The translations under genes and the position numbers were made by a program. The notes beneath the pieces were generated by a model. The model did no database searches. It was not told the origin of the DNA and saw only the letters and a list, made by a program, of their open reading frames with translations. A stretch of DNA of 64,000 nucleotides. Origin: Comamonas sp. JUb58 (GTDB lineage: Bacteria > Pseudomonadota > Gammaproteobacteria > Burkholderiales > Burkholderiaceae_C). The stretch lies in contig NZ_SOAL01000007.1 in NCBI RefSeq assembly GCF_004364775.1, positions 1 to 64,000 on the forward strand, read 5' to 3'. Numbering within the stretch: position 1 is the first letter of the stretch; each line of letters begins with the position of its first letter. This document shows, piece after piece, positions 1 to 64,000 of this stretch.

Positions 1-41
1 AGCGTGTAATCGCTCTGTGTCCGCTTAGTCCTAGACTCCAT
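1..41 (-). CDS. IS3-family transposase OrfA, N-terminal fragment (runs off the window)
   Basis: Only the first 13 codons are visible: an ATG followed by residues MESRTKRTQSDYT, a basic start that resembles OrfA proteins of IS3-family elements, whose N-terminus carries a helix-turn-helix for end binding. A purine-rich stretch (AAAGGGATAAG) lies just upstream as a plausible ribosome site. The match comes from memory of the family, and 13 residues cannot prove it. If right, an insertion sequence sits directly downstream of gyrB and reads away from it. Confidence 0.4.
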   Translation of the reverse strand, partial: MESRTKRTQSDYT

Positions 42-97
42 CTTGCTTATCCCTTTGGGTAAGTCCAAGGTGTCAACGCTAATACGGACGGGTCAAG
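1..97 (-). mobile_element. Probable end of an IS3-family insertion sequence
   Basis: Read on the minus strand, the first ~97 bases hold a short leader beginning TTGACCCGTCCG and then a start codon opening a reading frame that looks like the N-terminus of an IS3-family OrfA. The leader would contain the terminal inverted repeat, and the element would end just before the gyrB terminator. The other end and any target-site duplication are outside the window, so the boundary is a guess. Confidence 0.4.
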
Positions 98-103
98 GTA
101 TAA

Positions 104-135
104 AAAAAGAGCCCGGAAGAATCCGGGCTCTTTTT
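104..135 (-). terminator. Rho-independent terminator after gyrB
   Basis: A 14-bp perfect stem, including an agagcccgga / tccgggctct core, with a 4-base loop is flanked by A and T runs, so it can work in both directions. It lies about 125 bases beyond the gyrB stop and would end the dnaA-dnaN-gyrB transcript. The bases between it and the gyrB stop show nothing recognisable. Confidence 0.85.
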
Positions 136-260
136 GCTGGCTATGCCAGGAGCCTTCATTTAACGCCTAAAGATAGGTGAGTCGTTTGGCTTGTGGCATC
201 CAGTCGCAAATGGGTGTCGCGAGTCGCAAACAATACGACGCCTTACGGGCCGACTGCCCA

Positions 261-2891
<2,631 letters not shown>

Positions 2892-2956
2892 TCAAATAAA
2901 TCTCGGTCCTGCGCCGGCCTGCATCTGCCAGCCGGCGCATGGGTCGTGTCCGTCGC

Positions 2957-4075
2957 TTACATGCGCATCGGCATGACCACGTACTTGAAGGTGTCGTTTT
3001 CCGGGTTGGTGATCAGCGCCGAGTTGTTGTTGTCGGCAAAGTCGATGCGCACCATGTCCTGGCCCATGTTGGAGAGCACATCGATCAGGTAGGTGACGTT
3101 GAAGCCGACTTCGACAGCCGGGCCGCCGTAGTCGATGTCCAGCTCGTCCACAGCCTCTTCCTGCTCGGCGTTGTTGGCCGCAATGCGCAGGGTGCCGGGC
3201 TCGATGGTCAGGCGCACGCCCTTGAACTTGTCGCTGGTCATGATGGCCGTGCGCTGCATGCTGGCCAGCAGTGGCGCGCGGCCCAGGGTAATGCTGTTGG
3301 GGTGGTTGCGCGGGATGACGCGGTTGTAGTCGGGGAACTTGCCCTCGACCAGCTTGGTGACGAATTCCATGCCGGCAAAGGTGAAGCGCGCCTGGTTGCT
3401 GGCGAACTGCATCTCGATGACGGGTTGGTTGTCGCCGCTGGCGTCCGACAGGAGGCGCTGGAGTTCCAGCACGGTCTTGCGCGGCAGAATCACTTCCTGC
3501 TTGGGCACTTCCACATCCAGCGTGGCGCTGGCAAAGGCTAGGCGGTGGCCGTCGGTGGCCACCAGGCTCAGGGTGTTGCCCTCGGCCACGAACAGGATGC
3601 CGTTCAGGTAGTAACGGATGTCCTGCACGGCCATCGCGAACGAGACCTGGCTCATCAGGTCCTTGAGCACCTTTTGCGGCACGCTGAACACGGGGCCAAA
3701 GGAGGGCGCCTCTTGCACCAGCGGGAAGTCTTCCGCAGGCAGGGTCTGCAAGGTGAAGCGGCTCTTGCCACCCTTGAGGATCATCTTGGACTGCTGCGTC
3801 TCCAGGCTCACGGTCTGGTCGCTGGGCATGGTCTTCAGAATGTCGATCAGTTTGCGGGCGCCCACGGTGGTGGTGAAGTCACCCATGTCACCGCCCAGCT
3901 CGGCCGTGGTGCGGATCTGGATTTCCAGATCGCTGGTGGTCAGCTGCAGGGCATTGCCGGTCTTGCGGATCAGCACATTGGCCAGAATCGGCAAAGTGTG
4001 GCGCCGCTCGACAATACCGGCGACCGACTGCAGTACTGCGATGACTTTGTCTTGTGTGGCCTTCAGAACAATCAT
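2957..4075 (-). CDS. dnaN: DNA polymerase III sliding clamp (beta subunit)
   Basis: Ring-shaped processivity clamp that tethers DNA polymerase III and other clamp-binding proteins to DNA. The 372-residue length is that of the family. The N-terminus (MIVLKATQDKVIAVLQ) and the C-terminal MPMRM, which forms part of the protein-binding pocket, are typical. It lies between dnaA and gyrB on the same strand, separated by about 130 and 120 bases, the usual order beside the origin. No anomalies were seen. Confidence 0.98.
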   Translation of the reverse strand: MIVLKATQDKVIAVLQSVAGIVERRHTLPILANVLIRKTGNALQLTTSDLEIQIRTTAELGGDMGDFTTTVGARKLIDILKTMPSDQTVSLETQQSKMILKGGKSRFTLQTLPAEDFPLVQEAPSFGPVFSVPQKVLKDLMSQVSFAMAVQDIRYYLNGILFVAEGNTLSLVATDGHRLAFASATLDVEVPKQEVILPRKTVLELQRLLSDASGDNQPVIEMQFASNQARFTFAGMEFVTKLVEGKFPDYNRVIPRNHPNSITLGRAPLLASMQRTAIMTSDKFKGVRLTIEPGTLRIAANNAEQEEAVDELDIDYGGPAVEVGFNVTYLIDVLSNMGQDMVRIDFADNNNSALITNPENDTFKYVVMPMRM

Positions 4076-4204
4076 TTCAACCTCTTGTCAAATTGCGGTG
4101 TTGTTGTGGACGGCAGTTGTGCACGGAGCCCCCTCTGCACCTGTCCCATTTGCCATTGTGCCTGCGGCGCGCAGGCAATTGGCGAAATCAAAAAATTCCA
4201 TCGG

Positions 4205-5743
4205 CTAGCCCTTGAGGGTCTGCTCCAGCACGTGCAATTGCTGGTTCAGCTCGGTCAATTGCTGGCGTTCGCCACCGATCTTGCGCACGGCGTGCAGCAC
4301 GGTGGTGTGGTCGCGACCGCCAAACAGCTCGCCAATCTCCGGCAGGCTTTTCTGGGTCAGCTCCTTGGCCAGATACATGGCAATCTGGCGCGGGCGGGCA
4401 ATGCTGGCCGGGCGCTTCTTGCTGTACATGTCGGCGACCTTGATCTTGTAGTAGTCCGCGACGGTCTTCTGGATGTTCTCCACGCTGATCTGGCGGTTCT
4501 GGATCGACAGCAGATCGCGCAGCGCCTCACGGGCCAGCTGGATGGAGATTTCCTTCTGGTTGAAGCGCGAGTAAGCGAGGATCTTGCGCAGCGCGCCTTC
4601 GAGCTCGCGCACATTGGAGCGCACGTTCTTGGCGACGAAGAAGGCCACTTCCTCGGGCATCTCCGTGCCTTCAACCCTCGACTTGTTGATCAGAATCGCG
4701 ACGCGCATTTCCAGCTCGGGCGGCTCGATGGCCACCGTCAGGCCGGAGTCAAAGCGCGAGACCAGGCGCTCGTGGATGTTGGCCAGACCCTTGGGATAGG
4801 TGTCGGACGTCATCACGATGTGGCTCTTCTTGGCCAGCAGCGCTTCAAAAGCGTTGAAGAACTCTTCCTGCGTGCGGTCCTTGTTGGCAAAAAACTGCAC
4901 ATCGTCGATCAGCAGCAGATCGAGCGAGTGGTAGCGCTCCTTGAACTCGTCAAAGGTGCGGCGCTGGTAGGACTTGACCACATCCGAGACGAACTGCTCG
5001 GCATGGATGTAGAGAACTTTGGCGTCCGGGTTGTCGGCCAGCAGCTTGTTGCCCACCGCATGCACCAAGTGGGTCTTACCCAGACCGACGCCGCCGTAGA
5101 TGAACAAGGGGTTGTACAGATGGCCGGGCGAGGCTGCCACGTGCATGGCCGCCGAGCGTGCCATGCGGTTGGCGGTACCTTCGACCAGCGTGTCGAACGT
5201 GAGCACCGGGTTCAGGCGGTTGCGGAAGTTGCCACTGGCATTGCCGGTATCGCCCTCGGCGCTGCTGGGCTGGCCCTGCGGCGCGGGGCTGGCGTCGCTG
5301 ATCTGGATGCTGTTGCGGTACTGCTCGGCCGCGTTGGCGGCAGCCTGGCCGGGGTTGCGGCTGGCAGGCCCGTACGAAGGCCCCAGGCCCATGCCCGACG
5401 AGGTGCCGCTGCCTTGCGCGGACGCGGCCAGCGCGCCACCGCTGCGCACAGGCGGGCGAACGACGGTGCGCACAGCAGCATCGCGCTGGGCAATCGCCAA
5501 CTCGATGGCCACGGGTTGTCCGTAGGTTTCTTCCAGCATGGCGGCCAGGCGGCCGGTGTATTGGGCGCGAATCCAGTCAAGCTTGAAACGGTTGGCCACA
5601 TAGAGCGTGACCTTGGACAAGTCGTCCGACACGACAGCGGTCAGCGGCTTGATCCAGGTGTTGAACTGTTGCTCGGGCATTTCTTGGGCGAGTTGCTCTA
5701 CAACTGCACGCCACAAACCTTGGCCCAGGCTGGCTTCATCCAT
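4205..5743 (-). CDS. dnaA: Chromosomal replication initiator DnaA
   Basis: AAA+ initiator that binds DnaA boxes and opens oriC. The 512-residue protein has domain I (ending around the NTWIKPL motif), a long low-complexity domain II rich in Ala, Gly and Pro, the AAA+ core with Walker [10 protein letters not shown] and Walker [11 protein letters not shown], and the domain IV DNA-binding signature [11 protein letters not shown]. The frame is open 34 codons further upstream, but MDEASLG matches the family N-terminus, so I start there. DnaA boxes lie just upstream, so autoregulation is likely. Confidence 0.98.
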
Positions 5744-5784
5744 TGTTATCCCACGGAAAGATTCGTCCCCCACGCTGTTGTTAT

Positions 5785-5793
5785 TGTGGATAA
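5785..5793 (-). promoter_or_regulatory. DnaA box
   Basis: Perfect match to TTATCCACA on the minus strand (tgtggataa on plus), 42 bases upstream of the dnaA start codon. It may serve both initiation and dnaA autoregulation. Confidence 0.8.
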
Positions 5794-5835
5794 GGGGGAA
5801 GGTTGATCGGCCGCCTATTGTAGCTTGTGCAAAAG

Positions 5836-5844
5836 TTATCCACA
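5836..5844 (+). promoter_or_regulatory. DnaA box
   Basis: Perfect TTATCCACA on the plus strand, in inverted orientation to the other box and 42 bases from it, upstream of dnaA. Confidence 0.8.
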
Positions 5845-6198
5845 CAACGGACTTGTCTGCACAAACCCCATGCTCGGGTTTCCTTGATGGGCTGGCGGCC
5901 GACTTGGCAAAAGTCTGCGCATATTACAGAAAAAACCGAGGACAAAGCCAAGTAATTGCCAAGGACAGTAAACACTGCGATAATTTGCGGTTTCCCTGCA
6001 TGTCAGGGCGAATTTTTACGCGCGTGTCCGTCCGCGCTGGCAACCAAGCTTGTTAAGTTTGTTCCGTTGCCATGGGGGTGGTCCGCACTATTTCACCGGT
6101 GTTGCGCTTGAGCAGGGCTTGAGCTTGGTTGCCTTTGTGTTCATTTATGGACGCAAGCAGCCAACAAACCGGAACCAAGCCTCTCTAGGAATTGCATC

Positions 6199-6333
6199 AT
6201 GAAACGTACTTACCAACCTTCCAAAGTTCGCCGCGCCCGTACCCACGGTTTCCTCGTCCGCATGAAGACCAAGGGTGGCCGCGCTGTTATCAACGCACGC
6301 CGCGCCAAGGGCCGCAAGCGTCTGGGCCTGTAA
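6199..6333 (+). CDS. rpmH: 50S ribosomal protein L34
   Basis: Small, very basic protein of the large ribosomal subunit. The 44-residue product begins [14 protein letters not shown] and ends GRKRLGL, an essentially canonical L34. It is the first gene rightward from the origin and is followed by rnpA after about 60 bases, the universal rpmH-rnpA pairing, probably cotranscribed with yidD and yidC. An AGGAAT ribosome site precedes the ATG. Confidence 0.98.
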
Positions 6334-6392
6334 GGCTGACAGGGTGACGGGCACCCCCTGGGTGCCAGGTAGTGCACCAGTGGGTGACACTT

Positions 6393-6875
6393 ATGCATCG
6401 CCTTAAGACTCGCCCTCAATTCCAAGCCGCCATGGCAGGTGGCACCATCGCCCGTACGGCGCACTTTGCGCTGCACAGGCTGGTTTTGCCTGCCGACGCC
6501 TCGGGCAGCGATGCTGCCCCATCAGGGCCTGGTGACCAACCTGCCAAGGTTGTGCCACCGGCTCTTTTTGCGTTTGAGGCGACCTGGTTGGGTGCCATGG
6601 TGCCCAAGCGCTGGGCACGCCGCGCGGTCACGCGCAACGCCATCAAGCGGCAGATCTATGCTGTTGCTGCGCTGCATGAGGCGCAGCTGCCGGTGGCCGC
6701 CCACGTGGTGCGCCTGCGCAGCACCTTTGACCGCAAGCAGTTCATCAGCCCCAGCTCCGACGTGCTCAAGCAAGCGGTGCGGGCCGAGCTGATGCAGCTG
6801 TTTGCCCGGGCGCACAAGAACAGCCAGCCGGCCAAAGCCGAGCGCAACGAAGGCGCCAAGGCGCTTAGCGTATGA
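6393..6875 (+). CDS. rnpA: Ribonuclease P protein component
   Basis: Basic protein cofactor of RNase P, which matures tRNA 5' ends with the RNA subunit. The conserved RNP box appears as RRAVTRNAIKRQIY near the middle, preceded by the LGAMVPKRWA strand. At 160 residues it is longer than E. coli RnpA (119), with extra low-complexity sequence after the first helix and a basic C-terminal tail. I chose the ATG giving MHRLKTRPQF because this matches family N-termini; a GTG seven codons upstream is possible. Its 3' end overlaps yidD. Confidence 0.95.
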   Translation: MHRLKTRPQFQAAMAGGTIARTAHFALHRLVLPADASGSDAAPSGPGDQPAKVVPPALFAFEATWLGAMVPKRWARRAVTRNAIKRQIYAVAALHEAQLPVAAHVVRLRSTFDRKQFISPSSDVLKQAVRAELMQLFARAHKNSQPAKAERNEGAKALSV

Positions 6876-7156
6876 TGCAACGCTTGCTCATGGGTTTGGT
6901 ACGCGGCTACAGGCTGCTGCTGAGCCCTTGGCTAGGTTCTGCCTGCCGGTTCGAGCCCACGTGCTCTGCCTATTCATTGCAGGCGCTGGAACAGCACGGT
7001 GCTGCCATGGGCAGCTATTTGACAGTGCGCCGCCTGGTGCGCTGCCATCCCTGGTGCGAGGGCGGCCATGACCCGGTCCCCGCGCATCCACGCTGGTTCA
7101 GTCGTCTGGTGACTCCCGCCGATTCATCCTCTTCCCCCTCTGAGAAGTCTTCATGA
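6872..7156 (+). CDS. yidD: Membrane protein insertion efficiency factor YidD
   Basis: Small membrane-associated protein that aids YidC-dependent insertion. The 94-residue product has the DUF37 signature: an N-terminal amphipathic segment (YRLLLSPWLG), then CRFEPTCSAYS and the Cys-Pro-Trp turn RCHPWCEGG. The start ATG overlaps the end of rnpA and the stop overlaps the yidC start (ATGA), so translation is probably coupled through rnpA-yidD-yidC. Confidence 0.95.
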   Translation: MMQRLLMGLVRGYRLLLSPWLGSACRFEPTCSAYSLQALEQHGAAMGSYLTVRRLVRCHPWCEGGHDPVPAHPRWFSRLVTPADSSSSPSEKSS

Positions 7157-8856
7157 ACGATATTCGCCGCACCATCTTGTGGGTGATATTTGGTTTCTCC
7201 CTGGTCCTGCTCTGGGACAAGTGGCAAATCCACAATGGTCGCAAACCCACATTTTTCCCCACACCTGAGGTGACGGCCCAGGCGCCTGCAGATGCAGTCA
7301 GCACCGACAACGGTCTGCCCGCTGCCAGCGCCGCCAGCCCTGCGGCGCCTGCAAACGCCAGCAACGTGCCCGGCACGGCCGGCGCCGATGCTGCAGCCCC
7401 CGCTGCTGCACGCGAAAAGCTGACCGTGGCCTCCGACCTGCTGCGCCTGACCTTCGACAGCGAAGGCGCATCCTTGATCGGTGCCGAGCTGCTCAAGTAC
7501 GCCGACCAGGACGACAAGACCAAGCCCGTGAAGCTGCTCGACGAGAGCGCCAACCGCGTTTACGTGGCCCAGACCGGTCTGATTGGTGGCAACTTCCCGA
7601 CCCACAAGACGGCGATGACCCTCAAGCCCGGTCCGCGCGAGCTGGCTGATGGCCAGAACGAGCTGAACGTGGTGTTCGAGTCGCCTGATCTGGGCGGCGT
7701 CAAGCTGGTCAAGACCTGGACCCTCAAGCGCGGCGACTACGCGATTGGCCTGAAGCAAGATGTGGTGAACACCGGCTCTGCCGCAGTCAACCCCCAGCTG
7801 TACCTGCAGCTGACGCGTGATGGCAACAAGCCTGCCGGCGAATCCTCGTTCTACTCCACCTTCACCGGTCCTGCTGTCTACACCGAAGCCAAGAAGTACC
7901 ACAAGGTCGACTTCAAGGACATCGAAAACGGCAAGACAGACAGCGTGGACAAGGCTGCAGACAACGGCTACGTGGCCATGGTCCAGCACTACTTTGCCAG
8001 CGCCTGGCTGCTGCCCCAAGGCACGCAGCGCGACATCTATGTGCGCAAGGCCGGCACCAACCTGTACTCGGTGGGCGAGATCACCCACCTGGGCGAGATT
8101 GCTCCCGGCCAGAGCAAGGCCATCGATGCGCGCCTGTTCGTGGGCCCGCAGATCGAAAAGACCCTGGAAGCCATCGCTCCTGGTCTGGAACTGGTCAAGG
8201 ACTACGGCTGGGTGACGATTCTGGCCAAGCCGCTGTACTGGCTGCTCGACAAGCTGCACGGCTTCATCGGCAACTGGGGCTGGTCGATCGTGGCGCTGGT
8301 GATGCTGCTGAAGATTGCGTTCTACTGGCTCAATGCCAAGGCCTACGCATCGATGGCCAAGATGAAGGCGATCAACCCCCGCATCATGGAGATGCGTGAA
8401 CGCCTCAAGGACAAGCCCCAGCAGATGCAGCAGGAGATGATGCGCATCTACCGCGAAGAGAAGGTCAACCCCATGGGTGGTTGCTTCCCGATCGTGATCC
8501 AGATCCCCGTGTTCATCGCGCTGTACTGGGTGCTGCTGTCGTCGGTGGAAATCCGCAACGCGCCTTGGATCGGCTGGATCCATGACCTGTCGGTGCCCGA
8601 TCCGTTCTTCATCCTGCCTGTGCTGATGACCCTGTCGTCGCTGCTGCAGACGGCGCTGAACCCCGCACCACCCGATCCGATGCAAGCCAAGATGATGTGG
8701 ATCATGCCGCTGATGTTCAGCGTGATGTTCTTCTTCTTCCCGGCCGGCCTGGTGCTGTACTGGCTGACCAACAACTTGCTGTCGATTGCCCAGCAGTGGA
8801 TCATCAATACCCGAATGGGTGTGCCACCGCAGTTCAATCTGCCAAAGTTCAAGTAG
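7153..8856 (+). CDS. yidC: Membrane protein insertase YidC
   Basis: Inner-membrane insertase (Oxa1/Alb3/YidC family) that folds and inserts membrane proteins alone or with SecYEG. The 567 residues have the Gram-negative layout: one N-terminal membrane anchor (ILWVIFGFSLVLLW), an Ala/Pro-rich linker, a large periplasmic beta domain (about residues 95-340), and five C-terminal membrane segments with a KMKAINPRIMEMRERLKDK cytoplasmic hairpin. It overlaps yidD by 4 bases. A strong terminator follows, so mnmE downstream needs its own promoter. Confidence 0.98.
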   Translation: MNDIRRTILWVIFGFSLVLLWDKWQIHNGRKPTFFPTPEVTAQAPADAVSTDNGLPAASAASPAAPANASNVPGTAGADAAAPAAAREKLTVASDLLRLTFDSEGASLIGAELLKYADQDDKTKPVKLLDESANRVYVAQTGLIGGNFPTHKTAMTLKPGPRELADGQNELNVVFESPDLGGVKLVKTWTLKRGDYAIGLKQDVVNTGSAAVNPQLYLQLTRDGNKPAGESSFYSTFTGPAVYTEAKKYHKVDFKDIENGKTDSVDKAADNGYVAMVQHYFASAWLLPQGTQRDIYVRKAGTNLYSVGEITHLGEIAPGQSKAIDARLFVGPQIEKTLEAIAPGLELVKDYGWVTILAKPLYWLLDKLHGFIGNWGWSIVALVMLLKIAFYWLNAKAYASMAKMKAINPRIMEMRERLKDKPQQMQQEMMRIYREEKVNPMGGCFPIVIQIPVFIALYWVLLSSVEIRNAPWIGWIHDLSVPDPFFILPVLMTLSSLLQTALNPAPPDPMQAKMMWIMPLMFSVMFFFFPAGLVLYWLTNNLLSIAQQWIINTRMGVPPQFNLPKFK

Positions 8857-8911
8857 CCGGCATTTGTCAATGCAGGGATTGCCTAGGCGGGCATTCCCGG
8901 ATACCTCTCCC

Positions 8912-8938
8912 AAACGGTCGCATCAGCGACCGTTTTTT
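8912..8938 (+). terminator. Rho-independent terminator after yidC
   Basis: Ten-base-pair stem aaacggtcgc / gcgaccgttt with loop ATCA and a six-T tail. It separates the rpmH-yidC transcript from the following binding-protein gene. Confidence 0.9.
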
Positions 8939-8988
8939 CGTTAGCATGACTTGTTTGAAAATGTGTTCAACAAACAAGGGGTTGAGGT

Positions 8989-10572
8989 ATGGCGAAAGTA
9001 TCGGTTTTTCGACCTAGCGCGCTAGCGCTGGCAGTGTTGATCTGTGCAGGTGCAGCCCAGGCGGCCACCTTGCGCTGGGCAGGTGCCAACGACATCCTGA
9101 CCCTGGACCCCCACGCACAGAACCACCAGACCACCCATGCTTTCCTGCAGCAGGTCTATGAGCCCCTGGTGCGCTATGGCAAGGACTTCCAGCTGGAGCC
9201 GGCACTGGCCACCAAGTGGACCGAGGTGAGCCCCACCCAGTGGCGCTTCGAGCTGCGCAAGGGCGTTAAATTCCACGACGGCGCGCCCTTCACCGCCGAT
9301 GACGTGGTCTTCTCGCTGACCCGCATCATGACCCCGCCATCGAACATGATGAGCGCTACCCAGAGCATCAAGGAAGTCAAGAAGGTCGATGACTTCACCG
9401 TCGATCTGATCCTCAAAGGCCCCAACCCCATTCTGCTGCGCGAGCTGACCGAAGCACGCATCATGAACAAGGCCTGGGCCGAGAAGAACAACGCCGTCAA
9501 GACCCAGGATTACGCCGGCAAGGAAGAAAGCTACTCCAGCCGCAACACCAATGGCACGGGCTCCTTCGTGGCCGTCAGCTGGCAGCCCGATGTGAAGCTG
9601 ACCCTGAAGAAGAACGCCGCCTGGTGGGACAAGCCCACCGGCAATGTGGACGAAATCGTCTTCACCCCCATCAAGTCGGCCGCCACCCGCACTGCTGCGC
9701 TGATCTCCAACCAGGTGGACTTCATGGTCGACCCACCACCACAAGACCAGGAGCGCATCAAGAAGACCGCCGAGCTGAAGCTGCTCGAAGGCACCGAAAA
9801 CCGCACCATCTACCTGGGCCTAGACGTGTTCCGCGACGAGCTGCCAGGCGCTGGCACCCCGGGCAAGAACCCGATGAAGGATGTGCGCGTGCGCAAGGCC
9901 ATGTACATGGCCATTGACACCGAAGGCCTGCACAAGCGCACCATGCGCGGCATGTCGATCACCGCGGGCACCATGGTGGCGCCAATGGTGCACGGCTGGA
10001 GCAAGGAACTGGAAGAGCGTGCCGCCAAGTACGACGTCGAAGGCGCCAAGAAACTGCTGGCCGAAGCGGGCTACCCCAATGGCTTCAACCTGAAGCTCGA
10101 ATGCCCGAACGACCGCTATGTGAACGACGAGGCCATCTGCCAGGCCGTCACCGCCATGTGGACCCGCATTGGCATCAAGACCAGCCTGCAAGCCACGCCG
10201 ATGGCCCAGTTTGTGACCCGCGTGATGAACTCCGACCCGAACGCCTACCTGTTCGGCTGGGGTGTGGCCACCTTTGATGCGCTCTACTCGCTGGATGCAC
10301 TGATCCACAGCAAGGGCGCAGCGGGCGGCGGTGTCTACAACGGCGGCCGCATTGCCGACAAGGAGCTGGACGCCAAGATCGACGCGTTGAAGACCGAGAC
10401 CGACACGGCCAAGCGCGATGCCTTGATGAACGACGCTTTGAAGATGGCCAAGGACAACTTCTACACCATCCCGGTGCACCACCAGATCTTCCCTTGGGCC
10501 ATGCGCAAGGGCATCGACACCGTCTACCGCGCCGATGCACGCCCCATCCCCGCCTGGACCACGATCAAGTAA
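8989..10572 (+). CDS. ABC transporter substrate-binding protein, peptide type (SBP_bac_5)
   Basis: Periplasmic binding protein of the DppA/OppA class. The 527-residue precursor has a signal peptide (hydrophobic core [14 protein letters not shown], cleavage after about residue 25), then the family start [19 protein letters not shown] and repeated cluster C features such as [16 protein letters not shown] and [10 protein letters not shown]. No permease or ATPase gene is beside it. It stands alone between terminators, inserted between yidC and mnmE, which are normally adjacent. It probably feeds a transporter encoded elsewhere; the ligand is unknown. Confidence 0.9.
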
Positions 10573-10594
10573 GCCTGCTTGATCCGACCACCCC

Positions 10595-10619
10595 AAAGCC
10601 TGCGCCAGCAGGCTTTTTT
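10595..10619 (+). terminator. Rho-independent terminator after the lone binding protein gene
   Basis: Nine-base-pair stem aaagcctgc / gcaggcttt, loop GCCA and a T run. With the terminator after yidC it frames the binding-protein gene as a single transcription unit. Confidence 0.88.
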
Positions 10620-10739
10620 CATGGGCGGCGGGGTGGGTGCAGGGCGGACACCGGGCCGGCCAATAGCCTGCGGCGCAGGCGGCTGGCGCTGCCGCCCGAT
10701 AATGTGGGGCTTGCCCCCACTAGAGCCAGAGACCTGCCC

Positions 10740-12209
10740 ATGCTTGCCCGCCACCACGATCCGATTGTTGCCATTGCCACTGCCCCCGGGCGCGGAGCGG
10801 TGGGCATTGTGCGGGTGTCGGGCAAGGCGATTGCGCCGCTGGTCGAGCGCCTCTGCGGCAAGGCCCTGAAGCCGCGCGAGGCCAGCTACCTGCCTTTCAA
10901 GGCGGCGGATGGCCAGGCCATCGACCAAGGCCTGGCCTTGTACTTCCCAGCGCCGCACAGTTACACCGGGGAGGACGTGCTGGAGCTGCAGGCCCACGGC
11001 GGCCCGGTGGTGCTGCAGTTGCTGCTGGCCCGCTGCCTGGAGGCCGCGCAGGCAGAGGCAGACAGTGGCAAGCCGCTGCTGCCCAATCTGCGCCTGGCCG
11101 AGCCGGGGGAGTTTACCGAGCGCGCTTTTCTGAACGACAAGATCGACCTGGCCCAGGCCGAGGCGATTGCCGACCTGATCGACGCCAGCACCGAAGCGGC
11201 GGCACGCAGCGCCAGCCGCTCGCTGACCGGCGCGTTCTCGCAAGAGGTACACCGCCTGCGCGACGCGCTGGTGCACCTGCGCATGCTGGTTGAGGCGACC
11301 CTGGATTTCCCCGAAGAGGAAATCGACTTTCTGCAAAAGGCCGATGCCTATGGCCAGCTGGACCAGCTGCGCGCCACCGTGCAGGCCGTCATGCAGCGCA
11401 CCCGCCAGGGCGCCTTGCTGCGCGAGGGCATCAAGGTCGTGATCGCCGGCCAGCCCAATGCCGGCAAAAGCTCCCTGCTCAACGCGCTGGCGGGTGCCGA
11501 GCTGGCCATCGTCACCCCCATTGCTGGCACCACGCGCGACAAGGTTGCGCAGACCATCCAGATCGAAGGTGTGCCCCTGCATGTGATCGACACCGCCGGC
11601 CTGCGCGAGAGCAGCGACGAGGTCGAGCGCATCGGCATTGCCCGCGCCTGGGAAGAAATCGCCGCCGCCGATGCCGTGCTGTTTCTGCACGACCTGACCC
11701 GCATGGCCGAGCCCGACTATGCCGAGGCCGACCGCCAGATCGCCGCCAACCTGCAGCAGCAACTGCCCGCCACCGTGCCGGTGCTGCAGGTCTGGAACAA
11801 GGCCGATGCGCTGACCCCCTACGAGGCCCGCCGGCAAAGTGCCGAGGCCGCTACGCAGTTCAACACCGCTGCTGCCGCTGCCCCGGCGGGCGAGCAGGCC
11901 CCGCTGGTGCTGTCGGCCAAAACCGGCGATGGCCTGGACACCCTGCGCCAGCAACTGCTGGCCATAGCCGGCTGGCAGCCCGCCGCCGAAGGCACCTACA
12001 TCGCCCGCGCCCGCCATGTGCAGGCGCTGCAACAAGTCGAAGAGCACCTGGACATCGCCCATGCCCAACTGCATGTGGACAGCCCTGCACTCGACCTGCT
12101 GGCCGAAGAGCTGCGCCTGGCCCAGCATGCGCTGAATGCCATCACCGGCGAATTCACGTCGGATGATTTGCTGGGTGTGATTTTTTCGAGCTTTTGTATT
12201 GGCAAATAA
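10740..12209 (+). CDS. mnmE: tRNA-5-carboxymethylaminomethyl-uridine(34) GTPase MnmE
   Basis: GTPase that with MnmG modifies U34 of tRNAs reading split codon boxes. The 489 residues show the tetrahydrofolate-binding N-terminal domain ([20 protein letters not shown]), the inserted G domain with P-loop GQPNAGKSS, switch GTTRDK and DTAGLRE motifs, and the C-terminal CIGK that carries the catalytic Cys. An open frame runs further upstream, but family proteins begin near MLARHHDPI, so I start there. It converges with the histidine kinase gene 14 bases downstream. Confidence 0.98.
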
Positions 12210-12223
12210 GCCAGTCCGCCCGC

Positions 12224-13708
12224 TTAGTGCGGTGCGCTAGCGGCGCTTTCTGCAGCATCCCCCCGAGGCAACACCAGCACCGCCTCCAACCCACCCCCAT
12301 CCGCCGCGCGCAACAACAGCTCCCCACCATGGGCCTGTGCCACTGTCTGCGCAATCGACAGCCCCAGCCCCACCCCGCCGGAATCGGCATTGCGGGAGTG
12401 CTCCATGCGGTAGAAGGGCTCCAGCACCCTTGCCATCTGCGCGGCGGGGATGCCCGGGCCGTGGTCGCGCACGTGGATGCGCAGCTGTTGGCCATCGTCG
12501 TCGACATGCAACTGCGCATCGCCGGCATAGCGCAGCGCGTTTTCCACCAGGTTCTGCAGGCCCCGGCGCAGGCTTTGGGCGTAGCCGGTATAGGGTTGCA
12601 GCGCCTGGCCGCTGACGGGCACCGGCAGGCCGCTGGACTCGTGCATGTCTTGTGCCACGCCATGCACCAGCGCATTGATGTCCATGGTCTGGCGCGGGCC
12701 GCTGGCGTGGGCGCCGGTGAGCATGTCGAGGGTGGAGGCGACCATGTGCTCCATTTCTTCCAGGTCCTTGCGGAACTTGGCGCGCAGCGCATCAGGCTCC
12801 AGCATTTCAGCGCGCAGGCGCAGCCGGGTGATGGGGGAGCGCAGGTCATGCGATACGGCGGCCAGGAAGCGGGTGCGCTCGGCGAGACCTTCGTTGATTT
12901 TTTGCTGCATCGCATTGAAGGCCTGGGCTGCCTGCTGCACTTCGCGCGGGCCCCGCGCATCCATCGGCGGGCTTTGCAGGTTGCGGCCCAGCGCTTCGGC
13001 GGCAGCGGCCAGGCGCTGCAGGGGACGCATGGCCAGGCGCACTGCCACCAGGGCCACGGCCACAATCACCAGGCTGCGCAGCAGGTAGACGCGCAGTACA
13101 TAGTCAGCCAGCGCCTGCAGGGGCCGCACGGGCTGGCCGATTTCGCCTTCCTGCGCATCGATCTGCAGCCAGGGGCCGTCCTGCAGTTGCAGCAGCAGAC
13201 GCACATGGGTTTCGGGTTTGTCGGCCAACAGCACGGGGCTACGGCGGCCGTCGGTACTGCGCTCGCCCAGCAGCGCCAACTGCTGCAATTGCAGCGGCAC
13301 GGCCTGGCCCAGGCGCTCGCGCACCACCTGGCCCATCAAGGCCTGGGCTTCGGGGTAGGGCGAGGTCTGCGTGGCATCGGGTGCATCGACCAGATGCAAC
13401 TGGTAGCGGCTGCCTTGCCACTGCGCCAGCAGCGCGGCACGCTGCTCGGGCGGGCTGGCTTGCAGCAAGGCCAGCGTATCGGCGCTGCGTGCCGCCACCA
13501 GGCGCAAGGGCACATCCAGCAGTTGGCTGCGGCGCATTTCCCACCAGATGGTGCCGGTCATCGCCTGGGCGGCCAGCATGCCGATGACCAGGATGGCGGC
13601 GATGCGGCCGGACAGGGTTTGCGGCCACAGCCGCGCTAACCACGACAACCAGTGGGGGAGCCAGCGGCCTGCGCGCTGGGCGGTGGGAACGATGGGGGCG
13701 GTGCTCAC
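12224..13708 (-). CDS. Two-component sensor histidine kinase
   Basis: Membrane sensor of an EnvZ/QseC-like two-component system. The 494 residues hold TM1 (about 34-56), a periplasmic sensor region (57-204), TM2 (205-226), a HAMP segment, a HisKA domain with phospho-acceptor His287 in VSHDLRSP, and an HATPase domain with N box LVENALRYA (388-396), DHGPG (415-419) and GVGLGL (445-450). It overlaps the response regulator by 4 bases (ATGA). The pair diverges from the siderophore-type importer operon, so it may control or sense conditions related to it; the signal is unknown. Confidence 0.93.
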   Translation of the reverse strand: MSTAPIVPTAQRAGRWLPHWLSWLARLWPQTLSGRIAAILVIGMLAAQAMTGTIWWEMRRSQLLDVPLRLVAARSADTLALLQASPPEQRAALLAQWQGSRYQLHLVDAPDATQTSPYPEAQALMGQVVRERLGQAVPLQLQQLALLGERSTDGRRSPVLLADKPETHVRLLLQLQDGPWLQIDAQEGEIGQPVRPLQALADYVLRVYLLRSLVIVAVALVAVRLAMRPLQRLAAAAEALGRNLQSPPMDARGPREVQQAAQAFNAMQQKINEGLAERTRFLAAVSHDLRSPITRLRLRAEMLEPDALRAKFRKDLEEMEHMVASTLDMLTGAHASGPRQTMDINALVHGVAQDMHESSGLPVPVSGQALQPYTGYAQSLRRGLQNLVENALRYAGDAQLHVDDDGQQLRIHVRDHGPGIPAAQMARVLEPFYRMEHSRNADSGGVGLGLSIAQTVAQAHGGELLLRAADGGGLEAVLVLPRGDAAESAASAPH

Positions 13709-14454
13709 GCCAGCGTCTCGACCTCGCAGGCGAGCACATAGCCGGCATTGCGCACGGTGCGCAGCAGCTGGGCCTGGCGTGGCTGGGGCTCCAGGTGCTG
13801 GCGCAGGCGGCTGATGCAGACATCAACGGCGCGGTCCAGCGCCTGGCGCTCGCGGCCAAAGGTGTATTCGGCCAGGTAGTCACGGCTCAGGGTGCGCTGC
13901 GGGTTCTGCGCCAGCGCGCAGAGCACGCGGTAGTCCGACTGGGCCAGGCTGATCAGCAGGCCCTTGGGGTCATGCAGGCTGCGGCTTTGCATGTTCAAGG
14001 TCCAACCGGCAAAACGCAGGGTGGCCAGGTGCTCGGGCTCGTGCATCGATGCCGGCACCTGGCGCGTGCGCCGCAGGACGCCAGTGATGCGGGCCAGCAG
14101 CTCGCGCGGGTCAAAGGGCTTGGGCAGGTAGTCGTCGGCCCCCATCTCCAGCCCCAGGATGCGGTCCATCAGCGCGCCGCGCGCCGTCAGCATCACCACG
14201 GCGATGGGGGTGCGCTCGCGCAGGCTGCGGCACAGCGCCAGGCCATCGACGCCGGGCAGCATCAGGTCCAGCACCACCAGGTCGGCGCTGTGGCGGGCCA
14301 GCCAGTCCCACATGGCCTGGCCATCGGCCACGGCAGCTGCCTGCATGCCCTGGGCGCGCAGGTAGTCGCAGAGCAGCTCGCGGATCTCGGGGTCGTCATC
14401 GACCACCAGGATGCGGGCCTTGCCGGGCAGGCTGGCGAGGGGCGGCGAGGTCAC
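13705..14454 (-). CDS. OmpR-family response regulator
   Basis: DNA-binding partner of the adjoining kinase. With the start chosen here it has 249 residues: receiver domain with acidic pocket DDD (19-21), phospho-acceptor Asp63 in VLDLMLPG, Thr90 and Lys112 in YLPKPFD, then a winged-helix C-terminus (RAVDVCISRLRQHLEP). I chose a GTG start because GGAG lies 6 bases before it and the family begins near this point; in-frame ATGs further upstream would add 17 or 39 residues and lack such a site. The 157-base gap to the divergent importer operon holds a Fur-box-like palindrome. Confidence 0.93.
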   Translation of the reverse strand: MTSPPLASLPGKARILVVDDDPEIRELLCDYLRAQGMQAAAVADGQAMWDWLARHSADLVVLDLMLPGVDGLALCRSLRERTPIAVVMLTARGALMDRILGLEMGADDYLPKPFDPRELLARITGVLRRTRQVPASMHEPEHLATLRFAGWTLNMQSRSLHDPKGLLISLAQSDYRVLCALAQNPQRTLSRDYLAEYTFGRERQALDRAVDVCISRLRQHLEPQPRQAQLLRTVRNAGYVLACEVETLA

Positions 14455-14576
14455 GGTTTTCTCCGGATAAGTAATGGATTGTGTTGGAGGGCGGGGGGAA
14501 AACATGGCATTGCAAATCAGGCGGGCGGTGGCGGCTGGGCCGCTGCGGCGCTGATTAGAGTGGCGGCTCACTGATC

Positions 14577-14595
14577 AATAAGAACGATTTTCATT
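14577..14595. promoter_or_regulatory. Candidate Fur box upstream of the iron-type ABC operon
   Basis: The 19 bases AATAAGAACGATTTTCATT match 15 of 19 positions of the gram-negative Fur-box form AATGAGAATCATTCTCATT. It lies 17 bases before the first importer gene and within the divergent region shared with the two-component genes, so iron-Fur repression of the importer is likely. Not tested. Confidence 0.6.
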
Positions 14596-14611
14596 CTAGT
14601 TTGTTGTGACC

Positions 14612-15871
14612 ATGACCGCATTGAAGCTCTTCCCGGCACTGCAAGCTGCAGGCACATCCCTGGTCCGCATGCCGGCCCTTTTTCGTACTGCCGCACAAGC
14701 GGGCATGCGCTTGCGCGCGCTGGGTGTGGCGCTGGGGCTGGGCCTGGCCACGGGTCTGACCATGGCTGCTCCGGCGCAAGCTGCAGCGGAGGCCCCAGCC
14801 GCGCAGGGCAGCACCGTGGTGGATATCGTCGGCCGCACCGTGCAGATCCCCGCCAAGGTGGAGCATATTCTGCTGGGCGAGGGCCGCTTTCTGTATGCGC
14901 TGGCGCTGATGGAGGGCGCTGAGCCCTTGAAGCGCATTGTGGGCTGGCAAGGCGAGCTGGCCTTTGCCGATCCCAATGGCTGGGCGGCCTACCAGCAGCG
15001 CTTTCCGCAGATCACGCAGATTCCGCTGATTGGCCGTACCTCGGAAGACAGCGTCAGCTACGAGAAATCGGTGTCCACCCAGCCCGATATCGCCATCTTT
15101 GGCCTGGGCGGCCATGGCCCGGGCCGCCAAAGCAGCCTGGTGCAGGCGCTGGAGAAGTCCGGCGTGCCCGTGGTGTTCATCGACTTCCGCGCCCAACCGG
15201 TGCGCAATACCGCCAGGAGCATCCGCATCCTGGGCCAGGCGGTGCACCGCGAGGCGCAGGCCAATGCCTATGCCGATTTCTACGAGACGCATCTGCAGCG
15301 CGTGCAGTCGCGGGTCAAGGACATCCCTGCGCAGCAGCGCCCACTGGTGTTTGCCGAGCTGCTGGCCGGTGTCTGGGATGGCTGCTGCCACACGGCCGGC
15401 AAAGGCAATGTGGGTGAGTTCATTGACGCCGCTGGTGGCATCAACATCGCGGCAGGCAAGATCCCCGGCGCGATTGGCGACCTGAACCAGGAAGCACTGA
15501 TCGCCCAGGACCCGGCTGTGTACATCGCCACAGGCAGCCGGCCCCAGGGCAGCCGCCCCATGGTGCGGGCGGGCGAAGGGGTGAGCGCCGCGCAACTGGG
15601 CAGCAGCCTGCGTGAGCTGACCCAGCGCCCGGGTTTTGAGACGCTGAGCGCCGTGCGCTCGGGCCGCGCCCATGGCCTGTGGCACAACTTCTACGATGCG
15701 CCCACCAATATCCTGGCGATCGAGGCCATGGCCAAGTGGTTCTACCCCGAGCGCTTTGCCGATGTGGACCCGCAGGCGACGATGGCCGAGATCAACCAGC
15801 GCTTCTTGCCGGCGCTGCCGATGCAAGGCGCGTACTGGGGCGATATCGCCCCCTTGAAGGCCAAGCCATGA
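14612..15871 (+). CDS. Iron/siderophore-type ABC transporter substrate-binding protein
   Basis: Periplasmic binding protein of the BtuF/FecB/FhuD (Peripla_BP_2) class. The 419-residue precursor has a long basic N-terminus and a hydrophobic signal segment (GVALGLGLATGLTMAAPAQA), then TVVDIVGRTVQIP, the usual opening of the family, and LVFAELLAGVWDGCC in the second lobe. A GTG two codons upstream is also possible. Its stop overlaps the permease start. With the permease and ATPase it forms a full importer for a chelated iron, haem or cobalamin-like ligand; the Fur box favours iron. No outer-membrane receptor is in this operon; one lies 9 kb away. Confidence 0.88.
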   Translation: MTALKLFPALQAAGTSLVRMPALFRTAAQAGMRLRALGVALGLGLATGLTMAAPAQAAAEAPAAQGSTVVDIVGRTVQIPAKVEHILLGEGRFLYALALMEGAEPLKRIVGWQGELAFADPNGWAAYQQRFPQITQIPLIGRTSEDSVSYEKSVSTQPDIAIFGLGGHGPGRQSSLVQALEKSGVPVVFIDFRAQPVRNTARSIRILGQAVHREAQANAYADFYETHLQRVQSRVKDIPAQQRPLVFAELLAGVWDGCCHTAGKGNVGEFIDAAGGINIAAGKIPGAIGDLNQEALIAQDPAVYIATGSRPQGSRPMVRAGEGVSAAQLGSSLRELTQRPGFETLSAVRSGRAHGLWHNFYDAPTNILAIEAMAKWFYPERFADVDPQATMAEINQRFLPALPMQGAYWGDIAPLKAKP

Positions 15872-16986
15872 GGGTTGCCGTGCCGCCGCTGGCCGCAGGC
15901 GCGGCTGGCCTGGCAGGGGCGGCCAGCCCTGCGGTGGATGGGGCCCAGGCCCGCCAGCGCGCCCAGGCCTACCAGCGCCTGACGGGCTGGCGCCTGCTGG
16001 TGCTGGCGCTGCTGGCCGGTGCGATTGTCGCGGCCCTGCTGTTTGACTTCACCACCGGCCCATCGGGCCTGGCGCTGCCGCAGCTGCTGCAAACCCTGTA
16101 CACGCCCGATGCCGCGCCGCCAGCGCTGCGTGTGATTGTCTGGGACATCCGCCTGCCCTATGCCTTGATGGCGGTGGCCGTCGGCCTGGCGCTGGGCCTG
16201 GCGGGCGCCGAGATGCAGACCGTGCTGGCCAACCCGCTGGCCAGCCCATTTACCTTGGGGCTCTCGTCGGCCGCCGCCTTTGGCGCAGCGCTGGCGATTG
16301 TGCTGGACTGGAGCCTGCCGGGCATACCCTCCTCCTGGGCGGTGCCGGCCAATGCCTTTGTGTTTGCGATGGCCTCGGCCTTGCTGCTTGATCTGGTGGC
16401 CCGCTGGGGTGGCATGAGCGCCACCGGCGTGGTGCTGTTTGGCATTGCGCTGGTGTTCAGCTTCAATGCGCTGGTGTCCTTGCTGCAGTTTGTGGCGACG
16501 GCCGAGGCCTTGCAGGGCTTGGTGTTCTGGACCATGGGCAGCCTCTCGCGGGCGACCTGGCCCAAGCTGGGTGCGCTGGCCTTGGCCTTGGCGGTGGTGC
16601 TGCCGCTGTCCATGCGCAATGCCTGGCGGCTGACCGCGCTGCGCCTGGGTGAGGACCGCGCGGCCAGCTTTGGTGTGGATGTGCGGCGCCTGCGCCTGGG
16701 CGCGCTGCTGCGCATCAGCCTGCTGGCGGCCCTGTCGGTGGCCTTTGTCGGCAGCATCGGTTTTATTGGCCTGGTCGCACCGCATATTGCGCGCCGGCTG
16801 GTGGGCGATGACCACCGCTTTTACCTGCCGGCCTCGGCCTTGACTGGAGCGCTGGTGCTGTCCTTGGCCTCGGTGGCGTCCAAGGCGCTGGTGCCGGGCG
16901 TCATTGTGCCGGTGGGCATTGTCACCTCGCTGGTGGGCATTCCCTTCTTTCTGGCCATTGTGCTGCGCACCCGGGGGCGGGCATGA
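15868..16986 (+). CDS. FecCD-family ABC transporter permease
   Basis: Integral membrane permease of the BtuC/FecCD/FhuB class. The 372 residues have an unusually long Ala-rich cytoplasmic N-terminus (about 40 residues) followed by about nine to ten hydrophobic segments. The family signatures are GAEMQTVLANPLASPFTLG near residue 115 and GFIGLVAPHIARRLVG in the C-terminal third, the loop that contacts the ATPase. The start overlaps the binding-protein stop (ATGA) and the stop overlaps the ATPase start, so the three are translationally coupled. Confidence 0.95.
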   Translation: MRVAVPPLAAGAAGLAGAASPAVDGAQARQRAQAYQRLTGWRLLVLALLAGAIVAALLFDFTTGPSGLALPQLLQTLYTPDAAPPALRVIVWDIRLPYALMAVAVGLALGLAGAEMQTVLANPLASPFTLGLSSAAAFGAALAIVLDWSLPGIPSSWAVPANAFVFAMASALLLDLVARWGGMSATGVVLFGIALVFSFNALVSLLQFVATAEALQGLVFWTMGSLSRATWPKLGALALALAVVLPLSMRNAWRLTALRLGEDRAASFGVDVRRLRLGALLRISLLAALSVAFVGSIGFIGLVAPHIARRLVGDDHRFYLPASALTGALVLSLASVASKALVPGVIVPVGIVTSLVGIPFFLAIVLRTRGRA

Positions 16987-17780
16987 GCGGCGGCGGTTTG
17001 CAGATCAGCGGACTGCATGTGGCCTATGGCCGGCGCGTGGTCATTCCTTCGTTGTCGGTGGCCGATCTGCAGCCGGGCACCGTCACCGTGGTGCTGGGCC
17101 CCAATGGCAGTGGCAAATCGACCTTTTTGCGCGCGCTGGCGGGGCTGACCCGTGCCAGCGGCCAGGTGCGCTTGCAAGGGCAGTCGCTGGACAAGGCCAG
17201 CCTGGCAGAGCGCGCCCGACGCGTGGTCTACCAGCCCCAGGCCTTGCCGGCGGCGGTGCATCTGCGCGTGATCGAATCGCTGATGGCGGCGCGCAAGGCC
17301 TCGCCCCACAGCCTGCATGCAGGCGCGGAGCCGGCCCAGGATGCCGTCATGCAGTGCGCCGCTTTGCTGCAGCAACTGGGCATTGACCACCTGGCGATGC
17401 GCCACCTCGATGAGCTATCGGGCGGCCAGGCACAGCTGGCCGGCCTGGCGCAGGCGCTGATCCGCCAGCCCCAGGTGCTGATGCTCGATGAGCCGCTGTC
17501 GGCGCTGGACCTGAACCACCAGTTCCATGTGATGGCGCTGGTGGGTGAGCAGACCCGGCGCAGCGGCATGGTCACCCTGGTGGTGCTGCATGACCTGGGC
17601 CTGGCGCTGCGCCATGCCGACCGTGTGCTGGTGCTGCAGAACGGCGAGCTGCAGGCCGATGGCCTGCCCAGCGATGCGATCAACCCCGAACTGCTGGCCC
17701 GTGTCTATGGCGTGCAGGCCCGTGTCGAGCCCTGCTCGCGCGGCATTCCGCAGGTGATGGTGGATGGCCTGCTGGCCTGA
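16983..17780 (+). CDS. Iron-type ABC transporter ATP-binding protein
   Basis: ATPase of the importer, FepC/BtuD class. The 265 residues show Walker A GPNGSGKST, a Q-loop, the signature LSGGQAQLAGLAQAL (one residue off the usual LSGGQ(R/Q)Q pattern), Walker B VLMLDEPLSALD and the H-loop VLHDL. It overlaps the permease gene by 4 bases. The azurin gene follows after 63 bases on the same strand and may share the transcript. Confidence 0.95.
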   Translation: MSGGGLQISGLHVAYGRRVVIPSLSVADLQPGTVTVVLGPNGSGKSTFLRALAGLTRASGQVRLQGQSLDKASLAERARRVVYQPQALPAAVHLRVIESLMAARKASPHSLHAGAEPAQDAVMQCAALLQQLGIDHLAMRHLDELSGGQAQLAGLAQALIRQPQVLMLDEPLSALDLNHQFHVMALVGEQTRRSGMVTLVVLHDLGLALRHADRVLVLQNGELQADGLPSDAINPELLARVYGVQARVEPCSRGIPQVMVDGLLA

Positions 17781-17843
17781 ACGGCTGCCCATGCACCGCC
17801 TCAGCGCCGATTCCCTCTTTCTTAACGACCCAAGCGACCAACC

Positions 17844-18332
17844 ATGAAGATCTCTCTGCACCACCTCGCCCTTTGCGCCGCCACCCTGGGCGCCAGCAGC
17901 GCCGCCTTCGCGCAGCCCGCTGCGCCCGCATCCGCGCCAGCACCGGTCTGTGAAGCCCATGTACAAGGCCAGCCGGGCAAAAAATTTGACCTGACCGAGC
18001 TGCGCGTGAGCAAGCGCTGCGCGCAGTTCACCGTGCACCTGCTGCACACCGGCAAAAAGCCTTGGCAGGAAGCGGGCCACAACTGGGTGCTGACGCGCAG
18101 CAAGGACACCGAGGCGGTGATCCGCGAAGGCCAGCGTTCCGGCCCCGAGCGCGCCTGGCTCAGCCGAGGCGATGCCCGCGTGCTGGCTGCCACCCAGATG
18201 CTGTCGGGCGGCGAGCATGCCTCGGTGAGCTTCCCGGTCGAGCGCCTGAGCAAGGGCGAGGACTACACCTACTTCTGCTCCTTCCCCACGCATGCCGAGC
18301 CTATGCGCGGCAAGCTGGTGGTTGTTGACTAA
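17844..18332 (+). CDS. azu: Azurin (periplasmic type 1 copper protein)
   Basis: Small blue copper electron carrier. The 162-residue precursor has a signal peptide ending AFA (about residue 23), an Ala/Pro linker, then the azurin domain. Type 1 copper ligands are visible as His79 in GHNWVLT, Cys145 in YFCSFP, His150 and Met154; Cys36 and Cys59 form the usual disulfide pair. The Pro-Thr-His-Ala stretch differs from the common Gly-His in the ligand loop. It lies just after the iron-type importer, suggesting metal- or redox-linked expression; it could also serve a cytochrome chain. Confidence 0.92.
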   Translation: MKISLHHLALCAATLGASSAAFAQPAAPASAPAPVCEAHVQGQPGKKFDLTELRVSKRCAQFTVHLLHTGKKPWQEAGHNWVLTRSKDTEAVIREGQRSGPERAWLSRGDARVLAATQMLSGGEHASVSFPVERLSKGEDYTYFCSFPTHAEPMRGKLVVVD

Positions 18333-18354
18333 GCCCAGCAACCAGTAACCGGCG

Positions 18355-18372
18355 GCCCAGCCTCAGCTGGGC
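18355..18372. terminator. Hairpin between convergent genes (possible terminator)
   Basis: Seven-base-pair perfect stem GCCCAGC / GCTGGGC with loop CTCA. It sits between the azurin and methyltransferase genes and overlaps the methyltransferase stop. No T run follows in either direction, so termination strength is doubtful. Confidence 0.35.
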
Positions 18373-19289
18373 ATGCGGTAGGCCAGCACCTTGAGGGCCC
18401 GGTCGGGCGAGACATCGGCAAAGATCGCGGGGTTGGCCACCTGCTCGATGAACTCCAGCTCCGGCGCCAGCTCGGCCATCTGATCTTGCAAGAAGGCCAG
18501 TGGCAGCTCGGGGGCGTTCAGGCAGAGCAGCGCAAAGCCGCCGGGAGCCAGCAGATCGGGCAGGCGCTTGATCAGGCGCGCGTAATCCTTGGTGGCGACA
18601 AAGCTGCCCTTTTGGTAGCTGGGCGGGTCCATGATCACCAGCTGGTACGGCCCGGTGCGGGTGATCTTGCCCCAGCTGCTGAAAATGTCATGGCCCCAGA
18701 ACTGGCCGCCCGCCAGCTGGTTGAGCCGATGGTTCTGCTGGCCGCTGGCCAGCGCGGCCTTGCTCATATCAATATTGACCACCTGGCCGGCGCCCGCCTG
18801 CAGCGCCGCTACCGAGAACGCGCAGGTGTAGGCGAACATATTGAGCACGGTGCAACGCTCCGGGTCGGGCTGGCGCGCAATGAACTGGCGCACCCAGCGC
18901 CGGCCCTCGGCCATGTCCAGAAACAGGCCATGGTTTTGCCCGCGCAGCACATGCACCTGGTAGCGGGCATCGTCTTCCTGCACGGTATGGGGCTCGGGCA
19001 GGCTGCCCTGGACCAGGCGGGTCTCGGCCGCGCCCAAGGCCCGGCATTGGTAGACCCAGGTCAGCGGCTCGCCCGGGTAGAGCTGCTGCCAGCGCTGCTG
19101 CAGCGCATCCCCCACGCTTTGCAGCGCCTCATCGGCCAGTGGCGCAAAGCTGGTCAGCACCACTGCGGGTGGGTACAGGTCCAGCGACAGGTGTTCGCAG
19201 CCGGGAAACAGGCCGCCTCGGCCGTGGAAGAGGCGTTGCGCCTGCTGGCTCGCGGGCATGGTGGCGATGGCCTCTAGTAATGCATGCAT
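18363..19289 (-). CDS. Class I SAM-dependent methyltransferase, RlmI-like
   Basis: Probable rRNA methyltransferase of the Methyltrans_SAM (RlmI/RlmL-like) group. The 308 residues show the SAM-binding region NMFAYTCAFSVAALQAGA, an acidic strand end VVNIDMSKAALA, and the catalytic-type motif MDPPSYQKGSF, seen in base-modifying enzymes. It lacks the N-terminal PUA domain of full RlmI, so the exact target is uncertain. It stands alone, converging on the azurin gene. Confidence 0.75.
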   Translation of the reverse strand: MHALLEAIATMPASQQAQRLFHGRGGLFPGCEHLSLDLYPPAVVLTSFAPLADEALQSVGDALQQRWQQLYPGEPLTWVYQCRALGAAETRLVQGSLPEPHTVQEDDARYQVHVLRGQNHGLFLDMAEGRRWVRQFIARQPDPERCTVLNMFAYTCAFSVAALQAGAGQVVNIDMSKAALASGQQNHRLNQLAGGQFWGHDIFSSWGKITRTGPYQLVIMDPPSYQKGSFVATKDYARLIKRLPDLLAPGGFALLCLNAPELPLAFLQDQMAELAPELEFIEQVANPAIFADVSPDRALKVLAYRMPS

Positions 19290-19481
19290 GGCATCAAAAA
19301 TACGTCTAGGAGAAAAAGAGGGGGCGGCTTGCTTGGTCAGGAATTGTGGGCTGGACGAAACTGCTTACAAATTTTTGTCCTACCGCTCAGCCATTGTGCA
19401 GCCGCTAGGTTAGATTTCTTGGATTAGGAATTTCGATAGATCACTGGTGGATCCACCGCCAGGATTGCGGAGGAGGATCCC

Positions 19482-19958
19482 ATGTTCAGTAGCGCCAATG
19501 ACATCAAGCCCCTGGTGACAGCCATCAACAATTGCCAGGACGAGGAAAGCATGATCAACCCGCTGACGGCTGCGCAGTGGGAGATCCTGGCCCCTTATCT
19601 GACGCAGACCCAGCTGGCGGCATCGCAGGTGCTGTTTCAGCAGGGTACGCAGGAGCGCACCCTGTTTTTCGTCGAAAGCGGCAGCCTCAGCGTGCATTTC
19701 GAGGATGAAAAGCAGCGCATTCGCCTGGCCATCGTCGGCGCGGGCTCCATTGTCGGCGAAGGCGCGTTCTTCTCGCACCAGCCGCGCAATGCCACCGTGC
19801 AGGCGGTGGCCGGTTGCCGCCTCTGGGGGCTGTCGAGCATTCGCTTTACCGAATTGTGTAACCGCCAGCCCACCGTGGCCGTGGCGCTGGCCATGGCGGC
19901 CGGATCGGTGCTGGCCAAGCGCCTGGGCAACCGAAAACGCCGCGTTGCCGCAACATAA
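19482..19958 (+). CDS. Stand-alone cyclic nucleotide-binding domain protein
   Basis: The 158 residues contain one cNMP-binding fold (about 35-135) like the sensor half of Crp/Fnr: QVLFQQGTQERTLFFVESG and the phosphate-binding-cassette region GAGSIVGEGAFF-xx-xPRNATVQA. There is no helix-turn-helix; the protein ends in a short basic tail (KRLGNRKRRV). It therefore cannot act as a normal Crp regulator and more likely signals through a partner. A GGAGGA ribosome site precedes the ATG. A perfect 12-base palindrome (GGTGGATCCACC, 19446-19457) lies 24 bases upstream and may affect translation. Confidence 0.75.
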   Translation: MFSSANDIKPLVTAINNCQDEESMINPLTAAQWEILAPYLTQTQLAASQVLFQQGTQERTLFFVESGSLSVHFEDEKQRIRLAIVGAGSIVGEGAFFSHQPRNATVQAVAGCRLWGLSSIRFTELCNRQPTVAVALAMAAGSVLAKRLGNRKRRVAAT

Positions 19959-20020
19959 AGCTTGGCATTGGTCAAATCGCGCGCGCTTTTCTGACCAGGG
20001 TATGCAATACTTCTCCCTAC

Positions 20021-20152
20021 AATTACAAACGCCTGTTGCGCGATGAAACGGGTGACCGTTGGGTATGCGCGGACAAGGAACAGCAAACCGAGGGTTTGCG
20101 GTTGACCCACAGCGTCCAGCCGCAGGCGGTACCCGCGTACGACGAGACTTGA
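20021..20152 (+). CDS. Possible unannotated small ORF without a clear start codon
   Basis: A 43-codon open stretch before the next gene encodes a charged, protein-like sequence (for example YKRLLRDETGDRWVCAD and QPQAVPAYDET) ending in TGA. No ATG or GTG lies in frame nearby; TTG or CTG codons at 20033-20038 are possible starts. An ATG in another frame at 20002 gives MQYFSLQLQT and stops at 20046, as if a one-base change separated them. TACAAT just upstream (20018-20023) could be a -10 element. It may be a small gene, a frameshifted remnant or chance. Confidence 0.2.
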   Translation, partial: NYKRLLRDETGDRWVCADKEQQTEGLRLTHSVQPQAVPAYDET

Positions 20153-20207
20153 CAAAGTATCAAGCATCGCGTCCGCGGGGCAAATTCTGATCAGGGTAGG
20201 GAGTGGC

Positions 20208-21011
20208 ATGTCTATATTTGCCAAATGGTTCAGTCGACCAGAAAAAAAATCGGCCTTTGCGCCCTTGGGGCCGCAAACCATGTTTGCCGAGCCGTTAGGC
20301 ATGGGTCAGCACGATATGCTGGCCGCCCAGAGCCCCTTGGTGTCCGCCAGGCCCATGGCGGCTGCACCCCAGCACGACAGCGCTGCGCCGCGCCCCGGTG
20401 AGCGCTCGGCCCGCCGCGAGATGGTGTATTCAGCCGTGCGCGAATCCATGGTGCGCTCCGGCATTCTGTCGGCCGGTTACAAATTCAAGGTGCTGGCGCT
20501 GGACAAGCGCGCCACGCAGTTCATCGTGATGGTGGATCTGGCGCAGGAGCACTGCGCCTCGCCCGACAAGCTCACACAGATCGAGGCGCTGATCGCCTAT
20601 TCGGCCAAGACCCGTTTCGAGATCGTCATCACCTCGGTGTACTGGCGCCTCAATGCCCAGCTGGGTGTGGTCAGCAGCAAGGCCGCCAGCGGCATTGCCG
20701 CGCCCCAGCCCGCCGTGGTGCCCGTGCCGCTGGGCATGGACCCGGTCGATGAAGCAGAAATTGCCGCCTTCAAGAAGGCCTTGCTGGAAGCGGCGATGAA
20801 CCCGGTGCCGGCCTTGGATGGGACAGCACCGGCCAGCCGCCCTGCGACCAGTGCCGCGCCCCGGCCCGCACCCATTGTGCCGCCGGCCCGCAGCGCCGCG
20901 CACAACGCCCAGATCGCCCGTGAAGCCGCGCAACGCGGTGGTGCACCCGCGCCCACGGCAGACACCAGCTTTGGCGGCCTGAGCAATACCCAGTACGGCG
21001 ATCTGCACTGA
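20208..21011 (+). CDS. Hypothetical protein, low-complexity flanks around a small folded core
   Basis: I do not recognise this 267-residue protein. It starts with a short basic segment (MSIFAKWFSRPEKKS), has a likely folded core around residues 68-150 (ARREMVYSAVRESMVRSG to ITSVYWRLNAQLG) that alternates strands and helices, and ends in an Ala/Pro-rich tail with TSFGGLSNTQYGDLH at the C-terminus. No signal peptide or membrane segment is evident, so it should be cytoplasmic. It stands alone and converges with apt. The core looks conserved in style, but I cannot name a family. Confidence 0.7.
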   Translation: MSIFAKWFSRPEKKSAFAPLGPQTMFAEPLGMGQHDMLAAQSPLVSARPMAAAPQHDSAAPRPGERSARREMVYSAVRESMVRSGILSAGYKFKVLALDKRATQFIVMVDLAQEHCASPDKLTQIEALIAYSAKTRFEIVITSVYWRLNAQLGVVSSKAASGIAAPQPAVVPVPLGMDPVDEAEIAAFKKALLEAAMNPVPALDGTAPASRPATSAAPRPAPIVPPARSAAHNAQIAREAAQRGGAPAPTADTSFGGLSNTQYGDLH

Positions 21012-21030
21012 GCCGTTGTAGACCCTGGGC

Positions 21031-21585
21031 TTAGTGCCCCGCGAAATCCACCAAGGTGAACAGCGGCAGACCGGCATCGGTCAGCCGCTTGGAGCCGCCC
21101 AGCTCGGGCAGGTCGACAATGGCGGCGCCCTCCATCACCTGGGCGCCCAGCTTTTCCAGCAGATTCTTGCCGGCCATCATCGTGCCGCCGGTGGCAATCA
21201 GGTCGTCGACCAGCAGCACCTTGTCGCCGGGTTTCACGGCGTCGGCATGCAACTCCACGGTGGCGCTGCCGTATTCGAGCTCATAGGTCTCCTCCACCGT
21301 GGTGAAGGGCAGCTTGCCCTTTTTGCGGATCGGCACAAAGCCCACCTTGAGCTGGTAGGCGATGACGGCGCCGAGGATGAAGCCGCGCGCATCGAGCCCG
21401 GCCACCACATCGGGGCGCATGTCGCGAGACATGTAGCGGTGCACAAAGGCGTCGATCAGCACATGGAAGACCTGCGGGTTCTGCAGCAGCGGGGTGATGT
21501 CCCGGAACTGCACGCCCGGCGCTGGCCAGTCGGGAACGGTGCGGATGTGGTGACGCAAAAAGGCGTTGACGTCGGGAGCGTGCAT
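21031..21585 (-). CDS. apt: Adenine phosphoribosyltransferase
   Basis: Purine salvage enzyme making AMP from adenine and PRPP. The 184 residues contain [10 protein letters not shown], the flexible-loop region [13 protein letters not shown] and the PRPP-binding motif [14 protein letters not shown]. Family proteins begin near [10 protein letters not shown], so I use that ATG; another ATG ten codons upstream keeps the frame, and neither has a clear ribosome site. It diverges from kdsD with about 135 bases between. Confidence 0.95.
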
Positions 21586-21721
21586 GGTGGGGTCGCAGAG
21601 GGGAAGACCCGCCATGGTAGTCCAACTGCGGCAGCAGCACCCATAACGAGGAGCAGGTTAAGCATGTTTGGCAATGACCTGCGCCCGCCGGGGCGCGGGC
21701 GCTCCGATAAAATCAGCCTCC

Positions 21722-22720
21722 ATGAGCACCCTACAGCCCAAGCGCCCCGTTGAAGCGGCGCAGATTCTGCGCCTGGCGGCGTCTACCTTTGCGATCGAGG
21801 CCGAGGCCATTGCGGCACTGACGCAGCGCCTGGACGACAACTTTGTCCAGGTGGTGCAGCGCATGCTGGACATTCCCGGGCGCGTGGTGGTCACCGGCAT
21901 GGGCAAGAGCGGGCATGTGGGGCGCAAGATTGCCGCCACCCTGGCGTCGACCGGTACGCCGGCCTTTTTTGTGCACCCGGGCGAGGCCAGCCATGGCGAT
22001 CTGGGCATGGTGACGGGCCAGGACCTGGTGCTGGCCATCTCCAACAGCGGTGAGAGTGGCGAGATTTCCGTGCTGCTGCCGGTGCTCAAGCGCCTGGGCG
22101 TGCCCGTGGTCGCGATGACGGGCAACCTGCAGTCCTCGATGGCCCGCCATGCCGACTGGGTGCTCAACACCCAGGTGGACAAGGAAGCCTGCCCGCTGAA
22201 CCTGGCCCCCACGGCCAGCACCACCGCGCAAATGGCGATGGGTGATGCGCTGGCCGTGGCGCTGCTGGATGCGCGCGGCTTCAAGGCCGAGGATTTTGCC
22301 CGCTCCCACCCCGGTGGTGCACTGGGCCGGCGCCTGCTCACCCATGTGGCGGACGTGATGCGCAGCGGCGCTGAACTGCCGACGGTGCTGCCAAACGCCA
22401 GCTTCAGCGACCTGATGCGCGAGATGAGCGCCAAGGGCATGGGGGCCGCTGCCATCGTCGATGCGAATGGCCTGCTGCAAGGCGTGTTTACCGATGGCGA
22501 TCTGCGCCGCCGCATTGAGGCCGGTGCCGAACTGCGCGGCCTGAACGCTGCCGAGGTGATGCATGCCACGCCACGCCAGATATCGCCCGACGCGCTGGCT
22601 GCCGATGCCGCCGCAATGATGGAGGCCCACCGCATCACCAGCGTGCTGGTGACCGATGCCGAACAGCACCTGGTGGGCATTGTGCATGTGGGTGATCTGA
22701 TGCGGGCCAAGGTGATCTGA
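21722..22720 (+). CDS. kdsD: Arabinose-5-phosphate isomerase
   Basis: Converts ribulose 5-phosphate to arabinose 5-phosphate, the first step to Kdo for lipopolysaccharide. The 332 residues have an N-terminal SIS domain (VVTGMGKSGHVGRKIA, SNSGESGEI) and two C-terminal CBS domains (from about residue 215). The start MSTLQPKRP follows family length; the open frame upstream is not coding-like. Its stop overlaps the kdsC ATG by one base. Confidence 0.95.
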   Translation: MSTLQPKRPVEAAQILRLAASTFAIEAEAIAALTQRLDDNFVQVVQRMLDIPGRVVVTGMGKSGHVGRKIAATLASTGTPAFFVHPGEASHGDLGMVTGQDLVLAISNSGESGEISVLLPVLKRLGVPVVAMTGNLQSSMARHADWVLNTQVDKEACPLNLAPTASTTAQMAMGDALAVALLDARGFKAEDFARSHPGGALGRRLLTHVADVMRSGAELPTVLPNASFSDLMREMSAKGMGAAAIVDANGLLQGVFTDGDLRRRIEAGAELRGLNAAEVMHATPRQISPDALAADAAAMMEAHRITSVLVTDAEQHLVGIVHVGDLMRAKVI

Positions 22721-23292
22721 TGGCCAGCACCCTGACCCTGCCCCCCATTACCCCCGCCCAGCAGTGGCCTGCTGAGCTGCTGCTGCGCGCCCAGGGCATC
22801 AAGATTGTGTTTTTCGATGTGGATGGCGTGCTCACCGATGGCGGCCTCTACATCAGCGAGCAGGGCGAGACGCTCAAACGCTTCCACACGCTCGACGGCC
22901 ATGGCCTCAAGATGCTGCGCGAGGCCGGCATTGTGCCGGCCGTCATCACCGGACGCGATTCGGCGCCGCTGCGCCACCGCCTGGCGGCGCTGGGCATCGC
23001 TCATGTGCGCTATGGCACCGAGGACAAGCTGCCCGCCGCCCAGGACATGCTGCAGGCGCTGGGCCTGGACTGGCACCAGGCGGCAGCCATTGGCGATGAC
23101 TGGCCGGATCTGCCGGTACTGCGCCGCTGCCAGCTGGCCTGCGCCCCCGCCAACGCCCACCCCGAAGTGCTGGGCGTGGCACACTGGGTGACGAGCCGCC
23201 ACGGTGGTGCCGGTGCCGCGCGTGAGCTCTGCGACGCCGTGCTGGCCGCTTGCGGCGCCTATGTCAACCTGCTTGATCGGTACGGACAATGA
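22720..23292 (+). CDS. kdsC: 3-deoxy-D-manno-octulosonate 8-phosphate phosphatase
   Basis: HAD-superfamily phosphatase releasing Kdo from Kdo 8-phosphate. The 190 residues carry the nucleophile motif FFDVDGVLTDGG, the second motif VITGRDS and the third, GDDWPDLPVL. It is coupled to kdsD (one-base overlap) and to lptC (4-base overlap), an LPS-synthesis operon. Confidence 0.96.
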   Translation: MASTLTLPPITPAQQWPAELLLRAQGIKIVFFDVDGVLTDGGLYISEQGETLKRFHTLDGHGLKMLREAGIVPAVITGRDSAPLRHRLAALGIAHVRYGTEDKLPAAQDMLQALGLDWHQAAAIGDDWPDLPVLRRCQLACAPANAHPEVLGVAHWVTSRHGGAGAARELCDAVLAACGAYVNLLDRYGQ

Positions 23293-23888
23293 AATCTCGC
23301 GTGCGACGCTTTATGGACCTGTCGTCCATCTACCTGCCGGTGATCCTGATGGGCCTGCTGGCGCTGGGCACCTGGTGGCTGGTGCGCAATGCCCCCAAGC
23401 CCCAGAGCGTGCGCGAGACGGTGGTGCCCGGCCACGAGGTGGATTACTACATGAACGACTTCTCGGTGCGCAGCTTTGATGGCACCGGTGTGCTGACCAG
23501 CGAGATCCAGGGCAAGAAGATGCGCCATTTCATGGACACCGACACGCTGGAGATCGACACCGCCACGATGCGCGCCATCCGCCTGGATGGCTCAGTCACC
23601 GTGGCTACCGCCAACCGCGCGCTGTCCAATGCCGATGGCTCGGAAGTGCAGCTGTTTGGCAATGCCAAGGTGGTGCGCACCAGCAACAAGCCAGGCGCGC
23701 CGCAGATGGAGTTCCGGGGCGAGTTTCTGCATGCCTTCGTCAACGAAGAGCGGGTGAGCTCGAACAAGCCGGTCGAGATCATCCGGGGCCAGGACCGCTT
23801 CACGGCCGACTCCATGGTCTTCAACAACATCACCCAGGTCGCAGAACTCAAGGGCCGGGTCAAGGGCGTGCTCCAGCCCGCACGCTGA
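23289..23888 (+). CDS. lptC: LPS export ABC transporter periplasmic protein LptC
   Basis: Single-pass inner-membrane protein that passes LPS from LptBFG to LptA. The 199 residues have an N-terminal membrane anchor (IYLPVILMGLLALGTWWLV) and a beta-rich periplasmic domain (VDYYMNDFSVRSFDGTGVL to GRVKGVL). It follows kdsC as usual, but lptA and lptB, which normally come next, are absent; an SDR gene follows instead and then a convergent gene, so lptAB must be elsewhere. Confidence 0.93.
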   Translation: MKSRVRRFMDLSSIYLPVILMGLLALGTWWLVRNAPKPQSVRETVVPGHEVDYYMNDFSVRSFDGTGVLTSEIQGKKMRHFMDTDTLEIDTATMRAIRLDGSVTVATANRALSNADGSEVQLFGNAKVVRTSNKPGAPQMEFRGEFLHAFVNEERVSSNKPVEIIRGQDRFTADSMVFNNITQVAELKGRVKGVLQPAR

Positions 23889-23895
23889 GCGCCGC

Positions 23896-24726
23896 ATGTC
23901 CACCCCTCCAAGCAACGCACCGCTGGTGCTGATCACCGGCGCCTCCAGCGGCATCGGCCAGGCTTTGGCCTGGCGCTATTACCAGGCCGGTTACCGCCTG
24001 GCCTTGGTGGCGCGCCGCAGCGCCGTGATGCAGGCTTGGGCACAGGACCAGGGCATGGATGCCAGCCGCTATGCCATCTATGGCGCGGACGTCGCCAACC
24101 AGGACCAGATCATTGCCGCTTGCGAACAGTGCCTGCAGCAGCAAGGCCTGCCCGATGTGGTGGTCGCCAATGCCGGGGTGAGCTACGGCATCGACACGGC
24201 CGAGCGCGAGGACCTGGAGGTCATGGCCCAGACCTATGCCACCAATGTGATCGGCATGGCCGCGACCTTCCATGCCTTTGTGCGGCCCATGCAGGCGCGC
24301 GGCAGCGGCAAGCTGGTCGGCATTGCCAGCGTGGCCGGCATACGCGGCCTGCCCGGCCATGGCGCCTACTGCGCCAGCAAGGCGGCGGTCATCAGCTACT
24401 GCGAGAGCCTGCGGGTGGAGCTGCAGCGCAGCGGCGTGCAGGTGGTCACCATCTGCCCGGGCTTTGTGGCCACGCCGCTCACCAGCCACAACCGCTACGG
24501 CATGCCCTTCCTGATGCAGCCCGAGGCCTTTGCCGGCAAGGCCTTTGCGGTGATTGCCAAGGCGCGCAGCTATGCGGTCATCCCCTGGCAGATGGGCTGG
24601 GTGGCCAGGCTGTTGCGCTGCCTGCCCAATGCGCTGTATGACCGCGCACTGGCCAACCGCCCGCGCAAGCACCGCCACCGTGAGCGGGTGCAAGAGGCGC
24701 AGGACCAGGACCCAGGCCAGCACTAA
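23896..24726 (+). CDS. Short-chain dehydrogenase/reductase (SDR)
   Basis: Classical NAD(P)-dependent SDR of 276 residues with the cofactor motif TGASSGIGQ near residue 15, NAG in VVANAGVS, catalytic Ser in GIASVAGIRG and the YCASK active site. A C-terminal hydrophobic stretch (MGWVARLLRCLPNALYD) and very basic tail resemble membrane-associated SDRs acting on lipids. It starts 7 bases after lptC and is probably cotranscribed with the LPS genes, so a lipid or envelope substrate is plausible; this is inference. Confidence 0.9.
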   Translation: MSTPPSNAPLVLITGASSGIGQALAWRYYQAGYRLALVARRSAVMQAWAQDQGMDASRYAIYGADVANQDQIIAACEQCLQQQGLPDVVVANAGVSYGIDTAEREDLEVMAQTYATNVIGMAATFHAFVRPMQARGSGKLVGIASVAGIRGLPGHGAYCASKAAVISYCESLRVELQRSGVQVVTICPGFVATPLTSHNRYGMPFLMQPEAFAGKAFAVIAKARSYAVIPWQMGWVARLLRCLPNALYDRALANRPRKHRHRERVQEAQDQDPGQH

Positions 24727-24733
24727 GGCTGGC
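24716..24733. terminator. Hairpin at the SDR gene end (possible terminator)
   Basis: Six-base-pair stem GCCAGC / GCTGGC with a six-base loop spans the SDR stop codon and faces the convergent receptor gene. No T run follows, so the call is weak. Confidence 0.3.
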
Positions 24734-24756
24734 GCCGGATCCAGGGCACTGCAGCA

Positions 24757-27363
24757 TTAGAAGCGTCCGCGCAGCGTCAGCATCCAGTTGCGAGGCTCGC
24801 CATAGTAGTTGCCCAAGGTCGAGGTGCCCACCGTGCGGTAGTACCACTTGTCAAACAGGTTGTTGACGTTGAGTGAGACGTTCCAGTTCGGGTTCACGCG
24901 GTACTCGACCAGCGCATTCCACACCGCATAGCCGCCTTGCGTATAGGCGAACGGAGCGGACGGGCCGCTCCAGTTCTGGGCCGCCTCGTTCCAGGTGGCT
25001 GCCGTGCCCTTCACATACTGCTTGCTGTTGATGGTGGCGCCGCTGCCGATCTTCCAGGCCGAGGCCTCGCCGGGCAGCTGCCAGGTGCCAAAGAACTTCA
25101 GCGAATGCTTGGGCGTGATGGTGCTGAACACCGCGTTGTCGGTCTTGTTGCGGTTGCTGTTGTAGGTGTAGCCGGCGTACAGGTTCACGCCCCGCGCCAC
25201 TTCGCCATTGACCTCCATGTCCAGACCCTGGCTGACCACCTTGCCGGCATTGACATAGCAGCAGGCGCCGGCAAACAGCGTCTCGCTGACCGGGTAGCGC
25301 GCGTCCTGGATGGCGCGGTCCTTTTGCACCACGCGGTACAGCGCGAACGAGGTGTTGAGCTTGCCGCCGAGCAGCTCGCCCTTCACGCCCACTTCGCTGT
25401 TGCTGCCGTGCATGGGCTTGAGCCCGTTGCCCGGCGCGGGGCCTGATTTGTAATAGGCCTGCGGGTTGAAGATCTCGGCATAGCTGGCATAGGCCGACCA
25501 CTCGGGCGAGAGGTCGTAGATCAGCCCGCCAAAGGGCACGACCTGGGTCGGCTCCTTGTACTGCGTCGCGCTGGCGATGCGCCAGGTGTCGGTCATCTGC
25601 CAGCTGTTGTCCAGGTAGGTGCTGTAGACCTGGTTGAACTTGTACTTGTTGGCGCGGGCACCGACGACCAGCTTGGTCTTGTCCGCCACTTCCAGCCGCA
25701 GGGTTCCGTACACGCCGTACTGCTTGGTGTCATTGGGCTCGTAGCTGCGAAACAGCTGGCCCCGGTCCAGGTTGCCGGACACATAGGGCGTCGAGCCGAT
25801 GTTGAACAGGTCCGCCACCTGGCCGGTGGCGCGCTCCACCACAAAGCTCTGCCACTTGCTGCTGATGTCCTGCATGTCGGCGCCCACCAGCAGCTCATGC
25901 GTGCGGCCGAACATATCAAAGGCGCCGCTGAGGTTGACGTCCAGCATCTGCTGCTGGTTCTCGCTGTGCTGGTCCGAGCCCACCCAGCGCGATCCCGCCA
26001 TCGTGATTGGATTGACGGCGCCCGAGACATAGCCGCCGTTGACGTCGCGGTCTTCCTTGGTCACGGTGGCGTTGGCACGCAGGGTCCAACGCGGTGCCAG
26101 GCGCCAGCTGAGCTTGGCAAACAGCTCGGTGGAAGTGCTGTCCTCAAAGGCCCAGGGTGCCGTCAGTGCCGTGTTGCGCGGCAGGCGCAGATCGGCGCCA
26201 TTGCTGTAACGCGGAAAGCCCTGCGGCGTGCCCTGCTCCTTGATGTGCTGGTAACGGCCCCCCAGGGCCAGCACCGCGTCCGGGCCCAGATCGGCCTCCA
26301 GCACGCCGTAGAGCGTGGGCTTCTGCGTGGAGCGCAGGTCGGTGAAGTAATCGCGGTCTTCATAGGCCAGCACCGCACGGCCGCGCAGTTTGCCGTCAAA
26401 GGCCAGCGGGCCGGAGGCATCGATTTCCGTGCGGTAGTTGTTCCAGCGGCCGGCGCTGGCCGTCAGCTTGAGCTGGGGCTTGGCCGTCGGCATCTTGCGC
26501 ACCAGGTTCACAGCGCCACCCGGGTTGCCCGTGCCATTAAGCAGGCCGGCGGCGCCGCGCAGCACCTCGACCCGGTCGAACTCCGTCATGTCATAGGAGA
26601 TGAAGGTGTAGTTGCCGCTGGAGGTGGACATGGGCGCACCGCCATCGATCTGTACGCTGTCGATCGCAAATCCGCGCGAGTAGATGTCGGTCAGGCGGTG
26701 GCCGCTGTCCTGCACCGTCAGGCCCACGATCTGCTCGGCCGCCTTGCCCAGGTCGGTGATGTTCTGGTCTTCCAGCCGCTGCTTGGTCAGTACCGAGACC
26801 GACTGCGGCATCTCGCGCATGGCCTGTGCGGTCTTGCCGAGGGTGATGCCATCGCTGGTGTAGGAGCCCGTGCCCTCGGTTTCGCCCAGGCGCCGGGCCT
26901 CGACCCGCACTTCGCGCAAGGTGACGACCTGGTCCTCGCTGGCCAGCTGTGCTTCCTTGATGGTGAACAGCCCCGGGCTGCTTTGCGTGGCCACCATGCC
27001 GCTGCCTGCCAGCAGCCGCTGCAGCGCATCGCTGGGCGCATAGCTGCCCTGCAGCGCCGGGGCCTGCAGGCCTGCCAGCTTGTCCTCGTCAAACAGCAGC
27101 TGCTGCTTGGCCTGGGCCGCAAAGGCGCGCAGCGCGGCGGGAAGGGGCTGGGCGGCAATGCTGAAGGCCACGCGCGCCTGCTGCTGGTTGGGTTGCTGCG
27201 CCTGGGCATGGCCTACGGCAGGCTGGGCCATTGCCAGCAGCGCAGCTGCCACCAAGGCCGCCGTGGTGCAGAACCCTGCGGGCTGCGCCACTGCCGCTCC
27301 GCTGGTATCCGACTTGGCCCCCGTGCTGCGCGCCACCGCGCCGCTCCATTTTCTTGCTCGCAT
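24757..27363 (-). CDS. TonB-dependent siderophore receptor with N-terminal signalling (STN) domain
   Basis: Outer-membrane receptor of the FecA/FpvA/FoxA class. The 868-residue precursor has a signal segment (ALVAAALLAMAQPAVGHAQA), an STN domain (about residues 65-140, VAFSIAAQPLPAALRAFAAQ) that contacts FecR, a TonB-box-like stretch (QVVTLREVRVEA), a plug (MREMPQSVSVLTKQ to GGAVNLVRK) and a 22-strand-type barrel ending GEPRNWMLTLRGRF, with the terminal Phe needed by the BAM complex. An ATG ten codons upstream is possible; AGGAA six bases before this ATG decides the start. It is third in the fecI-fecR-receptor order. Confidence 0.95.
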   Translation of the reverse strand: MRARKWSGAVARSTGAKSDTSGAAVAQPAGFCTTAALVAAALLAMAQPAVGHAQAQQPNQQQARVAFSIAAQPLPAALRAFAAQAKQQLLFDEDKLAGLQAPALQGSYAPSDALQRLLAGSGMVATQSSPGLFTIKEAQLASEDQVVTLREVRVEARRLGETEGTGSYTSDGITLGKTAQAMREMPQSVSVLTKQRLEDQNITDLGKAAEQIVGLTVQDSGHRLTDIYSRGFAIDSVQIDGGAPMSTSSGNYTFISYDMTEFDRVEVLRGAAGLLNGTGNPGGAVNLVRKMPTAKPQLKLTASAGRWNNYRTEIDASGPLAFDGKLRGRAVLAYEDRDYFTDLRSTQKPTLYGVLEADLGPDAVLALGGRYQHIKEQGTPQGFPRYSNGADLRLPRNTALTAPWAFEDSTSTELFAKLSWRLAPRWTLRANATVTKEDRDVNGGYVSGAVNPITMAGSRWVGSDQHSENQQQMLDVNLSGAFDMFGRTHELLVGADMQDISSKWQSFVVERATGQVADLFNIGSTPYVSGNLDRGQLFRSYEPNDTKQYGVYGTLRLEVADKTKLVVGARANKYKFNQVYSTYLDNSWQMTDTWRIASATQYKEPTQVVPFGGLIYDLSPEWSAYASYAEIFNPQAYYKSGPAPGNGLKPMHGSNSEVGVKGELLGGKLNTSFALYRVVQKDRAIQDARYPVSETLFAGACCYVNAGKVVSQGLDMEVNGEVARGVNLYAGYTYNSNRNKTDNAVFSTITPKHSLKFFGTWQLPGEASAWKIGSGATINSKQYVKGTAATWNEAAQNWSGPSAPFAYTQGGYAVWNALVEYRVNPNWNVSLNVNNLFDKWYYRTVGTSTLGNYYGEPRNWMLTLRGRF

Positions 27364-27724
27364 TTGAATTCCTGTTATGTCGTCGATGCACACAGACCCC
27401 TGCCTGCGCTACAGCGCAGCGCAGACGAACAAGACGGCGGAGGCCGCTGGCGGCCGGGTCGCTGCACCACCCAGAGGGATGCATGACCAGGGGCGCTGCC
27501 CCTGGTGTTTGCCAACGCTGTCTTGCGCGCCTGCTGCTGCGCATGCGTGAGGACCGTTGGCTGGATCGGCGAAGGCATGGCGCTTCGCCCTGCTGGCTGG
27601 CAGTCGAGAGATACGAAGCATTCGCATCTCCTACAGCTAAAGAACGTGGCTAGCGGGCAAAGTCAGAACCCGCGCTAGGCCCTCAATATGTATCAATATG
27701 TGTTTTTGAATGCTGCGTACTGCT
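27364..27724 (-). other. Gene-free gap between the fecR-like and receptor genes
   Basis: About 360 bases on the coding side of the regulon. In FecI systems the sigma-factor-dependent promoter for the receptor lies here. I see an inverted repeat at 27486-27506 but no promoter I would defend, and no convincing small gene. Confidence 0.4.
27486..27506. repeat. Perfect inverted repeat in the receptor leader region
   Basis: Nine-base-pair stem ACCAGGGGC / GCCCCTGGT with loop GCT, about 120 bases upstream of the receptor start. There is no T run, so it is not a standard terminator. It could attenuate or stabilise the receptor transcript, or mark the end of the fecR message. Confidence 0.5.
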
Positions 27725-28804
27725 TCAGCGGCGGGAGATGCGCCAGCTGCCATCGGCCATTTGCTGCACCCGCAGCGGCAGCAGCTCGGGCAGGGCCTGC
27801 AAAAAAAGCTGCGGGCTGGCGGTGGACAGCACGCCCGAGATTGGCTGCCGCGCCAGGTCCTGCTGGGCCAGCACCACCGATTGCCCCAGGTAGCGCGACA
27901 GCTCCAGTGCCACATCGGCGAGCGGCGCGCGCTGGAACTGGATCTGCCCGCTGCGCCAATCGCCAACGCTGGCCGCCGCGGCTTGCAGGCTCTGGGTCTG
28001 GCCGGTGGCGGGGTCGATGGCCAGGCCGTTGCCAGGGCCCAGACGCAGCACCGGACCTCGTGGGGCCTGGCGGTCGGGCCGCACCTCGACCAGGCCTTCC
28101 AACACCTTGACGACGAGTTGGGGCGGCGCAGCACGTACGTTAAAGGCCGTGCCCACCACCTTGACCTGGCTGGCGCCGCTGTCCACGGTAAAGGGGCGGC
28201 TGCGGTCGTGGGCGACCTGGAAGAAAGCCTCGCCCTGGCCGAGCACGACTTCGCGCCGGCGCGGGTAGAAGCGCACCTGCAACTGGCTGTCGATGTTCAG
28301 CGCGATGCTGGAGCCATCGGGCAGCGGGATGCTACGGGTCTCGCCATGGCCGGTCGCCACATCGAGCTGGAAGCTGGCGGTGTTGTCCCAGCGCTGCCAG
28401 CCATAAGCGCCGCCCAGCAGCAGCACCAGGCTGGCGCAGACGGCTGCCGATGCCCAGTGGCGACGGGCCCAGCCCGCTGAGGGCAGGGTGGCGGCAGCGG
28501 CCTGCCTGGCCGGGCGCGGTGATGGTGCTGCTTGCTGAGGTGTTGCCTGTGCATGGGCCTGGGGGCGCCAGGAGGGATCGGCCGCCAGCGGAATCCGGTG
28601 CAGATCAAGGCTGGTCAGCGACATGGCCGCAAAAATCTCACGGTGCAGCGCTGCCTGGGCCAGCCAGGCCTCCAATGCGCGTTCGTCGGCGCCGGTCCAA
28701 CCCGGATCGCTGCGGCGCATGAACCAGTCGGCAGCGGTTTCGTGCAGGTCGATCAAGGCCTGCTCGGGCAGGGCCGGGGATGCAGGGCGCAAAGCGTCGG
28801 TCAT
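27725..28804 (-). CDS. FecR-like anti-sigma/sigma-regulator protein
   Basis: Inner-membrane protein that relays the receptor signal to the ECF sigma factor. The 359 residues have the N-terminal cytoplasmic FecR domain (DUF4880-like: ADWFMRRSDPGWTGADERALEAWL), a linker, one membrane segment (WASAAVCASLVLLLGGAYGW, about 117-136) and a periplasmic FecR domain (SIPLPDGSSIALN, GQGEAFFQVAHD), ending in an STN-like tail. It overlaps the sigma gene by 4 bases. The long C-terminal STN-like portion is typical of the FpvR/FoxR kind. Confidence 0.92.
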   Translation of the reverse strand: MTDALRPASPALPEQALIDLHETAADWFMRRSDPGWTGADERALEAWLAQAALHREIFAAMSLTSLDLHRIPLAADPSWRPQAHAQATPQQAAPSPRPARQAAAATLPSAGWARRHWASAAVCASLVLLLGGAYGWQRWDNTASFQLDVATGHGETRSIPLPDGSSIALNIDSQLQVRFYPRRREVVLGQGEAFFQVAHDRSRPFTVDSGASQVKVVGTAFNVRAAPPQLVVKVLEGLVEVRPDRQAPRGPVLRLGPGNGLAIDPATGQTQSLQAAAASVGDWRSGQIQFQRAPLADVALELSRYLGQSVVLAQQDLARQPISGVLSTASPQLFLQALPELLPLRVQQMADGSWRISRR

Positions 28805-29550
28805 GGCAGGTCCTTGCGCTCTGCGGCGCTTTCGTCGCGGGGATCGTCGTGGGGCGAGAGCAGGCGCTGCATCTGCGCCAGGCTGGCATAGTTCAGCCGC
28901 AATTGGCAGTAGGCCATCGCGCGGCTGAGGTGCTTGGCGACCATGCGCGGGCTGATGCCCATCGCGGCGGCCACCTCGTCGTGGCTCAGCCCGTCGATGC
29001 GGTTGAGCAAAAAGGCTTGGCGTTGGCGCTCGGGCAACTCGGCCACGGCATCGTTGAGGCGGGCGATGCGCTGGCGCTGGGCCGCTATTTCCAGCGGCGA
29101 TTGTGTATCGTCGCTCGGCAGCGCAGCCAGCTCCTCCTCGTCGCTGTCGACCGAGACCATCTCCGGCGCGGACCCGCGTCCCGCCTTGCGCCAGTCGTCG
29201 GTGCTGACGCTGCGTGCCACCGTGCTGAGGTAGGGCTTTTCTTCCTCGGGCGCGAGCTGCTTGCCCGAGACGGCGAGGCGCACAAACACTTCCTGGGCTG
29301 CTTCTTCGGACTGCTCACGGCTATGGCTGCGCCGCTGGAACAAGCGCACCAGCGGGCTGCGCCAACGCTGGTACAGCGATGCCAGCGCATCCGCGCTGGG
29401 CGCTTGTGGTGCATCGCTTTGGGTCGCGGAGGGGGCGTCGCGCTTCACCACCGGGCTGCTGCCTGCCACGCGCAGGCATACGCGGCCCGGCTGCTGCAGC
29501 AGACGGCCGATGCGCGACGGGAAAAAATCTGGAAAAGCGACACGGCGCAC
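28801..29550 (-). CDS. FecI-like ECF sigma factor
   Basis: Iron-starvation sigma factor that directs transcription of the receptor gene. The 249-residue frame has region 2 (YQRWRSPLVRLFQRR to YLSTVARSV) and region 4 with the helix-turn-helix LSHDEVAAAMGISPRMVAKHLSRAM, a pattern characteristic of FecI. The N-terminus is about 50 residues longer than usual and rich in Ser and Pro, so the true start is probably internal; two adjacent GTG codons near residue 34 are options. No Fur box is evident upstream. It is first in the sigma, FecR, receptor order. Confidence 0.9.
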   Translation of the reverse strand: MRRVAFPDFFPSRIGRLLQQPGRVCLRVAGSSPVVKRDAPSATQSDAPQAPSADALASLYQRWRSPLVRLFQRRSHSREQSEEAAQEVFVRLAVSGKQLAPEEEKPYLSTVARSVSTDDWRKAGRGSAPEMVSVDSDEEELAALPSDDTQSPLEIAAQRQRIARLNDAVAELPERQRQAFLLNRIDGLSHDEVAAAMGISPRMVAKHLSRAMAYCQLRLNYASLAQMQRLLSPHDDPRDESAAERKDLP

Positions 29551-29855
29551 TCCAAAAGCCTAGTGATCCGAAGTGGCGGAGCCCCATGCGTCGTGTGCCA
29601 CGAGGGACGGGCGGGCCTGGCTATGTGCGGATGTCGAAGGGTTGAACAAAAGCTGGCGCCATTCTAGCGGCGCCTGATTCTGCTGCGCGGATGTGCCGCC
29701 CATGCAGCCATGCGCTGGGCATTGGCAATGCACGCGCTGGCAGCCGGGCAGGGCGCGTCATCGGCGCTGCTTTGGCTGGCGCCCGGGCATGAAAAAAGCC
29801 CCTGGCGGGGCTTTGTCGTTGCTGAGGGCACACCGCCAGGGTGTGCCGGCAGACA
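29551..29855 (-). other. Gene-free stretch upstream of the sigma-factor gene
   Basis: These 305 bases hold the promoter side of the fecI-like gene and the 3' trailer of the first RRM gene, with its terminator at 29791-29814. A GGCGCC / GGCGCC inverted repeat lies at about 29654-29673. No Fur box, small gene or RNA gene is recognisable. Confidence 0.4.
29791..29814 (-). terminator. Rho-independent terminator for the first RRM gene
   Basis: Eight-base-pair stem AAAGCCCC / GGGGCTTT with a four-base loop; on the minus strand it is followed by a T run. It sits about 42 bases after the stop of the glycine-rich RNA-binding protein. Confidence 0.85.
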
Positions 29856-30497
29856 TCAATAGTCGTCGTTGTTGTCGTAGCCTTGGTTGCCGCCACGGTT
29901 GCGCGAGCCATTGCCGTAGGGGCTGCGGAAGCCGCCATCGCGGTCACCGCCACGATCGCCACCACCAAAGCCACGGTCATTGCCGCCACGGCCGCCGCCG
30001 CCATCGCGACCGCCACGGTCGCCATAACCGCCGCCGGGGTTGCCACCGCCGCCGCCGCCGTAGCCACCACGGTCGCCACCGCCACCGCCGTATCCACCAC
30101 CGCCGCCGCCATAGCCGCCGCCACCACCGCCGCCGTAGCCACCACCGCCACGGTTACCGCCGCCGAAGCCGCCGCCACCGCCACGGGGGCCACCAAAGCC
30201 ACCGCCGCCGCCACGTGGGCCGCCAAAGCCGCCTCCGGGAGGACGTGGCTCCATGGGACGTGCTTCGTTCACGACCAGATTGCGGCCACCCAGAGGCTGA
30301 CCGTTCAGACCGTTGACCGCAGCTTGGGCTTCTTCATCGCTGCCCATTTCCACAAAACCGAAACCCTTGGAGCGACCCGTGTCGCGTTCCATCATCACCT
30401 TGGCGCTGGTTACGCTGCCAAACTGACCAAAGGCCTGTTCCAGATCGTTGTCGCGAACCTGGTATGGCAAATTACCGACGTAAAGCTTGTTGCCCAT
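29856..30497 (-). CDS. Glycine-rich RRM RNA-binding protein (long paralogue)
   Basis: The 213 residues have one RNA-recognition motif (1-80) with RNP2 LYVGNL (5-10) and RNP1 KGFGFVEM (44-51), followed by a roughly 130-residue tail of Gly-rich repeats with Arg, Tyr and Phe (GGFGGPRGG, GGYGGGGG) and Asp-Arg pairs. Such proteins act as RNA chaperones, often under cold stress, in cyanobacteria and beta-proteobacteria. The Tyr/Arg/Gly tail resembles phase-separating RGG sequences. A paralogue with near-identical RRM lies just upstream with its own terminator. GGAG precedes the ATG. Confidence 0.92.
   Translation of the reverse strand: MGNKLYVGNLPYQVRDNDLEQAFGQFGSVTSAKVMMERDTGRSKGFGFVEMGSDEEAQAAVNGLNGQPLGGRNLVVNEARPMEPRPPGGGFGGPRGGGGGFGGPRGGGGGFGGGNRGGGGYGGGGGGGYGGGGGGYGGGGGDRGGYGGGGGGNPGGGYGDRGGRDGGGGRGGNDRGFGGGDRGGDRDGGFRSPYGNGSRNRGGNQGYDNNDDY
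29930..30240. repeat. Low-complexity GGC/GCC repeat tract encoding the RGG-like tail
   Basis: Imperfect short tandem repeats of GCCACC/GCCGCC units encode Gly-Gly-(Tyr/Phe)-Gly blocks. The purity of these repeats should make the tract prone to length changes by slippage. The shorter paralogue has an equivalent tract. Confidence 0.7.
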
Positions 30498-30667
30498 TTG
30501 AGGGACTCCTGATAACTCTTAAATAATGCGATGGAGTCCCGAAAAACACCGGTCATTCATCGCAGTAGCCCAATGGAGGAAGACTCCATCCTTTATTTTC
30601 TGGCATAAAAACCAAGAATGGCATAGTTCTGCCCCTCAGTTGTGGCGCAGAAGCTGCAACCAGATGC

Positions 30668-30694
30668 AAAAAAGGCCTCAAAGAGGCCTTTTTT
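30668..30694 (-). terminator. Strong bidirectional terminator for the second RRM gene
   Basis: Twelve-base-pair perfect stem, with AAAAAAGGCCTC pairing GAGGCCTTTTTT and loop AAA. T runs exist on both strands. It separates the two RRM genes, so each is probably transcribed on its own. Confidence 0.9.
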
Positions 30695-30752
30695 CCGGGA
30701 AAACCCGTCATCTAACCGTCAAAACCCTTAAGAGGTTTTGGAGGTGATGTGC

Positions 30753-31169
30753 TTAGTAGCTGCCGCCACCGTAGCCACCACGGCCACCGCCGCCGAAGCC
30801 ACCGCGATCGCCGCCGCCGAAGCCACCGCGATCGCCGCCGCCGAAGCCGCCGCGATCACCGCCGCCGCCGAAGCCGCCACGGTTGCCACCACCGAAACCA
30901 CCGCTGCGTGGAGGACGGGCTTCCATTGGACGTGCTTCGTTCACGACCAGGTTACGGCCGCCGAAACCTTGGCCGTTCACGCCTTCGATAGCAGCTTGTG
31001 CTTCAGCGTCCGAACCCATTTCCACAAAGCCGAAGCCCTTGGAACGGCCGGTGTCACGTTCCATCATGACCTTGGCGCTGGAAACGGTACCGAATTGGCT
31101 GAAAGTGCTTTCCAGATCGCTGTCACGGAAAGAGTAAGGCAGGTTGCCCACGTAAAGTTTGTTGCCCAT
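30753..31169 (-). CDS. Glycine-rich RRM RNA-binding protein (short paralogue)
   Basis: The 138-residue paralogue of the neighbouring gene has RNP2 LYVGNL (5-10), RNP1 KGFGFVEM and the same NLVVNEARPME motif closing the RRM, then a shorter tail of about 45 residues. The tail is built from GGFGGGDR units, each 24 bases at the DNA level. An open frame extends upstream, but MGNKLYVGN matches the paralogue start and shares the GGAGTCCTCAA leader. The promoter must lie within the gap to the divergent manganese exporter gene. Confidence 0.93.
   Translation of the reverse strand: MGNKLYVGNLPYSFRDSDLESTFSQFGTVSSAKVMMERDTGRSKGFGFVEMGSDAEAQAAIEGVNGQGFGGRNLVVNEARPMEARPPRSGGFGGGNRGGFGGGGDRGGFGGGDRGGFGGGDRGGFGGGGRGGYGGGSY
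30787..30870. repeat. 24-base tandem repeats in the RRM tail
   Basis: About three and a half near-identical 24-base units (core ccgaagccaccgcgatcg) encode repeated FGGGDRGG octapeptides. Unit-length changes would alter the tail in steps of eight residues. Copies differ at one or two positions, mainly ACC to GCC. Confidence 0.75.
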
Positions 31170-31394
31170 TTGAGGACTCCGAAAAAAGTAAAAAAAGCGA
31201 TGGAGCCTGATGCAATCAACAAACCTGTGACAACTTCCAAGACGGATCACCGCGCGCTCTAGTGTACCCGGGGGCACATTGAGCTTCACCATTATGGGTG
31301 AATCGCCTTACGCTGTGTTGACAGTTCCCGCAAGCGGGGCTTGGTATTTTCCCTGGCGGCAGTGGGTGTTGCGGCGCAGCATCGCTTTTGGGCG

Positions 31395-31400
31395 TATGAT
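31395..31400 (+). promoter_or_regulatory. Candidate -10 box before the manganese riboswitch
   Basis: TATGAT matches the sigma-70 -10 consensus at 5 of 6 positions and would start transcription around 31406-31408, just before the conserved riboswitch core. No good -35 is at the ideal distance (TTGCGG lies 20 bases upstream). Confidence 0.4.
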
Positions 31401-31404
31401 GCGC

Positions 31405-31560
31405 CAGTCTTTGGGGAGTAGCCTGCCGGGCGTGCAATGCGCCGCGGAGTGTGCGTCAACAAACTTGGGCCTTCGCGGCCTATGGCGTACACAGCACCTT
31501 GTGATGAGGATGCTGGGCGAGACCATTGACCACGTTGCGATCCCAATGCCGGAGTCGCGA
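31405..31560 (+). promoter_or_regulatory. yybP-ykoY-like manganese riboswitch
   Basis: The 5' core TTTGGGGAGTAGCC (31411-31424) and the 3' core GGGCGAGACC (31515-31524) are the two conserved loop strands of this Mn2+-sensing aptamer family, about 100 bases apart with helix-forming sequence between. It lies in a 200-base leader before an UPF0016/GDT1 gene, a known regulon for this RNA in proteobacteria. High Mn2+ would turn on the exporter. Helix limits are approximate. Confidence 0.75.
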
Positions 31561-31608
31561 TGCGGTCAATGCTGTCTTGCTATATCCGGCTGCAATAACG
31601 ATCCCCAC

Positions 31609-32181
31609 ATGGAAGCCTTTCTCCTCTCCACTGCTGTCGTCGCCCTTGCCGAAATGGGCGACAAGACACAGCTGCTCTCGCTCGTCCTCGCTGCCAAATA
31701 CCGCAAACCCTGGCCCATTGTGCTGGGCATCTTTGTCTCGACCCTGGTCAACCATGCGCTCGCCGGCGCCGTCGGTGCCTGGATCACCACCATGCTGGGC
31801 CCCGATGTGCTGCGCTGGATTCTGGGCGTGTCCTTCATCCTGATGGCCGGCTGGATGCTGATCCCCGACAAGATCGACGAGGACGAAGCCGGTAAGAGCA
31901 GCGGCCGCTGGGGCGTGTTCGGCACCACGGTGCTGCTGTTCTTCCTGGCCGAGATGGGCGACAAGACCCAACTGGCCACCGTAGGCCTGGCCGCCAAGTA
32001 CCCCGCTTCTTATTACTGGGTGGTCGCCGGCACTACGATCGGCATGATGCTGGCCAATGCACCCGTGGTCTGGTTTGGCGACAAGATCACCAAGAAGCTG
32101 CCGATCCGCTGGATCCACCGCGTCTGCGCGGTGATCTTCCTGGTGCTGGGCGTGGCTGCGCTGTTCACGACGATGGACTGA
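31609..32181 (+). CDS. UPF0016/GDT1-family manganese exporter (MneA-like)
   Basis: Inner-membrane transporter of the TMEM165/GDT1 family; bacterial members export Mn2+. The 190 residues have six predicted membrane segments in two repeats, each with the family signature EMGDKTQ (Glu15 and Glu115), whose acidic residues coordinate the cation. A cytoplasmic loop with IDEDEAGKSSGR joins the halves. The frame is open far upstream, but the ATG giving MEAFLLSTAV matches the family; upstream sequence is the riboswitch leader. A strong terminator follows. Confidence 0.92.
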   Translation: MEAFLLSTAVVALAEMGDKTQLLSLVLAAKYRKPWPIVLGIFVSTLVNHALAGAVGAWITTMLGPDVLRWILGVSFILMAGWMLIPDKIDEDEAGKSSGRWGVFGTTVLLFFLAEMGDKTQLATVGLAAKYPASYYWVVAGTTIGMMLANAPVVWFGDKITKKLPIRWIHRVCAVIFLVLGVAALFTTMD

Positions 32182-32228
32182 TAGTGCTGGCAGCGCTTGC
32201 AACATTGGCAACGCGCTAACTAAATAAA

Positions 32229-32267
32229 TAAAAGGGCTGGGGATCTTGCGATCACCAGCCCTTTTTT
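32229..32267. terminator. Bidirectional terminator between the Mn exporter and putA
   Basis: Stem AAAAGGGCTGG / CCAGCCCTTTT with an inner GATC / GATC helix, then a T run on the plus strand and an A run on the other side. It can end both the exporter transcript and the convergent putA transcript. Confidence 0.88.
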
Positions 32268-32294
32268 GATGGGGCGGCGCCCCAAGCTTCAGCC

Positions 32295-35200
32295 TCAGTC
32301 CAAGGTCATCAAGCTGGCATTGCCGCCGGCCGCTGCGGTGTTGATGCTGATGGCATGCTCGGCCAGCAGGCGGAACAGCGGCACGCTGCCATCGGCCGCC
32401 TGGGCGGTGATCGGCACAATGGCGCCGGCGCGGGCCGCCAGGCTGCTGCCGCTGGCCAGCCAGCCGCTGGCGGCATCGACGATCAGTGCATCAAAGGCTT
32501 CGGACTGCAGGAAGGCCTGCTCGCTGTGCGCAGACAGTTGCACAGATGCACGCACCGAGGCGGGCAACTGTGCCAGCAGGCTGGCATGGTTGCTGTTGGC
32601 AGGCCACACGGCGGTGGAGCCAGCTGCCAGCACGGCGGCGAGCTGGGCCAGCAGCAGGCTGCTGGTGCTGGCCACGCAGCCCACGCGCTCGCGGCCGCTC
32701 AGCACATACAGATTGCGCTCGCCGGTGGGGCCGGGCAGCTCGGCCGCAAAACCGTTGCCGGTGTGGGCGGCATAGCGCTGGCACAGCGCTGCCAGATCGC
32801 CCTGGCCTTGCTGGCTGGCCCAGCTTTGCAGCGCATCCAGCGCAGCGGCCGGCGCGGCATCGGCTTGCTCCAGGCCATGGGCATTGCCGCGCTGGCCGGT
32901 GCTGGGGGCCGGTGCCTCATCGCCCGCCATGCGGGGCAGGTGGGCGAGTGCATCGACCGTGGCCGTGGCTGGCATGCGGCTGAGCAGGCGCAGCATGTAC
33001 AGCGGGCCGCCGGCCTTGGGGCCCGTGCCCGACAGGCCTTCGCCACCAAAGGGCTGCACGCCGACGACGGCGCCAACGATGTTGCGGTTCACATAGATAT
33101 TGCCGGCATGCGCAGCATTGACCACCTGGTTGATCGTCTCGTCAATGCGGGTGTGCAGGCCCAGGGTGAGGGCGTAGCCGGTGGCATTGATGTCGGCCAG
33201 CAGCTGGGGCAGGCTCTCGCGGCGGTAGCGCAGCACATGCAGCACCGGGCCAAAGACCTCGCGCTTGAGCTCAGACAGCTGGCGGATGGCGATCACCGTG
33301 GGCGGCACAAAGGTGCCTTGCGCGCTGGCGCTGCCGTTTTGCCAGACCTGGTGACCGGCAGCCTGCATGCGCGCAATGTGCTGGTCGATGACGCCCTTGG
33401 CCTCGGCATCGATGACGGGGCCCACATCGGTCTTGAGCTGGCAGGGGTTGCCGACCTTGAGCTCCTGCATCGCGCCGCGCAGCATGTGCAGCAGGCGGTC
33501 GGCGGCTTCGTCCTGCACGCAGAGCACGCGCAGCGCCGAGCAGCGCTGGCCGGCCGAGTCAAAGGCCGAGGACAGCACATCCACCACCACCTGTTCGGCG
33601 AGGGCGGACGAGTCCACGATCATCGCGTTCTGGCCGCCAGTCTCGGCCACCAGGGTGACGGGCTGGCCCTGGGCATCGAGGCGCTGGGCCAGGGTCTTTT
33701 GCAGAATGCGGGCCACTTCGGTCGAGCCGGTGAACATGACGGCCTGCACGCGGCTGTCGCCCACCAGGCGGGCACCCACGGTCTCGCCGGTGCCGGGCAG
33801 CAGCTGCAGCACATCGCGCGGCACGCCGGCCTGCCACAGCGCCTGCACGGCAGCGGCGGCGATCAGCGGTGTTTGCTCGGCCGGCTTGGCCAGCACGGTG
33901 TTGCCAGCGGCCAGCGCGGCAGCAATCTGGCCGCTGAAGATGGCCAGCGGGAAGTTCCAGGGGCTGATGCAGACCACCGGGCCCAGGGCCCGGTAATCCG
34001 CCTGGCCCCAGCTGCGCACCTGGGCGGCGTAGAAGCGCAAAAAGTCCACCGCCTCGCGCACTTCGGCAATCGCGTTGGAGCAGGTCTTGCCGGCCTCGCG
34101 CACCAGCACGCCCATCAGGGTGGGCATATGGGCTTCAAGCAAGTCACCGGCCTTGGCCAGGCAATCGGCGCGCTGGGCAGTGGGGGTGGCCTGCCAGCGG
34201 GCGGCAGCAGCTTGGGCAGCGGCCAGCGCAAACTCCCCCTGCTCGGTCGATGCCTGCGTGACGGTGCCGACCTGGTCGCTGTGGTCGGCTGGGTTCAGCA
34301 CGGGCTCGCTGGGCTGGGTGGAGGCGGGGGCGCCATCGGCCAGCATGGGCTGGGCATGCCAGGCCATCTCTGCGCTGGCCTGCAGGTCTTGCTGCAGCGC
34401 GCGCAGGCGGTTGTCGTTGGACAGGTCCAGACCGGCCGAGTTGCTGCGGCTTGCGCCATACAGCGCGCGCGGCTGGGCAATGTGCGGGTTGGGCAGGCCC
34501 AGCTGGCCTTCGCTCTGCGCCCATTGCTGGGCGGTGGTTACCGGGTTTTCCACCAGCTTGGCCAGGGGGATGTCCTGGTCGGCGATGCGGTTCACAAAGC
34601 TGGTGTTGGCGCCGTTCTCGAGCAGGCGGCGCACCAGGTAGGCCAGCAGGGTTTCATGCGTGCCCACGGGTGCATAGATGCGGCAGGGGCGGCCCAGGTT
34701 CTCGCTGGCATTGCGGCCCACCACTTGCTCGTACAGCGGCTCGCCCATGCCGTGCAGGCACTGGAACTCATACTGGCCGGGCTGGTAGCGGGCCGGGTCG
34801 GCCAGGTGGTAGATGGTGGCCAGCGTGTGGGCGTTGTGCGTGGCGAACTGGGGGTAGATCGCATCGGGCGCGGCCAGCAGCTGGCGTGCGCAGGCCAGGT
34901 AGGACACATCGGTGTAGGCCTTGCGGGTGTAGACCGGGTAGCCTTCCAAGCCGTCGATCTGGGCGCGCTTGATCTCGCTGTCCCAGTAGGCGCCCTTGAC
35001 CAGGCGCACCATCAAACGGTGCTGGCTGCGTCGCGCCAGGTCGATGATGAAGTCCAGCACATAGGGGCAGCGCTTTTGGTAGGCCTGCACGACAAAGCCG
35101 ATGCCGGCAAAACCGGCCAGCTCGGGCGCAAAGCAGAGCTTTTCCAGCAGGTCCAGCGACAGCTCCAGGCGGTCGGCTTCTTCGGCATCGATATTGAGGC

Positions 35201-36158
35201 CGATGTTGTAGCTCTTGGCGAGCACGGCCAGCTGCAGCACCACGGGATAGAGCTCGGCCATCACGCGGTCGTACTGGGCGCGGCTGTAGCGCGGGTGCAG
35301 GGCCGACAGCTTGATCGAGATGCCCGGGCCTTCGTAGACGCCCCGGCCATTGCTGGCCTTGCCGATCGCATGGATGGCGTTTTCGTAGTCGCGCAGGTAG
35401 CGCTTGGCGTCATCGCTGGTCATTGCCGCTTCGCCCAGCATGTCGTAGGAGTAGCGGAAGCCCTTGGCCTCCAGGCGCTCGGCATTCTTCAGCGCTTCGC
35501 CAATCGTCTCGCCGGTGACGAACTGCTCGCCCATCATGCGCATGGCCATGTCCACGCCCTTGCGGATCAGCGGCTCGCCGCCCCGGCCGATCAGGCGGGT
35601 GAGCGACTGGCCCAGCGAGCCTTCGCTGTGCGTGGCCACCAGCTTGCCGGTCAGCACCAGGCCCCAGGCAGCGGCATTGACGAACATCGACGGGCTCTTA
35701 CCCACGTGGGCCTTCCACTGGCCGTGGGCGATCTTGTCGCGGATCAGCACATCGCGGGTGGCGGTATCGGGGATGCGCAGCAGCGCCTCGGCCAGGCACA
35801 TCAGCGCAATGCCTTCTTGCGACGACAGCGCAAACTCCTGCAGCAGGCCTTGCACCAGGCCGGAGCGGCCGCTGTCGGCCTTGCGCTCGCGCAGGGTGCG
35901 GGCCAGCTGCAGCGCCAGCGCATCGCCCGCCTGGGCGATGGCGGCGTGCGGCGTGGCTTGGGGCAGCAGTGCCTCCAGCGCTTCAGTCTCGGGTTTGCGG
36001 TAGGCGGCGGTGATGGCGGCGCGCAGCGCCGAGGCAGGCTGCAAGGCCGATACCAGCTCATTAAAAACAGGAGCGCTTGCACCAGATGGGCTGCTGTTTG
36101 CGGCCGTAAACGGCGAGGTGGTGGAGGGCTGGTTGTCAACAACGGCGTTGGCAGTCAT
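32295..36158 (-). CDS. putA: Bifunctional proline dehydrogenase / P5C dehydrogenase PutA
   Basis: Oxidises proline to glutamate. The 1287 residues align by eye with E. coli PutA from RAAITAAYRKPETEA (about residue 45) onward. They include the FAD-binding PRODH barrel (CLHGMGEPLYEQV region near 480), the P5C dehydrogenase with ETGGQNAMIVDSS and catalytic Cys near residue 873 (SAGQRCSALR), and the C-terminal domain ending NTAAAGGNASLMTLD. The N-terminal ribbon-helix-helix DNA-binding domain of E. coli PutA is missing and replaced by a short Ser/Pro segment, so this PutA cannot repress its own gene that way. The divergent Lrp-type gene probably does that job. Confidence 0.97.
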   Translation of the reverse strand: MTANAVVDNQPSTTSPFTAANSSPSGASAPVFNELVSALQPASALRAAITAAYRKPETEALEALLPQATPHAAIAQAGDALALQLARTLRERKADSGRSGLVQGLLQEFALSSQEGIALMCLAEALLRIPDTATRDVLIRDKIAHGQWKAHVGKSPSMFVNAAAWGLVLTGKLVATHSEGSLGQSLTRLIGRGGEPLIRKGVDMAMRMMGEQFVTGETIGEALKNAERLEAKGFRYSYDMLGEAAMTSDDAKRYLRDYENAIHAIGKASNGRGVYEGPGISIKLSALHPRYSRAQYDRVMAELYPVVLQLAVLAKSYNIGLNIDAEEADRLELSLDLLEKLCFAPELAGFAGIGFVVQAYQKRCPYVLDFIIDLARRSQHRLMVRLVKGAYWDSEIKRAQIDGLEGYPVYTRKAYTDVSYLACARQLLAAPDAIYPQFATHNAHTLATIYHLADPARYQPGQYEFQCLHGMGEPLYEQVVGRNASENLGRPCRIYAPVGTHETLLAYLVRRLLENGANTSFVNRIADQDIPLAKLVENPVTTAQQWAQSEGQLGLPNPHIAQPRALYGASRSNSAGLDLSNDNRLRALQQDLQASAEMAWHAQPMLADGAPASTQPSEPVLNPADHSDQVGTVTQASTEQGEFALAAAQAAAARWQATPTAQRADCLAKAGDLLEAHMPTLMGVLVREAGKTCSNAIAEVREAVDFLRFYAAQVRSWGQADYRALGPVVCISPWNFPLAIFSGQIAAALAAGNTVLAKPAEQTPLIAAAAVQALWQAGVPRDVLQLLPGTGETVGARLVGDSRVQAVMFTGSTEVARILQKTLAQRLDAQGQPVTLVAETGGQNAMIVDSSALAEQVVVDVLSSAFDSAGQRCSALRVLCVQDEAADRLLHMLRGAMQELKVGNPCQLKTDVGPVIDAEAKGVIDQHIARMQAAGHQVWQNGSASAQGTFVPPTVIAIRQLSELKREVFGPVLHVLRYRRESLPQLLADINATGYALTLGLHTRIDETINQVVNAAHAGNIYVNRNIVGAVVGVQPFGGEGLSGTGPKAGGPLYMLRLLSRMPATATVDALAHLPRMAGDEAPAPSTGQRGNAHGLEQADAAPAAALDALQSWASQQGQGDLAALCQRYAAHTGNGFAAELPGPTGERNLYVLSGRERVGCVASTSSLLLAQLAAVLAAGSTAVWPANSNHASLLAQLPASVRASVQLSAHSEQAFLQSEAFDALIVDAASGWLASGSSLAARAGAIVPITAQAADGSVPLFRLLAEHAISINTAAAGGNASLMTLD

Positions 36159-36217
36159 GGCGGGCTCGTGTTCAGAGTAGATAGTGAATGCCGCCAGTGT
36201 GATCGTTTGTGGTTTGA

Positions 36218-36256
36218 ATTTCTCTCCATAATATGGCTCGTTCTTAGTGAAAAATT
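36218..36256. promoter_or_regulatory. Putative regulator-binding region between putA and the Lrp-type gene
   Basis: An A/T-rich inverted repeat (GAATTTCTC ... GAAAAATTC) frames CATAATATGG in the divergent gap. Lrp-family proteins bind such A/T-rich palindromic sites, so this may be the operator and promoter overlap. Weak evidence. Confidence 0.35.
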
Positions 36257-36262
36257 CTGCCC

Positions 36263-36754
36263 ATGACCGCCATCATCGACCCCCCGGATGACCTGGACCG
36301 CATCGATTTGCGCATTCTGGCCGTGCTGCAGCGGGACGGCCGCATCTCCAACCTGAAGCTGGCCGAGGCGGTGTCGCTGTCGGCCACGGCCGTGCTGGCC
36401 CGGGTGCAGCGCCTCACCAAGGAGGGCTATATCACCGGCTACGAGGCGCGGCTGAGCCCGCAAAAGCTGGGCGCGGCCATGCTGGTCTTCATCGAGGTGC
36501 TGCTGGACCGCACCACGCCCAATGTGTTTGACGAGTTCAAGGCGGCGGTGCAGGTGCGGCCCGAGATCATGGAGTGCCATATGGTGGCTGGCGGCTTTGA
36601 CTACCTGGTCAAGATCCGCGTGGCCGACATGAACCACTACCGCCACTTTGCCGGTGAGGTTTTGTGGCAGCTGCCCGGCGTGCGCGAGACCCGCACCTAC
36701 GCCGTGATGGAAGAGGTCAAAAGCTCCAACCGGCTCTACCTGGGCGGCAGTTGA
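36263..36754 (+). CDS. Lrp/AsnC-family regulator, probable proline-responsive activator of putA
   Basis: The 163 residues have the Lrp layout: helix-turn-helix (DLDRIDLRILAVLQRDGRIS then LAEAVSLSATAVLARVQRL) and a RAM ligand-binding domain (ECHMVAGGFDYLVKIRVADM). It is divergent from putA, as the PutR/BldR-type activators are in alpha-proteobacteria. The role fits a PutA without its own DNA-binding domain. The call on proline comes from context. Confidence 0.88.
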   Translation: MTAIIDPPDDLDRIDLRILAVLQRDGRISNLKLAEAVSLSATAVLARVQRLTKEGYITGYEARLSPQKLGAAMLVFIEVLLDRTTPNVFDEFKAAVQVRPEIMECHMVAGGFDYLVKIRVADMNHYRHFAGEVLWQLPGVRETRTYAVMEEVKSSNRLYLGGS

Positions 36755-36792
36755 TGCAGCACACCTGCTGCCGATTTGCAGTACACTGAGAT

Positions 36793-36846
36793 TTCACGGC
36801 GCCGATTTGCTTCAGCTTGCGGGCGCTTTATAAATCCAGCTAAAGA
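36793..36846 (+). promoter_or_regulatory. SAM-II (SAM-alpha) riboswitch upstream of metX
   Basis: Matches the SAM-II pattern: P1 strands GCGCC and GGCGC (36799-36803, 36822-36826), conserved loop CGATTTGC, CTTGC before the returning strand, an A-rich linker and the pseudoknot strand GCTAAAG (36839-36845). SAM-II RNAs turn down methionine genes when S-adenosylmethionine is high. Position 60 bases before metX fits. Confidence 0.88.
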
Positions 36847-36871
36847 CTCGGTAGGCGACTGCATTCCATCG

Positions 36872-36905
36872 ACCCGGCCTCGTTTTTAGCGTTGCCGGGT
36901 TTTTT
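36872..36905 (+). terminator. Rho-independent terminator hairpin abutting the metX start codon
   Basis: Stem ACCCGGC / GCCGGGT with a 15-base loop and a run of Ts; the last T directly precedes the metX ATG. Following a SAM-II aptamer, it looks like the expression platform. No Shine-Dalgarno sequence can be seen before the ATG because the hairpin occupies its place. Confidence 0.75.
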
Positions 36906-38063
36906 ATGTCATTCGTTGCGACACCCCAATCAATGCATTTCCCGGAGGCGCTCCCTCTCCAAAGTGGCGCCTCCATCCGCGACTACCATCTGGCCTACGA
37001 GACCTACGGCCAGCTCAACGCCGACCGCTCCAACGCCATCCTGGTCTGCCATGCACTCAATGCCTCGCACCATGTGGCTGGCCACTATGAGGGCCAGGCC
37101 AAGAGCGAGGGCTGGTGGGACAACATGATCGGCCCGGGCAAGGCGGTCGATACCAACCATTTCTTTGTCATCGGCGTCAACAACCTGGGCTCCTGCTTTG
37201 GCTCGACCGGGCCCATGCACATGAATCCGGACGGCGGCTCGGTCTATGGCGCCGATTTCCCCGTCGTGACGGTGGAAGACTGGGTCAATGCCCAGGCGCT
37301 GCTGCTGGATCGGCTGGGCATCACCCAACTGGCGGCCGTGCTGGGCGGCAGCCTGGGCGGCATGCAGGCGCTGTCCTGGACCTTGCAGTACCCCGACCGC
37401 ATGCGCCATGCGGTGGTGGTGGCCAGCGCGCCCTGCCTGTCGGCCGAGAACATCGCCTTCAACGAGGTGGCGCGTCGCGCCATCGTGACCGACCCCGACT
37501 TCCACGGCGGCCACTTCTACCAGCACGGCGTGGTGCCCAAGCGCGGCCTGCGCATTGCCCGCATGATCGGCCACATCACCTACCTGAGCGACGATGTGAT
37601 GAACCAGAAGTTCGGCCGCCAGCTGCGCGAAGGCATGGACCTCAAATACAGCACCCAGGATGTGGAGTTCCAGATCGAGAGCTATCTGCGCTACCAGGGC
37701 GACAAGTTCAGCGACTACTTCGATGCCAACACCTATTTGCTGATCACCCGGGCGCTGGACTACTTTGACCCGGCCAAGCCCTTTGGCGGCGACCTGACCC
37801 AGGCGCTGGCGGGCGCCAAGGCGCGCTTCATGCTGGTGAGCTTCACGACCGACTGGCGCTTTTCGCCAGCGCGCAGCCGCGAGATCGTCAAGGCCTTGCT
37901 CGACAACCGCCGCACCGTCAGCTATGCCGAGATCGACGCCCCCCATGGGCACGATGCCTTCTTGCTCGACGATGCCCGCTACATGGGCGTGATGCGCTCC
38001 TATTTTGAAAACATGGCCCGCGAACTGAGCGCTGGCCAGCCCAGCACCCAGGAGGCGGTATGA
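36906..38063 (+). CDS. metX: Homoserine O-acyltransferase MetX
   Basis: Alpha/beta-hydrolase-fold enzyme that activates homoserine for methionine synthesis; proteobacterial MetX may use succinyl-CoA or acetyl-CoA, which I cannot tell here. The 385 residues show the nucleophile elbow [12 protein letters not shown] (Ser near 156), [13 protein letters not shown] near residue 42 and the C-terminal His in APHGHDAF. The start [12 protein letters not shown] matches family members, although it sits directly at the end of a terminator U-tract. It overlaps metW by 4 bases. Confidence 0.95.
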
Positions 38064-38647
38064 CCGAGTCTTCTTCCACCTTCCAGGCCATTGCCAACCT
38101 GGTGCCCAAGGGCGCCCGCGTGCTGGACCTGGGCTGCGGCGACGGCAGCCTGCTGGCCTACCTGCAGCGCGAGCGCGAATGCAGCGGCTATGGCATCGAG
38201 TTTGACGACAGCAATGTGCTGGCCTGCGTGCGCCGGGGCGTGAACGTGCTGCAGCTGAACCTGGAAGACGGCCTGGCCATCTTCGAGGACAACAGCTTTG
38301 ATGTGGTGCTGCAGATCGACACCTTGCAGCATCTGCGCAATGCCGAGGTGATGCTGCGCGAGACCGCGCGCATCGGCAAGCAGGGCGTGGTGGCCTTCCC
38401 CAACTTTGCCCACTGGCCCAACCGCCTGTCCATCCTGCAAGGCCGCATGCCGGTGACTAAGCGCCTGCCCTACCAGTGGTACGACACGCCCAACATCCGC
38501 GTCGGCACCTTCAAGGATTTCGAGGTGCTGGCGCTCAAGAACAAGCTGCACATTCTGGACAGCTTTGGCCTGCAGAACGGCGAGGTGCGGCGCTGGCTGC
38601 CCAATGCGCGTGCCGGCACGGCGGTGTTTCACTTCGAGCACCTCTGA
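38060..38647 (+). CDS. metW: MetW, methionine biosynthesis partner protein
   Basis: The 195 residues have a methyltransferase-like fold with [16 protein letters not shown] near residue 22 and [12 protein letters not shown], the typical MetW features. In several proteobacteria MetW is needed for MetX activity. The start overlaps the metX stop, consistent with a coupled pair. A GC-rich 146-base gap without obvious function follows. Confidence 0.94.
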
Positions 38648-38793
38648 TCCCCGCAGCCGGCCTTGCCCGGCGGGCCCTGCGCTGTACAACGGCAGCAGGG
38701 CTTTGCCGCAGGCGATAGCCGAGGGGCGCCTGCGCTGGTACGCTTATGGCTGCGGCTGCCCCTTTCGTGGCAGCACCACCAGGAGATTCACCC

Positions 38794-40272
38794 ATGAACG
38801 CCCGCCTAGACGCCACCCAGCTGCAAGCCGATGCTGCCCTCAGCCATATCAGCCAGCAGTGGGACCGCGATATTCTTCGCCAGCTGACCGACTACATCGC
38901 CATCCCCGCCAAGTCGCCGGGCTTTGATGGCAACTGGGAGCAGCATGGTTTCATCGACACGGTGGTGCGCAATGCCGCCAGCTGGATCGAGGCGCAGAAG
39001 GTCGAAGGGCTGACCCTGGAAGTGGTGCGCGTGCCGGGCCGCACGCCGGTGCTGTTCTTTGAAGTGCCTGCCACCCAGGCGCAGAGCACGCAGACCGTGC
39101 TGATGTATGGCCACCTGGACAAGCAACCCGAGTTCTCCGGCTGGCGCAATGACCTGGGCCCCTGGACCCCCAAATACGAAGACGGCAAGCTCTATGGCCG
39201 GGGCGGCGCCGATGACGGCTATGCCACCTACGCCAGCGTGGCCGCCATCCAAGAGCTCAAGCGCCAGAACGTGCCGCACCCGCGCATCGTCGGCCTGATC
39301 GAGACTTGCGAAGAAAGCGGCTCGGGCGACCTGCCGGTCTATATCGACATGCTCAAGCCCCGCCTGGGCGATGTGGGCCTGGTCATCTGCCTGGACAGCG
39401 GCGCCGGCAACTACGACCAGCTGTGGCTGACCACCAGCCTGCGCGGCATGGTCGCAGGGACCTTGAAGGTCGAGATCCTCACCGAGGGCGTGCACTCGGG
39501 CGATGCCTCGGGCGTCGTGCCCTCGTCCTTCCGCATCATGCGCCAGGTGCTGGACCGCCTGGAAGACAGCAAGACCGGCCGCCTGCTGCCGGAAAGCTTC
39601 CACTGCGCGGTGCCGGCAGAGCGCCTGACCCAGGCGCAGGCCACAGCCGGCATTCTGGGCGACGAGCTGTACAAGCGCTTCCCCTGGGCGCATTTTGATT
39701 GCAATGGCTCCAGCCTGTTTGCGCTGCCCACCACCACCGACCCCACGCAAGCGCTGCTCAAGCGCACCTGGGAGCCGACCTTGTCCGTCACCGGTGCCGA
39801 AGGCCTGCCCGCGTTGCAGGATGCCGGCAATGTGCTGCGCCCCTACACCGCCTTCAAGCTGAGCCTGCGCCTGCCCCCGCTGGTCGATGCCACCCAGTGC
39901 ATGCAAGAGCTCAAGACCTTGCTGGAAGACAACGCGCCCTACCAGGCCAAGGTCACCTGGGAAGGCGCCAGCGGCGCCAATGGTTGGAATGCCCCCAACA
40001 CCAGCGACTGGTTCCTGAACGCGCTCAACCAATCGAGCCGCGCGCACTTTGGTGCGGACTGCGGCTTTATCGGCCAGGGCGGCTCCATCCCGCTGATGGG
40101 CATGCTCAGCGCCGGCTTCCCCAAGGCGCAGATGATGGTCTGCGGCGTGCTGGGCCCCAAGAGCAATGCGCACGGACCCAATGAGTTCCTGCATGTGCCT
40201 TATGCCAAGAAGCTGACCGCCGCTGTGGCGCAGGTGATTGCCAGCATGCCGACCACGGCAGCCAGCGTATAA
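38794..40272 (+). CDS. M20-family metallopeptidase (dipeptidase-like)
   Basis: The 492 residues have the M20 metal-site pattern: YGHLDKQPE (His and Asp), GRGGADDGY (bridging Asp), TCEESGSGD (general base Glu and ligand Glu), ICLDSGAGNYDQ and HGPNEFLHVPY with a late His ligand. A dimerisation domain sits in the middle. The group includes carnosinase- and dipeptidase-like enzymes; substrate is unknown. AGGAGAT 7-9 bases before the ATG fixes the start. A strong terminator follows, so it is probably monocistronic. Confidence 0.92.
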   Translation: MNARLDATQLQADAALSHISQQWDRDILRQLTDYIAIPAKSPGFDGNWEQHGFIDTVVRNAASWIEAQKVEGLTLEVVRVPGRTPVLFFEVPATQAQSTQTVLMYGHLDKQPEFSGWRNDLGPWTPKYEDGKLYGRGGADDGYATYASVAAIQELKRQNVPHPRIVGLIETCEESGSGDLPVYIDMLKPRLGDVGLVICLDSGAGNYDQLWLTTSLRGMVAGTLKVEILTEGVHSGDASGVVPSSFRIMRQVLDRLEDSKTGRLLPESFHCAVPAERLTQAQATAGILGDELYKRFPWAHFDCNGSSLFALPTTTDPTQALLKRTWEPTLSVTGAEGLPALQDAGNVLRPYTAFKLSLRLPPLVDATQCMQELKTLLEDNAPYQAKVTWEGASGANGWNAPNTSDWFLNALNQSSRAHFGADCGFIGQGGSIPLMGMLSAGFPKAQMMVCGVLGPKSNAHGPNEFLHVPYAKKLTAAVAQVIASMPTTAASV

Positions 40273-40289
40273 ATACAGCCAGCCCATCG

Positions 40290-40336
40290 GGCAGCCGCCG
40301 CGTGCAATGCGCATGGGGCGGCTGCCTTTTCTTTTT
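40290..40336 (+). terminator. Strong terminator after the M20 peptidase gene
   Basis: Ten-base-pair perfect stem GGCAGCCGCC / GGCGGCTGCC with an inner palindromic TGCGCA-rich loop and a T-rich tail. Confidence 0.85.
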
Positions 40337-40366
40337 GACGACAACGACAACGATAGCGCGCCCGCC

Positions 40367-40729
40367 ATGACCGAGCCCAGCACCCCCACGATCCTGTTTG
40401 ACGGCACCGAACCCCTGGGCGCCAGCGCCGACCTGCAGGACAACGGCAAGCCCTTTTTCTTCCAGCTGCCCAATGGCCAGAAGGCCTTTGTGATCCGCTG
40501 GCAAGGCCAGCTGCACGGTTGGATCAATGAGTGCCAGCACGCCAGCGTGCCCATGGATTTTGATGGCGACATTCTGGAGAGCGGCCGCCAGTTCATCCTC
40601 TGCCCCTACCACGGCGCCATCTACCAGCCCGATACCGGCAAATGCGTCGGCGGACCCTGCCGGGGCTCCAGCCTGGATGCGGTGGCGGTGGAAGAGCGCG
40701 ATGGCACGGTGTGGTGGAAGCAGGGATGA
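40367..40729 (+). CDS. Rieske [2Fe-2S] domain protein
   Basis: Small soluble ferredoxin-like Rieske protein of 120 residues. The cluster ligands are CQH in NECQHASVP and CPYH in LCPYHGAIY, spaced as in biphenyl-dioxygenase-type ferredoxins. The chosen ATG (MTEPSTPTILF) gives family length; ATGs upstream would lie in the terminator of the previous gene. No oxygenase gene is near, so its redox partner is not known. Confidence 0.88.
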   Translation: MTEPSTPTILFDGTEPLGASADLQDNGKPFFFQLPNGQKAFVIRWQGQLHGWINECQHASVPMDFDGDILESGRQFILCPYHGAIYQPDTGKCVGGPCRGSSLDAVAVEERDGTVWWKQG

Positions 40730-40827
40730 TGCCCCAGCGCAGGCCCCAGACATCGCTTTGGCGCGATACTGGCGGGCTCGAAAAATAAGCGGCCACTTCT
40801 GCCAGGCCGCTTGCGCAGCGCCCCGCC

Positions 40828-41229
40828 ATGAAATCCCCGATCCGAATTGTTGATGTTGACCGCCTGGAGACCTGGACCAAGTACAAGGCCGGGCTCTGCG
40901 ACAGCTGCGCGGCCAACTGCTGCACCATGCCGCTGGAGGTGCAACTGCCCGACCTGGTGCGCCTGGGCCTGGTCGATGCCTTCGAGGTCGACAATATTGC
41001 GCACAAGCTAATCGCCAAGCGCCTGCTCAAGGCCCGGCTGATCGACCATTACAACCCCAAGCACAATATCTTCACGATGGCGCGCCGCGCCAGCGGTGAT
41101 TGCCAGTTTCTCGACCCGGTAGCGCGGCGCTGCACCGTGTATGACAAACGGCCTGAAACCTGCCGCCTGCATCCCAAAAAAGGGCCTAAACCAGGGTTTT
41201 GTGCCTACGGGCACAAAGATTTGCAATAA
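40828..41229 (+). CDS. YkgJ-family cysteine cluster protein
   Basis: The 133 residues contain the zinc- or iron-chelating cysteine pattern of this family: CDSCAANCC near residue 27, GDCQFLD, RRCTVYD, ETCRLHP and a late Cys. Related proteins are of uncertain role. It follows the Rieske gene by about 100 bases. The C-terminal codons overlap a minus-strand fragment. Confidence 0.85.
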   Translation: MKSPIRIVDVDRLETWTKYKAGLCDSCAANCCTMPLEVQLPDLVRLGLVDAFEVDNIAHKLIAKRLLKARLIDHYNPKHNIFTMARRASGDCQFLDPVARRCTVYDKRPETCRLHPKKGPKPGFCAYGHKDLQ

Positions 41230-41462
41230 ATATTGCGAATGATTATCGAGGTGGCGGGGCTGGATCGTTGGCTCCGTGCAAACAGGGCGAATAGGTCGAC
41301 AAAGGCAGGGCTGGACACCGGCCAGTCCACGCCCCGGTCCAGCTGACGGGCGATATGGATCCAGGCGGACTCGTCATTGGCGCAGATGGGGTAGTCCAGC
41401 AAGACACGCAGCGTGCAGGCCAGCAGTGCCGCCCCGCTGCCCCAGGCGAGCAGCGCCGCCAT
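41205..41462 (-). pseudogene. Probable 5' remnant of a GT-C/PMT-type membrane glycosyltransferase
   Basis: An 85-codon frame encodes one hydrophobic segment (LLAWGSGAALLACTLRVLL), then DYPICANDESAWIHIARQL and DWPVSSPAFVDL, a pattern like the first loop of GT-C family glycosyltransferases, whose Asp/Glu pair is catalytic. Such enzymes are about 500 residues. Here the similarity stops after about 65 residues and a random-looking tail leads to a stop inside the YkgJ gene. I infer a deletion remnant. It could also be a small membrane protein in its own right. Confidence 0.35.
41235..41253. promoter_or_regulatory. Weak Fur-box-like sequence
   Basis: The core GAATGATTATC matches the AATGATTATC centre of Fur boxes, but the outer positions fit poorly (about 12 of 19). 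It lies between the YkgJ gene and the glycosyltransferase remnant and has no obvious intact gene to control. The wider stretch 41230-41564 holds only this and the remnant. Confidence 0.25.
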
Positions 41463-41564
41463 GCGCGGGCGCAGTGGCGGCCAGGGTTCAAGCGCCTCTG
41501 GGCTGGCCCAGGGAGGCGGGGAGGGGATAGGCAGGGGGCATCTCCAGCGATTTCTACATGCGAA

Positions 41565-42464
41565 TCAATCCATTCTTGCAAAGACCGGTCGTTGCCGTTG
41601 CATCAATTCGTACAGCGCCTGGGCCACCAAGGACAGGCTGGGCTCGCGCCGGCGCACCATGTAGATCTGGCGGTCCATGCCGGGCAGATGCAGCGGCCGC
41701 GTGACCAGGCCAGGTTGTACAAAGTGAAACAAAGTCAGGGCCGGCACCACGCTGATACCCAGGCCGGCCTTGACCAGGCCCATCACGGTGGCGAGCTGCT
41801 CCACCTCCACCAGGGTCTGCATGGTCTGGGGGAAGAAGGCGGCATCCAGGTACTGGCGCACGCTGCTGTGCCGGGCCAGGTGCACAAAGGGCCAGGCCGC
41901 CAGATCGGCCAGTAGTACCTCGTCCAGCGCGGCCAGCGGGTGGTCGGCCGGGCAGACCAGGTGAAAGCTATCGCTGCAAAAAGGCTCGGCGCGCAGATCC
42001 GGCGTGTCGGCGCGGATGGCGGCCAGCGCAAAGTCGGCATCGCCATTGGCCACCGCCGCAATGCAGGGCTCGGACAGCACATCGAAGACCTGCAGCTGCA
42101 CACCGGGGTGCTGGCTGGCAAAGCTGCGCAGCACCGGGGGCAGCCAGCCCGCCGCCAGCGACGGCAGCAAGGCCACGGCAACCTTGCCATGGCTGAGCTG
42201 GGCGGTGTCGCGCATGGCTTTTTCGCAGGCGGCAAATTCGGCCGCAATGCGCTGCGCCGACAGCAGAAACTGCTCACCCTCGGGCGTCAGCAGCACATGC
42301 CGGGTGCTGCGCTCGAACAGGCGCAGGCCCACCGTGGTCTCCAAACTGCGGATCAACGCGCTGAACGCCGGTTGGGACAGGTGGCAGAGGCTGGCTGCCC
42401 GGGTGAAGTTTTTCTGGCTGGCCAGCGCCAGAAAGGCCTGGATGTCGCGGTGGGATAGATTCAT
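41565..42464 (-). CDS. LysR-family transcriptional regulator
   Basis: The 299 residues begin with the LysR helix-turn-helix (FLALASQKNFTRAASLCHLSQPAFSALIRSLE) and have a periplasmic-binding-like effector domain (from about 90). It diverges from the AtuA-like operon, 80 bases away, with inverted repeats in the gap, so it probably activates that operon in response to its substrate. The effector is unknown. Confidence 0.92.
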   Translation of the reverse strand: MNLSHRDIQAFLALASQKNFTRAASLCHLSQPAFSALIRSLETTVGLRLFERSTRHVLLTPEGEQFLLSAQRIAAEFAACEKAMRDTAQLSHGKVAVALLPSLAAGWLPPVLRSFASQHPGVQLQVFDVLSEPCIAAVANGDADFALAAIRADTPDLRAEPFCSDSFHLVCPADHPLAALDEVLLADLAAWPFVHLARHSSVRQYLDAAFFPQTMQTLVEVEQLATVMGLVKAGLGISVVPALTLFHFVQPGLVTRPLHLPGMDRQIYMVRRREPSLSLVAQALYELMQRQRPVFARMD

Positions 42465-42506
42465 TTGCGTTGCAGATTAATCAATCTCAATTATCGATTT
42501 CACAAC

Positions 42507-42524
42507 ATAGAACCTATTTTCTAT
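42507..42524. promoter_or_regulatory. Candidate LysR operator
   Basis: Inverted repeat ATAGAA-N6-TTCTAT, containing a T-N11-A core, in the gap between the divergent LysR and AtuA-like genes, 20 bases before the latter's start. Confidence 0.5.
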
Positions 42525-42544
42525 AGTGGCCAGCAGGAGATGCT

Positions 42545-43930
42545 ATGCAGACAGACAAGACAGCGCCCGCGCCCATGCTGATAGGCTGCGCGGCCGGTTT
42601 TTCAGGCGATCGGGTGGATGCGGCAGCGCCAGTGGTGCAGGCGCTGATCGCCTTGCAGCAGCCCGCGTTTCTGATTTTTGAAACCCTGGCCGAGCGCACC
42701 CTGGCGCTGGCCCAGCTCGCCCGGCGCGACGACTCCGAAGCCGGCTACGAGCCGCTGCTGCTGGAGCTGCTGCGCCCAGTGCTGGACGACTGCCTGGCCC
42801 ACCGCATCCGCATCGTCAGCAATTTTGGCGCTGCCAACCCGCAAGGCGCCGCCCGCGCCATTGTGGCCCTGGCCCGCAGCCTGGGCCTGCGCGCCCCCCG
42901 TATTGCCGTGGTGCAGGGCGATGACCTGAGCGGCCCGGCCCACCGGCCCATGCTGGCCCAGGCCCTGGGTGCGCAGATGCCCGAGCAGCCGCTGGTCAGC
43001 GCCAATGCCTATATTGGTGCGCGGCCGATCGCCGAGGCCTTGCAGGCGGGCGCCGATATCGTGGTCTGCGGCCGCGTGGCCGATCCCTCCCTGGTACTGG
43101 GCCCGGCAATGGCGCATTTTGGCTGGGCCTGGGACGACTGGGACCGCCTGGCCCGCGCGACGATGGCTGGCCACCTGCTGGAATGCGGCACCCAGGTCAG
43201 CGGCGGCTATTTTGCCGACCCGGGCTACAAGGATGTGCCGGGCATGGACCGGCTGGGCTACCCGATCGCCGAGATCGACGACAGCGGCAACTGCAGCATC
43301 TTCAAGCCCGAGGGCACCGGCGGCTGCATCACGACCGCCACCGTCAAGGAGCAGCTGCTCTACGAAATCCACGACCCCCGCTGCTACCTGACCCCCGATG
43401 TGGTGGCCGACATCAGCCAGGCCCAGGTGAGGACTGAGGGCGAGAACCGCGTGCGGCTGGAGGGCGTCATCGGCCATCCGCGCCCCGAGGCGCTCAAGGT
43501 CAACACCTGCTATGCCTCGGGCTGGTTTGCCGAGGCCGAGATTTCCTACGCCGGCCCGCGTGCGGCCGAGCGTGCGCGGCTGGCGGCGCAGACCGTCGCC
43601 CAGCGTCTGCAGGGCATTGCGCCGCTGCGCACCGACCTGATTGGCGTCACCAGTGTCTGGGGCAACGATGCCAGCGATTGGCTGGCCGGCGCTGATCTGT
43701 CGGCTGCGTCGCCCGATGTACGGCTGCGCATGGCCTGGCAGCATGCCGACAAGGCCACCGCAGCGCGCCTGCCGCGCGAGATCAATGCGCTGTACTGCTG
43801 CGGACCCGCCGGTGGTGGTGGCGTGCGCAGCCATATGCGCCAGCGCCTGGGCATGGTCTCCTGCCTGGTACCCCAGGCACTGATTGCCACGGGCTTTGTC
43901 TGGGCTGCGCAAGAGGAGGCCGCCACATGA
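42545..43930 (+). CDS. AtuA-like (DUF1446) acyclic terpene utilisation family protein
   Basis: The 461 residues fit the DUF1446 family to which AtuA of acyclic terpene catabolism belongs: GCAAGFSGDR near the N-terminus, IRIVSNFGAANPQGAA, VVQGDDL, VCGRVADPSLVLGPA and CYASGWFAEAEISYAG. The enzymatic role of the family is not settled. It overlaps the next gene by 4 bases. In this genome it is in a LysR-controlled unit with a Bug-type receptor, which suggests breakdown of an imported carboxylate rather than terpenes as such. Confidence 0.85.
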   Translation: MQTDKTAPAPMLIGCAAGFSGDRVDAAAPVVQALIALQQPAFLIFETLAERTLALAQLARRDDSEAGYEPLLLELLRPVLDDCLAHRIRIVSNFGAANPQGAARAIVALARSLGLRAPRIAVVQGDDLSGPAHRPMLAQALGAQMPEQPLVSANAYIGARPIAEALQAGADIVVCGRVADPSLVLGPAMAHFGWAWDDWDRLARATMAGHLLECGTQVSGGYFADPGYKDVPGMDRLGYPIAEIDDSGNCSIFKPEGTGGCITTATVKEQLLYEIHDPRCYLTPDVVADISQAQVRTEGENRVRLEGVIGHPRPEALKVNTCYASGWFAEAEISYAGPRAAERARLAAQTVAQRLQGIAPLRTDLIGVTSVWGNDASDWLAGADLSAASPDVRLRMAWQHADKATAARLPREINALYCCGPAGGGGVRSHMRQRLGMVSCLVPQALIATGFVWAAQEEAAT

Positions 43931-44313
43931 ACGACCACATCACCGTCCCGCTCTACCGCCTGGCCCATGGGCGCACCGGCGACAAGGGCAACCGCTCCAA
44001 CATCAGCGTGATCGCCTGGCATCCCGCGCTCTGGGATGCCATCTGCGCACAAGTCACCGAGGCCGCCGTTGCCGCGCTGTTTGCTGACCGCCAGCCCCGC
44101 CAGGTGCAGCGCTACCTGCTGCCCCAGCTGCAGGCGATGAACCTGGTGCTCGACGAGGTGCTGGACGGCGGCGTCAACGACGCGCTGAACCTCGACAGCC
44201 ACGGCAAGACCCTGTGCTTTCGCGTGCTGCAAATGCCGATCGTGCTGCCGGCGCATTTGCAGGCCCATCTGGTCGGGCCGGCCGATGCGGCCCTGCCAAC
44301 TACCACTGAATAA
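43927..44313 (+). CDS. AtuA-like C-terminal (ferredoxin-fold) domain protein
   Basis: The 128-residue product starts with LYRLAHGRTGDKGNRSNISV, the usual opening of the small domain found fused to, or next to, DUF1446 proteins. Here the two domains are separate genes joined by a 4-base overlap, so they probably form one complex. It has no catalytic motif I can name. The Bug receptor gene follows after 21 bases. Confidence 0.82.
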   Translation: MNDHITVPLYRLAHGRTGDKGNRSNISVIAWHPALWDAICAQVTEAAVAALFADRQPRQVQRYLLPQLQAMNLVLDEVLDGGVNDALNLDSHGKTLCFRVLQMPIVLPAHLQAHLVGPADAALPTTTE

Positions 44314-44334
44314 GAAACCAACCGGAGACAAAAG

Positions 44335-45306
44335 ATGAAATTTTCCACCCGCCGCCACCTGCTGGCCTGTGCCACGGCCTTGGCCATCAGCCCGCTGGCC
44401 TTTGCGCAAGCGAGCTTTCCGTCCAAACCCATCACCTTTGTCGTGCCCTTTGCGGCCGGCAGCGCCACCGACCAGCTGGCGCGGGCGCTGGGCCAGGCGG
44501 TCACCGAGCAGACGCACCAGCCGGTGATCGTCGAGAACAAGGCTGGTGCCAGCGGCATGATTGCGGCGCAGGCGGTGGCCAAGGCCCCGGCCGATGGCTA
44601 CACGGTGCTGATCACCACCAACACCACGCATGCGGCCAATATCCACCTCTACCGCAAGCTGTCCTATGACCCGGTCAAGGACTTCACGCCGATCACCGGC
44701 CTGGGCAAGGGCGGCCAGGTGCTGGTGGTGCCGGCCAATGCGCCTTACCACTCGGTGAGCGATCTGCTGGCCTTTGCCAAGGCCAACCCGGGCAAGCTCA
44801 GCTTTGGCAGCGGCAGCTCGTCGAGCCGGGTCGCTGGCGAGATGCTCAAGCAGCTCGCCGATGTGGACATCCTGCATGTGCCCTACAAGAGCAACCCGCT
44901 GGCCATCACCGACCTGCTGGGCGGCCAGATCAACCTGATGATCACCGACGTCTCCACCGGCGTGCCGCAGATCAAGGCCGGCAAGCTGCGCGCGCTGGGC
45001 TATTCCACGCAAAAGCGCAGCGCCCAGCTGCCCGATGTGCCGACGATTGCCGAGGCCGGTGTGAAGGGCTATGACATGGGCTACTGGTTTGCTGCCTATG
45101 CACCAGCCAATGTGCCCGCCGCCGTCAGCGCCAAGCTCAACCAGCTGCTGGGGCAGGCGGTTGGCAGTGCCGCTGCCAAGTCCTTCTTCGAGATGTCGGG
45201 CTCCGACCCCTGGACCACCAGCCAGAGCGAGCTGGCGCAGTTCCAGGCCACCGAGACCACCAAGTGGGGGCAGGTGATCAAGGCGGCGGGCATTACGCCG
45301 GAGTAA
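44335..45306 (+). CDS. Bug-family tripartite tricarboxylate transporter receptor (TctC-like)
   Basis: Periplasmic solute receptor of 323 residues with a signal peptide (LACATALAISPLAFAQA), then FPSKPITFVVPFAAGSATD, the standard Bug opening, and the loop motif VENKAGASGMIAAQAVA. Ligands are often carboxylates, aromatic acids or amides. No tctA/tctB membrane genes are nearby, so it is one of many orphan Bug proteins typical of Comamonadaceae and Bordetella. AtuA-like genes upstream suggest their substrate. Confidence 0.92.
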   Translation: MKFSTRRHLLACATALAISPLAFAQASFPSKPITFVVPFAAGSATDQLARALGQAVTEQTHQPVIVENKAGASGMIAAQAVAKAPADGYTVLITTNTTHAANIHLYRKLSYDPVKDFTPITGLGKGGQVLVVPANAPYHSVSDLLAFAKANPGKLSFGSGSSSSRVAGEMLKQLADVDILHVPYKSNPLAITDLLGGQINLMITDVSTGVPQIKAGKLRALGYSTQKRSAQLPDVPTIAEAGVKGYDMGYWFAAYAPANVPAAVSAKLNQLLGQAVGSAAAKSFFEMSGSDPWTTSQSELAQFQATETTKWGQVIKAAGITPE

Positions 45307-45330
45307 ACAGGCTCCTATCCGCAGGCTCCG

Positions 45331-45363
45331 CCCAAACGCTCGTTAGAGGATCCAGCGTTTGGG
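45331..45363. terminator. Hairpin between convergent genes, overlapping the LysR 3' end
   Basis: Ten-base-pair perfect stem CCCAAACGCT / AGCGTTTGGG with a 13-base loop. The right arm is coding for the last residues of the LysR protein. It could end transcripts of both convergent units, although no T run follows. Confidence 0.5.
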
Positions 45364-46263
45364 CAGCATGCGCTTGATCTCTGCCTTGGCCAGGTCGATA
45401 AAGGGCTTGAGCACCAAGGTGGAGGCATGGCGGTTGGAGACCACCATCGAGTACTCGCAGGGGACGGCGGGCTCGAACAGCACAAACTTCACATCGGGCC
45501 CGTGGTAGCTGCAGGCAGTCAGCGGGTCGATGATGGCCAGGCCGGCGCCGGCCTCGACCAGCTTGATGGCGGCATACGAGATCTGGGTCTCGATGTTCAC
45601 GCGGCGCTGCACGCGGTTGACCAGAAACAGGCTGTCGAGCTTGGTGCGGGTTTCCATCATGGTCGGCAGCGACACCAGGGGCTCGTCGACAAAGTCGATC
45701 GGTGACAGGCTGCTTCTGCGCGCCAGCTTGTGCCCGGCGGGCACCGCCACCACCAGCTTGCCGATCACCAAGGTCTCCAGCCCCTTGAAGCGGGTGTGGT
45801 CGGGCGAGAGCATCACAAAGCCGATATCGCAGCGCTCGGCCTGCACCATGTCCAGTGCGGCCGGCGAGGCCTGCATATGCAAGGTGACCAGGGTCTCGGG
45901 GAACTGGGCGCTGAACTTGGCAATGGCGCTGGGCAGGAACGAGGTCGCCATGGCGGGTGCGGCCGTCACCTCCAGTCGCTGCAGACGCCGAAAGCGCACG
46001 TTCTCGGAGATGTTGCGGATACGCTCGATGCCCATCAAGGCCTGGTGCACGTCTTCCAGCAGCAAGGTGGCTGCTGACGTCGGCTGCAGCCGGCTTTTGA
46101 CCCGCTCGAACAGCGGCATGCCGATGCGCGCCTCGAATTCGGCAATCAGCCGGGTGACCACCGGCTGGGTCACTTCCAGCGACTGGGCCGCTGCCGTGAC
46201 CGAGCGGCGCAGCATCAGCGCCCGAAACGCCTCCAGATGGCGCAGTGTGATCTTCTTATCCAT
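45343..46263 (-). CDS. LysR-family regulator resembling opine regulators (NocR/OccR type)
   Basis: The 306 residues begin ITLRHLEAFRALMLRRSVTAAAQSLEVTQPVVTRLIAEFE, a helix-turn-helix of the NocR/OccR branch of LysR proteins, followed by the effector domain (VTAAPAMATSFLPSAIAKF). The similarity is by memory and not measured. It diverges from the PotD-type operon, so it should control the oxidase pathway. An ATG 11 codons upstream is possible; neither start shows a clear ribosome site. Confidence 0.88.
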   Translation of the reverse strand: MDKKITLRHLEAFRALMLRRSVTAAAQSLEVTQPVVTRLIAEFEARIGMPLFERVKSRLQPTSAATLLLEDVHQALMGIERIRNISENVRFRRLQRLEVTAAPAMATSFLPSAIAKFSAQFPETLVTLHMQASPAALDMVQAERCDIGFVMLSPDHTRFKGLETLVIGKLVVAVPAGHKLARRSSLSPIDFVDEPLVSLPTMMETRTKLDSLFLVNRVQRRVNIETQISYAAIKLVEAGAGLAIIDPLTACSYHGPDVKFVLFEPAVPCEYSMVVSNRHASTLVLKPFIDLAKAEIKRMLPKRWIL

Positions 46264-46314
46264 GTTGTAAAGACATGAGTTGATGGCGTAATGCAATCGA
46301 ATAGTCTACAAAAT

Positions 46315-46327
46315 TACTAATTTAGTA
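46315..46327. promoter_or_regulatory. Candidate LysR operator upstream of the amine-oxidation operon
   Basis: The palindrome TACTAATTTAGTA (5-base arms around ATT) sits in a strongly A/T-rich part of the divergent gap, 52 bases from the LysR start and about 156 from the first binding-protein gene. Confidence 0.5.
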
Positions 46328-46482
46328 GTTATTTCAATGGCTTATCGATTGAGAAATTTCCATCCCATAAAGGCATTGAAGCAGGAATTCACCGATTCAA
46401 TTTTGCCTGCAGATGCCTATCATTGGCTACCAGACAGATTGAATTTCACTTTGGCCCCACCCACTTTCTGGAGGTAATTTCG

Positions 46483-47517
46483 ATGACCGCATCCCGTCTG
46501 GCTCTCTCCCTGGCTGCTGCCTTTGCTGCCACCGCTGGCATTGCCCATGCTGAAGACATTTATGTCGGTGGCTATGGCGGCTCGACCGAGACCGCTTTCA
46601 AGCAAAAGATCATTCCGGCCTATGAGAAGCTGACCGGCAACAAGGTCATCTACGTGCCTGGCAACTCCACCGACACCCTGGCCAAGCTCCAGGCGGAAAA
46701 GAACAACCCCCAGTACGACGTGGCGCTGATGGATGACGGCCCGATGGAGCAGGCCGTGCAGTTCGGCTTCTGCGGCGATATCGAAGCCGCACCGGTCTAC
46801 AACGACCTCTACCCCATGGCCAAGACGGCGGGCAACAAGTCGCTGAACCTGGGCGTCATCGCCACCGGCCTGTTCTACAACGAAGAAGCCTTCAAGAAGG
46901 CCGGCTGGGCAGCGCCTACCTCGTGGAACGACCTCAAGGACAAGAAGTTCAAGAGCAAGACCGTGATCCCGCCGATCAACAACGGCTACGGTCTGCAGAC
47001 CCTGCTGATGTTTGCCGAAATGAACGGCGGCGGCGCCAACAACATCGACCCTGGCTTCCAGGCGCTGATCAAGGATGTGGGCCCGAACGTGCTGGCCTGG
47101 GAACCCTCTCCCGGCAAGATGACCGAGCTGTTCCAGAACGGCGATGCCGTCATCGGCGTCTGGGGCAGCGGCCGCGTCAAGGCGCTGGCTGACACTGGCT
47201 TTCCCGTGAAGTTCGTCTACCCCAAGGAAGGCGCGTTTGCGCTGTTCACCTCCGTCTGCCCCGTTGCCAAGAAGCAGCCCAAGGCCGGCGCACAGAAGTT
47301 CATGCAGTTCCTCTACACCCCCGAGTCGCAAGCCGCGCTGGCCGAGACCCAGGCCTGGGGCCCCATGAACAGCAAGGTCAAGCTCGACGAGAAGGTCGCC
47401 AAGCAAGTGCCTTATGGCCCGGAACAGATCGCCCAGTTGAAGACCGTGGACTACAAGATCGTCAACGTCAAGCGCTCCGAATGGACCAATCGCTGGAACC
47501 GCACGGTCGAGCGTTAA
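46483..47517 (+). CDS. PotD-like ABC transporter substrate-binding protein
   Basis: Periplasmic binding protein of the spermidine/putrescine family (SBP_bac_8-like), 344 residues. A signal peptide (LALSLAAAFAATAGIAHA) precedes EDIYVGGYGGSTETAFKQKI. GGAGGT seven bases before the ATG fixes the start. Acidic polyamine-binding residues cannot be judged by eye; related proteins also bind opines, iron or other cations. It is the first gene of the nine-gene unit and is separated from potA by 205 bases holding a large inverted repeat. Confidence 0.93.
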   Translation: MTASRLALSLAAAFAATAGIAHAEDIYVGGYGGSTETAFKQKIIPAYEKLTGNKVIYVPGNSTDTLAKLQAEKNNPQYDVALMDDGPMEQAVQFGFCGDIEAAPVYNDLYPMAKTAGNKSLNLGVIATGLFYNEEAFKKAGWAAPTSWNDLKDKKFKSKTVIPPINNGYGLQTLLMFAEMNGGGANNIDPGFQALIKDVGPNVLAWEPSPGKMTELFQNGDAVIGVWGSGRVKALADTGFPVKFVYPKEGAFALFTSVCPVAKKQPKAGAQKFMQFLYTPESQAALAETQAWGPMNSKVKLDEKVAKQVPYGPEQIAQLKTVDYKIVNVKRSEWTNRWNRTVER

Positions 47518-47523
47518 GAGCCA

Positions 47524-47613
47524 CTCACACAACCCTTGATACTTCGTTGCAAAGCCTTGTCGTACCTTTTGTACTGCCTGCGGCTTTGCGCCTCGTCTCA
47601 AGGGCCGTGTGAG
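47524..47613. repeat. Large imperfect inverted repeat between the potD-like and potA-like genes
   Basis: Four paired blocks nest symmetrically: CTCACAC/GTGTGAG, CCCTTGA/TCAAGGG, AAAGCC/GGCTTT and GTAC/GTAC around TTTT. The 90-base structure begins 7 bases after the stop codon of the binding protein. It could terminate or protect the 3' end so that binding protein exceeds permease. A smaller hairpin (TCCCTGGC / GCCAGGGA) follows at 47627-47656. Confidence 0.75.
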
Positions 47614-47722
47614 CGCCTCTGATTCATCCCTGGCCTCCTTGCCAGGACGCCAGGGATAGGCGCTAAATCATACACAGGCCTGCCGCGCCGCCCCACGCGG
47701 GCCGCAGGCCCCGGAGTTTCAC

Positions 47723-48775
47723 ATGAGTTTTCTACGTATCGAGGGCCTCGCCAAGAGGTTCGGGGATTTTGTTGCCGTCAAGGACTTCAACCTGGAAGTC
47801 CATCGCGGTGAGTTCGTATCGCTGCTCGGCCCTTCGGGCTGCGGCAAGACAACCACCTTGCAGATGATTGCCGGCTTTCTGGACCCCAGCCAGGGCCGCA
47901 TCGTGCTCGACGGCAAGGACATCACCCAGCTGCGCCCCGAGCAGCGCGGCATGGGCGTGGTGTTCCAGAGCTATGCGCTCTTCCCCCACATGACGGTGGA
48001 GCAGAACATCTCCTTCGGTCTGGAGATGCGCAAACTCAGCCGCGACGTGATGCAAAAGCGCATCCAGGACGCGCTGGCACTGGTGCGCCTGCATGGCCTT
48101 GGTGCCCGTTACCCGCGTGAACTCTCCGGCGGCCAGCGCCAGCGTGTGGCCATTGCCCGCGCCTTGGCGATCCAGCCCGAAGTGCTGCTGCTGGACGAAC
48201 CCATGTCCAACTTGGACGCCAAGCTGCGCCAGGAAATGCACGTCGAGATGCGCGCCATCCAGCGCCAGCTGGGCATCACCACCATCCTGGTGACGCACGA
48301 CCAGGTCGAGGCGATGACCATGAGCGACCGCATTGCGGTGATGCACAACGGCCAGATCGCCCAGGTCGATTCGCCCCAGCAGATCTACGACAAGCCGACC
48401 TGCGACTTTGCCTCGGTGTTCCTGGGCAAGACCAACCGCTTCGAAGGCCAGGCCCAAAGCCGCGAGACCGTCAAGATCGGCGACATTGTGCTGGGCGCGC
48501 CCAGCCCGGTGGACAGCGGCCCGGTGGTGGTCTACCTGCGGCCCGAGCGCATCGAGGTGGCCCCGGCCGGCCAGGGCGGCCTGCCCGGCACGATCAAGAC
48601 CTTGCTGTTCCTGGGCAGCCAGTGGGTGGTCAATGTCAGCACCGGCTTGGGCGACATCCACATCAGCCTGCCCAATGCACGCCGCGCTGCACTGCATGAG
48701 GGCGACGAGGTGAGCCTGAACTGGTCGCCCGAGGATGTGCGCGTGCTGACCCAGCAGGAGGCCAGCCGTGGATAG
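47723..48775 (+). CDS. PotA-like ABC transporter ATP-binding protein
   Basis: ATPase of 350 residues with Walker A GPSGCGKTTT, signature LSGGQRQRVAIARAL, Walker B LLLDEPMSNLD and the H-loop LVTHDQVEAMTMSDR, followed by a C-terminal TOBE domain (about 265-345). This layout is typical of PotA and FbpC. It overlaps the first permease gene by 8 bases. Confidence 0.95.
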   Translation: MSFLRIEGLAKRFGDFVAVKDFNLEVHRGEFVSLLGPSGCGKTTTLQMIAGFLDPSQGRIVLDGKDITQLRPEQRGMGVVFQSYALFPHMTVEQNISFGLEMRKLSRDVMQKRIQDALALVRLHGLGARYPRELSGGQRQRVAIARALAIQPEVLLLDEPMSNLDAKLRQEMHVEMRAIQRQLGITTILVTHDQVEAMTMSDRIAVMHNGQIAQVDSPQQIYDKPTCDFASVFLGKTNRFEGQAQSRETVKIGDIVLGAPSPVDSGPVVVYLRPERIEVAPAGQGGLPGTIKTLLFLGSQWVVNVSTGLGDIHISLPNARRAALHEGDEVSLNWSPEDVRVLTQQEASRG

Positions 48776-49631
48776 CAAGAACCGCTGGAAACCCTGGGCC
48801 ATGTCCGGGCCCGGCCTGCTGGTCTTTGTGACCATGCTGCTGGCGCCACTGGCTTTGACGGCCATTCTGTCGCTGAATGTCTTCAATGGCATGGAAGGCA
48901 TCCAGAAGGTCTATTCGCTGAAGAACTACCTGGAGATCTTCAGCGACAGCTACTACCTGGAGATCTTTGGCCGTACGGCCCTGATGTCGGCCATCGTCAC
49001 CGTGCTCTGCGTGGTGCTGGGTGTGCCCGAGACCATCATCATCTCCCGCATGCGCGGCCGCTGGCGCGGTGTGTTTCTGCTGATCATCCTGGCACCGCTG
49101 CTGATCTCGGTGGTGGTGCGTACCCTGGGTTGGTCCATCCTGATGGGCAACAACGGCCTGATCAACAAGGGCCTGATGCTGTTCCACATCATCGATGAGC
49201 CGCTGCGCCTGGCCTTCACGATGACCGGCGTGACCATCGCCATGGTGCATGTGATGGTGCCCTTCATGGTGATCTCCGTCTGGGCCTCGCTGCAAAAGCT
49301 CGATCCCCAGGTCGAGAACGCCGGCCTGTCCCTGGGTGCCAGCCAGCGCACCGTGTTCCGCCGTGTGGTGCTGCCCCAGCTGCTGCCGGGCATTCTCTCG
49401 GGCAGCATCATCGTCTTCGCGCTTTCGGCATCGGCCTTTGCCACGCCGGCACTGCTGGGCGGACGCCGCCTCAAGGTGGTGGCTACGGCCGCCTACGACG
49501 AGTTCCTCAACACCTTGAACTGGCCGCTGGGCGCTGCCATTGCCGTGGTGCTGCTGGTTGCGAACGTCGTCATCATCGTGGGCTGCAATCGCTGGATCGA
49601 GCGCCGCTTCAAAGCTGTTTTCGAGGGTTGA
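48768..49631 (+). CDS. PotB-like ABC permease
   Basis: Six-segment permease of 287 residues with the EAA-loop sequence ENAGLSLGASQRTVFRRVVLPQL and a first segment LLVFVTMLLAPLALTAILSL. GTG start; it overlaps the ATPase gene. Pairs with the next permease to form the membrane channel. Confidence 0.93.
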   Translation: MDSKNRWKPWAMSGPGLLVFVTMLLAPLALTAILSLNVFNGMEGIQKVYSLKNYLEIFSDSYYLEIFGRTALMSAIVTVLCVVLGVPETIIISRMRGRWRGVFLLIILAPLLISVVVRTLGWSILMGNNGLINKGLMLFHIIDEPLRLAFTMTGVTIAMVHVMVPFMVISVWASLQKLDPQVENAGLSLGASQRTVFRRVVLPQLLPGILSGSIIVFALSASAFATPALLGGRRLKVVATAAYDEFLNTLNWPLGAAIAVVLLVANVVIIVGCNRWIERRFKAVFEG

Positions 49632-49634
49632 GCC

Positions 49635-50429
49635 ATGCAAAAAAACAGTCCTCTGGCGCTGGTCTTCCACGCGCTGTTCATCAGCTTCATTCTGGCGCCG
49701 CTGGTCGTGGTGGTGGCGGTGGCCTTTACCGACAAGGGCTTCATCTCCTTCCCCACCGATGGCCTGTCCTTGCGCTGGTTCCGCGCCATCCTGGATGCGA
49801 CGGAGATCAAGTCGGCCTTCTGGTTCTCGGCCAAGCTGGGCCTGGCCTCGGCCTCGATTGCCATCGCGCTGGCGGTGCCGGCTGCGCTGGCCATCACCCG
49901 CTACCGCTTTGCCGGCCGCGAGGTGCTGATGGCCTTTTTCATGTCGCCGCTGATGATTCCCCACGTGGTGCTGGGCGCGGCCTTCCTGCGCTTTTTCAAC
50001 ATCGCCGGGCTGTCGGGTTCGTTCTTCTGGCTCATGTTCACCCATGTGATCTGCATCATGCCCTATGCCTTGCGCATGGTGCTGGCCGCAGCCACGGGCA
50101 TGAACCGCGAGATCGAGCATGCCGGCCTGTCGCTGGGCGCATCGCGCGGCACCGTCTTCATGCGCATCACCGTGCCCATGCTGATGGCCGGTATCGCCGG
50201 CGGCTGGATGCTCTCCTTCATCCAGAGCTTTGACGAGTTGACGATGACGGTGTTTGTGGCCACCCCCGGCACGATGACCTTGCCGGTCGCCATGTACAAC
50301 CACATCGCCCAGACCATCGACCCGCTGGTGACCTCGGTTTCTACCGTGCTGATCGTCGGCACCCTGGTGCTGATGGTCATCCTGGACAAGCTGGTCGGCC
50401 TGGAGAAGGTCCTGATTGGCAAAGGTTGA
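49635..50429 (+). CDS. PotC-like ABC permease
   Basis: Second permease of 264 residues with EAA loop EHAGLSLGASRGTVFMRITVP and six predicted segments. It begins 3 bases after potB and is followed after 9 bases by the oxidase gene, so transport and oxidation genes form one transcript. Confidence 0.93.
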   Translation: MQKNSPLALVFHALFISFILAPLVVVVAVAFTDKGFISFPTDGLSLRWFRAILDATEIKSAFWFSAKLGLASASIAIALAVPAALAITRYRFAGREVLMAFFMSPLMIPHVVLGAAFLRFFNIAGLSGSFFWLMFTHVICIMPYALRMVLAAATGMNREIEHAGLSLGASRGTVFMRITVPMLMAGIAGGWMLSFIQSFDELTMTVFVATPGTMTLPVAMYNHIAQTIDPLVTSVSTVLIVGTLVLMVILDKLVGLEKVLIGKG

Positions 50430-50438
50430 GAGAGAAGA

Positions 50439-51581
50439 ATGAACAACAACACACATAGCAGCGATGTCATTGTGATTGGGGGAGGCTTGGTGGGCAGTTC
50501 CGTGGCTTACGGGCTGCTGCGCCAGGGTCTGTCGGTCACGATCATCGACGGCGCGGACGACACGATTCGCCCTTCACGAGGAAACTTCGGCCTGGTCTGG
50601 GTGCAGGGCAAGGGCTACGGCATGGCGGACTACGCCCGCTGGAGCTTTGGCTCGGCCCGCCAGTGGCCTGCACTGCGCGATGAGCTGCAGGCGCAGACCG
50701 GCATCGACGTCGAGCTGATGCAGCCCGGCGGCCTGCACATCTGCCTGAGCGAGGAAGAGATGGCCCAGCGCCTGGCCAAGCTCCATTGGCTGGAGTCCGA
50801 GGTGGGCGACCCCGCCTACCGCACTACGGTGCTGAGCCGCGACGAGGCCGCCCAGCAGCTGCCGGGCCTGGGCCCCGAGGTGGTGGGCGCCACCTACTCG
50901 GCGATGGACGGCCACTGCAACCCCTTGAAGCTGCTGCGGGCGCTCTACAGCGCCAACATCGCCAAGGGCGCGCGCATCCACAACCGCATGCAGGTCGATG
51001 CCATCCGCAAGGAAGGCGGCATCTTCCACGTCAGCGCTGGAACGCATACCTGGCAGGCGCCGCGCATCGTGATTGCTGCCGGCCATGCCACGCAAAAGCT
51101 GTCGGCCATGGTGGGCATGTTTGTGCCGGTGCGTCCCAACAAGGGCCAGGTCTTCATCACCGAGCGGGTGCAGCCCTTCTTGCCCCACCCCACCAACTAT
51201 GTGCGCCAGACCGATGAGGGCACGGTGCAGATCGGCGACTCGATGGAGGAGCTGGGCTTTGACGACATGGTGCGCGTGCCGGTCAGCGCCAAGATCGCGG
51301 CGCGTGCGGTCAAGTGCTTCCCGTTGCTGGCCAAGGCCCGCGTGGTGCGCACCTGGGCCGCGCTGCGGGTGATGTCGCCCGACGGCTTTCCTATGTACCA
51401 GGAGTCCGAGAGCCATCCCGGCGCCTTTGCGGTGACCTGCCACAGCGGCGTCACCCTGGCGGCCCAGCACGTCTTTTGCATCGCCCCCTGGGTGGCCACG
51501 GGCCTGCGGCCGGCCGCCATCGAGGCATTCCCCGCGACACGATTTACGCCGGAAACGGAAGTGAAACCCTATGGCATCTAA
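50439..51581 (+). CDS. FAD-dependent amino acid/amine oxidase, DadA-like (first copy)
   Basis: The 380-residue flavoprotein starts with the FAD-binding GGGLVGSSVAYGLLRQGLSVTII pattern and has NFGLVWVQGKG in the place of the DadA-family substrate loop. The C-terminal sequence (HSGVTLAAQHVFCIAPWVATG) completes the FAD site. It belongs to the D-amino acid oxidase family used as beta subunits of opine and D-hydroxyproline dehydrogenases. It overlaps the 2Fe-2S gene by 11 bases. A second such subunit occurs three genes later. Confidence 0.9.
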   Translation: MNNNTHSSDVIVIGGGLVGSSVAYGLLRQGLSVTIIDGADDTIRPSRGNFGLVWVQGKGYGMADYARWSFGSARQWPALRDELQAQTGIDVELMQPGGLHICLSEEEMAQRLAKLHWLESEVGDPAYRTTVLSRDEAAQQLPGLGPEVVGATYSAMDGHCNPLKLLRALYSANIAKGARIHNRMQVDAIRKEGGIFHVSAGTHTWQAPRIVIAAGHATQKLSAMVGMFVPVRPNKGQVFITERVQPFLPHPTNYVRQTDEGTVQIGDSMEELGFDDMVRVPVSAKIAARAVKCFPLLAKARVVRTWAALRVMSPDGFPMYQESESHPGAFAVTCHSGVTLAAQHVFCIAPWVATGLRPAAIEAFPATRFTPETEVKPYGI

Positions 51582-51912
51582 AGCCCTTTTCAAATACCTC
51601 CCTGGCCACCAGGCCGGGTCCGCTGGCACGGTGTCGGTGCTGGTCAACGGCGCCGTGGTGCGCATGTCGCCCGCCGCCAGCCTGGCCGCTGGCCTGTTGG
51701 CGGCTGGCGTTACCGCGGTGCGTGTCTCGCCCGTGGGCCAGGGCGCCCGCGCGCCTTACTGCATGATGGGCGTGTGCTTTGAGTGCATGGTCGACGTCAA
51801 TGGCCGGCCCAACCAGCAGGCCTGCCTGATCACCCCCGAAGACGGCATGGAAGTGACCACCATGCAAGCGGCGCCCAGCCTGCTGGATGCGCAGGAGGCC
51901 AAGCATGTCTAA
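51571..51912 (+). CDS. Small [2Fe-2S] protein (gamma subunit of an amine dehydrogenase)
   Basis: The 113 residues carry Cys in the plant-ferredoxin-like spacing PYCMMGVCFECMV then a Cys 12 residues on (QQACL), as in HcnA and the gamma subunits of heteromeric amino-acid dehydrogenases (LhpB-, OoxA/NoxA-type complexes). It should pass electrons between flavin sites. It overlaps both neighbours, indicating coupled synthesis of the complex. Confidence 0.9.
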   Translation: MASKALFKYLPGHQAGSAGTVSVLVNGAVVRMSPAASLAAGLLAAGVTAVRVSPVGQGARAPYCMMGVCFECMVDVNGRPNQQACLITPEDGMEVTTMQAAPSLLDAQEAKHV

Positions 51913-53302
51913 CCCCACTATCCCTTTGAACGACGCGCCCAGCCAGGTGCGCGACCTGGTCGTGATCGGCGCCGGCCCCGCCGGCATGGCAGCGGCCCTG
52001 GCGGCCAAGCGGCGCGGCCTGGATGTGCTGCTGCTGGACGAGCAACCCAAGGTGGGCGGCCAGATCTACCGCAGCATCACCGAGACCGATGCCCAGCGTG
52101 AGCGCATCCTCGGCTCCGACTATGTCTACGGCAAATCGCTGGCCGAGCAGATCCGCACCAGTGGCCTGACCCACTGGGCGGGCGCCTCGGTCTGGCAGAT
52201 CGACCCTGACAAGACGGTGCATGTGCTGCGCAACGACCGCACCACCCGCATCGAGACCAAGTCGCTGGTGGTTGCCACCGGCGCGATGGAGCGGCCTTTC
52301 CCCGTGCCGGGCTGGACCCTGCCCGGTGTGATGACCGCAGGCGCCGGCCAGATCCTGCTGAAGAACGCCGCCGTTGTACCCCAGGTGCCGGTGGTGCTGG
52401 CGGGCTGCGGCCCCTTGCTCTATTTGCTGGCCGCGCAGTACCTGCGTGCCGGTGTGGAAATCCGCGCGGTGCTCGACACCTCGGCGGGCACCGACTGGCG
52501 TTTGGCGATCAGCCATGCCTCGTCGCTGCTGGCCGGCTGGGGCTATGTGCGCAAGGGCCTGGGCCTGCTGCGCGAGATCAAGTCGGCCGGCATTCCCTTC
52601 TTCAAGGATGTGGGCGGCCTGCGCATTGAGGGGGAAGACGCGGTGCGGCTGGTGAGCTTTAGCAGCGCGGGCCGCGCCCAGCAGATCGACTGCGAACTGG
52701 TGCTGCTGCACCAGGGCGTGGTGCCCAACACCCAGGTGTCCTGGTCCTTGCGGGCCGAGCACCATTGGGACGATGAACAGCTGTGCTGGGTGCCCGTGCT
52801 CGATAGATGGGGCCAGACCAGCCTGCCCGGCATCTATATCGCCGGTGACGGCGCCGGCATTGGCGGCGCACTGGTGGCCGAGATGCAGGGTGCCTTGGCC
52901 GGCATCGCCGTGGCCAACAGCCTGGGCTTTGGCACGAGCGAAGACGGTGCCCAGCAGCGTGCGCAGATCGCGCAGCATCTGCGCATCCGCCCCTTCCTGA
53001 ACCAGCAGTACCGGCCCAAGGACGAGTTCCGCATTCCGGCCGACGAGGTCGTCGTCTGCCGCTGCGAAGAGGTGACTGCCGGCTCGATCCGCGAGCAGGT
53101 GCAACTGGGCTGCGTGGGCCCGAACCAGACCAAGTCCTTCAGCCGCTGCGGCATGGGCCCCTGCCAGGGCCGCCAATGCGGTTTGACGGTGACCGAAATC
53201 ATCGCCAAGGAAGCCAAGCTGTCGCCGCAGGACGTGGGCTACTACCGCATCCGTCCGCCGCTCAAGTCGCTGTCGCTGGCCCAGCTGGCCGCAGGCCTGT
53301 GA
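51905..53302 (+). CDS. FAD/NAD(P)-binding oxidoreductase with C-terminal [2Fe-2S] BFD-like domain (HcnB-like)
   Basis: Alpha-type subunit of 465 residues: N-terminal FAD-binding GAGPAGMAAALAAKRRGL, a pyridine-nucleotide-disulfide-reductase-type middle and a C-terminal cysteine cluster VCRCEEVTAGSI ... CGMGPCQGRQCG resembling BFD-like 2Fe-2S domains. This architecture is that of HcnB, LhpA/OoxA and other heteromeric dehydrogenases. The start overlaps the small Fe-S gene by 8 bases. It likely accepts electrons from the flavin oxidase subunit(s). Confidence 0.92.
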   Translation: MSNPTIPLNDAPSQVRDLVVIGAGPAGMAAALAAKRRGLDVLLLDEQPKVGGQIYRSITETDAQRERILGSDYVYGKSLAEQIRTSGLTHWAGASVWQIDPDKTVHVLRNDRTTRIETKSLVVATGAMERPFPVPGWTLPGVMTAGAGQILLKNAAVVPQVPVVLAGCGPLLYLLAAQYLRAGVEIRAVLDTSAGTDWRLAISHASSLLAGWGYVRKGLGLLREIKSAGIPFFKDVGGLRIEGEDAVRLVSFSSAGRAQQIDCELVLLHQGVVPNTQVSWSLRAEHHWDDEQLCWVPVLDRWGQTSLPGIYIAGDGAGIGGALVAEMQGALAGIAVANSLGFGTSEDGAQQRAQIAQHLRIRPFLNQQYRPKDEFRIPADEVVVCRCEEVTAGSIREQVQLGCVGPNQTKSFSRCGMGPCQGRQCGLTVTEIIAKEAKLSPQDVGYYRIRPPLKSLSLAQLAAGL

Positions 53303-53303
53303 C

Positions 53304-54443
53304 ATGGCCGGCATAGCCAGCCCGGCATCGGGCAGCAGCGATGTGCTGGTGATCGGGGGCGGCCTGCAAGGCCTCTCCAGCGCCTTCCAGCTGGCCAAGG
53401 CAGGTTTGCGCGTGCGCCTGCTGGAGGCCGAGTACTGCGGCCGCCATGCCTCCGGTGTCAATGCCGGTGGCGTGCGCACCCTGGGCCGCCATGTGGCCGA
53501 GATTCCGCTGGCCTTGGCCGCGCGCGAGCAGCTCTGGCATGGCCTGGCCGACATCATCGGCAGCGACGGCGGCTTTGTGCCCTCGGGCCAATTGCAGGTG
53601 GCCGAGAACGAGGCCGATGAGATCAAGGCCAAGGCGCGCGTGGCCATGCTCAGCGGCCTGGGTTTTTTCCATGAGCAATGGGTGGACCAGCAGCAGGTGC
53701 GCGAGCTGGTGCCCAGCATCTCGCCCCATGTGGTGGGCGGCATCTGGGCCGATCGCGATGGCTATGCGCTGCCCTACAAGGTGGCCACGGCCTACCGCCT
53801 GGCGGCAGAAAAGCTGGGCGTGCAGATCGTCGAGCAGGCGCCTGTGCTGCGGGTGGACCAGCAAAGCGGCATGTGGCAGGCCAGCACCGCGCAGGGCAGG
53901 TTCCATGCACCCTGGCTGGTCAACACCGCAGGCGCCTGGGCGGCAGATTTTGCGGCGCAGGTGGGCGACCCGGTGCCGATGGTGGCGGGCGGCCTGATGC
54001 TGATGGTGACCCAGCGTGTGGCGCCGTTTGTCAAACCCGTGCTGGGCGCGATGGGCCGGCCGCTGTCGTTCAAGCAGTTCGACAATGGCACGGTAGTGAT
54101 TGGTGGCGGCCTGCGCTGCGAGGCCGATGCCAGCCAGCGCCATGCGATGGTCGACCTCAACCGCATGCCCAAGAGCGCGCAGACCGTCATCGACCTGTTC
54201 CCGCATCTGCGCGATGTGAGCATCGCGCGGGCCTGGACCGGTATCGAGGGCTTTATGCCCGATGAGATTCCTGTCATCAGCCCGAGTGCCGGGGCTGATA
54301 ACCTCGTGCATGCCTTTGGCTTCTCTGCCCATGGCTTTGAGCTCAGTCCGATTACCGGCTGCATTGTGGCCGAGCTGGTGACCCAGGGCACCAGTACCTT
54401 GCCGATTTCGGCGTTTCGTGTAGACCGCTTTGCTGCTGCCTAG
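53304..54443 (+). CDS. FAD-dependent oxidoreductase, DadA-like (second copy, HcnC-like)
   Basis: The 379 residues begin with the FAD motif VIGGGLQGLSSAFQLAKAGLRV and have SGVNAGGVRTLGRH as the flavin loop, then HAFGFSAHGFELSPITG near the C-terminus. It differs strongly from the first DadA-like gene in this operon. It is the beta-like subunit of an alpha/beta/gamma dehydrogenase, and starts one base after the alpha-like gene stop. Which of the two copies pairs with the Fe-S proteins is not known. Confidence 0.9.
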   Translation: MAGIASPASGSSDVLVIGGGLQGLSSAFQLAKAGLRVRLLEAEYCGRHASGVNAGGVRTLGRHVAEIPLALAAREQLWHGLADIIGSDGGFVPSGQLQVAENEADEIKAKARVAMLSGLGFFHEQWVDQQQVRELVPSISPHVVGGIWADRDGYALPYKVATAYRLAAEKLGVQIVEQAPVLRVDQQSGMWQASTAQGRFHAPWLVNTAGAWAADFAAQVGDPVPMVAGGLMLMVTQRVAPFVKPVLGAMGRPLSFKQFDNGTVVIGGGLRCEADASQRHAMVDLNRMPKSAQTVIDLFPHLRDVSIARAWTGIEGFMPDEIPVISPSAGADNLVHAFGFSAHGFELSPITGCIVAELVTQGTSTLPISAFRVDRFAAA

Positions 54444-54476
54444 CTGCAGCGGTCGTATTTTTATCTCAGGGAGTAA

Positions 54477-54836
54477 ATGATGAGCAACGACATCCAACGT
54501 ATTGACAGCAATGAACGCCTCAGCCGCATCGTTGTGCACGGCGGCGTAGTCTATGTGGCGGGCGTGACCGCTGGCGACATCTCGGGCGACATTGGCGCCC
54601 AGACCCGCGACGTGCTGGCCAAGATCGACGGCTACCTGCAGCAAGCAGGCACCAGCAAGGCGCGCCTGCTGACCGTGCAGATCTGGCTCAAGGACATCGA
54701 CAAGGACTTCGCCGGCATGAACCAGGTCTGGGGCGAATGGGCCGACAAGGCCAATATGCCGACCCGCGCGACCTGCGAAGCCAAGCTGGCTCGTCCCGAG
54801 CTGCTGGTCGAAATCATCGTGAGCGCAGCCGTTTAA
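54477..54836 (+). CDS. RidA/YjgF-family imine deaminase
   Basis: The 119-residue protein fits the Rid family, which hydrolyses reactive 2-imino acids to oxo acids and ammonia. The substrate-binding Arg is visible in PTRATCEAKLARPELLVEIIVSA (Arg97), with the strand order expected. It lies last in the amine-oxidation unit, 33 bases after the second DadA-like gene, exactly where an imine product would be made. Two adjacent ATGs are possible starts, differing by one residue. Confidence 0.92.
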   Translation: MMSNDIQRIDSNERLSRIVVHGGVVYVAGVTAGDISGDIGAQTRDVLAKIDGYLQQAGTSKARLLTVQIWLKDIDKDFAGMNQVWGEWADKANMPTRATCEAKLARPELLVEIIVSAAV

Positions 54837-54852
54837 GCGTCTGCTACACAGC

Positions 54853-54882
54853 AAAATGCCAGCCCTCGGGCTGGCATTTTTT
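54853..54882 (+). terminator. Rho-independent terminator after ridA
   Basis: Twelve-base-pair stem AAAATGCCAGCC / GGCTGGCATTTT with a tight loop and a T run. It ends the nine-gene transcript and can also serve the convergent GST gene. Confidence 0.9.
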
Positions 54883-54900
54883 GTTGGAAGATTCAGCAGA

Positions 54901-55596
54901 TCAGGGGATCAGCAAACCGCGCTGCACGGCCGGACGCTGCAGCCAGTGGCTGAGCACGCGGCTGACTTCGGGGTACTGGCCCCAGCCGATCAGGGCCTCG
55001 GCGTTGTAGCGCACGATCATGTTGCGGATCCAGGGGAAGATGGCCATATCGGCAATCGTGTAGGTGTCGCCGGCCACCCATTCCTTGCCGGCCAGGTGCT
55101 TGTTCAGCACGGTCAGCAGGCGCTTGGATTCGTCCACATAGCGGGTCAGGGGGCGCTTGTCCTCAAAATCCTTGCCGGCAAAGATGTTGAAGAAACCGAC
55201 CTGGCCAAACATCGGGCCGATGCCGCCCATCTGGAACATCAGCCACTGCAGGGTCTCGTAGCGCTTGACGGGATCCTGCGGCAGGAACATGCCGGTCTTC
55301 TCGGCCAGGTAGACCATGATGGCGCCGGACTCGAACAGTGCAATCGCTTGGCCGCCCGGGCCATTGGGGTCGATGATGGCCGGGATCTTGTTGTTCGGGA
55401 AGGTGCCGACAAACTCGGGCGAGGTCTGGTCATTGCTCTCGAAGCTGATCTTGTGCACTTCATAGGGCATGCCCAGTTCTTCGAGCAGGATGGAGACCTT
55501 GACGCCATTGGGCGTGGGCAGCGAATACAGCTGCAGCAGATCAGGCCGGGTGGCCGGCCATTTGCGGGTGATACTGAAATCGGCAAGGGTGCTCAT
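54901..55596 (-). CDS. Glutathione S-transferase family protein (YghU/YfcG-like)
   Basis: The 231 residues have a thioredoxin-fold N-terminal domain (YSLPTPNGVKVSILLEELG, the cis-Pro region NNKIPAIID and ESGAIMVYLAEK) and an all-helical C-terminus (YTIADMAIFPWIRN). The N-terminal Thr-Pro-Asn stretch is that of glutathione-dependent disulfide-bond oxidoreductases. GGAGAG seven bases before the chosen ATG fixes the start over another five codons upstream. Confidence 0.93.
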   Translation of the reverse strand: MSTLADFSITRKWPATRPDLLQLYSLPTPNGVKVSILLEELGMPYEVHKISFESNDQTSPEFVGTFPNNKIPAIIDPNGPGGQAIALFESGAIMVYLAEKTGMFLPQDPVKRYETLQWLMFQMGGIGPMFGQVGFFNIFAGKDFEDKRPLTRYVDESKRLLTVLNKHLAGKEWVAGDTYTIADMAIFPWIRNMIVRYNAEALIGWGQYPEVSRVLSHWLQRPAVQRGLLIP

Positions 55597-55683
55597 GAGG
55601 GATCTCTCCAAACAATAGGCAGGCGGCTTGCAGGTGTGCGCCTTGCCAGCAGCATAAAGCAGATTGGGCGCAGGCCTGTCGGC

Positions 55684-56244
55684 CTACTTCTCGTCCTTGG
55701 GCTTCACAAATTCGATGCGCAGGCCCTCGGCGGTCACCTTGAAGGTGGCCGGCAGCTCGGCGGCCTTGTCCAGGCGGTCCAGGTCCTCCTGGCGCAAGGT
55801 GTGTACCACCACATCCTCCATCGCATGCTCGGCCGCGCGCGGCGCATAGGCATGCAGCATCACCTCCATCGCCTCGGGCAGGCCGTTCATCTGCAGCGAC
55901 TTCACCTGCACCTGGGTGGCGCGCAGGCTGTGGTCGGCCGGCGAATAGCGCAGTGCAAAGTCCAGCACCATGGTGCCGTCCAGGCGGTGGGGCAGCACCT
56001 TGCCAGACATGTCGGCGCTCATCGTCGCCTGGATGCGGTTGCTCTCGGGCAGCAGCTGCAGGCTGGGGGCCTGCACATCAAGCTGCAGAAAGCCAAGCAG
56101 TGGATAAGAGCGGGGGAAGGACTTGGCCACGATGGTCTGCAGCTCGGCGGCAGACAGGGTGTAACTGGGAGGGGCAAGCAGGGAGCAGGCGGCCAGCATG
56201 CTGGCGGCAAACAGGCTGGAGGCCAAAAAAAGGCGGCGGCGCAT
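55684..56244 (-). CDS. DUF1439 (YceB-like) lipoprotein
   Basis: The 186 residues begin with a lipoprotein signal (MRRRLFLASSLFAASMLAAC, lipobox LAAC, lipidated Cys20), then a beta-rich fold with YTLSAAELQTIVAKSFPRSYPL and the DUF1439 pattern of YceB. The frame is open further upstream, but the signal peptide sets the start. It is probably an outer-membrane or periplasmic lipoprotein of unknown role. An inverted repeat is just upstream. Confidence 0.88.
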   Translation of the reverse strand: MRRRLFLASSLFAASMLAACSLLAPPSYTLSAAELQTIVAKSFPRSYPLLGFLQLDVQAPSLQLLPESNRIQATMSADMSGKVLPHRLDGTMVLDFALRYSPADHSLRATQVQVKSLQMNGLPEAMEVMLHAYAPRAAEHAMEDVVVHTLRQEDLDRLDKAAELPATFKVTAEGLRIEFVKPKDEK

Positions 56245-56287
56245 AGGGGTTGGAAAGCGTATTGGCAGGTGGCGGGTGGATGCGCAT

Positions 56288-56310
56288 CGTACCGATCTGG
56301 GTGCGGTACG
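56288..56310. repeat. Inverted repeat upstream of the DUF1439 gene
   Basis: Seven-base arms CGTACCG / CGGTACG with a nine-base spacer. It could be an operator or a 5' leader hairpin for the lipoprotein gene. Confidence 0.5.
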
Positions 56311-56361
56311 TGTGCTGGATTTTCCCACCCGCAGGGATCGCATTGTTGCGCAGCTTGCATA

Positions 56362-56386
56362 ACATTGTGTGCTGCACGAACAATGT
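56362..56386. promoter_or_regulatory. Candidate operator upstream of the peptide transporter operon
   Basis: Inverted repeat ACATTGT-N11-ACAATGT in the gap before the first binding-protein gene, with an inner partly symmetric GTGCTGCAC. Spaced like a dimeric regulator site. No adjacent regulator gene points to its owner. Confidence 0.45.
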
Positions 56387-56593
56387 CAGGTAAAGATGGC
56401 CCATCTCCTTGTTTTATTGGGGTAAATGCCCACTTTTCGCGGGCCGCGTGAGCGTGAGCCGATGTAATTTTCGTGTGAGAATTCGCAGGCTTTCCGGCTG
56501 CGGATGATGGCGCGCGCTGGTGCACCAACGTCCTGCCTCCCGGTTCGAAAGCGCTGCATCCATGCAGTGCCAGCCAAGATCCCAAGGACAGAC

Positions 56594-58207
56594 ATGAATT
56601 TCGCATTGAACAAGCGCGCCCTGGCGCTGGTGGGTGCCTCGCTCATTGGCGCCGCCCACGCCCAACACCTGACCATTGCCCTGGCCTCCGAGCCGACAGC
56701 GGCCGATCCCCACTACCACAAGATGACGACGAACGACTCGTTCTCGGCGCATGTCTATGACTCGCTGGTGGGCCGTACTGCCAACATGGAGCTGGTGCCT
56801 TCGCTGGCCACCTCGTGGAAGAACCTGGACGACCTGACCTGGGAGTTCAAGCTGCGCAAGGATGTGAAGTTCTCCAACGGCGCGCCCTTCACCTCGCAGG
56901 ACGTGCTGTTCACCATCTGCCGCACCTTGAACAACGAGACCAATGTCTCGCAGTCGTACATGGATACGACCAAGCTGATCACCGACGTGCAGACCCCCGA
57001 TGACCTGACCGTGATCGTCAAGACCGCCGAGCCTGTGCCGCTGATCCCGGCCGAGTTTGCGCGCAACCTGCCCATCATCTCCAGCAGCATCATCAAGCAC
57101 GACAAGCTCAAGTTCGCGCCCAAGGAAGGCTGCGGCTACAAGGGCCCCTGGCCCACGGTGGCCGATTTCAACAGCGGCAAGATGGCTATTGGCACCGGCC
57201 CGTTCAAGCTCAAGTCCTATGTGAAGGGCAATGCCATCACCCTGGAGCGCAATGACGGCTACTGGGGCCCCAAGCCTGCATGGCAGACCGTCAAGATGGT
57301 GGCCGTGCCCAATGCCGGCCCCCGCCTGACCGGCCTGATGTCTGGTGACTACGACCTGATCGAGAACCCGGCCGCCCGCGACCTGGCCCGCATCAAGGAA
57401 GACAAGAAGCTGGCCTTTGTCGCCACGCCATCCACCCGCCTGGTGTTCTTCCAGCCCGACATTGGCCGCGACAAGTCGCCCTTTGTGACCGCCCCTGATG
57501 GCAAGAACCCGCTGCAGGACCTGCGCGTGCGCAAGGCCATCAACATGGCCATCGACCGCAAGGCCATCGTGCAGCGCCTGATGGACGGCATGGCCACCCC
57601 CGCCTACCAGTACATGCCCGATGGCATGTTTGGCAGCGTGAAGGCCCCCGAGATCAAGTTCGATCCCGAAGGCGCCAAGAGGCTGCTGGCCGAAGCTGGC
57701 TACCCCAACGGCTTCGAGATGACCCTGTCGTCGACCAACGACCGTTACATGAACGATGCGCAGATCTCGCAAGCCGTGGCGCAGTACCTGACCCGCATCG
57801 GCATCAAGACCAAGGTCGATGCGATGACCGCCTCCATCTACTTCCCCAAGCGCGCCAAGCGTGAGTTCAGCTTCCCGATGGGTGGCTGGCCTTCGGAGAA
57901 CGGCGAAGCCTCGGGCCTGTTCCAGCTGTGGGTGGCCAGCACCGATTCGCCCAAGGGCCTGGGCACCAGCAACTACGGCGCGTTCAGCAATGCCGATTTC
58001 GACAAGGTCTACATCCCGGCAGCCAAGACGGTGGACTCTGCCAAGCGCAAGGCCATGCTGGAGCAAGCCACCCAGATCGCACTGGACAACGTGCCGCTGA
58101 TCCCGCTGCACTTTGAAAGCAGCATCTGGGCTTTCAAGAAAGAGCTGAGCTACGAAGGCCGCCGCGACCAGTACACGCTGGCGACGTCGGTCAAGCCCGC
58201 CAAGTAA
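56594..58207 (+). CDS. Peptide ABC transporter substrate-binding protein (first tandem copy)
   Basis: Periplasmic SBP_bac_5 protein of 537 residues. Signal peptide (ALALVGASLIGAAHA), then QHLTIALASEPTAADPHYHKMTTND. Family blocks KFSNGAPFTSQDVLFT, ATPSTRLVFFQPDIGRD and KAINMAIDRKAIVQRLMDG are clear. AAGGACAGAC precedes the ATG. The product is strikingly similar to the next gene (same blocks, same C-terminal SYEGRRDQYTLA), so they are a tandem duplication. Both probably feed the permease encoded downstream with different ligand preference. Confidence 0.93.
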   Translation: MNFALNKRALALVGASLIGAAHAQHLTIALASEPTAADPHYHKMTTNDSFSAHVYDSLVGRTANMELVPSLATSWKNLDDLTWEFKLRKDVKFSNGAPFTSQDVLFTICRTLNNETNVSQSYMDTTKLITDVQTPDDLTVIVKTAEPVPLIPAEFARNLPIISSSIIKHDKLKFAPKEGCGYKGPWPTVADFNSGKMAIGTGPFKLKSYVKGNAITLERNDGYWGPKPAWQTVKMVAVPNAGPRLTGLMSGDYDLIENPAARDLARIKEDKKLAFVATPSTRLVFFQPDIGRDKSPFVTAPDGKNPLQDLRVRKAINMAIDRKAIVQRLMDGMATPAYQYMPDGMFGSVKAPEIKFDPEGAKRLLAEAGYPNGFEMTLSSTNDRYMNDAQISQAVAQYLTRIGIKTKVDAMTASIYFPKRAKREFSFPMGGWPSENGEASGLFQLWVASTDSPKGLGTSNYGAFSNADFDKVYIPAAKTVDSAKRKAMLEQATQIALDNVPLIPLHFESSIWAFKKELSYEGRRDQYTLATSVKPAK

Positions 58208-58224
58208 GCAAGGCGCTTGCGGCA

Positions 58225-58258
58225 GCCGGGGTCTTAGAACAGGTTCTTGCACCCCGGC
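58225..58258 (+). repeat. Hairpin between the two binding-protein genes
   Basis: Eight-base-pair stem GCCGGGGT / ACCCCGGC with an inner GAAC/GTTC helix. It lacks a T run. It could stabilise the first message or weaken read-through into the second. Confidence 0.6.
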
Positions 58259-58333
58259 GTGGGCGATGAGGAATAGGTAGTGGCACGGCACTTGCATTGC
58301 CCTACGAGGCTTTTAACCAAGGAGGAACGACCT

Positions 58334-59965
58334 GTGTCTATCAAGAAGATCTCGCGCCGCACACCCTTGTCGCTGGCCAGCCTGGCTGCGTTGGCCCTGC
58401 CTGCGGGCATGGCTGCCGCCCAGTCGCTGACCATCGGCCTCGCCTCCGAGCCCACCGCCGCTGACCCGCATTACCACAAGGTCACCACCAACGACGCGTT
58501 CTCGGCCCATATCTTCGAGTCGCTGATCAACCGCAACGCGCAGATGGAGCTGATCCCGGGGCTGGCCCAGTCCTGGCGCGCCGTCGATGACAACACCTGG
58601 GAGCTGAAGCTGCGCCAGGGCGTGAAGTTCTCCAATGGCGAGCCCTTCACCTCCAAGGATGTGCTGTTCACCTTGTGCCGCGTGCTGAACAACGAGACCA
58701 ATGTCTCACGCTCCTACATGGAGCCGGCTCAGAGCTTCAGCGATGTGCAGACGCCCGATGACTACACCGTCATCATCAAGAGCGAGCGGCCCATCCCGAC
58801 GATGCCCAATGAGCTGGCGCGTTCGCTGCCCATCATCTGGAGCGGCATCGCCAAGTTCGACAAGCTGCGCTTTGCGCCCAAGGAAGGCTGCGGCGTCACC
58901 TCGCCCTGGCCCACGGTGGCCGATTTCAACACCGGCAAGCTGTCCATCGGCACGGGCCCTTACAAGCTCAAGTCCTATGTCAAGGGCACCGGTATCGAGA
59001 TGGAGCGCAACGAAGGCTACTGGGGCAGCAAGCCGCACTGGAAGACCGTCAAGATGGTGCCCGTGCCCAATGCCGGCCCGCGCCTGACGGGCCTGATGTC
59101 CGGGGACTACGACATCATCGAAAGCCCCGCTGCGCGCGACCTGCCGCGCATCAAGGACAACAGCAAGCTCGACTTTGTGGCCACGCCGTCCACCCGGCTG
59201 ATCTTCTTCCAGCCGGATGCCGGCCGCGCACAAAGCCCGTTTGCCAAGGCCGCCGATGGCAAGAACCCGCTGCAGGACCTGCGCGTGCGCCAGGCCATCA
59301 ACATGGCCATTGACCGCAAGGCCATCGTGCAACGGCTGATGGATGGCATGGCCACCGTCGCCAACCAGTACATGCCCACGGGCATGTTCGGCAGCCTCGA
59401 CAAGCCCACCGAGATCAAGTTCGATCCCGAAGCCGCCAAGAAGCTGCTGGCCGAGGCCGGCTACCCGCAAGGCTTTGAGCTGACCCTGACCACCACCAAT
59501 GACCGCTACATCAACGACGGCCAGATCGCGCAGGCGGTGGCCCAGTACCTGACCCGCATCGGCATCAAGACCACGGTGGATGCACAGGCGGCAGCCATCT
59601 ATTTCCCCAAGCGCGCCAAGCGCGAGTTCAGCTTTGCGATGGGCGGCTGGCCATCGGAGAACGGCGAGGCCTCGGGCCTGTTCCAGTACTGGGTGGCCAC
59701 TACCGACAAGGACAAGGGCCTGGGCACCAGCAACTATGGCGGCTTTAGCCTGCCCGCGTTTGACCAGGTGTTTGTGCCGGCCATGTCGCAGATGGACGCG
59801 AACGCGCGCAAGGCCGCCTACCAGCAGGCCACGCAGATTGCGCTGGCCAATGTACCCCTGATTCCGCTGCACTTCGAGAGCAGCATCTGGGCATTCAAGA
59901 AAGGGTTGAGCTACGAAGGCCGACGCGACCAGTACACGCTGGCCATGTCGGTCAAACCGAAATAG
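58334..59965 (+). CDS. Peptide ABC transporter substrate-binding protein (second tandem copy)
   Basis: Close paralogue of the preceding gene, 543 residues, SBP_bac_5 family. It starts with GTG, shown by GGAGG about 8 bases before it, since no ATG is in frame at the right place. Signal peptide (LASLAALALPAGMAAAQ) then SLTIGLASEPTAADPHYHKVTTND. Shared blocks include FAPKEGCG and FPKRAKREFSFAMGGWPSENGEASGLF. Differences are spread over the length, as expected of an older duplication. Confidence 0.92.
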   Translation: MSIKKISRRTPLSLASLAALALPAGMAAAQSLTIGLASEPTAADPHYHKVTTNDAFSAHIFESLINRNAQMELIPGLAQSWRAVDDNTWELKLRQGVKFSNGEPFTSKDVLFTLCRVLNNETNVSRSYMEPAQSFSDVQTPDDYTVIIKSERPIPTMPNELARSLPIIWSGIAKFDKLRFAPKEGCGVTSPWPTVADFNTGKLSIGTGPYKLKSYVKGTGIEMERNEGYWGSKPHWKTVKMVPVPNAGPRLTGLMSGDYDIIESPAARDLPRIKDNSKLDFVATPSTRLIFFQPDAGRAQSPFAKAADGKNPLQDLRVRQAINMAIDRKAIVQRLMDGMATVANQYMPTGMFGSLDKPTEIKFDPEAAKKLLAEAGYPQGFELTLTTTNDRYINDGQIAQAVAQYLTRIGIKTTVDAQAAAIYFPKRAKREFSFAMGGWPSENGEASGLFQYWVATTDKDKGLGTSNYGGFSLPAFDQVFVPAMSQMDANARKAAYQQATQIALANVPLIPLHFESSIWAFKKGLSYEGRRDQYTLAMSVKPK

Positions 59966-60007
59966 CAAGCTGATGCCACACCGGGCGCAAGACAGGCCCG
60001 GTCCCTG

Positions 60008-60048
60008 GCATGGCCCGCATCCAGCTCCAGTGGTGGGGCCATGCGGGC
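60008..60048 (+). terminator. Switching hairpin or attenuator between binding-protein and permease genes
   Basis: Two mutually exclusive stems share bases: GCATGGCCC / GGGCCATGC and GCCCGCAT / ATGCGGGC, the latter followed by a T-rich stretch. Either would slow polymerase, lowering permease output compared with binding protein. Alternative pairing could be conditional. Confidence 0.5.
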
Positions 60049-60143
60049 TTTGTGATTTTGTACGCCCCACGATGAAAAGACTCCACAGAGGGCGACAACC
60101 ATGCAGGTGACAGCGCATGGCATTCTAATTTTGAGGACGTAAT

Positions 60144-61118
60144 GTGATCGTCTATATCCTGCGCCGCATGGTGCAAAGTTTTCTGGTGCTGCTGGCGGTC
60201 TCGCTGGTGGTGTTCATGGCGGTCTACGCGGTGGGCGACCCCATCGAGCTGCTGGTGAGCGCCGAGGCCAGCGATGCAGACCGCCAGGCGATGATCAAGC
60301 GCCTGGGGCTGGACCTGCCGGTCTGGCTGCAGTACTGGAGTTTTCTGACCCGCGCCTTCCAGGGCGACCTGGGCACCTCTTTTGTGCATGGCATCCCCGC
60401 GATCGAGCTGATCGTGCAGCGCTTTCCCGCGACCTTCGAGCTGGTCGTGGTCGCCATTGGGCTGACCTGCCTGATCGGCATTCCGCTGGGCTTGGTGGCC
60501 GGCCTCTTCAACGACAAGCCGCTGGGCCGCAGCCTGATGGGTGGCTCGGTGCTGGGCTTTTCGCTGCCCAACTTCTGGCAGGGCATGATGCTGATCCTGA
60601 TGTTCGCCGTCTGGCTGCAATGGCTGCCGTCGTCGGGCCGGGGTGACACGGTCAATGTGCTGGGCGTGCCGCTGTCGCTGTTCACTGCCGATGGCTGGAG
60701 CCATGTGATGCTGCCGGCCATCAACCTGGCGCTGGGCAATATCGCGCTGGTGCTGCGGCTTACCGCCACCGGCGTGATGGAGGCCAAGACCCAGGAGTAT
60801 GTGAAGTTCGCGCGCGCCAAGGGCATCAGCGAGCGCCGCATCCTGACCCGCCACATCCTGCGCAACATCCTCATCCCCGTGGTCACCGTGATCGGCATGG
60901 AGTTCGGCACCCTGATCGCCTACTCGACCATCACCGAGACCGTGTTCGCCTGGCCCGGCATGGGCAAGCTTTTGATTGACAGCATCTACAAGCTCGACCG
61001 CCCGGTGGTGGTGGCCTATGTGATGCTGGTCACCTTCATCTTCGTGATGATCAACCTCTTGGTGGACCTGGCCTATGCCGTGCTGGATCCGCGCGTACAG
61101 CTGCAGGAGGCCCAATGA
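60144..61118 (+). CDS. Peptide ABC transporter permease, DppB-like
   Basis: Inner-membrane permease of 324 residues with a GTG start preceded by GAGGACG. It has the N-terminal anchor MIVYILRRMVQSFLVLLAVSLVVF and the EAA loop KFARAKGISERRILTRHILRN; six membrane segments. Its stop overlaps the next permease start (ATGA). Confidence 0.94.
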   Translation: MIVYILRRMVQSFLVLLAVSLVVFMAVYAVGDPIELLVSAEASDADRQAMIKRLGLDLPVWLQYWSFLTRAFQGDLGTSFVHGIPAIELIVQRFPATFELVVVAIGLTCLIGIPLGLVAGLFNDKPLGRSLMGGSVLGFSLPNFWQGMMLILMFAVWLQWLPSSGRGDTVNVLGVPLSLFTADGWSHVMLPAINLALGNIALVLRLTATGVMEAKTQEYVKFARAKGISERRILTRHILRNILIPVVTVIGMEFGTLIAYSTITETVFAWPGMGKLLIDSIYKLDRPVVVAYVMLVTFIFVMINLLVDLAYAVLDPRVQLQEAQ

Positions 61119-62044
61119 TGCAGCCCGATAAATCCCTGATGACCATCGATCCCAGCAAGCGGGCCCAGCCCCTGCAAGACACGCCCCAGCGGCGTGCCAT
61201 TCTGAAGAAACTGCGCAGCAAGCCCTCCGTCAAAGGTGCGGTGATTGCCCTCGTGCTGCTGCTGGCCGTGGTGCTGCTGGCGCCGTTTCTGTCGCCACAA
61301 AACCCCTATGACCTGGGCGCGCTCGACCTGATGGACGGCCGCCTCAAGCCGGTATCCGAAGCCGCTTCGGGCATGACCTACTGGCTGGGCACCGACGACC
61401 AGGGCCGCGACATGCTCTCGGCCATCCTGCATGGCCTGCGCATCAGCCTGATGGTGGGCCTGAGCGCCGTGGTGCTCGCCACCATCATCGGCAGCCTGGT
61501 GGGCCTGGTTGCGGCCTATTTTGGCGGCTGGGTCGATACGGTGCTGATGCGCATCGTCGACTTCATCCTCGGCTTTCCGACCATCCTGGTGGCGCTGGTG
61601 CTGCTGGCCATTCTGGGCCGGGGGGTGGACAAGGTGGTGATCGCCATCGTGCTGGTGCAGTGGGCGCATTACGCGCGCATCATGCGCGGCCGTGCCCTGC
61701 AGGAGCGCAAGAAGGAATACATCGAGGCGGCCAAGAACCTGGGCTTCCCCGGCTGGCGCATCATGACGCGCCACCTGCTGCCCAACTGCATGGGCCCGGT
61801 GATGGTGTTTGCCACCATCCAGATTGCCAATGCCATCGTGCTCGAAGCCACCCTGTCCTTCCTGGGCGTGGGTGTGCCGATTACCGAACCCTCCCTGGGC
61901 CTGCTGATTGCCAACGGCTTTCAGTACCTGATGTCGGGTGACTACTGGATCAGCATGTTCCCCGGCCTGGCGCTGCTGGCCCTGATCCTGTCGATCAACC
62001 TGATCGGCGACCGCCTGCGTGAAGCTCTGGACCCGAGGAAGTAA
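61115..62044 (+). CDS. Peptide ABC transporter permease, DppC-like
   Basis: 309 residues with the DppC-type N-terminal cytoplasmic extension, a segment GAVIALVLLLAVVLLAPFLS, the LGTDDQGRDMLSAILHGLR motif and EAA loop EAAKNLGFPGWRIMTRHLLPN. It overlaps dppB by 4 bases and dppD by one base, so all permease and ATPase genes are coupled. Confidence 0.94.
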   Translation: MMQPDKSLMTIDPSKRAQPLQDTPQRRAILKKLRSKPSVKGAVIALVLLLAVVLLAPFLSPQNPYDLGALDLMDGRLKPVSEAASGMTYWLGTDDQGRDMLSAILHGLRISLMVGLSAVVLATIIGSLVGLVAAYFGGWVDTVLMRIVDFILGFPTILVALVLLAILGRGVDKVVIAIVLVQWAHYARIMRGRALQERKKEYIEAAKNLGFPGWRIMTRHLLPNCMGPVMVFATIQIANAIVLEATLSFLGVGVPITEPSLGLLIANGFQYLMSGDYWISMFPGLALLALILSINLIGDRLREALDPRK

Positions 62045-63017
62045 TGACTATCCCTTTGCTTGAAGTACAAGATCTGCAGACGGTGTTCCACACCGAAGAG
62101 GGCGCCTGGCCCGCCGTCAGCGACATCGATATCCGCTTGGAGGCGGGTGAAATTCTGGGCCTGGTCGGTGAATCCGGCTCGGGCAAATCGGTCACCGGCT
62201 TCTCCATCTTCGGCATGATCGATGCCCCCGGTGAAGTCACCCAGGGCAAGGTGCTGTTCAAGGGCCAGGACCTGCGCGAACTGTCGGCCGAGTCCATGCG
62301 CAAGCTGCGCGGCGACCGCATCGCGATGATCTTCCAGGATCCGCTGATGACGCTCAACCCGGTGCTGCGCATCGAAGAGCAGATGCTCGAAGCCATCGAC
62401 GCGCACCAGAAGCTGCCCAAGGCACAGGCGCTGCAGCGCTGCGTGGAGGCGCTGGCCATGGTCGGCATTCCCGCGCCGGAGAAGCGCCTGCGCAGCTACC
62501 CGCATGAGTTCTCGGGTGGCATGCGCCAGCGCGTGGCGATCGCGATTGCAATGCTCAACCGCCCCGACCTGATCATCTGCGATGAGCCCACGACGGCGCT
62601 GGATGTCACCATCCAGGGCCAGATCCTCTACCGCATGCAGCAGATCTGCCAGGCCCAGGGCACGGCGCTGATCTGGATCACCCACGACCTGGGCGTGATC
62701 GCCGAGCTGGCCGACCGGGTGGCGGTGATGTATGGCGGCCGCATTGTCGAGACCGGCACCGTCGCCGAGGTGCTGGATGCCCCGCGCCACCCCTATACCC
62801 AGGGCCTGCTCAATTCGCTGCCCGCCCAGGCCACGCCGGGCGAGCGGCTCACGCAGATCAACGGCATGGCGCCCAGCCTGTCGGGCCGCGTGCCCGGCTG
62901 CGCCTTTGCGCCGCGCTGCGGCCGCGCCACCCCGCGTTGCGTTGATGAGCAGCCCCCCGTCACTACCATTCCCGGCCGCGCATTCCGCTGCTTTGTACCG
63001 CTGGAGGCACCTGCCGC

Positions 63018-63021
<4 letters not shown>
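62044..63021 (+). CDS. Peptide ABC transporter ATPase, DppD-like
   Basis: 325 residues with Walker [10 protein letters not shown], signature [14 protein letters not shown], Walker [13 protein letters not shown], and the C-terminal oligopeptide/dipeptide transporter extension with Cys-rich [15 protein letters not shown]. The stop overlaps the following ATPase start by 4 bases. Confidence 0.95.

Positions 63022-64000
<979 letters not shown>

Follow-up and report, generated by a model that had tools for sequence, protein, structure and literature searches.

A Comamonas operon with two divergent flavoprotein subunits probably encodes two opine-type dehydrogenases built on one shared Fe-S module

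In the genome of Comamonas sp. JUb58 we analysed a window, meaning the whole stretch of 64,000 nucleotides at the start of contig NZ_SOAL01000007.1 (contig 7), and found an operon of four genes, B1, C, A and B2, which most probably encodes two alternative opine-type dehydrogenases, AB1C and AB2C, that share a single Fe-S module A/C and act on an opine-like substrate. The B1-C-A-B2 layout was already published in 2015 for a soybean symbiont and the Comamonas operon is a new example of this known arrangement; no paper treating the operon itself was found, judged by titles. A preliminary description of this DNA had offered two alternative enzymes with common electron-transfer subunits or a single four-subunit complex with both flavoproteins, and had called neither a textbook form. 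The former is well supported by homology to OdhB1-C-A-B2 from Bradyrhizobium japonicum, and the suggested novelty overlooks Watanabe et al. 2015 (PMC4575208), who give the same gene order.

Table 1: Genes of the B1-C-A-B2 operon and its surroundings (positions within the window).
Feature	Position	Strand	Family evidence
LysR-type regulator, divergent from operon	45343..46296	-	PF03466/PF00126
ABC substrate-binding protein (SBP), PotD/PhnS-like	46423..47517	+	PF13416 E 2.8e-34; PhnS/PotD models weak, below cut-off
ABC transporter ATPase, PotA-like	47723..48775	+	PF00005, PF08402
ABC permease, PotB-like	48768..49631	+	PF00528; best model PotB, below cut-off
ABC permease, PotC-like	49635..50429	+	PF00528; best model PotC, below cut-off
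B1, catalytic flavoprotein beta, OdhB1/OoxB-NoxB type	50439..51581	+	PF01266 E 1.1e-57; motif RTW
C, gamma subunit, [2Fe-2S] motif C-x4-C-x2-C-x12-C	51571..51912	+	PF13510 (Fer2_4) E 5.1e-21
A, alpha, Pyr_redox_2 FAD domain + Fer2_BFD + SO_alpha_A3	51905..53302	+	PF07992, PF04324, PF17806
B2, second catalytic flavoprotein beta, OdhB2-like	53304..54443	+	PF01266 E 7.6e-62; motif RAW
RidA-family protein (imine/enamine hydrolase by family)	54477..54836	+	PF01042 E 5.6e-23

The four genes are contiguous on the plus strand within a locus of LysR regulator, SBP-PotABC transporter and RidA (Table 1), and the α-like and γ-like genes had been placed correctly between the two flavoproteins, as two full-length DAO (PF01266) proteins flank the Fe-S pair; the coordinates given for the set (50439–54443) are right too. 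There is an overlap of 11 bp between B1 and C and one of 8 bp between C and A if A is taken to start from the ATG at 51905, 6 nt past GGAGG (the frame is open from the ATG at 51887), and 1 bp separates A from B2. C is a Fer2_4 protein of 113 aa, and A is 98% identical to the α of Comamonas koreensis. The LysR gene keeps its position in four near Comamonas loci and in many order-wide four-gene regions. Scans of positions 46000–55700 returned no promoter-like site, against 1.3 expected from shuffled sequences, and 11 terminator-like sites versus 5.3 expected. The fold of a hairpin at 54432–54453, which spans the B2 end and precedes RidA, is no better than shuffles (z 0.31). Directly 3' of the operon a glutathione S-transferase is encoded on the minus strand (54901–55611), and still within the window two SBP_bac_5 (DppA/OppA-like) proteins (56504–58207 and 58280–59965), 76% identical over 513 residues, represent a tandem duplication.

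B1 and B2 had been described as DadA-like proteins sharing only FAD motifs, but they align end to end with 103 of 382 columns identical (27%, E 5e-25), and a second alignment gave 102 identical positions out of 358. That they are a recent duplicate is ruled out by this 27–28% identity together with their separate deep clades. The DadA label turned out to be loose, as the glycine oxidase ThiO model of NCBIfam scores highest with either protein (SoxB comes second for B2), all scores are below the cut-offs, and the tree identifies both as βs of the OoxB/OdhB kind; the DAO family assignment holds. The cut-offs for heterotetrameric sarcosine oxidase were missed as well, with 120.1 of 1164 bits for soxA and 127.3 (B2) and 50.8 (B1) of 529.45 bits for soxB. 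Both βs show the features of OdhABC βs, namely DAO family membership, an N-terminal GxGxxG and R-x-W, the latter being a putative FMN-site motif located at the α/β contact according to PMC4575208. The γ motif C-x4-C-x2-C-x11-12-C is present in C and in 133 of 134 γs in all, the sole failure being the γ of a second cluster in the same genome. For the α subunits the motif C-x-C-x15-20-C-x4-C, as worded in PMC4575208, fits none of 135 sequences, OoxA from the Ach5 Ti plasmid included, whereas a spacing of x30-36 fits all 135; A itself carries C-x-C...C-x4-C, and it seems that the printed wording and not the family is off.

Phylogenetic trees place the two βs apart. Among 53 β rows, in a tree whose bootstrap did not converge and whose D-HypDH/Hcn-like join was flagged as long branches, B1 falls into one clade with OoxB from Ach5 and the NoxB-type β (support 100/99) and B2 into another (98/96), where its sister group, the second-cluster βs, joins it with 100/100. 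Similarly, A clusters with OoxA and the NoxA-type α among 38 α rows (100/99). The OoxB-C-OoxA reference from the Ach5 Ti plasmid has its genes named in the record; for the NoxB-type reference, a locus of pTi_CFBP2788, the label is our own and based on the arginase and octopine/nopaline dehydrogenase genes next to it, and the D-HypDH references are loci defined by an adjacent hydroxyproline-epimerase-family gene. The best PDB match of B2 is 1y56_B (E 1.2e-26), which B1 matches with only 2.4e-10, and A matches the α of the same entry (E 2.3e-14), which we take to be the archaeal L-proline dehydrogenase complex (PDH1). As far as tested, with neither an archaeal L-ProDH nor a named type-2 β among the rows of the β and α trees, the trees agree with those of Watanabe et al. 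2015 (PMC4575208), according to which the second β type is near archaeal L-ProDH and apart from type 1.

The layout is not a chance arrangement, because it recurs in 33 of 80 α-related loci, in 32 of 45 regions selected by B2 and in all four regions from near Comamonas genomes (L107–L110); the two larger sets were chosen by similarity and their counts are not natural frequencies. The 80 loci are the best of at least 567 α-related stretches in a genome scan, and the other 47 show B1-C-A beside the α, with four of them ending before B2 could be visible and two having a B2-like gene near on the opposite strand. Relatives of B2 (E 1e-90 or better) occur at 45 places in 43 of 397 genomes from the alphaproteobacterial order of a Microvirga genome. 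Besides the 32 four-gene regions there are eight with C-A-B2, one with a B2-type β before C-A, two cut by contig ends inside the α, one without α in the 8 kb before B2 and with its contig ending just behind, and one in which an intact B2, whose stop is simply the gene end, follows B1-C-A at a distance of 1.2 kb from A. Including seven further loci the total set holds 72 four-gene systems (71 distinct, as L021 and L107 are the same), with a RidA gene behind in 60 and PotABC-like genes in front in 63 of them. Within Comamonas the locus is accessory, a B2 orthologue being found in five of 37 genomes, our strain included.

Ten genomes with a B1-C-A locus have a B2-like gene elsewhere in three cases (45–57% identity), only a more distant one in three and none at 1e-40 in four, and in one of the first three the gene at the distant site is located directly behind another α; B1-C-A is thus a label for the locus rather than for the whole genome. 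Mapped on an α tree with 50 rows, the four-gene label requires 12 changes, at least six of them forced by the starred branches alone. Close αs stand beside different β sets, namely B1 alone, B2 alone or the two together. In Agrobacterium fabrum pAt2788b (11935–20525) we observed B1-C-A-RidA and a separate C-A-B2 followed by hydantoinase genes 2.6 kb apart on one plasmid, which resembles the four-gene set in split form; the α of the former is annotated as two CDS.

Several observations bear on the partnership between the βs and A. R-x-W is present in all 72 B1 and all 72 B2 of the four-gene systems, in 52/52 upstream βs of loci without B2 behind the α and in 12/12 βs behind the α in loci without B1. 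As a control we used other DAO proteins from the same genome, 11 being recovered of 14 full-length ones (17 full matches less B1, B2 and B'), and R-x-W was found in none of them by careful alignment (R in one by a quicker alignment). Against five relatives dN/dS is 0.09–0.15 for B1 and 0.08–0.11 for B2, and both βs are under purifying selection. In a mirror-tree analysis of distances given the transporter genes (39 non-redundant of 62 usable four-gene loci) partial co-variation was 0.52 for B1-A (0/2000 permutations) and 0.20 for C-A (37/2000), and the B2-A pairing gets no support from these loci (-0.03; 1390/2000). The method is weak, as the transporter controls themselves score 0.28, 0.35, 0.41 and -0.07 with A. 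Only one other α was detected in the genome at E 1e-6; it is 37% identical to A and located with its own γ and β about 61 kb downstream.

The biochemical precedent is the OdhB1-C-A-B2 cluster (bll7193-bll7190) from B. japonicum USDA110, as described by Watanabe et al. 2015 (PMC4575208). According to this paper each β assembles with the common α and γ, and OdhAB1C and OdhAB2C were both purified with FAD and FMN. AB2C is an octopine dehydrogenase with 0.504 units/mg, AB1C, at 0.0095, is almost inactive, and B2 was the β preferred by A and C, so the Comamonas B1, by analogy, may be minor or may act on a different substrate. The term oxidase from the preliminary description appears doubtful, since the homologue from P. 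putida is reported in the same paper to use dyes, ferricyanide and cytochrome c as electron acceptors but not oxygen. For Comamonas we propose that B1 and B2 would be two divergent catalytic βs, each with FAD and an amine-oxidation site, and that A (FAD, BFD-type 2Fe-2S) and C (2Fe-2S) would form one electron-transfer module. Each β would dock on A over the FMN site with its R-x-W, and this docking would lead to two alternative αβγ enzymes, AB1C and AB2C (α4β4γ4 in the homologues). The enzymes would oxidise the C–N bond of an opine-like secondary amine (N-carboxyalkyl amino acid) imported by the Pot-type ABC transporter, electrons would pass through A/C to the respiratory chain, and RidA could aid imine hydrolysis. 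What we infer in this model is the assembly as in the homologue, the substrate, the natural electron acceptor and the roles of RidA and the transporter.

A larger A-B1-B2-C complex with two different active sites might be expected from four adjacent co-directional genes and from the FMN-site motif in both βs. It is nevertheless hardly credible, since according to PMC4575208 no AB1B2C was formed in B. japonicum, where B1 was not pulled down by His-tagged B2 when all four proteins were co-expressed, and since αs of the same clade stand beside B1 only or B2 only, so that neither β seems to need the other. One could also imagine that a single β is the working partner and the other a stand-alone flavoprotein or a relic in the same operon. 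The very weak AB1C activity in B. japonicum (PMC4575208), the absent B2-A co-variation and the cases in which B2 is not coupled to A (opposite strand in two of the 80 loci, 1.2 kb behind A in one of the 45 regions) would fit to this, but the dN/dS values of both βs, the retention of both with R-x-W in all 72 four-gene systems and the eight regions in which B2-clade βs follow their own C-A without B1, identifying the B2 type as an α partner itself, make it unlikely. The three-subunit build is also found in D-hydroxyproline dehydrogenase and hydrogen cyanide synthase, but an enzyme of either kind instead of an opine-type dehydrogenase is very unlikely: in the trees of 53 and 38 rows the D-HypDH βs and αs form clades of their own (100/100 each), the βs being outside the B1 and B2 clades, and a search of the Comamonas genome for the proline-racemase/hydroxyproline-epimerase family gave no match. 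Two candidate loci, presumably HcnABC-like as judged by gene order and size only, are also apart from the genes of the window in both trees.

By family, our best guess for the substrate of the two proposed dehydrogenases is an N-carboxyalkyl amino acid or another secondary amine acid. A variant with the same shared-module mechanism, in which the substrates are no crown-gall opines and each of B1 and B2 oxidises a different secondary or N-substituted amino acid (e.g. two stereoisomers or chain types), comes near to an even chance. It is favoured by the near inactivity of the B. japonicum B1 enzyme on octopine (PMC4575208) and by the Pot-type instead of an OccQMPT-type transporter. Moreover, arginase or ornithine cyclodeaminase (OCD) genes adjoin both Ti loci (Ach5 and pTi_CFBP2788), whereas in our strain the single arginase match has the best OCD match as its direct neighbour on contig 6 (22696–24667), both unlinked to the operon, and the own-genome search gave no match to either on contig 7. 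A crown-gall opine as substrate is not assured. On the other hand the α clade holds the octopine enzyme OoxA, and arginine derived from octopine could still be used via the contig 6 genes. A search of the genome for NAD-type opine dehydrogenases (PF02317) gave no match, but its control also matched nowhere and absence cannot be claimed.

A more general but tentative view, which we hold somewhat short of even, is that the α/γ pair is a general electron-transfer socket with βs gained, lost or swapped often in the Proteobacteria, and that B1 and B2 are kept for different substrates supplied by one import system. If true, the operon would encode a two-specificity enzyme on one socket and the real substrate of B1 would not be octopine. 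Exchange of the catalytic subunit, which has been published but little followed, is here extended beyond a single rhizobium, to an operon layout kept in Beta-, Gamma- and Alphaproteobacteria in which the partner sets of one α family change repeatedly. No new kind of system emerges from this, but it sharpens the question why two βs persist, whether each has a substrate of its own and what B1 oxidises.

Compared to known systems, the archaeal complex 1y56 has a β like B2 and an α like A, but only one β, and in archaeal L-ProDH the γ-like part is fused to the α N-terminus (PMC4575208). In two Pseudomonas genomes (L064, 12087–13112; G468, contig 4 near 341574) a proline-racemase-family gene was observed about 3 kb from an OdhA-type α, which hints that the substrate of these systems may be cyclic or a D-amino acid. 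The second cluster of our own strain (contig 7, ~113088–119809), located outside the window in the order PotA-PotB-PotC-C'-A'-B'-SBP, has the same αβγ build and its own PotABC- and SBP-like genes; however, it contains one β in the order C-A-B, with A' 37% identical to A and B' 38–39% to B2. The octopine oxidase from the Ach5 Ti plasmid shares the order B1-C-A-RidA, a RidA-family gene following OoxA there as well, and the same β and α clades, but has a single β, the OccQMPT transporter and ornithine cyclodeaminase, and no Pot-type transporter. Closest is Odh from B. japonicum, even if this organism belongs to another bacterial class than Comamonas; in a comparison that rests on gene order, OoxAB and the description in PMC4575208 and not on a residue by residue alignment, both systems have the same gene order and subunit types, the γ [2Fe-2S] motif and two divergent R-x-W βs, with the type-1 β grouping with OoxB/NoxB and the second β type standing apart.
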